This document shows, one piece after another, positions 1 through 64,000 of a stretch of DNA of 64,000 nt (position 1 is the first letter of the stretch; each line of letters starts with the position of its first letter). Under the pieces are notes generated by a model. It was not told the DNA's origin. It saw only the letters and a program-made list of their open reading frames with translations, and searched no databases. The position numbers were made by a program, and so were the translations under genes. The DNA is from Paraescarpia echinospica (Eukaryota > Annelida > Polychaeta > Sabellida > Siboglinidae): assembly GCA_020002185.1 (NCBI GenBank), contig CM034541.1, forward strand, positions 32,735,852 through 32,799,851, in the 5' to 3' direction.

Positions 1-1455
1 CTCGCCAAGAAGTGAGTCTGGTTAAAATGACGTATTTTGAAGCATCATTGTTTGGGATTCATTCATCGATGCATGTACCACAATTAGAAATGTTATATAT
101 TATGTATGTTTTCGATAACGAAATGAAATTACGAAATAGCACCATACAAAATAAAAAGTACCTTAAGGCAAGAGAACGTGAACCCATGCCCTCTGAGCGA
201 TGCGCCACCTAGTGACTAAGCAAGTTATGTGGCATAGAAATTAACAATGCAAAATCTAACTGTTGATTTATTTTATTATGTGACTTGTTTCAAAACATAA
301 TACTCCTGGCAAGGGCTTCTTCTCATTTATTTTGTATTTCATAGTTTTCGGATTTAAGGTAAAGCCGCCTTACGGACAAACATATCAAAGCGGTATATTC
401 TCCTAGGAGCGTAATAAAAGCTGCCACCTCACGGCGCCTGGGTAATCGAGGCTAGACTGTATTAAGTAATGCAATACTATGGACTCTTTTATTCTTTTTA
501 TTTCAGCACTGCACGCGTGTGTAGACCAATAACAGGCTACAGTACAACCAAGATACAGAATGCAAGTACAATTCTAAAGCACACGTTGTTGCGTTATTTT
601 TCCTACTAGAATTCCTGTGATTCACTTATAATGAGACCAATTCTAAACAATGTTATCAGGAAGACACCATTTAAATCAAAGTATGTTAATTTATTCAAGC
701 ACAATCGGGGTTTATGTGCTTATTATCATGAAAAATATATATACTACACAAATACACACGTAATACATACGAGTACATGCCCCTAAACGCGTGCGCCCTT
801 GTGCGTTCCTAGTGTGTTATGATCGTTAGTAGTATAGGGGAGGTTATTGGGCCCGTGCACGACACCTTTGGTGACCTTTGGGCAAAACTTTACTAATAAA
901 AAACGTTGTAATTACCCCTAATCGTTTTCGGCAACCTACATATAAAAAAGATCAAAGGATTTTTTGACACTAAACGTTTTCCGCAACCTACTTATAAAAA
1001 AACGTGATGGATTACCCCCTCTAAGTACATTTGAGGTGCCACCTAGCGGTGAGTGTAGAGATCATTTCAGTTTGTCCCCTAGCGATCAACGCCGTACCTA
1101 GCGCGTGCTGACCTAAGCAATATATGACGCGGTTATATAACCGCGATAAAACCACTGTGTGCAGACTTCCCCCATCAGCCCTATGAGGATGCCCCGCTGT
1201 ATCCTATGTTAGCAGCAGTGCGATAAGCGACCGGCACTGCAGCAGCAGCAGCAGCAGCAGCAGTGGACTATGACCCCGGCTCGGCAGTATAGCTGGCTAG
1301 CGCTGTGCGTTCTAGTGGTGCGATCAAAACGAAACCAATCCGTTGTGCGTTTAAATAAATAAATAAATAAATCTAGTGGTGCGACCAAAACGAAACCAAT
1401 GGATAAATACGCTAACGTTCAGTGGGCCCCCCGTATGGCGCTGTACGTAGGGTGT
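1..1455. other. Intergenic flank with short direct repeats
   Basis: I see no convincing gene here. The stretch holds small duplications: a roughly 30-bp AT-rich unit ending in a TATAAAAAA-like run occurs at about 923 and about 971, and a 29-bp unit ending GAAACCAAT occurs at 1311-1340 and again at 1372-1400, separated by (AAAT)n. A (CAG)n run lies at about 1240-1262. The left terminus of the neighbouring Polinton should fall in or just right of this flank, but I could not identify a terminal inverted repeat. Confidence 0.5.
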
Positions 1456-1507
1456 TTATGCAGTGGATACAGACGAGTGGAAATGTGAGTAGTAGAGACT
1501 GCAGTAT

Positions 1508-2067
1508 TTATTGACTGCTAAAATTATATAGCCGCGCGCGGCCAATGCCCGCCCTATAGGGGGAGAACGGCGCGCGAAAGCCGCGCCGCGTATAGAGTTC
1601 GGTCGTCGGGGTGGGCGTATACCACGACCCATTGTTTCCTCGTCGGAGGAATGAAGACACGAGGCTGGTGTCGTCGTCGAAGTCATCGGCGTCAGCGTCG
1701 TTGATAGGTGGTGGTGGAGTGATTGGTCGAGGGGGGTGCGCTGTTGGGGCGACAGTACATACTGGCTTTGTTGCTGCTTCTGGCAGGGCGGCGGCCGTTC
1801 TGGTAGGCAGTTGGATTTCTCTATGAAATAAACCGCAATATATGTAGGCGTGTTTAAACAAAGGGCGCCAAAATAAAATGAGAACCATGCATGCATGCAC
1901 TTACGAGGAGGCGTTGTTGTATTCATAGTTGTGCTTGAAATAGCCAAACGGTGAAATGCGCCGTCAAGTGTATGCTGCGACTCCATGTATGAATGCGCCG
2001 TCAAACAGCGGCGGCGCATGACACTACGGCTTATCGCGATCGGAATGTGAAGGGAGAACAATGCCAT
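1508..2067 (-). CDS. Candidate spliced leftmost gene of element 1, divergent from the early genes
   Basis: Unrecognised. On the minus strand an ATG at 2067 opens a frame that reaches a GTAAGT donor (GT at 1904-1903). An 84-nt candidate intron ends in a pyrimidine-rich TTTATTTCATAG acceptor (AG at 1822-1821). An AATAAA polyadenylation signal lies at about 1505-1511, overlapping the stop of one frame. Two frames remain open after the acceptor; one is rich in Pro and acidic residues followed by an Arg-rich tail, with no domain I can name. The intron length is a multiple of three, so retention would not break the frame. The splice signals and poly(A) site are what support a gene; the protein itself gives little support. 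It would be transcribed away from the RPA-like early gene, sharing the repeat-rich 2.1-2.56 kb region as promoter. Confidence 0.3.
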
Positions 2068-2565
2068 ATCAAAAACAATAAACGAAAAGCTAAAAGCATG
2101 AAAGTAAGCGTTGTATATGATTAGTTAGGGCTCGGGAATCGTGTGGTGTAGTGATATTAGAGAAATTCGATGTAAAGACACATTTGACGATGAATGTACT
2201 GACATGACCGCTAACTTTTTTCCTAAAACAAATACCTCGGTAACTGCGTCGTATGTGTTAAGTACGCATGCGCGTTATTTTTTAAGATAACTGTAGACAA
2301 TGCCATTTCAAAAACAATCAACGAAAAGCTAAAAGCATGAAAGTAAGCGTTGTATATGATTAGTTAGGGCTCGGGAATCGTGTGGTGTAGTGATATTAGA
2401 GAAATTCAATGTAGATACACATTTGACGATGAATGTACTGACATGACCGCTAACTTTTTTCATAAAACAAATGCGTCGTACGTGTTAAGTACGCATGCGC
2501 GTTATTTTGTAAGATAACGGTAGACTAGGCAGTATGTGTTAAGTGCGCATGCGCCTTATTTTGTA
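2061..2565. repeat. Direct repeats upstream of the element 1 early promoter
   Basis: A block beginning near 2061 (AATGCCAT...) is repeated from about 2299 with very high identity over roughly 150 bp or more (shared AAAGCATGAAAGTAAGCG and TCGGGAATCGTGTGG stretches). Each copy ends in a GCATGCGC palindrome followed by TTATTTT. A third, partial copy of that ending runs at about 2540-2565, directly before the TATA box. Repeats of this kind next to an early promoter could be enhancer or replication elements; that role is inference. Confidence 0.85.
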
Positions 2566-2568
2566 AAG

Positions 2569-2575
2569 TATAAAA
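2569..2575 (+). promoter_or_regulatory. TATA box of the element 1 early transcript
   Basis: TATAAAA lies about 95 bp upstream of the ATG at 2664 and immediately downstream of the GCATGCGC repeats. Similar TATAAG motifs sit 30-60 bp before several other genes of the Polinton elements in this window. Confidence 0.6.
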
Positions 2576-2663
2576 CGGGTGAGAAAATGCTATGTTGTAT
2601 GACGCCAGTGTTCTAACGTATTGTTTCAGCAGCAGCAGCAGACGTTCTCCCGCGGCAACAATA

Positions 2664-2927
2664 ATGGCAGACGAGATACCAAAAAAGATGAAGGCGGCGC
2701 ACAAGCAGAGTCCGAAGGTGGCGGCGGCCGGCGTCGGTCAACAGCAGCAACCTACGGCAGCAGCAGCAGCGGTGTCAACGGGGGCGGCGCTGGTTAATAA
2801 CAGGCCCGTGGTGGTCAACGCGCCACCGCTGGTAGCCGCCGGTCGTAAGCGAAGCGCCGAAGAGGCCTTGGGGAGCGTCGAGGTGGCTGCGGGGCAGCCG
2901 GTACGCGTCACTCGAGCGCGAATATGA
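2664..2927 (+). CDS. Basic, Ala/Gln-rich early leader ORF (N-terminal exon of the RPA-like gene)
   Basis: An 87-codon frame starts at the first ATG (2664) after the TATA box. It encodes a low-complexity Lys/Ala/Gln-rich peptide with a basic patch (GRKRSAEEA) that could act as a nuclear localisation signal, and stops at a TGA at 2925. The frame shifted by one, open across the same region, continues without stop into the RPA-like domain at about 2953. Element 3 has a disordered N-terminal segment joined in frame to the same kind of domain. The simplest reading is therefore that this ORF is the N-terminus of the RPA-like protein and that a single indel near 2870-2927 has broken the link. No function can be assigned to the leader beyond possible nuclear targeting. 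Confidence 0.5.
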   Translation: MADEIPKKMKAAHKQSPKVAAAGVGQQQQPTAAAAAVSTGAALVNNRPVVVNAPPLVAAGRKRSAEEALGSVEVAAGQPVRVTRARI

Positions 2928-2952
2928 GTCGGCGGCGTCGACACGGGCCACA

Positions 2953-3408
2953 TTGGTGAGTCTGAGGGACCTAAAGTGTGCTAACAACGGCGTGTATAAA
3001 ATTAAGACGCCCGTTATGATCGACGCTGAATCGTACAAAGAGAATTGTACGTATTTGGGATGCTCCCGTTGTCGGCGAAAATTGTATCAGAAAAAGAAAG
3101 GCGGGCCTATGGTATGTCGAACGCACGGTGATGTGTTTGTGGCGACGAATTACTTCGCGTTGCGTGTGATGGTGAAGGATGGCGAGGACGACGAAGACAA
3201 GCTTTGGATCACTCTATTTGACACGCATATGTCTAATCTCGTCGAGTACCAGGCCGACTACTTGGTGGAGTTGATCGAGGAGCCGCTCCGCGATACCGTG
3301 CTGGAGTTAACCGGCACGGAAGTGGAGATCAGTGTGCGTAAGACGACTTGGAACGGGGAGTCTTCTTATACCGTGCGCACCTTGAAGAGATACGACGACG
3401 ACGTCTAA
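2953..3408 (+). CDS. RPA-like ssDNA-binding protein (Rep-A C-terminal type OB fold with zinc ribbon)
   Basis: The translated segment (about 150 residues) resembles the C-terminal DNA-binding domain of replication protein A large subunits. It has a zinc-ribbon CSRC pair, a second pair CRTH about 15 residues later, then strands such as FALRVMVKD and the RPA-like LWITLFDTHMSNLV, where RPA has W-V-T-V-F followed by a helix. It probably coats single-stranded DNA during protein-primed replication by the nearby polymerase. There is no ATG at the segment start; the frame is open upstream, so it needs an upstream N-terminus (see 2664-2927). A strong GTGAGT splice donor sits exactly at its beginning (2956-2961), so this domain would be encoded only when that intron is retained. 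The stop TAA at 3406-3408 overlaps a CTAAT branch-point-like motif. The fold assignment is by motif only. Confidence 0.6.
   Translation: MVSLRDLKCANNGVYKIKTPVMIDAESYKENCTYLGCSRCRRKLYQKKKGGPMVCRTHGDVFVATNYFALRVMVKDGEDDEDKLWITLFDTHMSNLVEYQADYLVELIEEPLRDTVLELTGTEVEISVRKTTWNGESSYTVRTLKRYDDDV
2956..2961 (+). promoter_or_regulatory. Candidate 5' splice donor, phase 0
   Basis: GTGAGT follows ...CATTG at 2955. In the frame that enters the RPA-like domain the exon would end on a complete codon (TTG, 2953-2955). All four downstream acceptors (3433, 3645, 3830, 3930) open long frames in phase 0. Element 3 has GTAAGC at the equivalent place (22042), also phase 0. Confidence 0.55.
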
Positions 3409-3433
3409 TGTGTGTTTGTTGTGTTGTTTGTAG

Positions 3434-3619
3434 AAGGAAGAGTGCCCGATACTGGTAGATTTGCTGACGCATGCAAACGTGCAACAACGAATGCTAAGGT
3501 GGCGTGGTCGTGAAATAACTGAGGAGGCCGCGCAACTACTAGCCGAGACGGCCGAGAATTACATAAAGGCGTTTAGGCTAGCCTACGAAACGAACTTAAT
3601 TATTAGCGTTCTTCCGTAA
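3434..3619 (+). CDS. Candidate alternative terminal exon A of the early gene (61 codons)
   Basis: An open frame of 61 codons with no suitable start ATG begins exactly after a GT/T-rich tract ending TTTGTAG (AG at 3432-3433), with a CTAAT branch-point-like motif at 3404-3408. Reading in phase 0 gives a small charged helical peptide (KEECPILVDLL... to ...ETNLIISVLP) ending at TAA 3617-3619. The other frames close quickly. No domain recognised. It is interpreted as an exon, not a free gene, because of the acceptor and the missing start codon. Confidence 0.4.
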   Translation, partial: KEECPILVDLLTHANVQQRMLRWRGREITEEAAQLLAETAENYIKAFRLAYETNLIISVLP

Positions 3620-3645
3620 CTAACAGTTGTGTTTATATGCTGTAG

Positions 3646-3873
3646 GAGGTGCGCCGCGTACTGCAGGATATGTTAGCTACCAACGAAAGGACACGTGCGA
3701 GGTACGACGAGGTTGCCGCGTTCGTAAGAACGCTGCTGGAACGTGGAGTGGAGGGGGTCTATAAAGAGGGAGGAGGAGGCCGAGAAGGAAGGTCGAAATC
3801 AGGCGGACTAATCAAAATAATGTGTTGTAGGAAGTGCGGCGCGCCAGGCGTGAATGTATGCGAGATTTCGTAG
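3646..3873 (+). CDS. Candidate alternative terminal exon B (75 codons)
   Basis: The frame starts right after an acceptor ATGCTGTAG (AG at 3644-3645) preceded by a textbook CTAAC branch point at 3620-3624. Phase-0 translation begins EVRRVLQDMLATNERTRARY and continues as a helical charged segment, then a Gly-rich stretch, ending at TAG 3871-3873. Its first residues match exon C (EVRRARREC...), so B and C look like diverged tandem copies of one exon. No known domain; the product would be an early regulatory or accessory isoform by inference only. Confidence 0.4.
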   Translation, partial: EVRRVLQDMLATNERTRARYDEVAAFVRTLLERGVEGVYKEGGGGREGRSKSGGLIKIMCCRKCGAPGVNVCEIS

Positions 3874-3911
3874 ACGCGTTGCTGACGGTGGTCACCGAAC
3901 GTAAAGACTAG
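3831..3911 (+). CDS. Candidate alternative terminal exon C (26 codons)
   Basis: A short phase-0 frame follows the acceptor TGTGTTGTAG (AG at 3829-3830), with a CTAAT branch-point-like motif at 3808-3812. It encodes EVRRARRECMRDFVDALLTV and a short tail, then TAG at 3909-3911. It overlaps exon B in another frame. The similarity of its start to exon B (EVRR followed by a helix) is the main support; taken alone the ORF would be too short to call. Confidence 0.3.
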   Translation, partial: EVRRARRECMRDFVDALLTVVTERKD

Positions 3912-3930
3912 GACATGCTTTGTGCTGTAG

Positions 3931-4527
3931 GGATGCGGAGTGCGTGACGCTAGCGTGTTGGACGCCATCATAGAGGAGGCGCTTGACGTGTCGGATACAG
4001 CAGTGCGCCGATACATCGAAGCGACTCATGCGCCGGCACCGATGTACGACGAAAGCCTGTACTCGCCGCTGGGGACGATGGGGCCGACGTGCGCTCCGTG
4101 TTGGACCCTATCGGAGGACGTCTCGCAACGACAAATCGTTGTACCGGGTAGGGGCCAGTTGGCCTGTCGCTATGAGCGGCTCGCAATGGCCATCCTAGCC
4201 GAGTGCCTCGGTGAGATGATACTGGAGCGGGCGCGCGATAATTGCGGCGTATGTGAGCCCAATGAGGGCTGTCCGTACGTGCATATGGCCGGCTATCGTG
4301 TGGGTCGTCCGAACCGCGTGTACACACACCGCTTCGACAACGCGGGGTGCATCGTAACGCGTCACTTCAACGCCGTGTTGGGAGCGTTTCTGCGTCGTTC
4401 GCTTTTACCGTGCTTTACGCGTCTCGTGCTAATACTTCACGATACTAAGGCGGCCACTGGTCAGCAGCCGCAAACGGGTCGTGCGGGGAACTGTATTTGG
4501 TCCAGTTCGTTTCGGACTGGCTACTAG
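3931..4527 (+). CDS. Candidate terminal exon D: Cys-rich early protein of unknown function
   Basis: A 198-codon phase-0 frame begins after the acceptor TTTGTGCTGTAG (AG at 3929-3930) and ends at the stop 4525-4527. An AATAAA signal lies 45 nt further on (4572-4577), making this the 3' end of the early unit. The product contains Cys/His clusters (TCAPC, NCGVC, then GCPYVH) that could bind metal, flanked by a conserved-looking Arg/Leu-rich C-terminal part. I do not recognise the family. An internal ATG at 4042 could provide an unspliced start, but the open frame begins exactly at the acceptor, which favours the exon reading. Confidence 0.5.
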   Translation, partial: GCGVRDASVLDAIIEEALDVSDTAVRRYIEATHAPAPMYDESLYSPLGTMGPTCAPCWTLSEDVSQRQIVVPGRGQLACRYERLAMAILAECLGEMILERARDNCGVCEPNEGCPYVHMAGYRVGRPNRVYTHRFDNAGCIVTRHFNAVLGAFLRRSLLPCFTRLVLILHDTKAATGQQPQTGRAGNCIWSSSFRTGY

Positions 4528-4968
4528 GCAGGGACTGGCACGACTACATGTCCAGCGCAGGAGCGGTCTCGAATAAAGAACGAACAATGCTTGCTTTGCA
4601 ATAGAACATTAGTAAAAATCTCGACTAAAGAACAAACAATGCTTGCTTTGCTATAGTAACAAAGGCGTTGAACGCTGTTTTGAATGTTGTACGGTGCTTA
4701 ATAAAACGTTGAAAATGTACTTTCCGTTTCAGAGTTACACACATTACCCAAAACAGTTCGAGTTACCTAAAAAAAAACACCGCTAGTGCGCAGCCACCAC
4801 CCTTTCCGAGTTACCCAAAACGCAGTCCGAGTTACCTAAAACATTTATCCCGCTAGGGTGCAGCCACCACCACCCTTTCCGAGTTACCCACATTACCATA
4901 AATGCAGTCCGAGTTACCTAAAACATTCCCCGCTAGGGCGCACCCACCACCACCACAGCCTCCACTGT
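4528..4968. repeat. Non-coding repeat cluster between early genes and polymerase
   Basis: Contains the early poly(A) signal (AATAAA 4572-4577), a 37-bp near-duplicate (about 4569-4605 and 4621-4656, core AACAATGCTTGCTTTG), and about three degenerate copies of a roughly 75-bp unit from about 4728 to 4955. The unit core is CCGAGTTACCTAAAACA, then CCCGCTAGGGYGCA and a CCACCACC run. The polymerase TATA box follows immediately. The repeats may be promoter or enhancer elements. Confidence 0.75.
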
Positions 4969-4974
4969 TATAAG
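4969..4974 (+). promoter_or_regulatory. TATA box of the polymerase gene
   Basis: TATAAG (context GTTATAAGTAG) lies 45-50 bp upstream of the polymerase ATG at 5019, directly after the three CCACCACC-containing repeats. Its spacing and sequence match those before the ATPase, the small basic protein, the membrane protein and the element 3 early gene. Confidence 0.6.
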
Positions 4975-5018
4975 TAGCGGTGCTCGAAAAAGTAGCAGCA
5001 GTCAGTAGCCCTTAGAGA

Positions 5019-8000
5019 ATGCCGCCTTCTCCTACTAGGTGGCAATGTCCGAATTGCGGGGGTTATTTCGCGAAACAGGCGACGTTAGAGCGACACTCGA
5101 AGAGCTCGAAAAGATGCGGCAACAACGCGCTATGCGTAAAACGACGAGAGTGCCCAAAATGCGGCGCGACGTACACTACGCGCCACGCTATGCTACGACA
5201 CCTGAAGGAGCGGTGCGGCCGTCAGACGGTGCCACCGCCTGGTAGTAGTAATGAACCGGCAGCCGCTAGGGCGGCGTCACCCGACGGTCTACAGCGCGTC
5301 GTGGACGAGCACCGGCGCAGCATAGAGACGTCGGTAGCGCGCGGTGCCGTGCAGTCCCGCTACAACTATCGCATGACCGCCTGTACGAGTATGCGGGTGC
5401 TCGAACCGCGTCTGAGGGCGATGTTTCGCGAGCAAAAGAATGCCTTTAAAATTAACGTGTGCTACGGTTTTGTATTGCGCCACAAGGTGTCGGGTCGTTA
5501 CCGCTATTTTCATTCTTCCTGTAACTGCTGCGGCCGCCTCCTCGAAACGCCCGGCCTCGTTACCGATAGCCGTTCGTTCGAACGATTCCTCGACGCCGTG
5601 CGCACGATCGACGTACTGCAGTACGTCATCGCGCAGCGTCCCGACTCGGGCTGGGTCGTCGAGCTCGTAACGAACGCCATCTACTTCGTGAACGCCATCA
5701 TCGCCCATACTATCGGGTGCGTTGGCGAGACGCTTCCCGCCTACGTGCGCACCAACAGGGCCATCGCGGCGTTGACGAAAGATCGTCGAGGCACGCCCTA
5801 CGACGATCATCTATGCCTCTTCCGGTGCATCGGCCTCCACCTGCAAGGCGGCCGACGACGCGAAACGCGAAACGGCGGCAGAATCGATACGACCCGTTTA
5901 ATAAAAGTCGCTAAACGACTGCACGCGCAGTATTGCCGCGCCATGCGCACGACGGCCTCGAACGGTGTCCGCCTGAACGAACTGGAACGCGTGGAGACGG
6001 TTTTCGGCATCAACATCGCCGTCTATCGACTGACGGCGGCAAATGGTGCCGCCTAACTAGTACGTCTGTCGCTCGAAGCGCACCCCACGACCCTGAACGT
6101 CAACGTGTACGAGACGCACTTCTCGTACATAAGCGACCTGCGCGCGTACACGAAAACGTACAAGTGCGGAAAATGCGGCAACGCCCTCTGGAGGACCACG
6201 TGGGATTTACGACGTCACGAAGCGACGTGTGAAGGTGGCGTTCGTCACGTGTTTCCCGGCGGCGTCTACCGGCCGACACCGTCCGTATTTCAGCGGCTCG
6301 ACGACGAAGGCGTCGACGTCGGCGACGACGACCTGCGCTACTACCCGTACCGCGCGACGTTCGATTTTGAATGTTATTTCGCCGATAACGATCTACCGTC
6401 GGATACCGACAAATGCCGGTGGATAGCGCGACACGAACTGCTCAGCGTAAGCGTCGCGTCGAATGTCCCCGGCCACGAAGTGGCGCGGTGTTACGTCACG
6501 ACCGGTGATTCGGCCGAACTCGCGCGTCGCCTCATCGACGATCTGGAAGCCGTGAGCGCGGCGGCGTGCGCGGCTCTACGCCCCCGCTACGACGGGACCT
6601 TCGAGGCGCTCGACGCGCTCGACGTCGACTGCCGGCGACGGTGCGACAACGATGACGCGTCACCGTACGCCGCACTCGCCGACCGTCTGTGGACGCACCT
6701 GCGTCAAATTCCCGTACTGAGATTCAATTCCGGTAAGTACGATCTGAATGTCGTCAAGAAGTACTTGACTCCCCTGCTCATAACCGGCGACGCGCAGCAC
6801 ACGTCGTCGGCGTTTACCATTAAACGACAGAACAATTACATGTGCCTGACGACGTCGACGTTGAAGTTCCTCGATATAACTAATTACCTCGCGCCCGGCG
6901 TTAGCTACGATCGCTTTCTGAAAGCGTACGGCTGCGCGGCGACGAAGGGGTACTTTCCGTACGAACATATCGACGCGTTGACGCGCCTGGACGAGACCGC
7001 CCTGCCGCCGCGCGAGGATTTCTACAGCCGCCTGAAACGCGAGGGAATCTCAGCGAAGGCGTACGAGATTTGCGCGACGGCGTGGCGTGACGAGCGCATG
7101 ACGACGATGCGCGATTTTCTGATTTGGTATAATAATCGAGACGTGGCGCCGTTTCTCGAGGCCGTCGATCGGCAGTTCGCCTTCTATCGGCGCCGACGTA
7201 TCGACATGTTCAAGGACGCCATCAGCGTACCGGGGTTGACGTTGTTGTACCTGTTCAATGACCTGCCGACGTCGATCCATTTCTCGCTGTTCAACGAACC
7301 CAACAAAGAGCTGCACCGCCTGCTGCAGTCGCAGATCGTCGGCGGCCCGTCGATCAACTTCGCGCGCCACCACGAGGCCGTCGTGACGGCGATTCGAGGC
7401 GACGCGTCACGCCCGTGTCGTGCGATAGTCGGTTTCGACGCGAACGGCCTCTATCTGTGGGCAATAATGCAGGAGATGCCGACGGGCTGGTACACGCGCT
7501 GGCGCGCGGAGAACGCCTTTCAACCGGAACGCGTGCACCGCTACGGTCGTATGGCCGTGGAGTGGTTGACGTGGGAGGCGGCGCGAACCGACGCGCGTAT
7601 ACGTAACCAGTTGAACGGGCGCGAGAAGCGCATCGGAAAGTACCGAGTCGACGGCTGGTGCGCCGCCACGCGAACGGCGTACCAATTTCACGGCTGCTAC
7701 CTTCACGGCTGCCCGACGTGCCAGACGCACGTGACGACGAACGCCGTCAACGGTCAACCGATGACGACGCTGTACGCCGCGACGATCGCCGTGACGACCT
7801 ACCTGCGCAGTTTCGTCGACAACGTCGTCGAAATGTGGGAGTGCCAGTGGCGCGCCGTGCGACCGCCCGCGGCGCCGACGCCGCCCGACGAGTCACGATG
7901 GCGACCGGCGGCCGCCCCCATTACGCGCTCGACGATACTGGAGGGTGTACGCGATGGCTCTCTGTTCGGTCTGGTGCAGTGCGATATCGCCGTGCCGGAA

Positions 8001-9132
8001 GCGCTGCGCGCCAAGTTCGCCGAAATGCAGCCCGTGTTCAAGAACGTCGATATCGCGCGCGACGATCTCAGCCCGTTCATGCGCCGCTACGCCGAGTCGC
8101 ACGATCTCCTCACCCGACCTCAACGGATGCTCGTCGGTAGCTACTTCGGCGCCGAGATCGTGCTCGCGACGCCCCTCCTACGGTGGTATCTGGCGCACGG
8201 TCTCGTCGTGCTTTCGCCGCTTCGGCGAAACGTTCTCGGCGGCTCGACGCGAGGGCGACATCGATCCCGAAAAATCGATCATCGCCGATACCTTTAAACT
8301 TCTCGGCAACAGTTCGTACGAGAAAACGATTACGCGCGTCGATCGGCACCGGGAAATCAAGTTCGCCACGCCGGTCGGCGCCTCGATGCTCGTCAACAAC
8401 CTTCGCTTCCGGCAACTCGACGTCGTCGTCGACGACGCGCTGTACGAGGTGGCGCTGAATAAGCGCAAAGTCGTCTAAGGCCTGCCGATGCAAATCGGCT
8501 ATTTCGTCTACCAATACGCGAAATTGAGGATGCTCGAATTTTATTTCGATGTCATCGACGCCTACATCCCCCGCCCGCTCTTTCAGTACTGCGCTATGGA
8601 CACGGACTCGGCGTACATCGCCCTCGCGGGGCGCGACGTCGACGCGCTGGTGGCGGAAGAACGGCGCGAACACTACTTCCGGAATCGATCGCTCTGGTTT
8701 CCGGCCGAATGCTGCGACGCGCACGTGGACGCGTACGTACGACGCCGCGTCGCCGGACTAGCGTGGGAGGACGCGCCGGCCTGCTGCGCGCGCCGGCGCC
8801 TGTTCGAACGTCGAACGCCGGATCTCTTCAAACAAGAGTGGCGCGGCGACGGAATCGTGGCCTTGTGCAGCAAGACCTACTACTGCTTCGGCGGCGACAA
8901 CGGCGCAAAGTACAGCACGAAGGGTCTGAGCAAGCGTCAGAACGACATCGACGAGCACACCTTCCTCGCCGTACTGCGCGACCGACGCAGCGGCGTCGGC
9001 TGGAACCGCGGTTTCCAGTTGATAGACTCGTCCGTGTTGACGTATGTTCAAAAGCGCGCTGCGTTGAGCTACTTCTACGCTAAATGCCGCGTGCTCGACG
9101 ACGGCGTCACCACGGCGCCGATACTCGTCTAA
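5019..9132 (+). pseudogene. Protein-primed family B DNA polymerase of element 1 (disrupted)
   Basis: Replicative polymerase of a Maverick/Polinton. The N-terminus has zinc-finger-like modules (CPNCGGYF...H...C, CPKCGATY...H...C, CGKCGNAL...H...C). A segment with DDHLCLFRCIGLHL may be the OTU-like region reported in some Polinton polymerases. Exonuclease motifs follow (FDFECYF near 6363; FNSGKYDLN near 6723), then polymerase motif A-like FDANGLYLWA near 7434, motif B-like KLLGNSSYEKT near 8296 and motif C DTDS near 8599. The gene is broken by an in-frame TAA at 6054-6056, a frameshift (probably with a small deletion) near 8205-8225 and an in-frame TAA at 8476-8478. About 1,370 codons in all, normal for the family with N-terminal fingers. 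It converges on the protease; an AATAAA at 9237-9242 serves its 3' end. Confidence 0.93.
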
Positions 9133-9236
9133 CTTCTATAAGTACGACTACTACTCGTCTAACTCGTACTAACCTAAGGACTGCCCCACCCCCCCCTACT
9201 AGGGGTAGGTTCTATATGTATGTATGTAGGTAGGGT

Positions 9237-9242
9237 AATAAA
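9237..9242 (+). terminator. Polyadenylation signal of the polymerase gene
   Basis: AATAAA lies 105 nt downstream of the polymerase stop, inside the 185-bp gap between the convergent polymerase and protease genes. Confidence 0.5.
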
Positions 9243-9317
9243 AACAATTGCGCACAATTTCGTCATCATCGTTTTTTTTTAATTACTTCTACTATACACG
9301 TAACAGCGAAAGCGTTG

Positions 9318-9776
9318 TTAATGAAATGGTTTTAGCCAATCGAATACGAGACAGTCATTGGCCACCCGATCGGTGCCGAATAGGCTCTGGAACGTCGTCA
9401 ACGGCATACCGCGACATCGGAGGAGGAGGTAGGCGACGCAATATTGTCCGCACACGTTAGAGGCGACGCTCTGCAGCCGCTTGTCGTTGTACGTCCACGC
9501 GTCGCCGCAGTTGCGGTGGAGGAACGCGCGGAAGTCGGCGTGCAGCGGCGGCAGACCGTACGAATCGAAGTACTCGCCTCGCCGGTCGACGTCCACCTAG
9601 ACGGCCACCCAGTGCTCCCCCGGCTCGCCGCCGTCGTCGGTGTTGCACACGAAGGCCGTCGGGTAAGTGGTGGTGGTTGTGGTGGTAAGTAGCGCGTCTT
9701 TAGGCACGACGCCGACGACGATACGTTTAGCGTACGCATCGCGTTCCAGGCGACGCATCAGTTCGAACGTACCCAT
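9318..9776 (-). pseudogene. Adenain-like cysteine protease of element 1 (one nonsense codon)
   Basis: Maturation protease of the adenovirus/Polinton (ULP1-like) family, which cleaves capsid proteins. ATG at 9776, only 2 nt after the major capsid stop. Visible features: His of GEHWVAV, an acidic position in the YFDSYG segment, and the nucleophile region NVCGQYCVAYLL, giving the His-(Asp/Glu)-Cys arrangement. An in-frame TAG at 9597-9599, right after the His motif, separates the His from the Cys half, so the copy is dead. The remaining frame is intact to TAA at 9318. Its homologue in element 2 lies at 15975-16426. Confidence 0.9.
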
Positions 9777-9778
9777 AG

Positions 9779-10959
9779 TTACCAGTCGTACACGACGTTC
9801 CGGTTCTTGTCGATCTCCAGCACCGTCTCGAATTCCGCGTACACGACGACGTTCACCGGTCGGGGTAGCGGCGTCCCGAAGTGCATTTCAGCGCCCACGG
9901 TCCCCTGACGCACGACGTTGAAATGGTGCAGCCGGCGCCGAAGTCCGTGCGCGATACGTCGTTTCCCTCGTCCTCGTACGCCTTTCCGGTGGCCGCGAAG
10001 AGATTCATGTAGCTTGGGACGTACCGGTTGTGCGGGAAGTCCGGTTGCTGCGGCTTGCTCGGCACCTGACGTCCGTCAACGACGAGCGTGAGGAAGTTTA
10101 TGTCGTTGTGCCGCGCGTCAAACGGATTTCTAGTGTAGTCTCCGTTATTGGCGACGTTGTCGATCATCATCAGGAACACGCGTTTCGGATTCGTACCCAT
10201 GTACAAGTTCTCGTGCGTATGCGATAGCGTACCCGCCGTTATCGAGAACGACTTGCAGTCGATGCGGCGCATCGGAAACTTAGCCGTTCCCAACGTCCAC
10301 GCTTTGATATGACCCATCTGGACGTCCGGGTTCAACTTCACTTTTCGCACGTGCAGGCAAATCGACTGCAGCACGAGGCGCCACCCCGGTACGGTTTAGC
10401 ATAAACGCGTCGACGTGCACGCGTCCCATCATCTCCACCTCGTCGCTATCGGCCGTCATGACGCGCCGCGCCTCGAACCCGGCGTTGTTGTTTCCGAGCG
10501 CGTCCATGTGTCCGGCGGTGTCTTTGTACAACAACGACCCCGTGAGATGCGACCGTTTCGCGTCGCAACCGTAACTCAGCAGAGTCACGAGGTAGGCCCG
10601 GTACGTTACGTATTGGTCGACGGCGTCACGAGCGTGCCGTTCAGCGACACGTCGATTTCACTGAACATCGAATGCAGGACATTGTTGACCGGGGCCACGT
10701 TGACCCCGGCCGCCATATTTGTACCGTCCCCCTGAACCACTTTGAAACGGACGCACACTTGAAGGCTCGCCAGGTCCGTATAGTCTTTGCCCGAGCCCGG
10801 GATGAGGAACTCGATAGGGCCGCCGGCGTCGAGAGCCGTCAGCGGCTGGTAGACGGTCCACTGACAGCTCTCGACGCTCGTCTGCGTCACCGACCCGCTG
10901 AACAGGTCCAGTTCGGCCTTCACGCCCTCGCACGATGCGCCATTCACGAACGCCATCAT
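9779..10959 (-). pseudogene. Major capsid protein of element 1 (double jelly-roll type, frameshifted)
   Basis: Polinton major capsid protein, recognisable from its N-terminus (MAFVNGASCEGVKAELDLFS) and segments PIEFLIPGSGKDYTDL, YKDTAGHMDA and INFLTLVVDG. Members of this family are often annotated in animal genomes as F54H12.2-like. The start is one of two adjacent ATGs (10959 or 10956); element 2 starts with MAFV, favouring 10956. The gene is split over at least three frames: breaks near 10600, near 10380-10395 and near 9920. The final residues (FETVLEIDKNRNVVYDW) sit in a third frame just before the TAA at 9779. It lies between the pX-like gene and the protease, the standard late-cluster order. 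Confidence 0.9.
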
Positions 10960-11035
10960 TAGTCGTCGAATATGTCGTTCGTTCGACGCCGTCTCTTCCG
11001 CTTACTGACGGTCGTCGCCGCTAGGCGCGGTCTCT

Positions 11036-11364
11036 TTATGGAGGCGCCGCGCGGCGCTGCTTCGTTTTTTTCCTCTTCGTCGGCGGCGGTTGCGACGGCG
11101 AATTCAATAGGCCGTCGAGAAGATCGACGCCGGCCTCCTTAGCGCGTCTTTTTATCGACAGTTTCAGATTGCCGCCGGTGTTGAGTGCACGTTTTCCCAA
11201 CGCCAACGCGCCTCTCTTGATAAGCGTCATGGCGCTTCGAAACAGGCTCCCGAAGAGATTGCCCAGACCGTGTCCTCGTTGCCCCGTCCACCGACGAAGA
11301 CCGGCAGCTGACCGCCGACCTATCGAACGCAGTAGTCCTCGTACGGGTTCTTCGTCGTCGGCAT
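11036..11364 (-). pseudogene. pVI/pX-like small basic minor capsid protein of element 1
   Basis: Small basic protein with an N-terminal YEDYCVR...GQLPVFVG motif, a glycine/hydrophobic helix (in a shifted frame) and a C-terminal Lys/Arg-rich tail (PPTKRKKTKQRRAAPP). The same layout (YEDYYVR, GLPVFVG, GHGLGSLFGG, MPLIKRGA) occurs in element 2 at 17699-18115. It resembles adenovirus core/cement proteins pVI and pX, which bind capsid or DNA; this link is by architecture only. ATG at 11364, five bases after the penton stop. Broken by TAG at 11320-11322 (element 2 has Gln there, so probably CAG to TAG) and a frameshift near 11295. The C-terminal 64 codons from 11230 are open. Confidence 0.75.
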
Positions 11365-11369
11365 CGTCG

Positions 11370-12242
11370 TTAAAACAATTTCGATTTACAGCGTCTGATG
11401 TGAAGCGTCGTCACTAGCTTTCCCTGCTCGAATGGTATCGGTGTACCGAGATCGTCTCTTATATCGACCTCGATCGAATCGAATTGATGACGCAGCAGCT
11501 TCACGAATTGGACGCGGTCGAACGTTTCCGAAATAATGCTGCCGTTCGTACCGTAGACGGCGATGTTGCGAAGGAGCGTCGCGTACATGTCACCGACGAC
11601 GCGCGGTTCCACGAGAACCGTGTTCACGTACAGGGTGTCGACGCCCGCCTTTATATCCACCGTATTGTGTCCTTCGTACGCGTACGTGTACGCGACGGGT
11701 ATGGTGTCGATGACGACTGCAGGCGCGGCGCCCATCATCGGGGCACTCCTGATCATGTTGCTATGGAAACCTAGTACGTCCTTCAGACGGCTCGTATGAG
11801 GTATGATAAATTCGACACCCGGCGACATATGTAGCGTCATTCGGTTAGAGACGTCGCTGAACTCTAGGCGCGCCTTGACCTAATCGGTGCTCAATTTCTG
11901 TAGCGCCGCGTTGATCTGGTGCATCAACGTGTAAACGCTGTTGTAGAAACCGTGAGCAATCGTGCCCTGTCGGTATAGCAGGATGGTGGTGCCGATTTCG
12001 TCTATGTACGTGTAAGTACCCGGATCGCCCGTCGCGCAAGTCAGGAAGAAGTAGGCGTCCTTCTCTCTCACGTTGTACCACGTGTGCGGATACTGTAGCG
12101 TCACCAGTCCGCATTCCCACTCCCCCGACAGGTCGAAACGTCGCGGCAGCGTCGTGATGTAGTGCGTCAACGTATTTTCGGGGTGACGCTTCATAGACGC
12201 GTTGCTCGGTAGCGTCAGGTAAAAGTCAGACGAGACCCCCAT
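11370..12242 (-). pseudogene. Penton-like minor capsid protein of element 1 (one nonsense codon)
   Basis: Starts at ATG 12242 (MGVSSDFYLTLPSNASM), a highly conserved Polinton start, followed by FDLSGEWECGLVTLQYPHTWYN. This is the presumed single-jelly-roll vertex protein paired with the double-jelly-roll capsid protein. An in-frame TAG at about 11880-11882 splits an N-terminal portion from a second conserved part (ARLEFSDVSNRMTLHMSPG ... VEPRVVGD ... VEVDIRDD-like ... RCKSKLF). Otherwise the frame is continuous, about 290 codons. The start overlaps the end of the upstream membrane-protein gene by 17 nt, an arrangement also found in element 2. Confidence 0.85.
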
Positions 12243-12570
12243 CGTTTTGTCGTCGTCGTCGACCGCCAACACTCATAGACGGACTCGGGAGCAGGTAACC
12301 GAGACAGCTGCTCAACAGCGCCGTCCACAGGTTGGAATCGCCTTGACCTCTCGTCAGATTGTATATACTAACGGCGATGACGAAGTATAGGACGACGACC
12401 TGACAGAGGAATACGATTTCGGTCTTAGGGCATTCGTTGCCGCAGATTTGCCATGGAACGGGTTCGTGGACGGTGGCGGTGGTGGTGGTAGCGTCGACGG
12501 AGTCGTCCGTGTTGGTAGGTTCGCCCGAAGCGGTAGTATCATCGCCGAGCCTCGTCGCCTCGTCGATCAT
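12226..12570 (-). CDS. Conserved Polinton membrane protein (element 1), intact
   Basis: 114 codons from ATG 12570. An acidic/Thr-rich N-terminal segment is followed by CGNECPKTEIVFLCQ, a hydrophobic stretch (VVVLYFVIAVSIYNLT) and a second hydrophobic motif (NLWTALLSSCLGYLLPSPSM). The element 2 copy (18882-19154) keeps the SIYNLT and LWTALLSSCLGYLLP motifs almost unchanged although the two elements are otherwise divergent, which suggests strong constraint while both were active. Function unknown; a virion-membrane or host-membrane role is inference. It is one of the few genes in element 1 without a visible lesion. A TATAAG motif lies about 40 bp upstream (12608-12613). Confidence 0.75.
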   Translation of the reverse strand: MIDEATRLGDDTTASGEPTNTDDSVDATTTTATVHEPVPWQICGNECPKTEIVFLCQVVVLYFVIAVSIYNLTRGQGDSNLWTALLSSCLGYLLPSPSMSVGGRRRRQNDGGLV

Positions 12571-12607
12571 CGTCGCGCCACTGCGGTCTGTCGATATAGC
12601 AGGGGCC

Positions 12608-12613
12608 CTTATA
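12608..12613 (-). promoter_or_regulatory. TATAAG promoter motif before the membrane protein gene
   Basis: On the minus strand TATAAGGG lies 38 nt upstream of the ATG at 12570, the same distance and motif as before the ATPase and the small basic protein genes. Confidence 0.4.
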
Positions 12614-12717
12614 CAAGAACGAAAATCCGCTGCATAACCCCGCCTCGTGCAGCCGCCAGCACCCCTCGTGACGAGTCCAACAAGTCATTCTCATCTCCGC
12701 CGCCGAGCTAGTAGTCT

Positions 12718-13858
12718 TTATAGTTCCACGAGCGACTCGGCGTCGATCCAGCTGTTGAAGGAGGCCAGATAACCGCTCCATTTTACGAGTGCCTCCGGAC
12801 CGCCGCCGCGACGACGACGACGCTGTAGAACCGCCTCCACGCGATACAGTTTGTCTTTCGGAACGACTACTCGTTGTAGTTCCGGTTCGTAGAAGGCGCC
12901 CTCTACCGGCGTCCCGGTGTCGTCCTTCAGGCGATAAACGGGCGGCTCGGACGGGTGCGCCTCTACGACGGTGAAGAGCTCCTCGCTCCAGTTAGCCATG
13001 TATCCTTTTTTGAATTGACCCCTCGTCTTGCTGATACGTACGCGATCTCCCTCGCGCAGTTTCAGTTTTTCCGTTGGCCGCAGCCGACGTTGCCGTACAA
13101 TCGTTGCCATACGGTCTCCTGATTCGTCGCGTCGACACTCGCCGGCGTCCTACCGATGCTTCGGTGGTAGGTGTTGTTGTGCGATCGCACGAAATCCAGC
13201 AACGCCTTTACGTAGCGCAGCGTCTCGTGTTTCGTAAAATAGCGCCACATACGCGTCTTCAAAGTCCGATTAAACCGTTCCACGACGCTCGCTTTAGTCT
13301 CCTCGTTATGCGTCACGAAATGATGAACGCCGCGACTCTTTAGGAACGTTTGCAGGGGCCGGTTCAGAAACTCGGTCCCCTTATCGGTCTGCAGCGCGTT
13401 CGGCGTCTCGCCGCCGCCGCTCAGCAGGCGCTCGAAGGCCGCGACGAGCGACGGGCCGGACTTACTCTTCAACGGAACGCACCACGCCCGCTTCGAAAAC
13501 ACGTCGATGACCGTCAATAGGAATGTTATACCGTCGTTGTGCGTTTTCAGCCTAGTCAAGTCGACCAGATCGGCTTGCCACTGCTGGTTTCGACCGCCCA
13601 CGATGACGCGACGTCGTTTGAAATGTCGTTTAACCGGTTTGTGTAGGGTATAGGCGTCCTGCGATGCTAGCCACCTCTCGACGGCCGGTCGTCGGAGATC
13701 GACGCCCGGTGCAACCCATCGACGCCTCCGTAACTTCCCACCCGTTTCGGATCGAAGTAGACGCTATTCAGTTCGTCGTCGTCGTTGTCGTTTCGTTGCT
13801 GTCGAGTCGTTGTTGGATTTCGTTTTGGCCGACGACGACGACTCCACCAGGACACCAT
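12718..13858 (-). pseudogene. Polinton integrase with chromodomain (element 1, frameshifted)
   Basis: Retroviral-type DDE integrase. From the N-terminus: an N-terminal region (SVYFDPKRVGSYGG, 13.73-13.77 kb), then in another frame LASQDAYTLHKPVKRHFKRR, then the catalytic core with Asp in QADLVDL, Asp in LQTDKGTEF and Glu in KASVVERFNRT, all intact. After a third frame change (about 13085) come an SH3-like segment (GDRVRISKTRGQFKKGYMANW) and a C-terminal chromodomain (ALVKWSGYLASFNSWIDAESL), which in related elements can guide chromatin targeting. Frameshifts near 13660 and 13085 make it non-functional. ATG at 13858 is a plausible start but uncertain because the N-terminus overlaps another small ORF. 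Element 2 keeps only the 3' part. Confidence 0.9.
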
Positions 13859-13974
13859 GGCAACGACGACGACGACGACCACAAATGAACGACGATTATT
13901 ATACACGTATAGAGAGCGATAACCGCGATGGTTAAGCTGACAACGATGGCCGTTATCGTTCGTCGTGACGGCAT
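13768..13974 (-). CDS. Small single-span membrane protein overlapping the integrase N-terminus
   Basis: 68 codons from ATG 13974. A short basic start (MPSRRT) is followed by one clear hydrophobic segment (AIVVSLTIAVIALYTCIIIV), then a Ser/Thr-rich, polar tail. It sits directly after the GSN protein stop (13980) and overlaps the integrase N-terminal region in another frame. Not recognised as a named family; the clean transmembrane segment and its exact place in the gene string are the support. The repeated codons nearby could produce such an ORF by chance, so confidence is modest. Confidence 0.4.
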   Translation of the reverse strand: MPSRRTITAIVVSLTIAVIALYTCIIIVVHLWSSSSSLPWCPGGVVVVGQNEIQQRLDSNETTTTTTN

Positions 13975-13979
13975 CGTCG

Positions 13980-14456
13980 TCACCACGCGTCCCACACCAA
14001 TGCGTCAGCGGGGGATCGTTGTCTCTTTTTAGCGTCACGTCGTCTCCGCGCCGGCGTCGCTGGTGAACTAGCCGACGGCGGCATCGTCGCCGCCTCTTCT
14101 AGTAGCCGCTTCTGCCGCCGCTCCATGTACGCCCGATAGCGCGGGTTGCCTACGAATTCCATAGTGATATTCATACCCTTCATGCGCAACCCGAACTCTT
14201 TCCACCCTACGGGCGCTGTCGTCTTCGTTCTCGTTCGCATGAGATCGTTCACTAAATCGACCATGTTACTCCCCGCGATCGTTTCACCGGCGTTTACGAA
14301 TTCGCCGCGGTCGTTCCATCGACACAACGGATCGGCTTTCATTTTCGCGATAAGCAGACCCGTCTTCCCTTTCAGAGTTTTCGGCATGCTGGCTATGATT
14401 TCGCGCTCTACGGCCTCCGACGATGGTGGGGCCGCCGCCGCTGCCGCCACAGGCGT

Positions 14457-14495
<39 letters not shown>

Positions 14496-14747
14496 TCTGA
14501 CCACCGACACGCGTACCGGTTGCGCCGCTCGAGCCGCCTCTATCGTGTTGTAGCGGCTCAGCAGTTGATTGTACGACGCCACCTTATCGCGTTCGGATAA
14601 ATTCGACCGTTCTAGAATGTCCTTCATGTCGCTGTCCAGACTACTCAGCACACGTGATCGGGGCGTGCTCGGCGGCTGATCGATAATTGGCAGGAGGCTT
14701 TCCACCAATCGCTGGTCGACCAACGCCATCTTCTTTGCGTACTGCAT
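13980..14747 (-). CDS. Conserved Polinton protein of unknown function with GSN motif, intact
   Basis: About 255 codons from ATG 14747 (MQYAKKMALVDQRLVESL). The N-terminal third contains a YNQLLSRYN motif; then a poly-Gly (about 12 Gly) and Ala-rich linker, a conserved core with SMPKTLKGKTGLLIAKMK and GETIAGSNMVDLVNDLMR, then GWKEFGLRMKGMN, and a basic C-terminus. I know the core (GSN..DL, followed by a short F..L...N segment) from Polinton gene sets, where its role is not established. It lies between the small hydrophobic protein and the integrase, 3 nt after the upstream stop. No lesion visible, unlike most neighbours. The GC-rich poly-Gly tract could be a repeat expansion. Confidence 0.65.
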
Positions 14748-14750
14748 CAA

Positions 14751-15152
14751 TCACCCGCTGCCGATCACCTCTCTGAGCAGCGGGAGGAGAACGGTGCTCG
14801 CTAACGGCGCTAGCAGGGCCGTCAGAAAACCACCCGCACCCTTTTGCAAGACGACTCTCTTCTGCTTAACCGGAACTTGTTTGTCGGCAAGTTTACGCAG
14901 GTGATTCCTGTATTTCGCCAACACGCTTTTCTGCTTCGGCGACAACTTCACGTTCCCTTTCAGAATGTTGTACGCGCAATCGCACAGACTATAAATGAGA
15001 CCGGCGTCCGCATGGCCGATGACGTCTTTTCGCAGATCGATGTTCCGCCTATGCCTCTACAACAGCTGCAGGGCGAAAATGTGTCTCTTCACTCGGTTCG
15101 TCGGTCCCGCCACCTTCGGTCGTCGCTTCGCTACCACCGCGCGTCCCGTCAT
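14751..15152 (-). pseudogene. Small basic/hydrophobic Polinton protein (element 1, one nonsense codon)
   Basis: About 133 codons from ATG 15152. Basic N-terminus (AKRRPKVAG, RVKRHIFALQLL), an in-frame TAG at 15057-15059, then GLIYSLCDCAYNILKGNV, LRKLADKQVPVKQKRV and a hydrophobic C-terminal helix (GAGGFLTALLAPLASTVLLP). The pattern of conserved Cys residues, NILKGN and a C-terminal hydrophobic helix is one I associate with a small protein always encoded near the GSN gene in Polintons; it may be a membrane-lytic or core component like adenovirus pVI, which is inference. A TATAAG motif lies 38 nt upstream (15190-15195). Confidence 0.6.
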
Positions 15153-15189
15153 AGCGACTAATAAGCGTACGCGGACACGTCCCTCTCTT

Positions 15190-15195
15190 CTTATA
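15190..15195 (-). promoter_or_regulatory. TATAAG promoter motif before the small basic protein gene
   Basis: TATAAG on the minus strand about 38 nt before the ATG at 15152. Confidence 0.4.
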
Positions 15196-15343
15196 GACTG
15201 CCGCCGCCGCCGCCGCCACTCTTCCGTACGTAGACGTATTGAAGGCGATCGTCCGGAAATATGCACGAACGCAGGCGTATGTCCTCTTCCGTTTCCTGTT
15301 TCAGATCCACGAAGAGATAGCCGTACGCCGCCGACGTCGCGTC

Positions 15344-15835
15344 TTAGAAAGCCACTATCATGTAGTTGACCTTTCCCGGGTACATCAGTTTCGCTAGGTG
15401 ACCTACTTGACCGGCGTCTCGGGGGCTCTTGAATAGCACTATGTATTGGGCGTTCAGGCTGATTGTACGGTTTTCTTTTCCTTTCGGAAACATGTTCTGC
15501 TGCAGTTGTACGACCGACGTATTACAATGATGACTTTTTTTAGTAAATAGTACCGTCACCCAGCTATCAGTCTCCTCCATGACGTCGTCGAGTACTAGAA
15601 GCGTCCTCGTTTTACCGTCTAAACGTTTCGGATCCGGCAGGCCGTCTACGAACTCTATTTTCGAAGACATAGACGCGTAGCTGGTCTGCCACTGCCCGTA
15701 GCACCACAGAATTTTCTCGGGCGGCGGATCGATCATAGCGTGCCGTATCAGATGGTCGACGAACGTCGTCTAACCGCACCCCGTAGGACCGGCTACTATT
15801 CATGTAAAAGGATGCTTTAACGGCGGTCCGCCCAT
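15344..15835 (-). pseudogene. FtsK/HerA-type packaging ATPase (A32-like) of element 1, Walker A lysine replaced by a stop
   Basis: Genome-packaging ATPase of the Polinton morphogenesis module. ATG at 15835 (MGGPPLKHPF). Two in-frame stops fall at the P-loop: a TGA just before IVAGPTGCG, and a TAG exactly at the position of the Walker A lysine (IVAGPTGCG, stop, TTFVDHLI, near 15771-15773). Downstream from about 15735 the frame is intact with the Walker B strand TRTLLVLDDVMEE, the SHHCNTSVVQLQQNMFPKG segment and SLNAQYIVLFKSPRDAGQVG, all typical of this family, ending at TAA 15344. It is the first gene of the minus-strand late set, with TATAAG 35 nt upstream. Element 2 has no ATPase in this window. 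Confidence 0.88.
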
Positions 15836-15869
15836 TTTCAACGACTGTGCGAACACTTTCTTACGCGTC

Positions 15870-15875
15870 CTTATA
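15870..15875 (-). promoter_or_regulatory. TATAAG promoter motif before the ATPase
   Basis: TATAAG on the minus strand, 35-40 nt before the ATPase ATG (15835). Confidence 0.45.
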
Positions 15876-15974
15876 AGCGTCGCGCACCTCCATCAACAGT
15901 TTATATGGTGTCGACTTTTTTATTGCTTAATTAAGGTATTACAAGAACGTGCATGCCAACATTACATGCACACA
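15876..15974. other. Junction between Polinton element 1 and element 2
   Basis: Within about 100 bp the sequence passes from the promoter of the element 1 ATPase to the 3' end of the element 2 protease. On the minus strand an AATAAA (15919-15924) lies about 50 nt after the element 2 protease stop. No terminal inverted repeat or obvious target duplication is visible, so element 1 has lost its right end here and element 2 its polymerase side. Confidence 0.6.
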
Positions 15975-16426
15975 TTACATGGCACTCTTAACAAAATCGA
16001 AAACACGACAGTCATTGTTCACTAAATCGTTCCCGAAAGTGTTCACAAACGTCTTCGTGGGTACACCTCGACTTCGGTGCAACAAGTACACGACACAGTA
16101 TTGTCCACACACGTTAGACAGCGGGCTTTGAAGCGTTCTCTTGTTGAAAGTCCAAGTCACGCAGTTGCTCTGTAGAAAATCCACGAATTCGACGTGTCGA
16201 GGTGGCAAACCGTAGGATTCGAAGTATTCTCCACGTCCGTCTTTTGGAATAAACATGCAGATCCAATGTTGACCCGGTTCATCGCTCGAATGAGTGTTGC
16301 ACACGAAAGCTGCCGGTAGGTCGTCATAGGAGTAGTGGGTAACCCGTCTCTAGGTAGTACGCCTCGAACAACGGTCCTAGTGTAATCATCCGCCGCAAGG
16401 AGTCTTTCTATCTGTGCCGTATCCAT
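15975..16426 (-). pseudogene. Adenain-like cysteine protease of element 2 (frameshifted)
   Basis: ATG at 16426 overlaps the capsid stop (TGATG). The N-terminal part (MDTAQIERLLAADDYTRTVV) reads in one frame to about 16315; the catalytic part continues in another, with His in GQHWICM, YFESYGLPP and the nucleophile segment NVCGQYCVVYLL, to a stop at 15975. Strong similarity to the element 1 protease around these motifs with many substitutions elsewhere. Without the polymerase next to it, this is the left end of what remains of element 2. One frameshift makes it non-functional. Confidence 0.88.
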
Positions 16427-17696
16427 CAGTAATCGTAGACGACGTTTCTGTTGCGGTCAATCTCCAAAACCGTCTCGAATACTCCGTAGACGACGACGTT
16501 GATCGTTTGGTCGAGAGGTTGAGAGTGCATCTCGACTCGTAGGTTGCCTTTATGTACCAAATTGAAATGTGGACCGTCACAACAATCTGGTGTGATGTCA
16601 AACGCAAACAGGGTGTATCCTTTGCCAAATTCGTCCCGACTGATGTTGTTTCCCTCGGCTTGAAACATCTTTCCCGTTCCAGCAAATAGATTACTGTAAC
16701 TTCTCACGTAGGAACCATCGTTGAAATTAGGCTGGCGTGGTTTAGCCGGAACCTGTTGCCCGTCGACGTACAATGCAAGAAAGTTCAAGTTGTTGTGCTT
16801 TACGTGGAAGGGTTTCTTGGCGAATGTTCCATTGTAAGCGTAGTTGTCTACACAACACAATACTATTCTCTTGGGTAAGACAACCAAATAAACGTTTTCG
16901 TGAGTGTGCAACATGGCACCTCGCGGTATGGAAAATACCTTGCAATCGACTCTTCGCAACGGATACTTGGCCTTTCCCTTTTGTAGCGCTTTGATGTGAC
17001 CCATCTGTACTGCAGGATTCAGTTTGGCTTTTCGTGCAAACTAAATTGCTTCGACTATGCGTACCTTGTAATCGGCATTGTCACCACCAGCAGCCATGAG
17101 TGCAAAAGCATCCTTGCTCTGTACTAGTCGAATTTTCACGTCGACGTCGTTCAATAGATAGCGGTCTTGGAAGAAAAGGTCGACGTGTAGACGACCCATC
17201 ATGTCAACGATTCGACTACGGGTAATATAGGTCTTTCTTTTTTGCAGACCCTTGTTTGCGTCGTCGGTGGCATCCATGTGTCCAGCCGTGTCTTTGTACC
17301 ACAAAGCAGTAGTCAGTTGACTCTTCTTCGCTTCTGCTCCGTGACTCAGGATAGGTATTCGTTGAAGGTTTGACGAGGGTACCGCTCAAAGACACGTCGA
17401 CTTGACTAAACAGAGAATGCATCTAGTTGTTTACTGGTCCAACAGGTGCGGCTTGATCGATGTCGTCCCCGTTTTCTTTGACTACACGTGCTCGCACCAA
17501 CAGGTAAGTATTGGCCACGTCCATATAATCGTCTCCCGATCCAGGCAATACGAATTCGATAGGACCACCCTTACCTATCGAGGCGACAGGCCGATGCTCG
17601 ACCCATTGTGCGTGTTCGATACTCGTTTGTGTGTAAACTAAACAGATCCAATTCGCTTTTGACTCCCTCACACGACAACTGGTGGACAAAAGCCAT
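16426..17696 (-). pseudogene. Major capsid protein of element 2 (nonsense codons and frameshifts)
   Basis: Double-jelly-roll Polinton capsid protein. Starts at ATG 17696 with the conserved MAFV, then a frameshift near 17640, followed by HAQWVEHRPVASIGKGGPIE. In-frame TAG at about 17420-17422, a frame change near 17350, then WYKDTAGHMDATDD, an in-frame TAG near 17041, NPAVQMGHIKALQKGKAKYP and LNFLALYVDGQQVPAKP, ending VYDY before TGA at 16426-16428. Collinear over its full length with the element 1 gene but clearly diverged and lower in GC, so the two are separate lineages, not a recent duplication. Confidence 0.9.
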
Positions 17697-17698
17697 GT

Positions 17699-18115
17699 CT
17701 AGCCGAATATGTCGTCTCGACGCGTCTTCTGTCGTCTGCGTCTCTTGGCGACACTGGCTAGGGTTCTCGTCGGCTTGCGTTTTGTAGCGCGAGGAGCGTT
17801 GCGTATGCCCGGAGGCCCACTGCTTCCCAACATTCTACTGATCATGTCCTTTCCTGTTTCTTTCACACGCCTCTTTGCAGATTCTTTAATGCTCTGTCCA
17901 GACAACACGTCGCCGGCCACACCCAAACCTGTCTTTAACGCTCCTTTTCCCTAAGCGAGTGCGCCTCTTTTTATGAGTGGCATAGCACTTCGAATGAGGC
18001 CACCGAACAAACTACCTAGACCGTGACCTCGTTGCACTCATGCCCCAACAAACACGGGCAATCCGTCGCCGACTTGTCTGACGTAGTAGTCTTCGTAGAA
18101 ATGATTACGACTCAT
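17699..18115 (-). pseudogene. pVI/pX-like small basic protein of element 2
   Basis: ATG at 18115 overlaps the penton stop (ATGA). Motifs: YEDYYVRQVGDGLPVFVG, an in-frame TGA, GHGLGSLFGGLIRSAMPLIK, an in-frame TAG soon after (about 17955), then a helix (SIKESAKRRVKETGKDMI) and a basic tail (KRKPTR...KRRRRQKTRR). It shows the uninterrupted layout that the element 1 copy has lost to a frameshift. The glycine-rich amphipathic helix plus basic tail is what suggests kinship to adenovirus pVI/pX minor proteins; the match is architectural. Confidence 0.7.
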
Positions 18116-18892
18116 GTTTCAAAAAATGATGGTTTGCGTCGTCGAAAGTGAAGTGTTGCCGTCACTCTACCTCGCTCGAATGGTACGCGACGTCCCGTGT
18201 CGTCTCTTATATTGATCTCGATGGTCGTAAATTCTTTGTGCAAGACGGGAACGTATTGTACATTGTCAAAACTTTTTGACACCACGTCTCCGTGTTTTCC
18301 TTCTATGGGTACAACCCTCAACATAGGGACGACGGTATCCCCGACCACAGGTGGTTCCACAATGTCGGTGTAGACGTACAGCGAGTAAAAACCCTGCGCC
18401 ATATCTACCACAGATTCGGCTTTTTTAACGTAATAGTAATCTGGTCCTTCTTCTTCGGGTGTGGTGTAAATAGCCTGGCTTAAACCTAGCAAACTCTGAA
18501 GTTTCAACGAGTACACTGAGAATGAGATGTTTTCTACCATATGTATCATCACTTGTTGTGTGATGTCACTGCAGCTCAGTTTTATTTACTTTTCTTTTAT
18601 CGGTGACTTTATGATTCTGTTGATTGCACGAATGAGCGCTTGGGGACTACCGTAGTGGCCTGCCTCGATATTCACCACATAAGGCGTACCATCGACATTC
18701 ACGGCAAAATAAGTGTCCTCTTCTCTCACGTTGAACCAACTGTGCGGATATTGAATTTCCACCAGTCCGCACTCCCACTGACTGACTAAACTGATGCATT
18801 GCGGTAAAGCGGTAAAAGTGGGTCAACGTGTTGTCGGGATTTAACTCCATAGACGCGTTGCTAGGCAATGTCAGGTAAAAATCAGACGACAT
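18112..18892 (-). pseudogene. Penton-like minor capsid protein of element 2 (frameshifted)
   Basis: ATG at 18892 (MSSDFYLTLPSNASM), overlapping the membrane-protein stop by 11 nt. The frame is lost after about 20-25 residues (near 18815); the middle (LVEIQYPHSWFNV-type segment, 18730-18770) is in another frame. The second half from about 18552 is open: VENISFSVYSLKLQSLLGL, VEPPVVGDTVVP, TIEINIRDDTGRRVPFERG and a basic end, with TGA at 18112-18114. Collinear with 11370-12242 of element 1. Confidence 0.82.
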
Positions 18893-19154
18893 GTTCACCG
18901 CGTTTCATAGACGGATTAGGTAACAGGTATCCCAGGCAACTGCTCAACAAAGCCGTCCACAGATTAGAGTTTCCGTCTGCTTTAGTCAGGTTGTAGATAC
19001 TGACCAATATAACGGTGTAGAGTATGACGATATGGCAAAAGAAGACGATTTCGGATTTCGGGCACGTATTTCCAAACAACACCCAACGTTTGCTGTTACT
19101 TCCGGTATCTTCGAGCTCTGTGTTTTCGAATCGAACGTTCGTCGTATCTTCCAT
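18882..19154 (-). CDS. Conserved Polinton membrane protein (element 2), intact
   Basis: 90 codons from ATG 19154. A short acidic N-terminus is followed by CPKSEIVFFCHIVILYTVIL, SIYNLT and NLWTALLSSCLGYLLPNPSM. The same two hydrophobic motifs are in the element 1 copy at near identity, while the N-termini are unrelated in sequence. The stop overlaps the penton start. Two-pass or re-entrant membrane topology is likely; function unknown. Confidence 0.75.
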   Translation of the reverse strand: MEDTTNVRFENTELEDTGSNSKRWVLFGNTCPKSEIVFFCHIVILYTVILVSIYNLTKADGNSNLWTALLSSCLGYLLPNPSMKRGEHVV

Positions 19155-19183
19155 GACACGAATGACGGTTCGATCGGTGTGTA

Positions 19184-19800
19184 CTAACCTTCATACGCGA
19201 CGAGCGACGCTTTATCCAACCAGCCGTTAAACGAGTCGAGACACCCTACCCACTCGATCAGGACCTGTGTCTTTTTCCTCGCTTGCGCTGCTGCAACACT
19301 TTCTCGATACGATAGACTTGATCCTCGGCCACAATCACTTTCTGTAGTTCTTGTTCGTAAAATGTTCCCTCTATCGGCGAATCTTGATCATCGATCAAAC
19401 GATAAACAGGCGGATCGGAACGATGAACTGTTTTGACGGTAAATATCTCGTCACTCCAGTTGGGTAAGTAACCTTTTTTGAATTGTCTCTTGACTTTGCT
19501 GATACGCACGTGATCGCCCACTTTTTAAACCAGTTTGACTTTTCCGTGTCCTTCATTTCCGTACAAACTTTGCCAAACCTCTTCTTGATTGATCACGTTC
19601 ACTTCAGACGCGTCATTCCAATACTTCTATGATAACTGTCGTTGTACGAATCGACTAGGTGGTGTAATACGTCCAGGTACTTTAACGTCTGGTTTTTCGT
19701 GAAATATCTCCACATACGTGTCTTCAGAGTACGATTGAAATGTTCCACGATACCCGCCTTGGTCTCTTCGTTGTGTGTGGTAAATGGTGGATACGTGGGT
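19184..19800 (-). pseudogene. 3' part of the element 2 integrase with chromodomain (truncated, frameshifted)
   Basis: Reads from about 19790 (THNEETKAGIVEHFNRTLKT, carrying the third catalytic Glu region) through YFTKNQTLKYLDVLHH and NDSYHRSIG, a frame change near 19600, the SH3-like GDHVRISKVKRQFKKGYLPN, another frame change near 19270, and a chromodomain end (IEWVGCLDSFNGWLDKASL) to TAG at 19184-19186. Homology to element 1 stops abruptly at about 19790, upstream of which the first two catalytic Asp regions, the GSN protein and the ATPase are all missing. This is the truncation point of element 2. Confidence 0.85.
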
Positions 19801-19895
19801 TGGTAGAGTTGTAGGGGGTGCACGAGGGGCATATCTGGCCCATGGCCTATGAGGGACCAGTAAGATGAGAGATCAGATGTCGACCGGCAGACGAG

Positions 19896-20270
19896 ATGAA
19901 AGATCCCGACGCTCTATTGCAAAATCTCCGTGAAGCGTTTCGGGAAAGAACAAGTGTTTCACAGTTACAACGAAGTTTCTACGAGCGCAAACAGTTAGAC
20001 GGAGAAACGATCACAGAATACTCGCATGAAATTGTGCAACTGTTAGGTCGACCGGAGAATGTGTCGCCAGAACACGTGGTAAACAGAAATACCATGCTTC
20101 GCGACCAACTTGTTAAAAATGTGAGCCATACCTGAGGTGTGAACTGAAGAAAAAGGTAGCGCAAGATCTGGGCAGTTCATTTATTACATGTAGAGAGAGC
20201 CATTCTGTGGATTTTGTATTTGGCTTACTTTCCCGTATATTTTCCAACAAATCTAACAAAATTAATATTT
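19896..20270 (+). pseudogene. Ty3/gypsy-like Gag fragment
   Basis: The translated segment (LREAFRERTSVSQLQRSFYE ... KQLDGETITEYSHEIVQLLG ... NTMLRDQLVKNV) has the pattern of the retrotransposon Gag capsid domain: helix with repeated Leu, KQ...E.I.EY motif, and D-QL-V segment. The frame shifts near 20125 and continues with an LR-EL-KK helix to about 20270. No polymerase follows. It lies where element 2 is truncated, so this insertion or a rearrangement around it may have removed the rest of element 2. Confidence 0.55.
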
Positions 20271-20439
20271 CAGAGTAGTATAGTAGGTGGTCCAGTGGGG
20301 ATGTTGGCGCGGGGGCGAAGAAAATCCTTGTTAAAAGATAGGGATTTCCTTCGGGGCGCGCCCTCGTTAAAATATAGGACATTTTTTCTCCACGTTAAAG
20401 GTCAATGTCAAAGGTCAAGATCTAGGTCAAGGGCAAAGG

Positions 20440-21070
20440 TCAAGTGAACTAAACCAGCGCCACCTGGCTGACAAGTGGTGAACTAAATCAGAACCCCCTA
20501 AAGGATAGGTCATGAACTAAAACAAGTGAAGTACATCTGAGTATTGCCTAAATTCGTGTCTCTTAGTTTTGACCAATAGCGCCACCTGGCGGAATTTTGT
20601 TAAAAGATAGGAATCTTTTTCTCCATGTTAAAGGCCAAGTGGCGCCCCATGGCGTATATGTCGTGAACTAAAACAGCGCCACCTGGCGAACAAGTGGTTA
20701 ACTACATCTGAGTAGTGCCTAAATTCGTGTCTCTTAGTTTTGAACAATAGCGCGGTATTTTGATAAACTAAATATAGGAGTACTGCCTAAATTCGTGCTT
20801 CTTAGTTTTGTTAAATGGCGCCCCTGGTGGATAAGTGGTGAACTACATATGAGTACTGCCTAAATTTGTGTCTCTTAGCTTTGTCAAATGGCGCCCCCTA
20901 ACATATAGATCATGAACTACAAATACCATCCTTGGTGGATAAGTCGTGAACTAAATATGGGTCCTGCCTAAATTGGTGCGTCTTATTTACGAAAATTGGC
21001 GCCCTTTGGTGGAAAGGTTACGAACTGAAAGAGAAGTACAAATATCTCCCCCTGACGGATGTCAATGAAC
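20440..21070. repeat. Degenerate tandem repeats (about 90-120 bp unit)
   Basis: Several diverged copies of a unit with GCGCCACCTGGYGRAYAAGT, TGGTGAACTA and CTGCCTAAATTCGTGTCTCT followed by TAGTTTTG. At least five partial copies are readable between about 20455 and 21060. No coding potential. The 21071-21800 stretch after it holds no gene I can support. Confidence 0.65.
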
Positions 21071-21824
21071 CAAATATGAATACTCAATTCGTGCCTTTTG
21101 TTTCTTTTTACTCTTTACTATAAAAATAGGTCAGTGACGTCGTTAAATAGATCATTGCGCAGGCGCAATGGTGTCTTGTCTGATGTCCCATAGGTTGTCG
21201 ATCATTTTTTAGGTATAGCGCCCCCGTTGTCTATACATTTACAACTATAAAATAGGTCCAATCCTGACGAATCGGTAGAGAACTAGTCAAATAAGTCAAA
21301 TTGTGTCATTTCTGGTTACCATACAGATCTACGACCTTCCCATCACCCTGTTTGTAAATGTTTGCCTATCAATGTCTTTTATTACTAACATACGTCGACT
21401 GCTTCCTGTATTAACAAATAGGTGTTTGTCAGTTTTTGCATAACTAGCGCCACCGATGTCTGTTATTAATAGTAGAACTGAAATTATTCCTGAACATGTA
21501 ACATTCTTTCGGACATCTTTATCAACAAAATCAAGGTCTCCCTCTCTTTTAACACTCATCAGTGCTATAGTTTTTAATAAATGCTACAGTTTTACATAGT
21601 ACCTTTGCACTTACTTCAGTTGATTACCTGGTTGGAACCTGATTTGAATTGGTATTCGCTGAACAAATCAGTCTTTTCAAAGGAGAGTTGCGCTTACACC
21701 AGTCGGTCGCCTGTTTACAAACTGTTTTGAACTGGTATTCGATGCACAAGTCTGATCTATTCTGAAATTCGTTCGTGTACTTTCTACTATGAGGTCCGTG
21801 CTTGTTCGGCACATTCACTAACTA

Positions 21825-21830
21825 TATAAG
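21825..21830 (+). promoter_or_regulatory. TATA box of the element 3 early gene
   Basis: TATAAG (context ACTATATAAGCG) lies about 50 bp upstream of the ATG at 21877, the same spacing as the polymerase promoter of element 1. Confidence 0.6.
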
Positions 21831-21876
21831 CGCGGTGCTCTGCCAGTCGGACCGTCATTCGTATCACGACCACATC

Positions 21877-22227
21877 ATGGCTAATAACATCACGTTGAAG
21901 ATAACCTATTACTGCCCTCGCGATGCAGCAGACTCGAGCGACGAGGACGAGCCGACGAGCCAACACATCATTCCAGTGATCAACCGCCCTTCCGTGCGGT
22001 CGAAACCAGAGGTGGTGAACGTCGCAACTCTAGAATCAACGGTAAGCGCCGACCCTGTTATCATGGTCAAAGGTCTCCTTATCGACAAAGTACGCCAGCA
22101 TACTCCCTTCTACATCGGGTGCAGATCCTGCAAGAAGCATATGATTGTCGATTATAGGGGGGGGGGCATTTGCAATGCGAACGACACGGTTACGTGGCCT
22201 TTGTCATGCATATTATGGTTCGAATGA
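21877..22227 (+). pseudogene. RPA-like protein of element 3, with shared N-terminal leader (frameshifted)
   Basis: ATG at 21877 starts a polar, acidic N-terminus (RDAADSSDEDEPTSQ) joined in frame to the start of an RPA-like domain: VIMVKGLLIDKVRQHTPFYI and a zinc-ribbon CRSC pair. A run of nine G at about 22158-22166 coincides with a frame change; in the next frame the second metal pair (CERH) and a strand like that of the element 1 protein follow, and the domain then diverges. The frame containing the ATG ends at 22227. A phase-0 GTAAGC donor (22042) lies between the leader and the domain, exactly as in element 1. The poly-G slippage could be a real lesion or an assembly artefact. Confidence 0.6.
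22042..22047 (+). promoter_or_regulatory. Candidate 5' splice donor of element 3, phase 0
   Basis: ACG|GTAAGC: the intron would start 165 nt (55 codons) after the ATG, on a codon boundary, directly before the RPA-like domain. It pairs with the acceptor at 22918-22920. Confidence 0.55.
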
Positions 22228-22451
22228 CCGCTGCCGATGAGGAGCCCCTACCGACTCCGAGACAACTACGACCGTCGCAGAGGCCCTTCACCTGCCCGGA
22301 CTGTAAGACCTATTTCACACGGAAAAATAATTGCAAACAACATGTCACCTGCGGATGTTGTGCCCGCCGGAAGAGGACGGCCGAGGAGGCCAAGTTGAAA
22401 GCGCTTGTGATGAGTCATCTTTATATTGTCTTACTATATATTTTCACCTAA
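22225..22451 (+). pseudogene. C2H2-type zinc-finger segment of element 3
   Basis: An ATG at 22225 opens MTAADEEPLPTPRQLRPSQR followed by FTCPDCKTYFTRKNNCKQH and a Cys-rich CGCCARRKRT, ending at TAA near 22451. The same frame is continuous upstream with the second half of the RPA-like domain. The finger resembles those at the start of the element 1 polymerase (CPNCGGYF), so this may be a remnant polymerase N-terminus fused by deletion, or a separate small finger protein. I cannot decide which. It lies within the candidate intron 22042-22920. Confidence 0.4.
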
Positions 22452-22920
22452 AATCACGTTCCCATGTTTATACTTCCGCTAAAATGATCGTTCTGTGTCT
22501 ACACTTCTCCTGAAACTGCGTCCCGGTAGCTTCCACTACAAGAGCGTCCACTGTGTCTTTACTTAGACTGGTAAAACTTCGTCCCCTTTTATTATTTCCT
22601 ATATGGATGGGCACTTGTATTATTTGTTAACATCCGGGTACACAATATTCTGCCACGTGTTTGCTTCCAAGATTATGGCGCCCCTACGTTGTCTTTCATA
22701 TCAACATCTGGCAACGTCTTAACTCTCTATATGGTCGCGTCCACGGGTAATTTTTTGTCAACAATTTATTTTTATATCCATACAACTTGTCTCCTTACTT
22801 CCTATCACGTAACTTCTTTTCATTGTTTCCTACCTGTCCATGTATCACCGTACTCTAGCAAAGGTGTACTATTTCCATGCAATCTTTAGTATTCTAAATA
22901 TTAATGAAATATTCTTGCAG
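22452..22920 (+). other. 3' part of the candidate element 3 intron
   Basis: About 470 bp of AT-rich sequence without a credible ORF. It ends in ATATTCTTGCAG, a good 3' splice acceptor (AG at 22919-22920), with CTAAAT and TTAAT branch-point-like motifs 15-30 nt upstream. Confidence 0.4.
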
Positions 22921-23369
22921 AACTACATTGAAGGCCCGCTACCACCAAAGCGGCAACGAATGGTCTCTGTGTCGACAGAGACGATTAACGACAACAGAAC
23001 ATCATCAAAATCAACTTCAGCTCCTGATGATGTAACAATTTCTACCGACGCTGCCGATGTCACAACACATTTATCTATACAGGGTCAAAGCATTCGGTCG
23101 GGTCTTTAATTCGGTCGAGCATGCCTATCAATACAGGAAAGACTTGTATCACGGCGACGTCGAATGCGCAGAGCGCATCAAAGCTGCAAAACACGCAGAC
23201 TTGGCAAAACGAAAAAAGCAAACAGATTGGAGAGACGAGATCTGGTCGGAGCGATGTCCGTGTTCACTTTATGCAACATTTGCTCCTCGCAAAGTTCAAG
23301 GCATCAAAGGATTTGACAGCCGTATTGTTGGCAACCGGAAATGCTGAACTGGTATTGTTCGTAGTGTAA
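22921..23369 (+). pseudogene. NADAR (YbiA-like ADP-ribose glycosidase) domain exon of element 3
   Basis: Right after the acceptor, phase 0 gives a short linker with a basic patch (GPLPPKRQR, a possible nuclear localisation signal) and a Ser/Thr-rich stretch. After a frame change near 23095, the NADAR signature appears: VFNSVEHAYQYRKDLYHGDV, then ERIKAAKHADLAKR. After another change near 23250 the domain end follows (HFMQHLLLAKF ... LLATGNAEL). The SVEHAYQ, the A-x2-I-x2-A helix and the LLATG ending are diagnostic. NADAR proteins hydrolyse N-glycosidic bonds in ADP-ribose derivatives and can remove ADP-ribose from nucleic-acid bases. Two frameshifts show decay. Its place downstream of a shared leader suggests an early viral isoform. 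Confidence 0.72.
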
Positions 23370-23589
23370 TGCAAAGCGTACGTTGGGAACCTTACTCATT
23401 GTCTTACACTTCACAAGTAAAGAGACTATCCGTATTGTCAATACCAAGGTCATCGATTTGCGTAAAAGAGGTTCGTGTACGATATGCAAGACACAGGAAC
23501 AGTACCACGGATCAAACTTAACCAAACTAAGACCGACAACTTCCACGAACCAAACTTAGATCAACGAGGTACATCAAACAAACTTAGAC

Positions 23590-24418
23590 CAATGACTTCC
23601 ATGAATAAAACTTTACCAAACATATACAGAATCATATTGCAAACTTTCACTAACAAATGTGCAAACAAAGTTACAAACATACTCTTAAACTTACAAATTT
23701 GCGAACTTTCACTGACAAACGTCCAAACAAACGTACCAAACAAACTTTAAAACTTACAAACTTGCAAACTTTCACTGACAAACGTGCAAACAAACGTACT
23801 TTTGCAAGTAAAAAGGGATCAATAGATCAAATAGACACGTAAAAACGGAGCAATGGAGCAAATAGACACGTAAAAACGGAGCAATTGAGCAAATAGACAC
23901 GTAAAAACGGAGCAATGGAGCAAATAGACACGTAAGAACGGAGCAATGGAGCAAATAGATACGTAAAAACGGAGCAATAGAGCAAATAGACACTTAAACC
24001 GGAGTAATGGAGCAAATAGACACGTAAAAAAGGAGCAATGGACAGGTTCACCTCGTGATATTCAACCACAATGGACAGGTTCATCTCGTGATATTCCACC
24101 GCTTCCACCACAATGGACAGGTTCACCTCGTGATATTCCACCGCTTCCACCACAATGGATAGGTTTACCTCGTACCATCACACGTTTAATCTTACAAATT
24201 TGCAAACTTTCACTAACAAACGTGCAAACAAACGTACCAACATACTTTTAAACTGACAAACTTGCAAACTTCCACCGACAAACTTCCAAACAAACGTACA
24301 AACATACTTTTAAACTAACAAACTTGCAAACTTGCACTGACAAACGTTCAAACAAACGTACCAACACACTTTTAAACTAACAAACTTGCAAAGTTGCATT
24401 AACAAACATCCAAACAAA
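23590..24418. repeat. Minisatellite cluster (three different units)
   Basis: From about 23630 to 23805 and again 24185-24415 run copies of a roughly 60-bp unit rich in CAAACTTGCAAACTTTCACT and AACGTGCAAACAAACGTACC. Between them, about 23830-24035 holds six or so copies of a 32-33-bp unit (ACGTAAAAACGGAGCAATGG, AGCAAATAGAC), and about 24037-24175 holds three copies of a 40-odd-bp unit (ACAATGGACAGGTTCACCTC, GTGATATTCCACC). Open frames across these blocks are repeat artefacts. Confidence 0.9.
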
Positions 24419-24516
24419 TAGAGAACAAAGTTGGAGTTAAGCTCGCGAAAATTTAAACAACCCCCCAAGGTGGGTTATATAAATTTTCGCGAGCTTAACC
24501 CCAACTTTGTTCTCTA
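24419..24516. repeat. Hairpin-forming inverted repeat (37-bp arms, 24-bp loop)
   Basis: Left arm 24419-24455 and right arm 24480-24516 are reverse complements with about one mismatch (core TTAAGCTCGCGAAAATTTA). The loop contains CCCCCCAAGGTGGG, which can extend the stem. It separates the forward-oriented minisatellite from the central unit that precedes the inverted minisatellite. Confidence 0.88.
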
Positions 24517-24949
24517 CCTAACCCTAATTATATATTTTACACGCTAGATGGCGCCATCATGTAACGTAGTACTCCAATTATCCACTAGGGGGCGCTACAC
24601 CGGAAGTGACGTCTTACCGGAAGTCACTTGTCTGTCATGGCGGCCTCTACCGTTCCGCGATTCCCGGAAGTGTGTCGACGAATAGAGATCTATCATGGCC
24701 GGTAGATGGCGATACTCTGAATAGTTACATTGGTGTCCGTTGGGTGGCGCCATATGTCGACTGTCTCATGAACGCGCACAGTTTTTATGTTAAGGGAAGT
24801 CACGTGATGTACGTTCGGTCTGATTGGTTATGCAAATGAGATGACGCTGAAAACTAGTTTATATACCATGATTCAAATGATTCTGGTCTTTCCTTTTTCG
24901 ACTCTCGAGAAGATTATATCGTGTCTGGTCGCTCGCGCTATTTGTAAAT

Positions 24950-25120
24950 ATGGAATTGTGTCATTGTAAAGATGGTTGCTTCATATACATATGTTTTCCG
25001 TTAAAAGAAGCGATACCTCATACGAATCCCATGGCTGCCTCGTTGGAGGTGAATCCGAACAGATGGCCGTCTCTTGAAATGAAAATATGTGACGTGATTT
25101 TCTTCTCTAAAAAAGTCTAA
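24950..25120 (+). CDS. Small Cys-rich ORF (56 codons) with TATA box
   Basis: An ORF starting ATG 24950 encodes MELCHCKDGCFIYICFPLKE and a tail, with four Cys and one His in the first 15 residues. A TATATA motif (about 24859-24865) lies 85-90 bp upstream, a layout like the early promoters of the Polinton elements. No family recognised. It lies in the unique centre between the oppositely oriented minisatellite blocks. Chance occurrence cannot be excluded. Confidence 0.25.
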   Translation: MELCHCKDGCFIYICFPLKEAIPHTNPMAASLEVNPNRWPSLEMKICDVIFFSKKV

Positions 25121-25129
25121 GTCCTACCA

Positions 25130-25775
25130 ACTCTAAAAATTTCTAAGTCCTACGAACTATGAAATTTTCTAAGTCCTACCAACTCTAATTGTGTTGGTAC
25201 GTTTGTTTGAACGTTTGTTAGTGCAAGTTTGCAAGTTTGTTAATTTAAAAGTATGTTTGTACGTTTGTTTGAACGTTTGTCAGTGCAAGTTTGCAACTTT
25301 TTAAGTTTACAAGTGCGTTAGTAATTTTGTTTGAACGTTTGTCAGTGCAAGTTTGCAAGTTTGTTAGTTTAGAAGTATGTTTGTACATTTGTTTGGACGT
25401 TTGTCGGTGGAAGTGTGCAAGTTTGTCAGTTTAAAAGTATGTTGGTACGTTTGTTTGCACGTTTGTTAGTGCGAGTTTGCAAGTTTGTTAGTTTACAAGT
25501 GTGTGGGTACGTTTGTTTGGACATTTGTTAGTGCAACTTTGCAAGTTTGTTAGTTTACTAGTGTGTTGGTACGTTTGTTTGGACGTTTGTTAGTGCGAGT
25601 TTGCAAGTTTGTTAGTTTAAAAGTATGTTGGTACGTTTGTTTGCACATTTGTTAGTGCAAGTTTGCAAGTTTGTTAGTTTACAAGTGTGTTGGTACGTTT
25701 GTTAGTGCACGTTTGGAAGTTTGTTAGTTTAAAAGTATGTTGGTACGTTTGTTTGCACATTTGTTAGTGCAAGTT
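25130..25775. repeat. 62-bp minisatellite, inverted relative to the block at 23.6-24.4 kb
   Basis: About nine copies of a 62-bp unit (GGTACGTTTGTTTG, AACGTTTGTTAGTGCAAGTT, TGCAAGTTTGTTAGTTT) run from about 25195. This is the reverse complement of the unit at 23630-23805 and 24185-24415, so the two blocks form a large inverted repeat around 24.42-25.19 kb. It is preceded (25095-25190) by a short tandem TTCTAAGTCCTACCAACTC. Confidence 0.9.
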
Positions 25776-25776
25776 T

Positions 25777-25920
25777 GGAGAGAGAGAGAAGGAGAGGGAG
25801 GGAGGGAGGGAGGAGGGGAGGAGGGAGGGAAGGAGGGAGGGAGGGAGGGAGGGAGGGAGGGAGGAGGGAGGGAGGGAGGAGGGGAGGGAGGGAGGGAGGG
25901 AGGGAGGGAGGGAGGGAGGG
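25777..25920. repeat. Polypurine (GGGA/GGA)n microsatellite
   Basis: About 140 bp of almost uninterrupted purines (GAGAGAG then GGGAGGGAGG repeats). It could form triplex or quadruplex structures; the open frames on both strands are low-complexity artefacts. Confidence 0.95.
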
Positions 25921-26910
25921 TGCCGAACAATTCTATGGGGTTCTTCATACCATACGACTTCAGTAGACCATACATGGTAATAGTAATCCGAGTGCATGGT
26001 TTATTAAACGCAGCTATCGTTAAGCTGATCACGCCACTATGATGGCCGAGAAGGGCCATCGCGTTTTTGTGTGGAAATGCGATGCGCGATGCGATGGTAT
26101 AAATTATAAAGATGCCGTAATGAGCATGCGTACGCCGAAAACAAGACTTAGGCAGCCATTTGTATTTTATTAAACGCATTCCTTTTTGTGTTCAGAGCTT
26201 GTGATGATGGCTGATGACGCATACGGTTACACATATGTTTGTTTTGCACAAAGAAGTTGTTATTCGTACTTCTAAATGTTATGACGAAAGTCTGGGGCAA
26301 AAATATCTTTTAACATGACATATATGTACCTCTTCTACCGCTCAAATTGTATTTGTTAAATTGTTTCCGTCTGGATATCATTGGTAGAAAATATAAAACA
26401 TATTTTGTATACATCGGATGAGACGACAACTTGAAGCTGTTTTTTTTAATCATTAGTTTATTGGAAATGCCGTTCTTCTGTGTCCAATTTATAATTTTTA
26501 AATATTATAAATAAATACAATATTTGAAGTCGGTTTAATACGAACATGTACATTTGTTTAAATGATCGAAAGAACTTAGTCGTCATTTGCGTTTTTTCCT
26601 GTCTACCGTGTAATTGTTTCTTTTTCGTTAATTGAATCGAATTGCTGAGGCACCGTTAACCAAAACGTAGATACACTACAGTACAGTGTAACTGCTGTTA
26701 ATCGCAGCGGTATACGATGCCGCCCAATATAGCTTGAGGCCCGAAGGGGTAATTATTGAGACTGTCTGGTCAAAGCTGTGTGTAGGCAACTGCTTTGATG
26801 TGGTCACATGTGGATACGATTATTGTTTTGAAATAGGCACCACTAGTGAAACCAGACATATTCATTAGAACAGCATACGGTGAATCTGTACCAAACATTA
26901 TATGTCTGTG

Positions 26911-26942
<32 letters not shown>

Positions 26943-27785
26943 TGCGTGCGTACGTGTGTGATTATAAACCTATACTTATAGCATACATGTGTGCCAATTT
27001 TATTGTTGTAAATACAGTTGTAGCATCATTTCCAGGTCAAATAAAGCTAACTGCTGCAAACTTGACGCGTAATTTTTCATGAGTGTGTATTTCACAAAAG
27101 GTGCATGTTTATTTCAGTTCACAGTTTAGTAAGACAGTGTTTCGTGGCAGGATACACTAATGTTGAACTCTGTGCGATACTCAGCCACAATGGAATAACC
27201 ATCAGGTGTGTTATTTATAAATATAATATGGTAATAATATAATAATCTGAGTAAAAAGCATAATATGTTCATACATGACACCTAGCGCGCCAGGGGGCGC
27301 TGCTGATTACATCAGCCTCAATAAGCAGATCGTCTTGCAAAATTTGGAATATAAGCTAAGCCAATAACATCGCTTGCTGGCAAATTCCGGTGATCTTCAT
27401 TTCAGCCATTTTTGAGTTTGCTAATGTTATTATTATACACAATGCCACTCAGCACCTCGTGAGAATGTAGTGATTCCATGAAGTCACTGGGTTCGTCTTA
27501 GAATTGAGGTGTGGGTGGGGCGGGTGTCTGCATTGTTCTCACGGGTTGTACAGTTGCGGCGAAGCTAATTACTAGTTTGAATCAACTGACCTCCATACAT
27601 TGCGTAGGATATCTGCCAGGGGAAGTGTGCGTTGTCATCGACATGGCTTGCGAGGACGATAGAGGATACTCTTTCAAATTATATTTGTCGCTTAGGACCC
27701 TACTACTCAATTGTTTAGATAACTGTTGCACTTCCATTCGCTCTTTGCAAAGAATTACGGTATGTTTAACAAGATTGCCATCCAG
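25921..27785. other. No supported gene; TG microsatellite
   Basis: AT-rich sequence with no convincing coding region. A (TG)n then (CGTG)n microsatellite lies at about 26907-26952. An ORF at 27511-27939 on the plus strand runs into the antisense of a LINE fragment and is not supported. Confidence 0.5.
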
Positions 27786-27789
27786 AGAA

Positions 27790-28300
27790 TTAACTCTAGA
27801 TGGCAGGTGGACAAGGAATTCTTTTGGCTTATCGAGAGTCCAACCCTTTTATCTACATATATCCAGCCCTTCTGAGGTATGTGTCGATTTTATTTTTAAA
27901 CATATTCACACTACTAGCACCCACACAATCATCAGATAATCAGTTCCATTCATTCACAGTCCTTTGTGAAAATGAGAACTTTCTTACGTCTAATCTACAC
28001 TGCTCCTTTACTAATGTAACTTCATGTCCTCTAGTCTTTCTATCTTTCTTAACTGAAAACAACATATTTATATCAATATTTTCATAACCATTCAATATTT
28101 TAAACACTTCTATCTGATCTCCTCTCAATCTCCTGGTCTCTAGTGTTGTTAAACCACATTCTTTTAGGCGTTTTTCATAACTAAGATGCCTCAGTTTTGG
28201 TATCATTTTAGTCGCTCTCCTCTGTACTCTTTCCAGCATATCTATGTCCTTCTTGCGGTATGGCCTCCACGCTTATATACAATATTCTAAATGAGGCCTA
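27790..28300 (-). mobile_element. CR1/L2-like non-LTR retrotransposon, 3' end fragment
   Basis: The minus strand encodes the end of a reverse transcriptase polyprotein: MLERVQRRATKMIPKLRHLS, ECGLTTLETRRLRGDQIEVF, KILNG, and, after a stop and a frame change, a terminal FKNKIDTYLRRAGY-like motif. This thumb/C-terminal pattern is typical of CR1-group elements in invertebrates. 5' truncated, inactive. Confidence 0.75.
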
Positions 28301-29220
28301 ACTAGCGGTTAAAAAAAGCAATGTTTAAGAAACGAGGTAATTTTGACTCAGTGTCTTTTGTTTTTTAATCTGTGCGTTCGTAAATGCAGGTATGTTATTA
28401 ATTTTAGATTGTTTGTCAATGAAAATAAACTAGACATTCAAAGATGAGATTATCAGATATGCAGTTCTTCCAAAATCAAAAAAATTGATGAAACATGATC
28501 TAGACAGATATTTTTGGTTGAAAATAGACCTGAGCTACATAACACCCGGTTCACTGGGGCGGGTCACAAATAATACATGTATTTCAAATTTACAAGTGAC
28601 ATCAAAGCTGTGCTTTGGGCTGCTGGACACCAACTGAATCATGGGATATATTGGCTTCTCTTCTTGGGGCAAACAGTGCATGAGAATCTAGTTCTAATAC
28701 CTCACTACTTAATACTAATCACTAGTTACTATGAATCAGTTACAACAACTCGTTATTTGTGAATGACCTTCGCTCACTTGCTCACTTTCTTCCTATAATC
28801 AAGGGTGAGTTACATTCTGGATACTCGTCGTAATTTTTTTTTCTTCAAAATCGAACAAATACAACTTTTTAATTAAAATACAGATGATAGTTATCAGCAA
28901 TGCTTCCAACTCCAGCCTGATCCGAGTCAAACTCATTTGTTCTGCCAGTTCAACAGACGAGTCGAAACGTTTGGAAGGAAGTGCTCCACTTCAGTGAACA
29001 CGCAAATGATAAAACTAATGTCACAAACCATGTTGGCTCTTTGGCTGGAAAACAAGAGCTGCTGTTGTAAAACGTTGTAAAATTATGCGTGCTTTCTTGT
29101 ATTGTTCATTTGTTTTAATGCTGTTAGTGTTACATTGATTTACTTACTCAAGTCATTGTAATTGCTTACACACTATGGGAAGATTAATATGCTCATAACT
29201 ATAGATTGATAGCATGTCCT
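28301..29220. other. No supported feature
   Basis: AT-rich unique-looking sequence; short ORFs lack recognisable content. Confidence 0.4.
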
Positions 29221-29224
29221 AAAA

Positions 29225-30430
29225 CACAAATGTAATTTGATAGCATAGATTCAACGCATGTACTAAACACCACAAGCATAGATTCAACGCATGTACTAAA
29301 CACCACAAGTCAAGTGTGCATTCAAAGCATATACTAAACACCACAAACATAGATTCAACGCATGTACTAAACACCACAAGTCAAGTGTGCATTCAAAGCA
29401 TGTACTAAACACCACAAGCATATATTCAAAGCATGTACTAAACACCACAAGTCAAGTGTGCATTCAAAGCATATACTAAACACCACAAGCATAGATTCAA
29501 CGCATGTACTAAACACCACAAGTCAACTGTGCATTCAAAGCATGTACTAAACACCACAAACATAGATTCAAAGCGTGTACTAAACACCACAAGTCAAGTG
29601 TGCATTCAAAGCATGTACTAAACACCACAAGCATAGATTCAACGCATGTACTAAACACCACAAGTCAAGTGTGCATTCAAAGCATATACTAAACACCATA
29701 AGTGTAGTTTCAAAGCATGTACTAAACACCACAAGCATAGATTCAACGCATGTACTAAACACCACAAGTCAAGTGTACATTCAAAGCATGTACTAAACAC
29801 CACAAGCATAGATTCAATGCATGTACTAAACACCACAAATCAAGTGTGCATTCAAAGCATGTACTAAACACCACAAGCATAGATTCAACGCATGTACTAA
29901 ACACCACAAGTCAAGTGTGCATTCAAAGCATATACTAAACACCATAAGTGTAGTTTCAAAGCATGTACTAAACACCACAAGCATAGATTCAACGCATGTA
30001 CTAAACATCACAAGTCAAGTGTGCATTCAAAGCATATACTAAACACCATAAGTGTAGTTTCAAAGCATGTACTAAACACCTCAAGCATAGATTCAACGCA
30101 TGTACTAAACATCACAAGTCAAGTGTGCATTAACATCACAAGTCAAGTGTGCATTCAAAGCATATACTAAACACCATAAGTGTAGTTTCAAAGCATGTAC
30201 TGAACACCACAAGCACAGATTCAACGCATGTACTAAACACCACAAGTCAAGTGTGCATTCAAAGCATGTACTAAACACCATAAGTGTAGTTTCAAAGCAT
30301 GTACTAAACACCACAAGCATAGATTCAAAGCATGTACTAAACACCACAAGCATATATTCAAAGCATGTACTTAAACACCACAAGCATAGATTCAAAGCAT
30401 GTACTAAACACCACAAGTGTAGTTTGATAG
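29225..30430. repeat. Minisatellite of 33-38-bp units
   Basis: About 34 units of the form CATGTACTAAACACCACAAG followed by one of three variable linkers (CATAGATTCAACG, TCAAGTGTGCATTCAAAG or TGTAGTTTCAAAG), arranged in higher-order combinations. Open frames on either strand (recurring VHALN/VFSTC peptides) follow from the unit and are not genes. Confidence 0.95.
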
Positions 30431-30519
30431 CAATTACTAATATCACATCCACAACAGCATGACCTAACCTTGTGTTTGGGGGTAATTGCTTGACCTTGAC
30501 AACTTTACATCTACTCCTC

Positions 30520-32165
30520 ATCCCTCTCAACGTACTTCCAGCCCTACAGTTTGACAGCACATTTGACATAGACTATCCACTGTATAATCATTGTGCTTCC
30601 AGTCCTGCTAACTGACGGTACATTTGACATAGGCTGTCCATAGTATAATCGTTGTACTTCCAGTCTTGTTCACTGATGATACGTTTGACGTAGACTATCC
30701 ATTGTATAATCGCTGTACTTCCAGTCCTGCTCACTGAGAGTCTTGCTCACTGACGCTACATTTGACATAGACTATCCATTGTATAATTGTTGTACCTCCA
30801 GTCTTGCTCACTGACGGTACTTTTGACATAGACTATCCATTGTATAATCGTTGTACTTCCAGTCCATCTCAATGATGGTACATTTGACATAGACTATCCA
30901 TAGTGTAATCATATTACCAGTCTTGCTCATTAATGGTACAATTGACGTAGTCTCTCCATTGTATAATCGTTGTACTTCCAGTCCCGCTCACTGACGGTAC
31001 ATTTGACATAGACTGTCCATTGTATAAACGATGTTCTTCCGGTCCTGCTCACTGACGGTATGTTTGACATAGACTATCCATTGTATAATCATTGTACTTC
31101 CAGTCCTGCTCACTGACGGTACATTTGATATAGACTATCCATTGTATAATCGTTGTACTTCCTGTCCTGCTCACTGACGGTACGTTTGACGTAGACTATC
31201 CTTTGTATAATCGTTGTACTTCCAGTCCTGCTCACTGACGGTACGATTGACGTAGACTATCCATTGTATAATCGTTGTACATCCAGTCCTGCTCACTGAC
31301 GGTATGTTTGACGTAGACAATCCATTGTATAATCGTTGTACTTCCAGTCCTGCTCACTGACGGTACGATTGACGTAGACTATCCATTGTATAATCGTACT
31401 TCCAGTCCTGCTCACTGACGGTACGTTTGACGTAGACTATCCATTGTATAATCGTTGTACTTCCAGTCCTGCTCACTGACGGTACGTTTGACGTAGACTA
31501 TCCATTGTATAATCGTTGTACTTCCAGTCCTGCTCACTGACGGTACATTTGACGTAGACTATCCATTGTATAATCGTTGTACTTCCAGTCCTGCTCACTG
31601 ACGGTACGATTGACGTAGACTATCCATTGTATAATCGTACTTCCAGTCCTGCTCACTGACGGTACGTTTGACGTAAACTATCCATTGTATAATCGTTGTA
31701 CTTCCAGCCTGCTCACTGACGGTACGTTTGACGTAGACTATCCATTGTATAATCGTTGTACTTCCAGTCCTGCTCACTGACGGTACGATTGACGTAGACT
31801 ATCCATTGTATAATCGTTGTACTTCCAGTCCTGCTCACTGACGGTACGTTTGACGTAGACTATCCATTGTATAATCGTTGTACTTCCAGTCCTGCTCACT
31901 GACGGTACGATTGACGTAGACTATCCATTGTATAATCGTACTTCCAGTCCTGCTCACTGACGGTATGTTTGATGTAGACTATCCATTGTATAATCGTTGT
32001 ACTTCCAGTCCTGCTCACTGACGGTACGCTTGACGTAGACTATCCATTGTATAATCGTTGTACTTCCAGTCCTGCTCATTGACGGTACGTTTGACGTAGA
32101 CTGTCCATTGTATAATCGTTGTACTTCCAGTCCTGCTCACTGACGGTACGTTTGACGTAGACTAC
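30520..32165. repeat. 61-bp minisatellite (about 27 copies)
   Basis: Head-to-tail array of a 61-bp unit (CTGACGGTACGTTTGACGTA, GACTATCCATTGTATAATCG, TTGTACTTCCAGTCCTGCTC). Copies at the left end (30.5-31.0 kb) are more diverged; those from 31.3 to 32.1 kb are nearly identical, with a few lacking the TTGT, indicating recent expansion there. Not a CRISPR: there are no unique spacers. Confidence 0.95.
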
Positions 32166-32787
32166 CCGCAGTATGACAATGACTACACCCTTTTTGACTC
32201 CACAACCTTTCCCTCGCTCGGATTCTCCGCAGGTTTGTTTTTGACCACTTAGGTCACATTAGACATACACATTTTTGATCAAATACAAATACCAGGTATG
32301 TTCCATTAAAAAATACAAATAAGCTCTATTTTCAAATTTCAAATATACTTGATCGATTACATATATCCGCTCTATTAAAATGTTATATACACATTACACA
32401 AGACTCAATTAAACTGTGCAATATCAGCCACATAGTGTACAAAATGTATAATACAAACTGTTCCATTTTTACAATAAATTTTGTTTCAAACCTATCAGAA
32501 TTGTAAGCATGTTACAATATATAATGTTCCTCTTCATACATTTATGCTAGAAGGAAAATCGTGCGAGTCCTTTAACATAAACCTTCACCACACCCATGTA
32601 GAGTTTGATGCCGTGTTTTGTCTGTCGTTTTGTTATTTATTCTTCTGAAGTATGTTCACTACTGAAGAATGTTTACTTCGTTGTTTCTCCTTTCGCACTT
32701 TTGTCCAATATGTGCTGTATAATTTAACTTATTTGAATAAACAGTTTGATTGCTCGACTGAAAAACCCTTGCCATTTCTGCCGCCAG

Positions 32788-33032
32788 GTGGCCAGGGTCG
32801 ACGGAAGCTCCTAGGTGTACTTGACTCGATCGACTTCGTGCAGAGTTACCCGCCTTCGATGGAGTTGAAGTTCTTCAAGCATTCTGCCATGGAGCAGGTG
32901 ATCACATCGTGTGAACAAAGGGATGAGACGGGCATACAGCTGTGTAATGTGAAGCTTCTCTACCAGGTGCTCACCAGCGAACTCAACAAGCTGCAAGGGG
33001 GCAGCACTGGTCAGAGGTCGCTCATGTTACAG
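32788..33032 (+). CDS. NUP205-like nucleoporin, exon
   Basis: The encoded segment (RRKLLGVLDSIDFVQSYPPS, then MEQVITSCEQRDE, LCNVKLLYQVLTSELNKLQG) is recognisable as part of the large scaffold nucleoporin Nup205/Nup192 family, which builds the inner ring of the nuclear pore. The acceptor is either CCGCCAG (end 32787) or GCCAG (end 32795); the donor is TTACAG|GTGGGA at 33032, phase 0. The next exon continues the same protein after a 634-bp intron. No other exon of this roughly 2,000-residue protein is seen in the window. Confidence 0.7.
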
Positions 33033-33666
33033 GTGGGATTTTTTGTAAACCTGATTAAATTGAAGCTCTGGTTTGTTGTGCATTCACCGACGTGACGATT
33101 GTTTCAGTTCCTCATCTCTGTTCCATTTCCTATTCGCTCTATCGGTAGCTTTCTGTATCGGTAGCCTTCTCCGTCCACTTCTTTTTCTTTCTCTTCCACC
33201 TTTTTTATCTCTATCTTTACAAAGTCTTTCCACCTTAATTGTGGCCTGCTTTCTTCAGTTGTCTAGCCGTCTCTTGTCTTATCATGTGACTGTCCACATC
33301 TCTGGCTTTTTACCACTCTACGTATTAAGCCAACCTACATCCCGACCTCTTTCCTCATGTCATTAGTCCTCCTTTTCTACACTCTCCTTGTGTCTATAAT
33401 TCATCATAAACAGTTCTCATATAAGTGCTGCTTCTGTTAGCGTTGCTCTGTCTCAAAATTTCTGGTGTAGTTTGCTACATTCAAGAACGTATAAACGTAT
33501 TGTGAGTTTTTAAGACGAATTGTGAAACATAAAAAAATATTTGTCCTTTGATCATGTGTATCCAGATTTGGCAAGGAAAAATGTACTAAATTTTACAACT
33601 GTTTTTACCCAATGGAAATCGCCCTTACCTGGTACTTAAAGCCTCACTCATGTCATGTTGCTGCAG

Positions 33667-33855
33667 GAGATTCAGAATATCTGCGGAAACGTTGTCGAGC
33701 GCAATTCCTTCCGAGAATCGATCTTCTGCAAACGTCAGGCATTTGAAGCATGGCGCCAGCTGGTGGAGATCATCCTAACTACATGTCCGGAGGATCTGCT
33801 TCATGGCGAGTCTCGACAGAACATGTTGTTTGAGATACTCAACAACTGCTCCAAA
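33667..33855 (+). CDS. NUP205-like nucleoporin, next exon
   Basis: Follows the acceptor TTGCTGCAG (ends 33666) in phase 0 and encodes EIQNICGNVVERNSFRESIF, QAFEAWRQLVEIILTTCPED and LFEILNNCSK, then the donor AAA|GTAAGT at 33855. It matches the expected continuation of the Nup205 family after the previous exon. Both exons are free of lesions and have canonical splice sites. Flanks are satellite on the left and a transposase-like block on the right, so this may be a partial gene duplicate or part of a gene with very long introns. Confidence 0.7.
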
Positions 33856-34266
33856 GTAAGTTTAATTCTTGCTGTCTAAGATAATCATGTTGTTTTGTAA
33901 ATTTGTGTAAATACAAACACAAGGACATTTTTTTATTTTCACCTCCAAACCCTTGGATCTTTGCTGCACTGTTTTGCAAGAACATCATTTTTATTTTGTT
34001 AAGTTCATAATCCATATATCAAAAATGGAAATAAAAAGACAAATGCACCATATTCATCCAACTGTGACTTATTTTGTATTTTAGGCAATTTAACCTGTTG
34101 CATTGATTGCGTGACCCGACCTATATGCCCATATAAGTCAAACGGAATGTGCGTATTTTAATAATATTAAACTTTATTTAGACACCCATCAAATCCGGGA
34201 CTCAAGGGTGTTTACAAAATCAGCAAATATCTAAGAAACATAAAATCACGTATAAGAGAAATTAAT

Positions 34267-35660
34267 AGTCCTGTGATACAACGCCTCACGCTGTATCTGT
34301 CTTGTAGCTCTTGCAACACTGCCGCCTTTGCTTATAGGAGCAATGTTCAACTCCAGTTTTCTCAAGATAGATGTCCCTGCTCCGTAGTTCAGCCGGTCTA
34401 TGGCTGCACACGCACGGCCCGTGACATTGCGTGAGAAGTTCACATTCTTAGGGAGAGTCGAAGATAAGGAGCGGTTCAGAGCCTCATTCCGATTAGTGTT
34501 CAGGCATAGTTTTGTTATTGCCAGTGCTTGAATGCCCAATCTCATTTCAATCAGCTTTCGGAGAGTGACCCTGTCTGCATCAGTCATGTTCAGGTGGTGA
34601 ATTCGTCCTGTTTGTAGGTACATAGATCTGTGCCACCAATTTTTTTTTTCCCACCAGCACACGCGACAGAGTTGAACCTGCACTTTCCACAATCTCCACC
34701 ATAGCAATCTAATGTCGTCTCGATAACACGTGGCATGCGTGAGGCCACTTTCCTGCTATCACCAGCATACATGTTCTGCATTTCACTGTGAATTCTGTGG
34801 CATCGATTCTTAACATCCAATGAAAACATTTTTTTTTTTTCCTTTCTAATCACTGCTGTCGACCCGGGAAACATGCGCGCGCTAAATTGTGCTTTCATTG
34901 AGTTTCTGTGTTGAATGCTGTAATATGCATTCATTGTACATGTATTGTATCTTGCCCTTATCGTAAAGGCGCATTTCCTCATGTGTATCGTCTGCTTTCA
35001 GATACGTTGATGACAAATCATCATCGTCATCATTGGCGTTGGGTGCACAGTGTTTTGGCCTCAGCAACTTTGCCTCGCCAGATCGACTTTCGGCATCGGG
35101 AATCTCGATGAGGCCACCTGGTGTCACTTTTGTGACTTGCTCGAACTCGGCTTCAGTGAGTCTTGGCTTCCATACAGCTAGACTTTCTCCATTTTCCTGC
35201 ACTGCACCCAATGCACTGGCACTGCTTTCCGTCCTTGTTTTGTACACAGCATGTCCCTTCCTGAAACCACATTTCCTGTCATGCTTGGGTATAGCGTTTG
35301 GCTGAAGTTTATCCAACACATCACACATGATCACAGTTGGTATAGATGCAAGAAAATCTTAGAACCTGGCTCAGCAGAGATCTCTACTGTAATGACTGGC
35401 TAACCCTAACCCTAATATGACCACCCCAAATTAAGAGAGGAGGGCACAAGGTTTTGTCCAGGCTAGCCATTGGCTGCAACAGTACACCCATGTATGTTTG
35501 AATTGTGATTTGCAACCCTCACTGTTTGAAGTACACCAGATTTGGGATTTCTGTCAGGCTGGGAAGACCTTGTAGAAGGTAAATATTGAGACAGGCCAGC
35601 ACTCTGATGGCTGCAATTCGCATGTACCTGTGCGTAATAGGAAACCGGGATGCTGTCAGA
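34267..35660 (-). mobile_element. Transposase-like block, copy A
   Basis: On the minus strand, two overlapping frames encode an N-terminal part (35334-34882: HDRKCGFRKGHAVYKTRT, EVTKVTPGG-type segment, DKGKIQYMYNECILQHS) and a C-terminal part with Cys-rich and transposase-like motifs (TTLDCYGGDCGKCRFNSVAC, ADRVTLRKLIEMRLGIQALA, LCLNTNRNEALNRSLSSTLP). The pattern resembles C-terminal regions of Mutator-like transposase proteins in marine invertebrates; family assignment is tentative. Frameshifts near 34930 and 34640 break it. About 98% identical to copy B (37132-38523). Confidence 0.5.
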
Positions 35661-36198
35661 GTGTTTGATGTGACATTTATTGTTTACCCCAAAAATGCAA
35701 CAACACACATGTTCTCTTCACACTGTCTATAATTCGTGAAGTTTAGAAGTCCCATTATGAACAGATGTCATCTTAAAAAAGGCAAATGTTCAAGATTTTG
35801 TGATAAAAAGACAGCATATTGGATATTTTTTTTAATATATATTTAAATTGCACTAAATTTGTCAAAGGGGAGGTTTTCAAGGTCGGCTTAGTGTACACAG
35901 TGAGGCACTGACATCAGAATTCATATATTTTGAGCACAGCAACTAATGCATGGGTCCGAGTTCCTGTTGATATACGTTATTCATGGCACAGTAGAGATTG
36001 TTCCTCAGCAGACGGGTGCCTGGTTCGAAGACATCTCAATTAATATTTGGTGTCTTACTCGCAATTTCCCTAGACCATTAATCAGGATGTATGTGTTGCT
36101 TCAGCACTGTGTCACTTTTGTAAAGATTTGCAGTATTCGGCGGATCTAAATTAGATTTTAGACTTTTCTGTCTCCTTGACAACATATCATCAGACAAG
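35661..36198. other. Spacer between transposase-like copy A and the nuclease gene
   Basis: No gene supported; AT-rich with short ORFs only. Confidence 0.4.
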
Positions 36199-36582
36199 AT
36201 GGATGACAGCTTCATAACAGAGTATGAGCACAGAATTAGTTGTAGGACAGTGCCGGCTGCCAATGGGACGTGCATATTATGGACTGGCTGTATAAAGAAA
36301 GCGGGAGGGGGTAGGGTTACTGGAAATTATGGGGTGATTTCAGTGAAATTGAAGAATGGTGATAGCTATATATGGTGGGTGATGCGTGTCCATCGTCTAG
36401 CATACATGTTGCATATTAGATCAGAAATTCCTCAACATTTGCACTGTAGCCATCTGTGTCACAGTACTCTATGTGTCAATGTACAACATCTGACTCTAGA
36501 GACATGCATTGTGAACAATAACAGGAGGCGTAAAAAGAGATGCTTTGGCTACGGTCAATCCCCGCCTTGTATACTTTTTTAA
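36199..36582 (+). CDS. His-Cys-box (His-Me finger) homing-endonuclease-like protein
   Basis: 127 codons from ATG 36199. The N-terminal half has GTCILWTGCIKKAGG and YGVISVKL, a beta-hairpin pattern; the C-terminal half has HCSHLCHSTLCVNVQHLTLE followed by CIVNNNRRRKKRC and CxH-like closing residues. This is the zinc-binding His-Me finger arrangement of I-PpoI-type nucleases (catalytic His in SHLCH, metal-binding Asn in NNN). Single open frame, no lesions, so possibly active or recently inserted. It stands alone between the two copies of the transposase-like block. Cellular paralogous families with this domain exist in invertebrate genomes, so homing activity is inference. Confidence 0.65.
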   Translation: MDDSFITEYEHRISCRTVPAANGTCILWTGCIKKAGGGRVTGNYGVISVKLKNGDSYIWWVMRVHRLAYMLHIRSEIPQHLHCSHLCHSTLCVNVQHLTLETCIVNNNRRRKKRCFGYGQSPPCILF

Positions 36583-36918
36583 ATTGTGTAAAAAAATGAG
36601 ATGAAGGTAACTATAATTAGCATGTCAGTACTCACTCCATTAGATAAGCTGTCTGTCTGAGCTCCTTGTGTAGTGCTCTCATCCACTCAGTCTGTCTGTG
36701 TGTCTTTCATTGTGTTCGCAGGTGTGACATTCTTTTGTTGATTCCTCTCTGGTATAATCCAAGGAGTATGTATTGCGGTTGATGTTTCAAGTAATTCTTT
36801 GATCGATCAACTCAACTGCCTAGTCAGTGCATGGTGTGCGGTCAGCGCACACACATGTCAAATGTCGTACGGGTATGTATGGTCATCTATAGATCTGTCA
36901 CGGAGGGAATATGGGTGA
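36583..36918. other. Spacer between nuclease gene and transposase-like copy B
   Basis: No gene supported. Contains the left copy (36881-36902) of a 22-bp direct repeat that recurs at 38526-38547, just outside copy B. Confidence 0.5.
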
Positions 36919-38523
36919 TCACTGATTGTTTTGTTTGGCTTGACAGCACCTTTTTTTGTTTTGATTTTTTTTCACTTGTTGGTCTAGCTGTCCCTTACGG
37001 TAGCCTCGTTTCCGAGCATCTGCCCTTGTCTGAGCTGTAGCCTCTCTTCGCCGTCTTGCTGCACGGATGGCATCAAACCGTTTTCTCTTGTTATACAGTA
37101 GACGCCTCACCACTGATCTTCGGTACATGTAAGTCCTGTGATACAACGCCTCACGCTGTATCTGTCTTGTAGCTCTTGCAACACTGCCGCCTTTGCTTAT
37201 AGGAGCATTGTTCAACTCCAGTTTTCTCAAGATAGATGTCCCTGCTCCGTAGTTCAGCCGGTCTATGGCTGCACACGCACGGCCCGTGACATAGCGTGAG
37301 AAGTTCACATTCTTAGGGAGAGTCGAAGATAAGGAGCGGTTCAGAGCCTCATTCCGATTAGTGTTCAGGCATAGTTTTGTTATTGCCAGTGCTTGAATGC
37401 CCAATCTCATTTCAATCAGCTTTCGGAGAGTGACCCTGTCTGCATCAGTCATGTTCAGGTGGTGAATTCGTCCTGTTTGTAGGTACATAGATCTGTGCCA
37501 CCAATTTTTTTTTTTCCCACCAGCACACACGACAGAGTTGAACCTGCACTTTCCACAATCTCCACCATAGCAATCTAATGTCGTCTCGATAACACGTGGC
37601 ATGCGTGAGGCCACTTTCCTGCTATCACCAGCATACATGTTCTCCATTTCACTGTGAATTCTGTGGCATCGATTCTTAACATCCAGTGAAAACATATTTT
37701 TTTGTTCCTTTCTAATAACTGCTGTCGACCCGGGAAACATGCGCACGCTAAATTGTGCTTTCATTGAGTTTCTGTGTTGAATGCTGTAATATGCATTCAT
37801 TGTACATGTATTGCATCTTGCCCTTATCGTAAAGGCGCATTTCCTCATGTGTATCGTCTGCTTTCAGATACGTTAATGACAAATCATCATCGTCATCATT
37901 GGCGTTTGGTGCACAGTGTTTTGGCCTCAGCAACTTTGCCTCGCCAGATCGACCTTCGGCATCGGGAATCTCGATGAGGCCACCTGGTGTCACTTTTGTG
38001 ACTTGCTCGAACTCGGCTTCAGTGAGTCTTGGCATCCATACAGCTAGACTTTCTCCACTTTCTTTCACAGCACCCAATGCACTGGCACTGCTTTCCGTCC
38101 TTGTTTTGTACACAGCATGTCCCTTCCTGAAACCACATTTCCTGTCATGCTTGGGTATAGCGTTTGGCTGAAGTTTATTCAACACATCACACATGATCAC
38201 AGTTGGTATAGATGCAAGAAAATCTTTGAACCTGGCTCAGCAGAGATCTCTACTGTAATGACAGGCTAACCCTAACCCTAATATGACCACCCCAAATTAA
38301 GAGAGGAGGGCACAAGGTTTTGTCCAGGCTAGCCATTGGCTGCAACAGTACACCCATGTATGTTTGAATTGTGATTTACAACCCTCACTGTTTGAAGTAC
38401 ACCAGATTTGGGATTTCTGTCAGGCTGGGAAGACCTTGTAGAAGGTCAATATTGAGACAGGCCAGCACTCTGATGGCTGCAATTCGCATGTACCTGTGCG
38501 TAATAGGAAACCTGCTGTCAGAT
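36919..38523 (-). mobile_element. Transposase-like block, copy B (long ORF plus upstream ORF)
   Basis: The homologous part (37132-38523) is nearly identical to copy A. Here the C-terminal reading frame is open for 309 codons (37848-36919) and extends beyond copy A into a very basic tail (RRSVVRRLLYNKRKR, ARRRREATAQTRADARKRG). The N-terminal frame (38200-37748) overlaps it by about 100 nt; the true protein probably switches frame near 37760. Same Cys-rich (DCGKC) and NRNEALNRS motifs as copy A. Possibly a Mutator-like transposase remnant; uncertain. Confidence 0.5.
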
Positions 38524-38619
38524 TTGGTCATCTATAGATCTGTCACGTTATGTCGTTTGAATGGCGTACATTTCTCCGTCTCAACGAGACCTGTCGAAAA
38601 ACTGCCAAATGGTGGAAAA

Positions 38620-38980
38620 CGTGAATCGAAGGTCAAACAAGGTCACCGACAAATGATGAATTTTCGACATTGCGCGCTTCGGCAAACGTTATAAAATTTA
38701 AAAAATTAATTAATTGACATCTTCTTGTGTTCACATCATTGCACAAAATCCAAAGGTTTTATTATTTGCACTTGTATTTTCTGTGATATCAGATGTTGGA
38801 GTTTGAATTTACTCATGAATGTATGGAATAATTTAACATAAAAAACAACATGTGTTTATTGCATTCTCCATCGTTGTTTACACAACCAATTATTCTATGT
38901 AAACATGCATGCATATTCCTATTGGCATAATATCATAATAGTATACGTGTATCATATTAGTATACATGTGTTTGGTTATT
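38620..38980. repeat. Left half of a dispersed repeat, split by the LINE at 38981-42182
   Basis: Sequence (TCGAAGGTCAAACAAGGTCA, then GTTTACACAACCAATTATTC, TAAACATGCATGCATATTCC, ATTAGTATACATGTGTTTGG) matches 59836-59985. In that second copy the motif GTGTTTGGTCGTTATCACGG is continuous; here it is interrupted after GTGTTTGGTTAT and resumes at 42180 (TATCACGGCGTGG). Confidence 0.8.
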
Positions 38981-41900
38981 AGATAGGGGGCACCACTCCG
39001 TAGCGACCCTAGGCTTGTTCACGTGTGTCGGCGTTTTGTACTGTTGTTATGGCTGTTTTTTTCGTCGAAGAACTTTGCATGCTCGTGTATAACCACGTGT
39101 ATAACCACGTGTATAACCGTGGGAGGAAAGTGTCTGCTGGTTATCATCCTGTGGTACCTCATTTCTGACTTTGTGCCAACAATATTCGTCGCTGGTGACC
39201 ACGGACCGGGTTCTTCCGCCATTTTGATCAGGTACTCTCGGGAGTTTTTGTTTACTCATCGGCACATCACCACACCCGACCTGAAACTGCCTCTTATTGA
39301 TTTTACTGAGACCATTGGGAAAGACAGGAATAATAATAAGAAGAGAGGTTCTAGAGGAGGTGTGAGAGAAAGACTGAAAAGGCGTGGCAGTAGACACCCC
39401 CTCCCCACCATCACTCTCTCGAATATAAGATCGCTGCAGAACAAGATGGACGAACGTTTGGCCGTGACTCAGTTTTATGGTGACTTTCGTCGCTGTAACC
39501 TGATGTGTTTTATGGAAACCTGGCTAAGTGAGAACGTTAATGAAAATTGTGTTTCTCTTCCTGGCTACACTATGATTCGAGTGAGCAGAGACAGCAGCAA
39601 GGCGCAGAAGAGGGTGGGTGGAGGTATCTGCATGTATTTCAGTGACAAGTGGGCTATACAATACCATGTGCGGGAGCAAGTGTGTACCCGAGATTACGAA
39701 CTGCTGCACGTGTCATTCCGTCCTCATTACATACCTCGTGAATTCGACCAGCTGACTGTCATTCTCGTCTATGTACCAGGCCCTGACTTTAAAGCAGCCG
39801 CCGAGAGAATTGCAGATAGCTACAACGCCGCTGCAGCTCGGGGTGCAGATCAACCAGTTTTTATCGCAGGAGATTTTAACCAGTGTGATCTTGCTTCTCA
39901 TCTTCCAACCCTCGAGCAGTATGTGTTGTGCCCCACCCGTCTTAATCGGACTATTGACTTGTGCTTTGGAAATATAGAGAACGCTTACAAGTATGTGTGT
40001 AGGCCATCACTTGGCCGCTCTGATCATAACGTTGTGCATTTGCTGCCGAAGTACAGACAGAAGTTGAAGACAAAAAACCTAGAACTCGTGTTTCTCAACA
40101 CTGGACATCTAAAAGCATGGAGGAATTACGTGGTTGTTTTGAAGCAACAGAGTGGGATGTTTTTACTGACAGCTGCCCTGACCCCTCTGAACTTGCGGAC
40201 ACTGTGTCGTCTTAAGTCACATTCTGTGAAGAGTCAGTCATCAAAACCAGGACAGTGCGCGTGTACCCGAACAACACGCTCTGGGTAACGAAGGACCTTA
40301 AAGTGTGCATGAATCAAACGAAACTTGCCTTTCTGCAGGGAAAGAAGGATGAATATCATGAGAAAGAAAAGGAATTTAAAAGGCTTGCTATGGTTGCCAA
40401 ACTTGAATTCAAGAACAAAATTGAGGGACAATTTCGGACTGGCAATGCTACGGAGGCATGGAATGAACTAAAACTATGATGGGTTAAGCCACAAATCAAG
40501 CAGCCTTAAAGACGTGTGGGGCTCAGCTGTGGAGGATTTTCACTGACATATTCCAGGCTCTGCTAGACTCTCACACTGTACCCCTGGCATGGAAAACCTC
40601 TGTGATTATCCCTGTACCCAAGAAACCTAGTGCCAGCCAGTTAAATGACTTTCGTCCAGTAGCACTTACCTCCACCTTAGCTAAATGCATGGAGAAGATT
40701 GTACTCAGTCGTTTGTTGCCTGATGTGTCTGCACATCTTGATCCTCTCCAGTTTGCTTATCAAACCCGTAGGGGTGTTGAAGATGCTTCTCTCTTGTTGT
40801 TTAATCTGATTTAACGGCATCTTGAAGACTCCAAAGCCTACATCAGAATGTTGTTCATAGATTTTCGAGTGCATTTAATACCATCGAACCTTATGTTCTT
40901 CTGAAGCGCTTGATGGAAGCCCAAATACTGTTCTTTGGGTGAATGATTTTTTGAAAGACCGTCCACAGCGTGTTAGTATTCAAGGTTGTATGTCGGGTGA
41001 GATTATTGTAAATCCCGGCGCACCCCAGGGCTGTGTCCTCTCGCCGACACTTTTTTCAATATACTCAGATCACATGAGGTGTCAGACCTCCTTTAACTGG
41101 CTACTGAAATTTACAGATGACATGGCCTTAGTTGGCCTCCTAAAAAAGAAGATTCTCTGGCAGAATATTGTTTTCACAAATCTCTGTTTTGGAGAAATGA
41201 TATGGTGACAGCTTTCTTCCCCTTAACGTTGGCAAAACAAAAAAACTTGTGATTGACAACAGGAACGTTTCTGATGTTTTTGTTCCTGCCAAGATTAGTA
41301 ATGAAACTATTGAAGTTGTGTCCAGTTTTAAATATCTTGGCACCTTTTATGACAACAAACTGTCTTTCACTGACAACACTGATCACATTTAAAAAAAGGC
41401 AAACCAGCGCCTTTATCTGGTAAGGAAATTTAGATCTTTTGGTGTGAGCCAAGGAATCTTGGAAATGGTATATAGGAGTTTAATAGAGAGTGTTCTGACC
41501 TTCAATGGTGTTGTATGGTTTGGTAACCTGAACATGAAAGACAAAGGTAGGCTGTATCGCATTGTCAAAGTCGCAGGACAAATTATTGGGTCAGGGCAGT
41601 ACTCGCTGGAAGACTTGTAATTGGCGCTGTCAGAAGGAAAGCTACTACAATTGTCTGCGACCCCACCCATCCTCTCTTTGGTCAGTTCCAGCAGCTTCCA
41701 TCAGGCCGACGACACAAGATGCCCCTTGCTCGGAAGAATGTATTTAAGACATATTTTATACCAACTGCAGTGTCCATTCTCAACTGTAAGTGAGGGTATT
41801 CTGTAACAGTATTTTGATTGCGTTTAATCTGCTTACCATTTTATAATGTATTTACTCTGACCCCATGTATTAGCTTGATTGTTTACAGTACTACTTGTAT

Positions 41901-42182
41901 GATAGACATTCTCCTCATGTGGTTTACTTGTTTACGTATTTACTTATCTACTTATCTATTGGCTTATTTATCTGTATGTATATGATCTATCACTATATCC
42001 TATTGGGCATGTGATATGAATATTATGTGATAACATCGCTCTTAGTACTTATCTTAACCTTGTATACATACATATGTAAGTTAACTTCTTACTCTATGGT
42101 TTTACTCATTATATGAACACGCCTAAAGGAAATTTTCTGTAACCTAACAGACAATAAAGTTATCGTATTGTAGTGTATTGTA
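38981..42182 (+). mobile_element. Non-LTR retrotransposon (CR1/L2/Rex1-like), full span, inactivated
   Basis: Endonuclease domain in the ORF 39023-40288 (TLSNIRSLQNKMDERLA, NLMCFMETWLSE, GDFNQCDLASHLPTLEQY, RSDHNVVHLLP) and reverse transcriptase in broken frames: VPKKPSASQLNDFRPVALTS, LQFAYQTRRGVEDASLLLFN, NPGAPQGCVLSPTLFSIYS and the catalytic-site variant FTDDMAL. Many stops and frameshifts after 40290. The 3' end carries an AATAAAG and a TATTGTAGTGTATTGTA tail near 42180. It inserted into the dispersed repeat whose halves flank it, which fixes both boundaries. Confidence 0.85.
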
Positions 42183-42460
42183 TCACGGCGTGGAAGTGAA
42201 AGTACTTACTCAAGATGTAGTTAGTTATAATTAATTGGGCCAGTTGTCAGATGTTCTGGGGAAACGGACAATTCTATATGTCATTGGGGAGTTTAGCAAG
42301 AAACATTATAGCAGTCCAAAGTTCAGGATATTATAGGAAGTATGCATATATTGCTGGTCATCATCAGGGCTGGGGTGAATGGCAACTATATATAGAATCT
42401 TTCGCTGCAATTACACATTGACTATCCATCTACGATTACATACTTACCGTACTAGGTGGG
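42183..42460. repeat. Right half of the split dispersed repeat (internally deleted form)
   Basis: Begins TCACGGCGTGGAAGTGAAAG and ends CATACTTACCGTACTAGGT. The first 90 bp match 59990-60115; the rest (GTTTAGCAAGAAACATTATA onward) matches 61391-61560. About 1.27 kb present between these parts at 60.1-61.39 kb is absent here. Confidence 0.8.
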
Positions 42461-42479
42461 GTATAAGGTAGAACATAGA

Positions 42480-43995
42480 GGGATAGTCCCTTTGGTGATG
42501 GGCAGCCGCTCCACTGGTTCCCACAGTCTATCTAGCTCATGTATGGCTCCTAGGAACTGCTAGTGTACTGCAGTGGCCACACCCCGGGCAATGGTCTCGG
42601 CTGACCAGCAAAACTACATGAGTAAGGCTTGTAGGCTAATGCCTATTGAGTCGAGGGACGTCTGCCCTCAGTACACAAAGACTGTCTTGGAGGAGTAGGC
42701 AGCCAGCCGATTGGCTACACCCCCGGCTACAAATGCGAAACAGCAACAGCCTTTCACCAGGCTGCAAGGTACCTACCAAGACGCATGTGGAAGGACCGGT
42801 GACCCGCTGTCCTGCGGTGCAAGACTTTTTAGTCAAGGAATAATGGTGTTAACCATACACAAACCAGCGGAATGCAATGGGCAACTACCGCTGTATTAGC
42901 CCAAAAAACCTTGATGGAGAATACAGACAGTAAGAGAGGTCCTAGTGGTGAGCCCCCAGGCTGGATAGGACGACACATACTGGGGAAGAGCTTGGAGATG
43001 TTGGAAGTAACGCCAGAGCTGATGACGGTAGTATGCCCGACTGTGCGGGAGGTAAAACCAGCAACAAAAAGCTAAAAGGGAAAATCCGTGTGGCAACATG
43101 GAACATCAGAAAAACGAGTCATGGAACACTACAAATGGTAACATCGGAAGCAGAAAGATATGGCGTAGATATATTAGGGATAGCGGAACACAGGTTGGCC
43201 GGACAAGGACACTTTCGCCCGGATTCAGGAGGAAAGTTTATATACTCAGGAGCAACTAAGTCAGGGATGAGTGGTGTTGCATTCTATCTGTCAAAGAAAA
43301 CTGAAAATGCACTATTAGGATACAATCCGGTCAATGACAGAATTATTACCATACGAATACGGGCAAAACCCACGAATATAACATGTATTCAAATTTATGC
43401 ACCAACGAACACTGCAGACGACGATGTAATAGAAACGTTTTATGATACACTGCAACGAACAGTTGACGAGGTAAACAGGCGAGACATGGTAGTACTGATG
43501 GGCGATTTCAATGCAGAAGTTGGCAGTTGTCAAAACGAAGAAGGAAATGGAAATATCGGGAAATATGGACTAGGCGAGAAAAATGGGAGAGGAGATAGAC
43601 TTGTTGAGTTTATCATAGAGAATGAACTGATGATCACTAATAGTTTCTTCAAACAACATCAAAGAAGACTTACACTTGGACAACACCAGATGGTCGGAAC
43701 ACAAATCAAATCTACTTTATACTGATACCAAAACGATGGAGGACGTCTGTGTTTAATGCAAAGACATTACCGGGAGCCGATTGTGGCTCTGACCATGAAT
43801 TGCTAAGCGCCAAGATAGCGATACAATTAAGAAAGATGAAGAGAGGGAAAGAGATAGTGAGGTATGACGTCAGTGATATCAAAGAAGGATACCGAGTAGA
43901 GGTTATGAACCGTTTCGGAGTATTACATACAGTGGCTGACGAGAAGGAACCAGAGGACTGTTCCACAAGTACATCGACAGACCCTGCATCTTAAC
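42480..43995 (+). mobile_element. RTE-like non-LTR element, 5' part with endonuclease domain
   Basis: The ORF 43033-43725 encodes an apurinic-type endonuclease: VATWNIRKTSHGTL, ILGIAEHRLAGQGHF, GMSGVAFYLSKK, IQIYAPTNTADDDVI, VLMGDFNAEVGSCQNEEGNG. Proteins with this domain are often labelled craniofacial development protein 2-like in databases, which is a misannotation of RTE endonucleases. A second piece (ADCGSDHELLSAKIAI, carrying the SDH motif) lies at 43776-43830 in another frame. The reverse transcriptase is missing; the element is 3' truncated at about 43995. Confidence 0.8.
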
Positions 43996-44531
43996 ACATT
44001 TTAAATACAAACACAATTATGTGTTCATGTCTAATGCATGTGTTCAATCATATAAAAATGATCCCATCACAACGAAGTAATTAAAACCATTATCGCCGTA
44101 CATATATTTTGTATTAATTTGCAAATCAACAACAGTCGTTCTTATGTATGTGGATGTGTAATAAAATCCGTGCGATTATCCTTGGTACATGATATATTGG
44201 TACTACAATTTAATGAAACACAATATTTTTGGCCGACACTCACAATATACTAAATGTCGGTAGTATGTCACTGAGTACTTATCTCAGTACGAGTCTGTAA
44301 AAGCTGAAAGAATCATGTTAGCAAATAACTATCAGATAATATACAAACATTTACCGTCGTTGCAAAGGAAGAAGGTTCCAATGACGAACATAGCTTTGTG
44401 TAAATCAATAATTACTTAAAAGCAGGAGAATGGTTTGCAACATCATTAATTTAGGTAAATTGTTCACTAAGCTACATAATCATATTACTGTTGAATATAT
44501 ACGATTTAGTGTCTGTGTTTTGAGCTCTGCT
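43996..44531. other. No supported feature
   Basis: AT-rich sequence between the LINE fragment and the 3' end of the collagen C4-like gene. Confidence 0.4.
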
Positions 44532-45035
44532 TTATTTAGTACACACAACACACGTGATTTCCAGGCCATCTCCATATTTTGGACACGGCAGTGAGCCGCA
44601 CCTAGCTTCGGTGTTGTAGAAAAGGACGCCATTTTTGTTTGCCCCACCGCCATCGATAACTTCCGGGGCATTGTCCATACAGACGTAAGTTGTTCGGCCT
44701 TTGTGACTGTAAGCCGCTGCCATTAAGTAACCCGTGTATTCCTGTGTCCACCCATCGGGACACGTAAGTCTGGCCGGAATCATCACTTTCGTTGGTCGAC
44801 TGGTCACGAGGCATACGGCACACGGAACGTTGTTGTCATCCAATGACTGAGCGTTAGCTTTGGAGAATGGGTCGTTTCCACGTGTCTCGTATTCAGCCCC
44901 GTACAGATGGCCATGCGATTGGAAGCCTGACGTCGTTTTCGGTCCCCATTCAGGGTCTCTGTGTAGGCATAGATAGTTCGAGCCGCCGCCGGTATGTGTA
45001 TAATGTGAACCAGCGACAACACATGCAGTAAAGAT
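44532..45035 (-). CDS. Short-chain collagen C4-like secreted protein, last exon
   Basis: Encodes the conserved C-terminal domain of the short-chain collagen C4-like family of invertebrates: VVAGSHYTHTGGGSNYLCLH, GAEYETRGNDPFSKANAQSL, NNVPCAVCLVTSRP, TCPDGWTQEYTGYLMAAAYS, ANKNGVLFYNTEARCGSLPC and EITCVVCTK, with paired cysteines. Stop TAA at 44532; an AAATAAAG poly(A) signal overlaps it. Family members are secreted and probably extracellular-matrix or defence related; the exact role is unknown. The expected acceptor reads ...TTTACTGCAT (no AG) directly before GTGTTGTCGCT; an AG about 40 nt upstream gives an open alternative. Confidence 0.8.
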   Translation of the reverse strand: MFTACVVAGSHYTHTGGGSNYLCLHRDPEWGPKTTSGFQSHGHLYGAEYETRGNDPFSKANAQSLDDNNVPCAVCLVTSRPTKVMIPARLTCPDGWTQEYTGYLMAAAYSHKGRTTYVCMDNAPEVIDGGGANKNGVLFYNTEARCGSLPCPKYGDGLEITCVVCTK

Positions 45036-45284
45036 CAATCCGAAATTTGGATTACATTCTTCAGAACGCCGTCATGAAAAAACTTAACCTACGCCAATAA
45101 CACACTATATGTTCATTACATTAACCGCTGATTTACTTATGGGGTGCGTTTACAAATAGCGGGCACAGTGAATGAGTCCGGCCTAGCAAATATGTCTTAT
45201 TCTAGTAAACAGCTGACTCTGTTTCCCGCGAGTTCTTAAAAGGGATCTACCGTACAGCGACTGTTAGAGGATTGAAATACTTAC

Positions 45285-45380
45285 CCCAGTAGAGTAGATC
45301 CGTGCCATTCCCAGGACATGTCTTCCTCCCCCATCGGGTGTACACAGCGCCCCCTGTTGATGGATGTTGAGTGTCAGTTC
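45285..45380 (-). CDS. Short-chain collagen C4-like gene, middle exon (32 codons)
   Basis: Bounded by the acceptor GATATTTCAG and the donor TGGG|GTAAGT, phase 1 at both ends. Encodes TDTQHPSTGGAVYTRWGRKT and CPGNGTDLLYW, the standard start of the C4-like domain (Y-x-R-W-G-R, CPGNGT). Joins in frame to exon 1 at 58695 and to the last exon. Confidence 0.8.
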
Positions 45381-46040
45381 CTGAAATATCAATTAAATAT
45401 ATAATCACGACTAGTCATTGCATATTGTCCGAATATGAACGTCACTGTATCCCTCTAATTACCACTCATTGTCAGTCAGGGTTGAGCAAAAACTAGTTTT
45501 CGTATAGTATAGTACACGATAGTGCTCTGCGCGGTCAGAGCTTTGGGCTCGCGAGCCAGCCTCTTATTATTTTTTTTGGACCGGGCCTGGGTATATTTTG
45601 AGAACCGGGAATATATAAATAGTATTAAACCCTGCGGGTTTGGGCCGGGCCTAGGACAAGCATTTGTGGGCCTTGGCCGAACCTAGGACATGTTACGGAT
45701 GTAATAAAATAGTAATTATTAATTTATAGTAGTAATCAGATGCGACAACCCTGAATCAAGGAGGTTTCATATGAACCCGTTTTTTTTCTAAAATGTGAAC
45801 CTCCCTAAAATGTCATCTTTAAAATATGAACCCCTAATTGCAGTTTTTAATATAAATGTAAAGGTAGGGTTTTATATAGCGCCATATCCAGTCATCAGGA
45901 TTGCTCAAAACACTTTACACTTTACTCCCACGGAGACCTGTTCAATTGAACACAATCTCGACTTCTCTGGGAAGAATTCAGCGACGCTGCAATTAAGAAT
46001 TACAATATTGGGCGAAAACTATTATACACCATCGAGCAGC
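45381..46040. other. Intron of the collagen C4-like gene
   Basis: No exon seen. 45530-45700 holds a GGGCC-rich repeat-like stretch with GGGCCGGGCCTAGG; a similar GGGCCTGG-rich stretch occurs at 55630-55780. Confidence 0.4.
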
Positions 46041-46044
46041 TATA

Positions 46045-47045
46045 CGCTAAAATTAGCAGCGCAGTACTGGTGCAAGGGGCTGTAGGTGATTGGTTTCACA
46101 CATCAGTCGGAGTCCGTCAAGGATGCCTCTCGTCACCTACGTTATTCAACATATTCTTGGAACGAATAATGACAGATGCACTGGAAAGTCACACTGGCAC
46201 AGTCAACATTAGAGGATGCATCATCACCAACCTACGGTTCGCTGATGACATCGACGGGTTGGCTGGGGTTGAAGAGGAACTTGCTAACCTTGTGAACCGA
46301 CTGGACGAAACATCAGCCAGATATGGAATGGAAATTAGCACAGAAAAAACCAAGCTAATGACAAATAGCAAAATGCAATCAGGTCCCGAATAACTGCCAT
46401 TGGACGCGAACTGGAAACAATAAGTCAGTTCAAGTACCTCGGAGCTATCATCAGTGACGAGGTTTCCAGGAACGAAATCCGTGCAAGGTCTGCGCAAACA
46501 TTAGCAACACTGGCGAAATTGAAACCAGTTTGGAGTGACAAAAATATCGCACTTAAATCAAAACTTAAACTGGTACGTACACTGGTTCTTTCCATCTTTC
46601 TGTATGCATGCGAGTCATGGACCCTCACAGCGGAATTGTAAAATTGAATTGCTGCATTTGAAATGAAATGCAACCGAAATATCCTCGGTATTTCCTACAC
46701 TGACCACATCACGAACGATGAAATCAGAAAAATCATCACTCAACATGTGGGACATTACGAACACCTGCTGACCACAGTAAAAAAGAGGAAACTGAGATGG
46801 TATGGCCATGTAACAAGATCAAGCAGGCTCACAAAACAATACTACAAAGAATAGTGCCGAAGAAATGAAGACAGGGAAGACAGAGGAAGAGATGGTCAGA
46901 CAATGTTGCAGAATGGACTGGGAAGACCTTCGCAGAAACTCAGACTTTAGCACACAACCGCAAAGACTGGCGTCGACTGGTGAAACATTCAGCACTGCAT
47001 CGCCGCTATGACCCAGGCGGGTAACGGGAGGAATAAGTAAGTAAG
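46045..47045 (+). mobile_element. RTE-like non-LTR element, 3' part (reverse transcriptase end)
   Basis: Encodes VGVRQGCLSSPTLFNIFLER, the polymerase site FADDIDGLAG, STEKTKLMTNSKMQSG, FKYLGAIISDEVSRNEIRAR and the C-terminal KKRKLRWYGHVTRSSRLTKQ motif, over several frames. It ends in a (TAAG)n tail at about 47034-47050, typical of RTE 3' ends. 5' truncated at about 46045; a different insertion from 42480-43995. Confidence 0.8.
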
Positions 47046-47399
47046 TAAGTTGCGCCAGAAGTTCAGTTTCATCACCACTCTGCTCTTCGCTGTCGGCTTA
47101 TGACATCGGAAGATGGGGGAGGTGCTCTGTTGATTGAAGATTATTCGCCGGACCTTCACAGAGCTTCCGCACGACTCTGCTCTCGCACGCTGTTTCCAAA
47201 CGTGGCATCAGAAGACGGTGGGTGGGGGAGGGGTGCTTTGAAGATTTTTTGGCGATGTTGTAAATATTGTTCAACTGTTGTTGAAGCTCTCCGAAAACAT
47301 CAATTTGCAAAACCCCTTGAGGCTCACCGCAAAAAACGACCTTCAGACTCTCCAAAAATATCAAATTGTACCCACAAATACACCCCTTCCCTAAATATT

Positions 47400-48868
47400 G
47401 GGGGCTAATACTATATCCAGACAGAAGACAGTCCGGGACATCTTCAGTTCTGGAAACTGGCTGAGGAATTTCCGGTGCTGGTTTGCAAAGTGTGTCCGTC
47501 AAGCCAAAGGTGCCTGTTCCTCGAACATGGTCTTTTTTGACGGCAACTCGTAGCTGTTTTCTGGCTTCTTCAGAAACTCTGCAACCACCGTCCTCTGGAA
47601 TCATGCGATCGATGACCTCATGTTCTTCCCCTTCCTCTTGTTGACGATGTAGACTCGAGAGAGTGTAATTGTCTTGCAGAGGACTTTGGCCATGCGGCGA
47701 ATTGATCTTCTGTCAGCAAATAAGGCCCTCTTGACTTTCAATGTAGCTTTCTTAACACGGGACACTGTTTCTGTCAAGGGGAGCAATGTGTTTATGCGCT
47801 CCACCCTTGGTGTGACGTCGACAGCTTTGAGGAGCTCTTTTGCTGCATGTTCAGGTGATGATAATAGTGGTGACGTTAGTGCTGCTGCCTTCAAGTCCAG
47901 AGAGCCTGACTTTGTTAGTGTAACACAAAGTCTTTTGACCTCCTCTTCTAATGCCCTCTTCAGCTGCCTGGTCTTCGGGTGTTTGCTGAAAGGCATCTTT
48001 ACCACCAAGCTGAAAAAAAAGAAATACGGCTCACAATAATTTATTAGATATACATATACATGTATAAGAATGACATGGAATTAAATTAATTAACTGGCGG
48101 GTAGTATCAGGTGAAAGGAAACTTACGTATTATCCGTGCCATTTGGGCGTCTTCTTCTCAAGGGGATCTCGATGACATCGGGCTTATGGCCAGCTAGTCT
48201 GGCCGACTTCCGTCCGGCAGCTGCGGTGGCAGCAGCTTTCACTGTAAGACAAAACATGTATAACAGTACTTCTGTGACGTTGCTGCGGGTATATTTAAAA
48301 TATATTTGTATAACTATGAATCTACATGAAACGTTTACATGTTTACAGACGGTTGATATTTGTTTGGATTGTGATATGAATCAATATTTATATTTCTACA
48401 AATTACGTTTTCAGAGTAAACATTTTATTATATCTGTAAACATAATAAAAATATATCACGATGCTCTCTCGCCCAGAAGGCCTGCAAGTTCTGGTTCTTC
48501 TGTGCTCTATAAGCAGTCAGCTTCTCGGGGAGCATCGGGGCAGCATGCTTCAGGTTCTCTTGGTGTAAAGTAAAACGTTATTGTAAGAAGAAAAAAACAT
48601 TTCCATAGTTAGACATATTAGGCTAAAACCAAGAACTATCACAAGTTCTGAATGTTATGATCAATAATTCCTGATAGATAGGCCAGAACAGATGAATATT
48701 AATTACATAATGTTCTCTAACAACAAACAACTGAATGGCTGAAGCAATCACTTACACATGCTCTCTCAGCCTCCTTGGCCCGCCAACTGGGGTCGTTTCT
48801 CTTCATCTGCCGATACTTGTCAGCCTCCTTCTGGGCTACTGTATTGACCCGCTTGCCCATCCCCAGGT
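47400..48868 (-). CDS. Multi-exon gene of unknown function (basic, Lys/Arg-rich protein)
   Basis: Minus-strand exons with good splice signals: 48868-48756 (acceptor TTTTTTCAG; GKRVNTVAQKEADKYRQMKR, DPSWRAKEAERAC), about 48560-48470 (HAAPMLPEKLTAYRAQKNQN), 48241-48127 (acceptor GTCTTACAG, donor AC|GTAAGT; AGRKSARLAGHKPDVIEIPL) and 48009 onward (acceptor TTTTTTTTCAG; KRALEEEVKRLCVTL, SRVKKATLKVKRALFADRRS). The last exon runs to 47601 in one frame; a frame change near 47640 continues to SEEARKQLRVAVKKDHVRGT. I do not recognise a domain; the basic coiled character suggests a nucleic-acid or chromatin protein, or a gene carried by a transposable element. It lies within the collagen gene intron. 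Confidence 0.45.
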
Positions 48869-49259
48869 CTGAAAAAAGTTTTAACATGTGTATTCAGAAC
48901 ATACCTAAAATGGTGAAACAGTAGGTCGAACATCTGTTTAAAACACTTTATATTGCATATATATATACAGTTGAAATGAAGTTTGTTAGCACCTATGACG
49001 TGTAAAGATTGGCTTATGCCACAAAATACTATACTTAGACGAATACAAGTGCATTACACATTGTAATGTGGATGCTTATCATCAAAATAAATGTCGTACG
49101 TTTTTGTGCATCACTTTCCAGTCTAAACAAGTGAATACGTTTGTAATTTTATTCTATCAACAATATATGTGCTTAGTTTACCCAATATGCCAATAAAAAC
49201 ATTATTAGAATTATTACATTGTTGCAATAAGGATATAGTCCTTACACTTCTAAAATGGT
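48869..49259. other. No supported feature
   Basis: AT-rich; upstream exons of the 47.4-48.9 kb gene may exist but I cannot define them. Confidence 0.3.
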
Positions 49260-49658
49260 GAAACCGTACGTCTCACGAAACCGTACGTCGCATTTCTTTA
49301 CACTTTTCTGTTCCCGCCCAAACACTGTAAATCACCGATTATCACCCCGCGCGACGATGCAGGCACACTATGTATTGACAACCATTGCCAAATGACCCAC
49401 TAACGGACATAAATAACCTTTGTGCATGGTTCCATCTGTACCGTAGTAGTCCGTGACTTCAGTGAATATTACAAAATCGGTAGTATCATAAAAAATACTT
49501 ACTTTATAGCAGAATCAGGAACGTTATGAAGTACCGCTGTTTCCTGTTTTCGCTTGGCGTCATCTTGGTTCCCGAAAATAGCTGTAGATGGGGTGACTGG
49601 GCCAATGAACCAACTGGCAGTTAGAGCCGACGTACGGCTTCGGGAGACGTACGGTTGC
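49260..49658. mobile_element. MITE-like element with 32-bp terminal inverted repeats
   Basis: Ends 49260-49291 (GAAACCGTACGTCTCACGAA...) and 49627-49658 (...GAGACGTACGGTTGC) are reverse complements over 32 bp with about four mismatches; each contains two CGTACG palindromes. The interior (about 335 bp) has no ORF. Size and structure fit a non-autonomous DNA transposon; a clear target duplication was not identified. Confidence 0.65.
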
Positions 49659-50436
49659 AAAGACCCGTAAAAGCAAAATAAATCGAAGGGAAATGTATCT
49701 ACAAATTACAATTTTGTCATATAGTTACCTTGTTATATGTTATTTATGACCAACTAATATTTATTACTAATCTACAAATTTCTACTTACAATGCGTATTC
49801 AAACTTGCGACGTATGGTTTCATGAAAAACTTCCCCAAGACGGTTTCGTCGCTCAACACAATTTATTAGCCAACACTTTTGGTTTAAAACAGCACAGGAC
49901 CTATGTATCCAGCTGTGGCATCAAGTTGAGTATGAAATCTGTGTTATTTAATGAACTGTTGTACTGCATTTTCCTAAATGAATTACTGCAGACGGACGGT
50001 TTCAGAAAAGTTCCCCAACATGAAAATAATCAGGACAAATCAGGGTTTTGACCAGAAGTTTAAATTTTTTGATTAATAATGCCTGAGACATCGATCTTCA
50101 TAGCCAAACATTAACTGTATGCTTTGCCTATGTTGTTCAAATAATACAATGCGTTTTAAAGTACTGATGGCACATATTTTCACAAAAATAGAGCAGAAAT
50201 TACCAATTTTTTTGGGACAGTACTCAGAGATTCCATGGTATATATACAAAAGTAGGGTTCTCCAGAAAGCCCCAACGAAGACGTATGCGTACAGCGTCAT
50301 TCCAGCCTTCCAACTAGTATATTAAATAAGTTATAGCCCTGGAACCTGTTTGTCAACGATTCGTGGGAATCGACCATATATGTATACATATATATAATTA
50401 TATGTATATACTGTCACAATATATATATATATATAA

Positions 50437-50469
<33 letters not shown>

Positions 50470-50819
50470 CACACATATACACATAGATGCTTACTGGTAG
50501 TATTACCGAGGGATATTCAGTATAATATAATATTATATTACGGAGTTTTAATTAAAGCAGTTGATCATGATAATGATTACGAAGACATACCGTAGATTTC
50601 AGCTTCAGCTGGCGTATTCTGTTTGCAGATGTAGAAGTTACTAATATTACATTCTGTGTCATATTTACTTATGATATATTGTTTGAGTAATTTACAAAGT
50701 CTTGATATGAATGGGTGTTAATTTCTCCATGGCAATTTGTGGAAGAAAGTTTTCTTGACATAATTGTGGTATAGTGTGTTTCATACAAAGGCGGTAATAT
50801 ATTGTATTAGTTTGTTTAA
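49659..50819. other. No supported gene; TA/CA microsatellites
   Basis: (TA)n and (CA)n runs at about 50385-50475. Short ORFs on both strands have no recognisable content. Confidence 0.4.
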
Positions 50820-53130
50820 TTTGGATGTTACAGTCGTAGTTTTGTGGAAAAATTATTTATTGTACCGGTAAAGCGTTGGGGAGACTTTCTTTGACTTTTT
50901 GGTTTATTTGATACATTTTTATTAGCAGTGAACATATCTTTAAAATATTCTGCAACGGTTCTAGATTTATATCTGTAGAAAAATTTCATGCATGACAGTT
51001 TAGAAAGGTCGTCTGATTTTAGTAGTTCTAGTTCTTTAAGTAAAGGTGTACTGCGTGAATTATATTTACTATTTGATACAGATCCAATTGCTTCATTTTG
51101 TAGTTTGTTTATTTGTCTATTTCGCCGCCCCAAACTAATATGCCACAGCTCAGGTGCGACATATGTAGCGAAGAATATATTATATGTAGGGCGTATGTTG
51201 GTATGCAGTGTTCTACTAGTAAGAATACAACATATCCTTGATAGTTTGTTAGCTATAAACTTTTGATGAGGAGACCATGTTAAGTTAGAGTCTATTATTA
51301 CTCCAAGAAATTTAAATTGTGTCACCCGTTCTATCGTTATGTTATTGATTTTTATATTAGGCATTTCGTGGTTCTTTAACTTTCTCTATTTATAGTGAAA
51401 GATAATAATTTGTGTTTTTGCAGCATTCAGGGACTCTTTATTTACTACTAGCCAGCCTGTTATTTGACTCAATTCTGAATTTATATTGTTGGAAGTAGCC
51501 AAGTCATTATTTTGATCGTCTCTTAATGTATTTAGTGTGCTCAGCAGGGTGGTATCATCTGCATACATGACTGGCCAGAAATTGGTGCTTGCTGTTGCAA
51601 GATCATTGATGTATATTAGGAATAACAATGGCCCTGTAACTGAACCTTGATGGACTCTAGTAGTAATCATTTCTAAAGGTGATTGTATGTGGTTAAATTT
51701 TACATATTGTTGTCTGTGTACTAACTAGTTTTTAAACCATTCTAGCCCAGTATTTTATGCCATACTATTCGAGTTTGTTGACAAGGATTGTATGATCAAT
51801 TGTGTCATAAGCCTTTGCAAAATCGAAAAATATATTTCCATTGGCAACCTTTTTTTGTGAAGAGTTAAGTATATTCTGTCAACTAATTCAGATATTGCCA
51901 GTTCAGCAGAATATTCAGCTCTGAAGCCGTACTGATTTTAGTGGAGCAGCTTACTATGAGTGAGATAATCGAATAATTGAGAATAAACAATTTTTTTAAA
52001 GACTTAGGAATGCATGGCAAAATATATATAGATCTGTAGTTGTTGAAGTTATGATTATCATCTTTTGAACGATGACGGCAGCACACGGGTCACTGTCTAC
52101 AGAAAACCAACACACACGGACCAATATTTGAATTTCAGCTCCAATCACCACATTGAGCAGAAGCGATCAGTGGTCAGAACACAGGGCAGAACAACTCACA
52201 AACACAGACGAAGACAAAGCCACCGAAACAGCACATATCAGAGCAGCGCTCAGAGCCAAAAACTACAGAGAGTGGATGTTCAACATCACCAAGAAAAAGA
52301 CACCAAGTGCAGAAAAACAGACCAGCCAAATACCGAACATCCCTTTACCATACGTGCTCAACCTGTCAGAGAAATGTATCACCATTTCCCGGGAACATGG
52401 ATTGGGGACGTATCACAAACCTTACAACACCATAAGATCAATCGTAGTGAACCCTAAGGACAAACCCACAAGAACAACAATATATTAGATTGGATGTCCG
52501 GACTTTCATCAGACCTATGTAGGCGAAACCAGCAGAGCACTAGTAGCCCGACTCAAAGAACACAGAAACACCAGGGGCCCACACACAACAGTAGGTGAAC
52601 ACAGAGTGAATGAGGGCCACAAACTCTCGGATAAAGACGCAAAGGTATTCTCTAGAGAAAACAACTTCTAGAGAAGAAAAATCAGTGAGGCGATTGAATT
52701 CAGAGAGAGGCGACCAGAAATCAACAGAGATTCCGGATACAACCTTCTCGCGATCTTCCTGAAAGTGTTGTCATGTGACAGTTACCAACACAGTCACATG
52801 ACGACCGAGAGTGACGCAAACCAACGCTGATGAAGACGTCGACAGCATCGTTTAGAGCAACATAGGACTCTGAAAGGTAACTTACCATATTTTCAAAACT
52901 AGGAAGAATTGTTGTCATGTCCCATGCTTGTTTTTGCCTTTAAGTTATTTATTACATTTATTGTATCGTTTTCACTGACAGGTGTAAATTGGAAGTTAGA
53001 ATATATTTTTTTATTTAGGTATGATTTGAATTTCATTTCCTATTAAAGTTTAATGTGTTTGCAAGCTGTGGTCCAAAATTTGTGAAGATGCTTTTGAGTT
53101 GGTTCAGAAATGCATTTTGGATATGTTGAT
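50820..53130 (-). mobile_element. CR1/jockey-like non-LTR element, interrupted by a Penelope fragment
   Basis: Minus-strand reverse transcriptase pieces: TPVSENDTINVINNLKAK near 52930-53010, [20 protein letters not shown] near 52030, VHQGSVTGPLLFLIYINDL and MYADDTTLLSTL near 51560-51650, and the C-terminal FKFLGVIIDSNLTWSPHQKF at 51300 down to 50830. Between about 52068 and 52870 the homology is replaced by a plus-strand Penelope-like fragment, so that element inserted here (or a deletion accompanied it). Multiple stops. Confidence 0.75.
52068..52870 (+). mobile_element. Penelope-like retroelement, 3' part with GIY-YIG endonuclease
   Basis: Encodes the end of a Penelope reverse transcriptase ([34 protein letters not shown], then [13 protein letters not shown] and [18 protein letters not shown]) followed by a GIY-YIG nuclease (CPDFHQTYVGETSRALVARL, KEHRNTRGPHTTVGEHRV) over several frames with stops. 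Inactive. Confidence 0.8.
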
Positions 53131-55940
53131 AATATCATATATCGTTTGCCTTGATGTTTTGATGTTGTTCGTACACATTTAATTACGTGTACGGTATACT
53201 AAGAAATATCTAAATAAACTTTATTTCTTGTTACTTACCTTACTTCTTTTGTTTTATTTTCCAACTTTATCTTAGTTTATTTATATTTGGTCAAGGTAAT
53301 TAGGACATACCATACTTCTAAGTATTATCTGTCTCATTTTTTATTTATATTTTGACCGATAACAATATTTTTTTTGGAAATTGTAATTAACAAATCAAAT
53401 ACACAGATTCGTGAAGCTAATGTTACTTACACATACTTCTGTTTAGTCAAGTTAGCCTGTGCAGCAACTATTGGCTGACAACAATAAAACACGTCAAAAC
53501 CACGCTATCCATGGTGACTGTTTGAATAGCTTGAAGTAGTTTGAATAGGTTTTCATACAATGTTTTGGCATGAAATATACTGGTGGGGGCACAAATCGTG
53601 CGTCCAATCGTGTTTTGTCGTTTAAAAAAACTTTATCAAATTCCTCCGTTAGATATATATGTGCTATCTCACTAACACATATTCCGTCAAATTTCTGCAA
53701 ACAAACTGTTAAAAAAGTTGTTTTGAGTCAATTGCTTACGAAAATAGATCGGCAGAATCAAAATCTCTTAAAAGACACCTGCGTAAAAAAAACACGCCTT
53801 GTAAATCTCTCTCTGGCCAAAATGTATCACCTGAATCAGTGAGAGATCGGACAGTGTACAGGTGTACTAAAATGGGCCAAGAGCGTTAAAACATGAGATT
53901 TCAGTAACACGATTTTTAGCTGGCACGGATTTTCCGGTCAAGATTGTACATCATCTTCTCGGACGAAAATGTAAGCATATATATGTTCGTATCAATAACC
54001 ATTGTCGTCCGATATTTGTAAATATATTTAATTTACTTTTGAATGCAATCAATGACAATGATATGTATCGTACTGGACATTTAGCCTGAGTCTTGACTTA
54101 AGCCTATTGAACACTATCAGTATCAGACAATAAATTTGTATATTTTTATTAGTGCCTAGTCAGGCTAGTGGCATCATGCACAACCGAATACATATATATG
54201 CTGGTTTAATAAAAATATTAAGAAGTTGTATCGCATATAATCGATATTCCAAACCAGTACCATTCTAAAAAAATAGAGTGCAAACAAAGTGATCCACCAA
54301 AGTTTATTTCAGTGACAAATTTATGTCACGATGTTCGCAAAAACATCACCTGCGACACTGGGGCGATATTGATAGTCACATCCTGCGTCCGATGCCAAAA
54401 TATACCTCAAATGCACGTTTGATTAACTTTATTTGAAACACAAAACCTTGTATGCGCCCCTGACACATACATCCTCCTATGCAAAGCAATTATGCAAGAC
54501 AAGTGTAGATTGAAATAAGCCAACTTAATGACATTTAGCTTTATTCGTTTATATAACTCATAAACTACAACATAAATATATCAATACATGTTCACAGCAA
54601 GCATGCCGACCCTAATGGTATTGCTAACTACTACCCACAAGTCGTAGACGTATTACCAACCACCAGTACTAACTATCTCACGACACTATATTTACCATTG
54701 ACACAGTATCGGTGGGGGTCACTCCGTCACCAGGTCACCTAGCACCATTAGCAGCCTACTTTATTTACCGCACTAAAAACCCTGAGTACACTACTGAGAT
54801 CCAGTAAGAGGGAAAAGCCTAGGGGCTAGGCCAAACCTCGTGTACTTATATAACAGGGAAAAGCGTCCAATAATCTACATTGTATACAATTATGCACCAA
54901 GTGTGGTACCGGGAGGAGGACGGGAGACAAAATCACAACTTGAATAACAATAAACCAATAGCAATAACAAATTCAACAATAAAACACAAAATGAAGTAAA
55001 TGATTCGTCAAGCGAAAACCACGCGCAGGACCGCTCAATCAAGATCTCCGTGAACAGCGCATTGGGACGAGCCCGTTCATACTACGGGGACTAATTACTG
55101 CTATGTAATCTTACGCGTACGAGTAAGTCCGCTCTCTATATTGTCCACCAGGTTACCGTTGGCCTACTCCGCTAGGGGACACCACCTTCCTTCTTACACT
55201 GCTACTTCACATAGGATATTTTGTTGCACGTTTTTGCTCTTTGCTCTTAGTAACCGATACATCTGATTATTGGCGTATTTACTGTGATATCCTACAATAT
55301 CTCGATAGTCAGCATAACGTATTCTGCCTTTTTCTGGTGATATGTGCCCTGTGGCGAGTACTCAAACATATATTAAAAATATAAATCTGGCTAACCGGTT
55401 ATGTTGTCAATTAATGACAATTTCGTAAGCCAAGACTCTCACCTGACGTGTTTAAAATCGAAAAGACTATTATACATTTACACGGGAAATTGATGAAACG
55501 TTCATCTGTAGCGTAGGAAAATACGTCAATTCCGCTATTTTTGTGCGATGTCAGGGGTAAGATATTCAGCCAATAAGCGTCGAGGATCGTAGGTCCTATA
55601 ATAGGGCCAGTGTAAAATTCACTTCTGTCGGCAGGGCCTGGCCGTAGAAATAAATTTTACAATTATTTGCGTGCCTCGGTCGGGCTTGGGCCTAAATTCT
55701 AGTGTTATAGCCTGGGGCAGGCCTGGCTTGAGATATTTTGCGTGCCACGACTGTAACTACTAAGTGCGGGCCTATCTTGGACTAAACTTAAACATTTACA
55801 AATATCGGACAGCAATGGTTATTGTTACGAACATAGGCCCTATATATGCTTACATTTTCATTCGAGACGATGATGTACAATCATGACCGGAAAATTCGTG
55901 TCAAGGCAAAATCAATCGGTATCACGGGGCTTTCCTCGGG
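53131..55940. other. No supported gene
   Basis: Mostly AT-rich sequence. Overlapping ORFs on both strands at 53494-53842 have no recognisable content. 55630-55780 has a GGCCTGG-rich stretch like that at 45.54-45.70 kb. Confidence 0.4.
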
Positions 55941-55949
55941 AATCGGCGA

Positions 55950-57830
55950 CAAGCAGTAGTGATCAACGATGCTACCTCAGGCTACGTCACGATGCGCTCT
56001 GGAGTACCACAAGGGTCAGTCGCACTATTCCTGGCCTATATCAACGACCTCCCAGAGCAACTCACCTCTCAGACACGCCTGTTTGCTGATGACACCGTTG
56101 CTTATCACCTCTCCACCACAGACCACGACTAACGCCAGCTACAACTCGACCTCCAACGATTGGAACGGTGGGAACAACGATGGGACATGGCTTTCCACCC
56201 AGGGAAATGTACGACTTTCCCTGTCACCCGCAAGAGGACTACTGCAGAGTGCCAGTACCTAGTCCATGGCCATACTGTCACCTCTGCCAAGTACCAAGGC
56301 GTTGCCATCAATCGAGACCTCAGTTTGGACCAGCACATTGACAACGTCTATGCATGCTAAAGCCAACAAGAACCAGGCTTCTTATGTCGCAACATCAAGA
56401 TCAGCGCCACCTAGCTGAAGGAGACTGCATACAAGACCGTCAAGATCCGCCAGGTGAAGCGAACTTGTGTATATATTCGGGTTCAGATATATTGTAAAAC
56501 TTAATACAAAAACATATGCAATGTACAGGTTTTCAAAATGTATTCACCCCCACCGAATAACAAACATATCAGTATTAATAAATTTCCAGAGGGAGACTCG
56601 TCAGCCTCCTACACACTCTTATCATTGAGATGACATAACCATATAAATATATCTTCTAAGTCACATCTCATTTATACAAGTAGTAGAACAATTTCTTCCA
56701 TCATATTCCATAAAAACTTCCATAAAAAGGTCGTAGAACGTCTACACTCGTGGCCATCGTAGGGTAAATATGTGTCAAATGAATGTTCGAGATCAAAGAT
56801 ACCATATCTCGACACGGACGTCAACTTGGATCTGTTCTGGCCGTCTGTAGCCCTCCGATGTCGACTCAGCTTGGTTATAGGGAATTTCCCCCTTCTTTCG
56901 GGAATTCAGTCTGGACGCAGAAACCGCCTATTCGCGAGTATCAGCCCTACAGGTCACTCGACTTCACGCACAAACGTGTAGACCTTGTTAGTCCTCGCCC
57001 AGACCAGACACTCCAGTATTCTCTTCTAGAATATACATGAATGTAAGATTTAATCGTCTACGCAACCGCTCGGTATTGCTTCTATGTATGGGTTTGATAA
57101 CCACACTGTAATAATCTCTCATTACAGAGGAGACCAGATTACATCGTCCTTTCTGCGGATCATACTGGAATGGTGTGTTAATGAACAATATACTTCGCAT
57201 CTGTCATGTGATCCCTGCTGACGCTGACACCATTGTAATACTTTCACCGCCCAACAGGTAATACAATAATTCAACATGTATATAAAAATTAATTATAGCA
57301 ACATTCCTATACGCAGTGAAATGATCCCATATAAATTTCCACCCGCACCACAGTTCCTATTCATATAAAGCTGCCTACCTTTCTATAATTATTACATATT
57401 AAATTCAACTTTCCTACCTGTTTATTCTTACTATAATGTAATGTTTCCCCGGTTCTTTAAAAGTTGACCCTATGCCATCTCCCCAGTGCATTCACACTAT
57501 TGCGTAAGCATTAGCCAGCCGTCAATAGCCGTACGGGGTAGCATGTGTTAAGTTCTTAACATAACATCGTGACAAAGACCGTCGTTCGTCCCACACTGGA
57601 GTATGTCTGCACAGGACGGGACCCCTACACACAGCGTAACATTGACAAGATCGAGGCAGTCCAGAGAAGAGCCGCTCGGTTTGTGGTCAACCAGTACCAG
57701 AAGACATCTAGTGCAGAACCAAGTACAGACAACATTCTTTCCTTGGAAAGAACTGCCGGAAACAGCTGTGGCTGCCAGTACCCTTGACACATTCAAGGCA
57801 AGGGTGCCACAAATCCAAATCTAGATCTTC
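55950..57830 (+). mobile_element. Non-LTR reverse transcriptase fragment, interrupted by a 1.1-kb insertion
   Basis: 55955-56460 encodes SGVPQGSVALFLAYINDLPE, the site RLFADDTVAYHLST, RWDMAFHPGKCTTFPVTRKR and YQGVAINRDLSLDQHIDNV, ending in a TAYKTVK motif. The C-terminal continuation (PTLEYVCTGRDPYTQRNIDK, IEAVQRRAARFVVNQY, LPETAVAASTLDTFKARV) is at 57566-57820. The two parts are separated by about 56462-57560, which has no recognisable coding content and is probably another insertion. Stops in both parts. Confidence 0.75.
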
Positions 57831-58694
57831 CATAGTTAGATTATGTAGGGGAGTGGATCTTATTTTAATTACTCATTTACTTATTTATTATTTATTTATT
57901 TGTATTTATTTGTTTTACATTTTATTCATTTGTATATGTTTGGTTTTTGGGGTTTGGTTTTATTTCTATTTTACATTTTTATAGTGAATATTCTCTTTAG
58001 GTCTTACTCTCTAGATATTCTTCTCTTGGTAAAAACAATTCCTACCTCCTCGCAACCCCCAAAATGCGGCAGAATAATCAACATAAAAGGATGATGATGG
58101 TGATGAATTAGCCGCTCGAACAGGGCACAAATACACGACGGCAACCGTGGTCGGTTGTCGAGCCGGAGTGCTCAGGCGTGACTGACGTGACAAGCCAGTC
58201 GTCCTGTCCAGCGTTACTGACCCTGTTTCTGAATAGTCAACGCCACGTACTGAAACCAATTAATCACGCCCAAAAGTGTGATATCGAATAACGAAATGTT
58301 CTTTTACTAATTAATCCTGCACGAAAAGTCACAAATTATATCCTCCCGTTAACCTCATTCATTTTATTGAAGTCATTTTACGGCATTAGGCCCCTGTTTA
58401 TGCATATTTCATGTACTATCTCACGGTGGTTGGATTCACTTCCTCTGCATGTAAATGTTTTGTTGTATTAACGCGATATATATATATATATATATATATG
58501 TTGCTTATGAGATTATTCCCCCATGGGGACAATAAACAACATATTATCTTGTTATGAAATCAATGTTGTTACGTGTAATAAGAATTATTCGACATGTTTA
58601 GGGTAGGACATTATATATAGCAAACCAATACGAACAGAAAGGATTTTCAGACCAGTCACACGTACATGTCTTGTGAGTAAGATGTTGGTCCTAC
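57831..58694. other. No supported gene; AT microsatellite
   Basis: Contains ATTT-rich sequence (57870-57985), a moderately GC-rich stretch at 58100-58230 and a (TA)n run at about 58480-58499. Confidence 0.4.
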
Positions 58695-58986
58695 CTGGGC
58701 CACTGTTCGGACGATCTTTCTTCAAGTTTAGCAGTTCACTGTCCTGTTTGTCATTGTGTTCACGCAATGCTCTCATGTCACTCGCCATCTGCTTGACTTG
58801 AGCTTGTAAAGCGATCACGGAGCTCTTCCATATCTCAACGTCGACACCGGGTCCTTGTATCTGGCCGCAGTCACTTGTCGGCACGTTGAACGTGTACACA
58901 CAGCCAGGATCGGCCGAAGTACTCAGTCCGACTGTCTGGAATATGACGATCAGCAGGATGCACACAGGTATAACTAATCTCGCCAT
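58695..58986 (-). CDS. Short-chain collagen C4-like gene, exon 1 (signal peptide and coiled coil)
   Basis: ATG at 58986 starts a signal peptide (ARLVIPVCILLIVIFQTVGL), then CVYTFNVPTSDCGQIQG and a coiled coil (WKSSVIALQAQVKQMASDMR ...). The donor CCCAG|GTAGGA at 58695 leaves phase 1, which fits the phase-1 middle exon at 45380 exactly, giving a Gly-Pro-Gly bridge. This implies a 13.3-kb intron that now contains several retroelements. Exons between cannot be ruled out. Confidence in the exon is high; in its pairing with 45.3 kb, good but not certain, since tandem paralogues are common in this family. Confidence 0.72.
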
Positions 58987-59835
58987 GATTGACGCCGTCA
59001 ACGCAGATTTGATAGTTGTTGAACTGTAACAACGTAAGTCTGTCGTACTCCTCTCTGACCTTCTGCCACGGCGACAAATGAGGCCGAATGGCGACCAGGA
59101 AGTTTCGACTACTGTTGAAGGTTGAATCTGTTAGACCGAGACACTGTGGGTGTAAGACCACATTCAGGATTCGTCCGCCAATACCGAGTTAAAGAGTCCC
59201 CTTGAAAAAACCGTTTTGGTGTGATGTGTGATTTTTTTGGAACACTTTGACATGGGATATGTTGGTCCAGTGGATACTGAATGTACTATTGCATTAGATC
59301 TTTCACGATGTAGCAATAAATATACCCTTGTTCGAAGTCGCTGGCGTATTCGCACATTAGCTATTTTGGAGATCGCATTAATATTTCAAAATCCGTCACC
59401 ATATTGTGGGAAAATTGAGGGGTATCAGTTTGGGTGGATTTTTCTGAAAAACGAGGTAAGAGAATTTCACGAATTTCCACAGCATTTGCGTCAATGGAGG
59501 TTAAATATGCTGTGAAAATGTTCAAACTTTGCAGGAAAAGAAGGAAACGTTATAATGGCCACCTATGTAAAATCTTATATGGTGTTACCCCTGTGGAAAA
59601 AGCTATTGTGTGGCTGTTGATAAAGCGCTTGCTTTCATGTATAGCGGAAATTAATCGTGTGACACGACGCATCTAGGCCAAGCCCGTAGCCAGAGTGTTC
59701 GCGCGGCTCATGTGAAAACTCCTTTTTGTGAACCCCCCTTTCTTCAAAATGTTAACCCTCTCAAAAACGGCAAATTCCCCCAAAACTCAGAAAATAACCT
59801 TATTTTATAAATTTAAATGCTCCCCCACACACCAT
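58987..59835. other. Upstream region of the collagen C4-like gene; no gene supported
   Basis: Short ORFs on the plus strand (59228-59515, 59434-59676) have no recognisable domain. A promoter for exon 1 must lie here or further right but no TATA box stands out. Confidence 0.35.
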
Positions 59836-61560
59836 AATGTAATCGAAGGTTAAACAAGGTCACATATGTTTATTGCGTACACCACCGTTGTTTACACACC
59901 CAATTATTATAGGTAAACATGTATGCATATTCCTTTTGACTTAATATACATAATAACATATTAGTATACACGTGTTTGGTCGTTATCACGGCGTGGAAGT
60001 GAAAGGACTTGCCCAAGATGTAGTTAGGGTGTTCAGGAAGAGAGGAAAAAATCACATATTATAATTAATTGGGCAAACCGTCAGATGTTCTGATGAAAGG
60101 GACACTTCTATATGCACTAGGGCGTTCTTTCTTTTTGTGGCGCAATTTCAGTGTGACACCGTTCTTTGCAGTTTCTTTTAGCGGCGTCTTTTTACGGTGC
60201 GACACCGATAAAAAGGTCCATGCCACGAGATCGTGACAGTTCTCTGTTGTTGATTTATTACATAACGAATGTGGACCGAGGTGTGTACGAAAACGACAAT
60301 GTTACAATTGATGTTGTACAGCTACTGGTCATGTATTGACATTATATTCGATCTAAATGTTCGTTAATTTGAGTAATTACACCACGTTCCTTATTACCGC
60401 TCGAGCCGCATAAGCCAAATAGTCCCTATATTATATAACTATCTGAGTTTGTTTAATTTGTGAAAGCCAATTAGTAATTGCACTCTAACACTCTGACTGT
60501 GTATGATGTAAGTAATAATGATGCGGTGTTGCCTTGTTATTATTAAGAGTGATGATTTGATTGCACTGTGCCTATGGATGTTGTGTTTATCATAAACAAA
60601 TGTTTGTGTGTAGAAAAATAGTTGGGATTGTGACAAGTTGCATTAATTTCAATTCCACACATAGAACTTATAATCTTATTTTAACTGTAAAGTGTCAGAT
60701 CACAATGGCAGGCTCTTTATCGTTTGTAATCATTGTTGATAATGTGTGTAATATGTACAACTGATAGCACGACAGCTTAATATAAGCTGCTCCGTTGCCA
60801 ATTCTCAATGATTTGCAATAGCTATATGTTTGTGGTAGGATACTGACATATTTCTAACTTGAGAAATGTGGAAACATATACAGTTGTGATCACCGTGTCA
60901 TTTATTGTAAGACAGGCACTTGTCTTCTTTCTTTGAAGACATGGTGTTGGTTCTGCACCCTTACTGAATGCTAGGACTAGTCTCTGTTAATTGTCATAAC
61001 AAGTACCTCAACAGAGTTAGTGTATGGTAGTGAAATGAAAGCGGAATGAAAGATTATTATCTTCGTTTCTGTATTGGCCTTCTGGATGCTTAAAGAAGCT
61101 TCTGGAAGAACAGCCAGTCTCAGTTGCAATGAAGTGAGTTTACTTTGTGCCTGGATGCGATACAGTCCACTGGAACAATGATTGTGTTTTATTTGCTTTT
61201 AAAACAATTGTGCTGACATTAGTATTATTGTTTGTGTTGGCAGATGACTCGCCTCTGTAGTCTCTTTGTTCGTTCGAAATGTAACACCGAACTTGGTGAA
61301 CGGATCTAAATAAAGGGAAGACGTTTGATTCCACATTAGTGCATTTGGCGTTGAGAAGTTTGGTGCACTGGGACATGTATATCATGGATGAGTTTAGCAA
61401 GAAGAATTATAGCAATCCAAAGTTCAGGATGTTATGGGAAGTATGCAGATATTGCTGGTCATCATCAGGACTGGAATATATGGCAACTATATATAGAACC
61501 TTTCGCTGCAATTATACATTGACTAACCATCTACGATCACATACTTACCATACTAGGTAA
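59836..61560. repeat. Longer copy of the dispersed repeat also present at 38.62-38.98 / 42.18-42.46 kb
   Basis: 59836-60115 and 61385-61560 match the two halves of the shorter copy. The intervening 60.13-61.38 kb is unique to this copy and contains no ORF above 90 codons or recognised domain. It could be a complete non-autonomous element, with the other an internal-deletion derivative. Confidence 0.7.
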
Positions 61561-62129
61561 CAACCTTATATCGTACCACATTTTGACGAGGATATAGTTA
61601 GTTTTCCAAACGTATATGAAATGCCCATTTTTTTCTAATTAAATGAAGTAGATATGCAACCATTGAAATGTAAAGACGTCTGCGGAAGCGAACATTAAAA
61701 AAAAAAATCATTCATCGGTCCGTGTCTATCGCTCGCCTACTATTTGCATATCGTAATATTTTATCCTTTTTCTAAAAAGCGTGACCACCCTCCGACACAA
61801 AAGCTATTGTGTGTTGTTTAGCTACCCAGGGCCGCCTGATTGATGCAGATGTTACAGGGAGAACGCTTTTCTGTGATCATTGGTGAATGAACGTGATGCC
61901 TGGATGTAGGGTCTATCCCCATTGCCACGTGTAAAAAGTACCGTCAATGGAAGAACAAGCGTGATCTGTGAGAGCTGATCTATGCATCTCTTTTTCATAT
62001 GTTTTTCTTTTGCTTTCGGTTTAGAGTTTGCTTATACGAACATCTTGTTTTAGGGGTTGTCGAATAAATTCGCGTTCTCGGCGTCTTCTTTATGTTCCTT
62101 GATGCCGGTTCCTCAGGTAAGCCTGACAC
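61561..62129. other. No supported feature
   Basis: AT-rich sequence between the dispersed repeat and the Penelope fragment. Confidence 0.35.
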
Positions 62130-63270
62130 ACCACCATGTCAAAGATTCAAGACACCTGATTGATGAACTGATATCAATGACCCTACTCGAAGACGAAATT
62201 TTTTACGTCCCACGATGTTGTAGCTCTCTTCACTAACACGTCTTTACCTAAGACTGTGAAGATAATCAAGACGAAACCACACGATTACACTACCCGTCAT
62301 GGCATACGTCTCAGGGCAAAATTGGAATTTGAAGAAATCATGGACGTTGTTCTGAACACAACCTATTTCACGTAAAGAAACATTGTGTATCAACACAAAG
62401 TTGGTTCATCAATGGCATACCATCAATCCCAACCTTTTCATGGAACATATCTAGCAAGCGGCCATCGCCACAGCTCATATCATCTGCAAAATTAGAATAT
62501 GGAGAAAAGATGAAGATATGGATGACACAACACGCGACCGACCATCTCAACAAAGTGGAGGAGATCCATTGGCACACGAAGAATAAACAGAAGGAACAAA
62601 GCCATTTTGGACACTTTACTAATAAGAAAAAATCAGGAGAGGTGAAACTAATGATCGAGAAGAATTCCCACACAGACCAATACCTATTACACCAGAAGAT
62701 GGGAGTGATCCGTACGTTGTTAGACAGATGCGAAACACTTGTGACAGAGGAAGAAGACATACGAAAAGAAAGAAAATACACAAAGGAAGCGCTAATGAGA
62801 TACGAGTATCCACAACGTTTCATAACAACATAGAACGACATAGAACAACAGAGAAAGATGAAACAAAAGAAGGGCGGTGACATCATGAAGAAGACTGTTG
62901 GAAAGACAAGAGCAAAGGCGGCTTGTGGTACTTCCGTACGTTCAAGGTCTATCCAAAACTATACCATGGATAATGAATAAGTAGGCTTACCAGGTTAGCA
63001 CAGCAATCAATCCTCACAACACCATCACGAGATCAGTGGTAAAACCAACATATAAAATGGAACCATACAATATGTGCGAAAGGGTGTAGTATATATAGCG
63101 TGTACGAACTTTAATGTCATATACATCGCCGAGACGAAACGTATCTTAGGAATCCGCTTCAAAGAACACAACGAAGACACCGATAAAACATTGGAAAGCA
63201 GACCAAACACCCGAAGCAGTAAAACATTGGAAACAGAGGAAACAAATCAGCTATCACCGATCACATGATG
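62130..63270 (+). mobile_element. Penelope-like retroelement fragment (reverse transcriptase and GIY-YIG)
   Basis: Broken frames encode an RT segment (HDVVALFTN near 62210, GIRLRAKLEFEEIMDVVLNT near 62300), AKMKIWMTQHATDHLNKVEE-type residues, the fingers end KNSHTDQYLLHQKMGVIRTL (62662-62720) and a GIY-YIG domain (GVVYIACTNFNVIYIAETKR, ILGIRFKEHNED; 63082-63180). Many stops and frame changes; inactive. Confidence 0.75.
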
Positions 63271-63492
63271 CAACTGATTCACATAGTAGACTGGGGAGCA
63301 AGTTTGTAGAGAAGGAGTCGGACTGAGACAAGATACATCTGTATTATAAAATCCAAAGACAGCATGAATCGAGATTAGGGCTGGTGACGTTCCATGTTTA
63401 CGACGATCTCCCGAAGAGCCACCAGGACGTGGCCGGGGGACACACACCGTATTGATACGTAAGCCTGCTCATAATGACTTTCGTGTCGCCGT

Positions 63493-63960
63493 CTAGCGAG
63501 AGCCGTCTGAAGGCTCGACAACTTCTATGTACAGGTTGGCCACAATGTGTGAGACAAGGGAACTCATGGCTGCAATGTGCTTTTGTTTGTAGAACTGTCC
63601 CTTGTATACGAAATACGTGGTGTTGAGGCAGAAGGTCAGCAGTTCAGTGATTTGGTCAATGTTGAGCCGGGTTTGCTGTTTCCATGTGGTGAGTTCTTCT
63701 AATTTACTGTTCACATGATCGTGTCTGGAACTTATTTGTTGATAAGCAGGGCTGACGACACTAGTTTCTGTTCGGGAGAAACTTCTAGGTCTTTGATCAG
63801 GTTGAAACAGTACCCGCTCTTCTTGCTGTGGCACGGTGGCTATGGGGATAAAATGTTGGTCAGTGTTTTAGCTGCTTTGTAGGATATCCCGACCCAGTCA
63901 AAAGAAAACATCTTGTGATATATACAGAGAAACACAACCGTGGAAGAACCGTCTTATTTG
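63493..63960 (-). mobile_element. Penelope-like reverse transcriptase fragment, opposite strand
   Basis: The 113-codon ORF (63834-63493) encodes NIDQITELLTFCLNTTYFVY, KGQFYKQKHIAAMSSLVSHI and VANLYIE, the Penelope RT region with TYF-x-Y-x-G-x-YKQ and the A-MSS motif. It may continue past 63834 toward the window edge. It lies tail-to-tail with the plus-strand Penelope fragment at 62.1-63.3 kb. Confidence 0.7.
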
Positions 63961-64000
63961 TTACATGATAGTTTGTATGTCGTGATGTCTTTCACCTTGC

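Follow-up and report, generated by a model that had tools for sequence, protein, structure and literature searches.

A predicted alternatively spliced early transcription unit in a Polinton-type element of the annelid Paraescarpia echinospica

Introduction

Can a Polinton-type element make several early proteins from one transcript by choosing among alternative 3' splice sites? The question is raised by a 64,000-nucleotide stretch of the Paraescarpia echinospica genome (hereafter the window), in which an initial annotation placed one splice donor and four acceptors and proposed that a single leader is joined to five alternative C-termini, one of them an RPA-like protein encoded by the retained intron. 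A 2021 survey of vertebrate Mavericks reports no introns in the genes of intact elements, which is said there to agree with Kapitonov and Jurka 2006 (PMC8097293). Comparing copies of the element within its host genome, we found that positions 2664–4577 are very probably transcribed as the early unit of such an element, with alternative 3' splice-site choice (Table 1).

Table 1. Features of the putative early unit and the adjoining polymerase region (window coordinates)
Feature	Position	Strand	Remark
Tandem ~239-nt repeats, each with a GTACGCATGCGC-type motif, upstream of promoter	2058–2530	+
Palindromic motif TGCGCATGCGC	2544–2554	+
TATA box TATAAAA, putative early promoter	2569–2575	+	TATAAAA in 44/60 rows (aligned slice)
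Shared leader exon, 89–104 codons in open relatives	2664–2955	+	Frame lesion in window copy
Predicted 5' splice donor GTGAGT, phase 0	2956–2961	+
RPA-like ORF (replication factor A C-terminal type), read with intron retained	2956–3408	+
Linker: branch-point-like CTAAT overlapped by the RPA stop, then T/G tract and acceptor A (AG 3432–3433)	3405–3433	+
Exon A, 61 codons + stop	3434–3619	+	Open at 55–61 codons in 51/60 rows
Linker: CTAAC branch-point-like motif, acceptor B (AG 3644–3645)	3620–3645	+
Exon B, 50–59 codons in open relatives	3646–3811	+	Window copy lesioned, frame extends to 3873
Candidate second donor GTAAGA within exon B, phase 0	3724–3729	+
Linker: B stop overlapping CTAAT, acceptor C (AG 3829–3830)	3808–3830	+
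Exon C, 26 codons + stop	3831–3911	+	Open at 25–29 codons in 56/60 rows
Linker and acceptor D (AG 3929–3930), without CTRAY motif	3912–3930	+
Exon D, 198 codons in window after frame lesion; 220–239 in open relatives	3931–4527	+	Cys/His-rich patch
Poly(A) signal AATAAA	4572–4577	+	Holds D stop codon in many relatives
Zinc-finger ORF, start of polymerase region	5016–6056	+	Context
PolB ORF	6057–8297	+	1400 protein matches; context

Results

The window element carries traits of a Polinton/Maverick: its polymerase ORF is homologous to PolB of the protein-primed type (of 7998 proteins scored, 1400 match at E ≤ 1e-3), and it encodes an rve integrase (PF00665, E 3.3e-13) adjoined by an ORF with a chromodomain (PF00385, E 6.3e-8; 12721–13149, minus strand). 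The 120 PolB matches listed are 54–59% identical and carry PF03175; the window ORF itself, searched in pieces, reached no Pfam PolB model. A protease-like ORF matches the adenovirus-type cysteine protease family PF00770 at E 9.4e-4 and 19.3 bits, below the cut-off of 21.3. An ATPase-like ORF, putatively the packaging ATPase, has weak Pfam matches only, and the presumed capsid ORFs have none. The genes are arranged as two divergent blocks. A search of window positions 1–24000 revealed no long inverted repeat on either side of the element, and neither end of this copy was located; another element adjoins it near 16.4 kb. IMG/VR scans with PolB, the RPA-like protein, exon D and alignments of each returned no relatives. 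A second capsid family in the window was also checked for an early unit: of seven stretches, one adjacent to the capsid gene and six starting about 3.6–5.1 kb away from it, none matched the window early or polymerase proteins, and there was one match to the RPA profile at E 0.25.

At least 150 copies of exon D are listed in the 1.08-Gb host genome. We hand-picked 60 of the 150 listed places, and the comparison set consists of 59 fetched copies plus the window copy (60 rows), with all relatives coming from this one genome. L057, the same place as L027, was left out of all tallies, and L018 and L062, in which the donor was not found, were left out of the tree and linker-divergence tests; pN/pS was computed solely from rows with the frame open. 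Among the first 20 copies fetched, the RPA-like ORF and exons A, B, C and D are present in all 20 (some partly) and the leader in 19, with their order kept.

The leader bears the mark of coding selection, with a pN/pS of 0.34 in frame versus 1.31 and 1.78 in the shifted frames (40 open rows of 60). An intact leader frame that meets the donor in phase is found in 40 of the 60 rows; the window copy, which has frame lesions in the leader, B and D, is not among them, since the frame opened by ATG-2664 ends at a stop at 2927 and does not share the phase of the RPA-like ORF. The GTGAGT annotated at 2956 is indeed found there, at a boundary between codons of the RPA-like frame. Its GT is present in 56 of 60 rows, and the donor has no changes on internal branches of the copies' tree and seven on terminal branches. 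Synonymous conservation of the donor codons was considered as further evidence of splicing and dropped as it does not stand out: 34 of the 62 RPA columns that allow comparison, counting the two of the donor, are equally conserved.

As previously claimed, the ORF beginning at the donor encodes an RPA-like domain (PF08646, E 2.9e-7), its 30.8 bits exceeding the curated cut-off of 28.5, and it is similar to the Replication factor A protein 1 chain 6i52_C (E 1e-3). Its pN/pS is 0.46 (42 open rows of 60). The product is probably the element's single-strand DNA-binding protein. It differs from PF08646 proteins in its length of just some 150 residues and in its fusion to a viral leader; its AlphaFold model does not confirm the fold and is too poor for a fold search (mean pLDDT 42). 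The RPA-like query had no matches in a collection of 5.8 billion proteins.

The four annotated acceptors (AG ending at 3433, 3645, 3830 and 3930) all lie in place, each at the end of a T/G-rich tract closing with TAG. Three are preceded by CTAAY motifs (3405–3409, 3620–3624 and 3808–3812; 26, 23 and 20 nt before the AG), and the fourth has none, again as described. The RPA and B stop codons fall inside CTAAT and the A stop abuts CTAAC, so that stops double as putative RNA signals. All four exons follow in phase 0, and the reported lengths of A (61 codons) and C (26) stand; those of B (75) and D (198) proved to be products of lesions, with B open at 50–59 codons in 47 of 60 rows and D at 220–239 in 43. 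The B linker also contains a TATA-like TTTATAT.

For the leader, RPA, A, B and D, the pN/pS interval lies below 1 only in the predicted frame. Selection is strongest on D (0.30) and weakest on A (0.61, interval 0.44–0.84, which overlaps the shifted frames) and C (0.60, 0.29–1.10, not significant alone); B has a value of 0.44. The statement that the exons have no suitable start codon was too strong: an ATG occurs at codon 9 of B in all 47 open rows, at codon 19–21 of A in 47 of 51, and within codons 2–13 of C in the 59 rows with the acceptor found. D alone clearly lacks an early start, its first in-frame ATG falling at codon 42–53 in 34 of 43 open copies, at 10–33 in five and later in four. Its first 44 codons have a pN/pS of 0.40 (0.26–0.59) versus 1.16 and 1.62 in the other frames. 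Exon D has no significant family in Pfam, PHROGs or the PDB, and matched one protein, beginning at an internal Met, in the 5.8-billion-protein collection; its predicted structure is too poor for a fold search (mean pLDDT 45). Profile comparison among A–D yielded nothing convincing in the way of exon duplication.

We examined selection on the splice signals by parsimony on the copies' tree (midpoint root, arbitrary ties), a test less biased than the acceptor tallies, whose patterns mostly required AG. The 22 core splice bases show no internal-branch changes, where the unit average predicts 12.5 (Poisson 4e-6) and the third-position rate 18.2 (1e-8), and 21 terminal-branch changes, close to the average rate. 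Splice bases that are unchanged internally and decay normally on terminal branches indicate that selection held them during element replication. Pairwise divergence is 0.021–0.063 in linkers (last 11 nt only for linker A) versus 0.19–0.30 at synonymous sites. Positions 3619–3645 diverge by 0.053, with five internal-branch changes in 27 sites and none in the TAG; positions 3912–3930 have two in 19 sites, again none in the TAG, and the longest run without such a change is 3805–3832. Fourteen runs of at least 12 bases lack internal changes: the coding sequence of RPA or D holds seven of them, the splice sites five and the promoter/5' UTR two. Linker lengths, 14–31 nt in all but one reading, follow no multiple-of-three rule. 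A search of the genome for a 16-nt spliced-junction pattern gave no matches, with 95 for the unspliced pattern as positive control; no reverse-transcribed spliced copy of that form therefore confirms splicing, a weakly informative result. The splice-site pattern is real, and splicing of the early unit is predicted from it.

This arrangement extends beyond the comparison set. GT/AG sites and phase are kept across the 59 fetched copies and also in L084, a more divergent copy in which the donor and all four acceptors persist and the five endings are open. The GTRAGT donor recurs in a distant second family (RPA 30% identical), where GTAAGT stands at the equivalent place in eight of ten loci and GTAAAT in the other two, L082 and L083; as L080 and L081 do not differ within the aligned stretch, these loci amount to nine distinct sequences. 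Unrelated in-phase acceptor ORFs or exons follow the GTAAGT, and in four of seven loci no ATG occurs in the last exon before codon 76–77. PF08646 matches L078 (48.1 bits) and L087 (38.6 bits) and has no match in L086; in the one copy examined, a related zinc-finger/polymerase-type ORF lies downstream (E 1e-41). A conserved donor with acceptors in a common phase is what an adenovirus-like early unit would be expected to display.

The 5' region (window 1–2664) was matched in 59 of 60 fetched stretches. It contains the motif TGCGCATGCGC, which we take to be NRF-1-like, and positions 2538–2553 have zero internal-branch changes. At the other end, the annotated AATAAA is present at 4572, the D stop lies inside AATAAA in 26 of 43 open-D copies, and AWTAAA occurs between the stop and 220 nt downstream in all 43. 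The unit's position, its linked replication-type domain and the TATA box suggest early expression.

In the model that we favor, one TATA promoter would drive one pre-mRNA ending at AATAAA. The unspliced RNA would be translated from the leader ATG into leader plus RPA-like protein; use of the donor at the leader/RPA boundary would instead produce leader-A, leader-B, leader-C or leader-D, depending on which of the four acceptors the leader is joined to, in phase 0 each time. Stop codons would also serve as RNA signals: CTAAT for RPA and B, CTAAC for A and, often, AATAAA for D. GT/AG conservation supports the original interpretation of one leader with several endings, of which the model predicts five. 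Points against it include the D acceptor, which has no branch-point consensus, exon C, nonsignificant alone, and the internal ATGs of A, B and C.

Could A–D be ordinary separate genes with internal ATGs, their linkers acting as short promoters, ribosome re-entry or processing signals? The in-frame ATGs of B, A and C and the TATA-like motif of the B linker fit this idea, but the 44 codons of D that precede its first common ATG are under coding selection, and the late ATG of the second-family last exon also speaks against it. The 18 codons of A before its ATG lean towards coding, without significance (0.39, 0.15–1.03); for A–C, the case against their own starts comes only from the linkers and acceptors, the linkers being short for promoters and carrying CTAAY and TAG. 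We consider separate genes very improbable. We give still less credence, next to none, to RPA, A, B, C and D being linked on one unspliced mRNA via readthrough or ribosomal frameshifting: the ORFs are tandem and close together, but in copies with the preceding frame intact linker lengths fall in two or three residue classes modulo 3, and the TAG that ends the intron in phase 0 is an in-frame stop directly before each exon. Unlikely, yet with an appreciable chance of being right, is a unit with mainly one spliced isoform, leader-D, in which A–C are weaker acceptors or regulatory decoys, or in which internal exon B is joined to C or D via the GTAAGA at 3724. The strength of selection on D relative to A and C favors this, as does the phase-0 GTRAG at 3724 in 56 of 58 rows (in open rows, GTA in 47 of 47 and AGA in 44 of 47). 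However, A and B each end in a stop of their own, are under coding selection and follow constrained acceptors, and parsimony finds internal changes within GTAAGA (1, 1 and 2 at 3727–3729).

Discussion

Polintons are described as intron-free in PMC8097293, for intact vertebrate elements. A selected unit with one leader and several endings would mean that some Polintons use the host spliceosome, and would place a multi-product early gene in less than 2 kb. Genes of this kind escape protein collections: the RPA-like query had no match, and D matched a single protein that begins at an internal Met. More generally, setting the internal branches of a tree of proviral copies against its terminal ones can show that RNA signals worked in a replicating element where RNA data do not exist.

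The unit connects Polintons with adenovirus-type early regulation in a manner that can be tested directly, and could allow the strategy to be dated. We tentatively suggest, while thinking it somewhat doubtful, that a spliced early unit with the RPA-like gene as its intron is ancestral in Polintons of this host group, across two or more deeply separated families, with splicing switching between a replication protein and fast-evolving, family-specific leader-tagged regulators. If this is true, early-gene alternative splicing would have arisen in, or been shared with, the Polinton side of the Polinton–adenovirus lineage, and would not be an adenovirus peculiarity.

The window element resembles Polintons/Mavericks in its PolB homology, rve integrase and chromodomain and two divergent gene blocks, with the protease-like ORF as a candidate further likeness, and differs from the intact vertebrate Mavericks covered by PMC8097293 in its predicted conserved intron, alternative acceptors and host. 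Adintoviruses and meldviruses likewise have a Polinton-type PolB, rve integrase and chromodomain; for these, the accessible text proposes frameshifting, not splicing, for alternate Penton C-termini, and mentions splicing once, about an iridovirus (PMC11071296). Adenovirus families in Pfam gave no matches to the leader, A–D or RPA-like proteins. Variants of adenovirus E1B have a common 55K N-terminus. Human adenovirus E1A, E1B and E4 each give several alternatively spliced mRNAs per early unit, and less and more spliced forms give different products (PMC7851563); the window unit, as predicted from comparison of copies, would do likewise. Adenoviruses produce their single-strand DNA-binding protein from E2A, whereas the window element would produce its RPA-like protein from the retained intron of the early unit itself.

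Relatives of the proposed early unit

We searched the 1.08-Gb genome that holds the window with exon D and obtained at least 150 scored copies from 1820 candidates; all 150 scored matches begin at residue 1-3 and hence at the acceptor. Sixty stretches chosen from these 150 were fetched and one overlap was dropped, leaving 59 copies, all from this one genome, for comparison with the window copy (60 rows). They are 78.5-97% identical to the window, with no pair above 98%. Among the first 20, the RPA-like frame and exons A-D are present in 20 (some partial) and the leader in 19.

The motifs reported in the initial annotation all lie at their assigned positions, and the window copy itself is damaged: the frame opened by its leader ATG closes at 2927, out of phase with the RPA-like frame, and lesions also disrupt the frames of exons B and D. 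Because of these lesions, the lengths first assigned to B (75 codons) and D (198 codons) must be revised to the 50-59 codons (47/60 rows) and 220-239 codons (43/60 rows) found in relatives. All six frames are open in 13 rows.

Features of the window, with pN/pS values for the coding frames of the early unit
Feature	Position	pN/pS, predicted frame	pN/pS, shifted frames
Tandem repeats, ~239 nt	2058-2530		
TATA box	2569		
Leader	from ATG 2664	0.34	1.31, 1.78
Donor GTGAGT	2956-2961		
RPA-like ORF	from donor	0.46	1.54, 1.48
Invariant run in RPA coding	3334-3360		
Exon A	after AG ending 3433	0.61	0.94, 0.96
Exon B	after AG ending 3645	0.44	0.73, 1.54
GTAAGA, phase 0	3724		
Longest run without internal change	3805-3832		
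Exon C	after AG ending 3830	0.60	1.30, 0.96
Exon D	after AG ending 3930	0.30	1.24, 1.89
Second capsid-bearing element (part), minus strand	16426-19913		
Tandem array, 31/62-nt periods, partly inverted copies	23608-25806		
Tandem array, 33/38-nt periods	29170-29981		
Exo_endo_phos ORF	38987-40288		
Exo_endo_phos ORF	42952-43725		

Conservation of the predicted splice sites

The donor sequence is GTGAGT in 51/60 rows, GTTAGT in two, and GTCAGT, GTGAGC and GTGAGG in one each. The check for conserved GT/AG positions in relatives thus finds GT at the donor in 56/60 rows; of the other four, two have ATGAGT and two are rows in which the donor was not located. Patterns matched a GT donor plus four AG acceptors in 49/60 rows, a descriptive tally since they mostly demanded AG. 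As a less biased test, we built a FastTree tree of 58 rows and counted changes by Fitch parsimony, assuming that terminal branches mostly record decay after insertion. The core splice bases (six at the donor, seven at acceptor A and a total of nine for acceptors B, C and D) show 0 changes on internal branches and 21 on terminal branches. Across the 2006 sites of the unit, 1140 internal and 1993 terminal changes were counted, which gives means per site of 0.57 and 0.99, respectively. Expected internal changes are 12.5 at the unit average or 18.2 at the third-position rate, giving Poisson probabilities for zero of 4e-6 and 1e-8, respectively. Since these bases change at 0.95 per site on terminal branches, they are not mutational cold spots. 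Overall, the tree test indicates that selection kept the core splice bases during the element's replication.

The longest run without internal change in the unit comprises the C acceptor and its branch-point motif. Of 14 such runs of at least 12 bases, five are the donor and four acceptors, seven fall within the coding sequence of RPA or D, and two in the promoter/5' UTR. A 27-nt stretch of RPA coding sequence without internal-branch change includes a donor-like GTAAGA in phase 1.

Coding selection and alternative readings

In the predicted frames, bootstrap intervals of pN/pS lie below 1 for the leader, RPA and exons A, B and D; that of C spans 1 (0.29-1.10), and the intervals for A's shifted frames overlap that of its predicted frame (0.44-0.84). 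The case for D being translated from a spliced message finds its strongest single support in selection on the first 44 codons of D, upstream of the first common ATG (pN/pS 0.40, interval 0.26-0.59, versus 1.16 and 1.62 in shifted frames). The 18 pre-ATG codons of A point in the same direction, below significance; the 8 of B (0.87) and 3 of C (1.22) are too short to judge. The initial claim that A-D have no suitable start of their own is clearly upheld only for D, which lacks an early ATG; A, B and C contain internal ATGs.

Readthrough or frameshifting could instead connect the ORFs, but the linkers, the non-coding pieces from one stop to the next exon's AG, vary in length without a multiple-of-three pattern (14-31 nt, one outlier apart), which argues against it. 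Linker pairwise divergence is 0.021-0.063 (for A, the last 11 nt only) versus 0.19-0.30 at synonymous sites. Outside the core they are constrained less strictly, with internal changes numbering 5 in 27 sites for B, 0 in 19 for C and 2 in 19 for D. The stop codons of RPA and B sit within CTAAT, that of A adjoins CTAAC, and that of D lies within an AATAAA-type signal in 26/43 copies. Within the spliced arrangement, exon B may also act as an internal exon, possibly using its GTAAGA as a second donor; this motif is in phase 0 and nearly invariant among open rows, but parsimony counts internal changes within it.

A second family with a donor at the same place

A genome search with PF08646 gave at least 150 scored matches from 1240 candidates. 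One locus, L084, the single member fetched from its class, carries the five-part unit of the window family in a more divergent form and retains the donor and all four acceptors. Ten loci (L077-L083 and L086-L088) form a second family whose RPA shares 30% identity with that of the window; in the one copy followed, a downstream zinc-finger/polymerase-type ORF is 38% identical to the window's. The second family's leader spans 19 codons where measured, and 16-20 in L086-L088; it ends in GTAAGT in 8/10 loci and GTAAAT in two nearly identical ones. As in the window family, this donor marks the beginning of the RPA-like domain, falls in phase 0 and codes for Val-Ser. Beyond the RPA stop, TTGTAG precedes a phase-0 ORF of 269-281 codons in 5/7 loci; the other two loci have 104 and 150 codons. 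Roughly 900 nt downstream, TTTAATAG precedes another phase-0 ORF, open beyond the locus end in 6/7, with its first Met at codon 76-77 in four loci and 13 in three. The more divergent L086, L087 and L088 (RPA identity 65, 73 and 85%) retain the donor and the TTGTAG acceptor, after which the frame is open to the stretch end (just 5 codons in L086). We found no similarity between the family's downstream exons and D, so the splicing switch would be conserved between families with differing endings.

RPA-like ORFs of a third class (G000:C2:62166515-62166886 and 18 comparable places) have one in-frame TAG within the match, which could mark a different splicing layout or a lesion that they have in common; some members lie 3-4 kb from the capsid gene of a second element.

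Gene content and proposed expression

The ORF at the donor matches Pfam PF08646 above the cut-off and Replication factor A protein 1 (PDB chain 6i52_C, E 1e-3). Downstream of the unit on the same strand lie a zinc-finger ORF and PolB; the opposite strand has genes for an rve integrase and a chromodomain protein, and a match to adenovirus protease that stays below threshold. Judged by these genes the element is Polinton-type, as first proposed; the search of one stretch of the window yielded no terminal repeats.

In our model, a single early promoter, comprising the TATA box and, upstream of it, the TGCGCATGCGC motif and the tandem repeats, would give a single transcript. Intron retention would yield leader-RPA, for whose product the domain predicts a ssDNA-binding role, and splicing from the donor would yield leader-A, leader-B, leader-C or leader-D. 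The ~239-nt repeats upstream of the TATA box, two here and apparently up to three in other copies, contain a GCATGCGC motif resembling the promoter's, and the block looks like a putative repeated enhancer.

Elsewhere, the window holds two long tandem arrays, two Exo_endo_phos ORFs that we take to be likely LINE-type retrotransposon endonucleases, and part of the second element, with an ORF that is presumably capsid-like. This ORF has at least 150 scored copies from 3479 candidates, and the many identical scores suggest a recent burst; seven stretches near its copies yielded no match to either the early unit or the PolB of the window.

Comparison with known elements

We met no description of spliced early units in Polintons in the titles and abstract starts of open-licence Polinton, Maverick and adintovirus literature. 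In PMC8097293, intact vertebrate Mavericks are described as having no introns observed, whereas the window element would carry a conserved intron.
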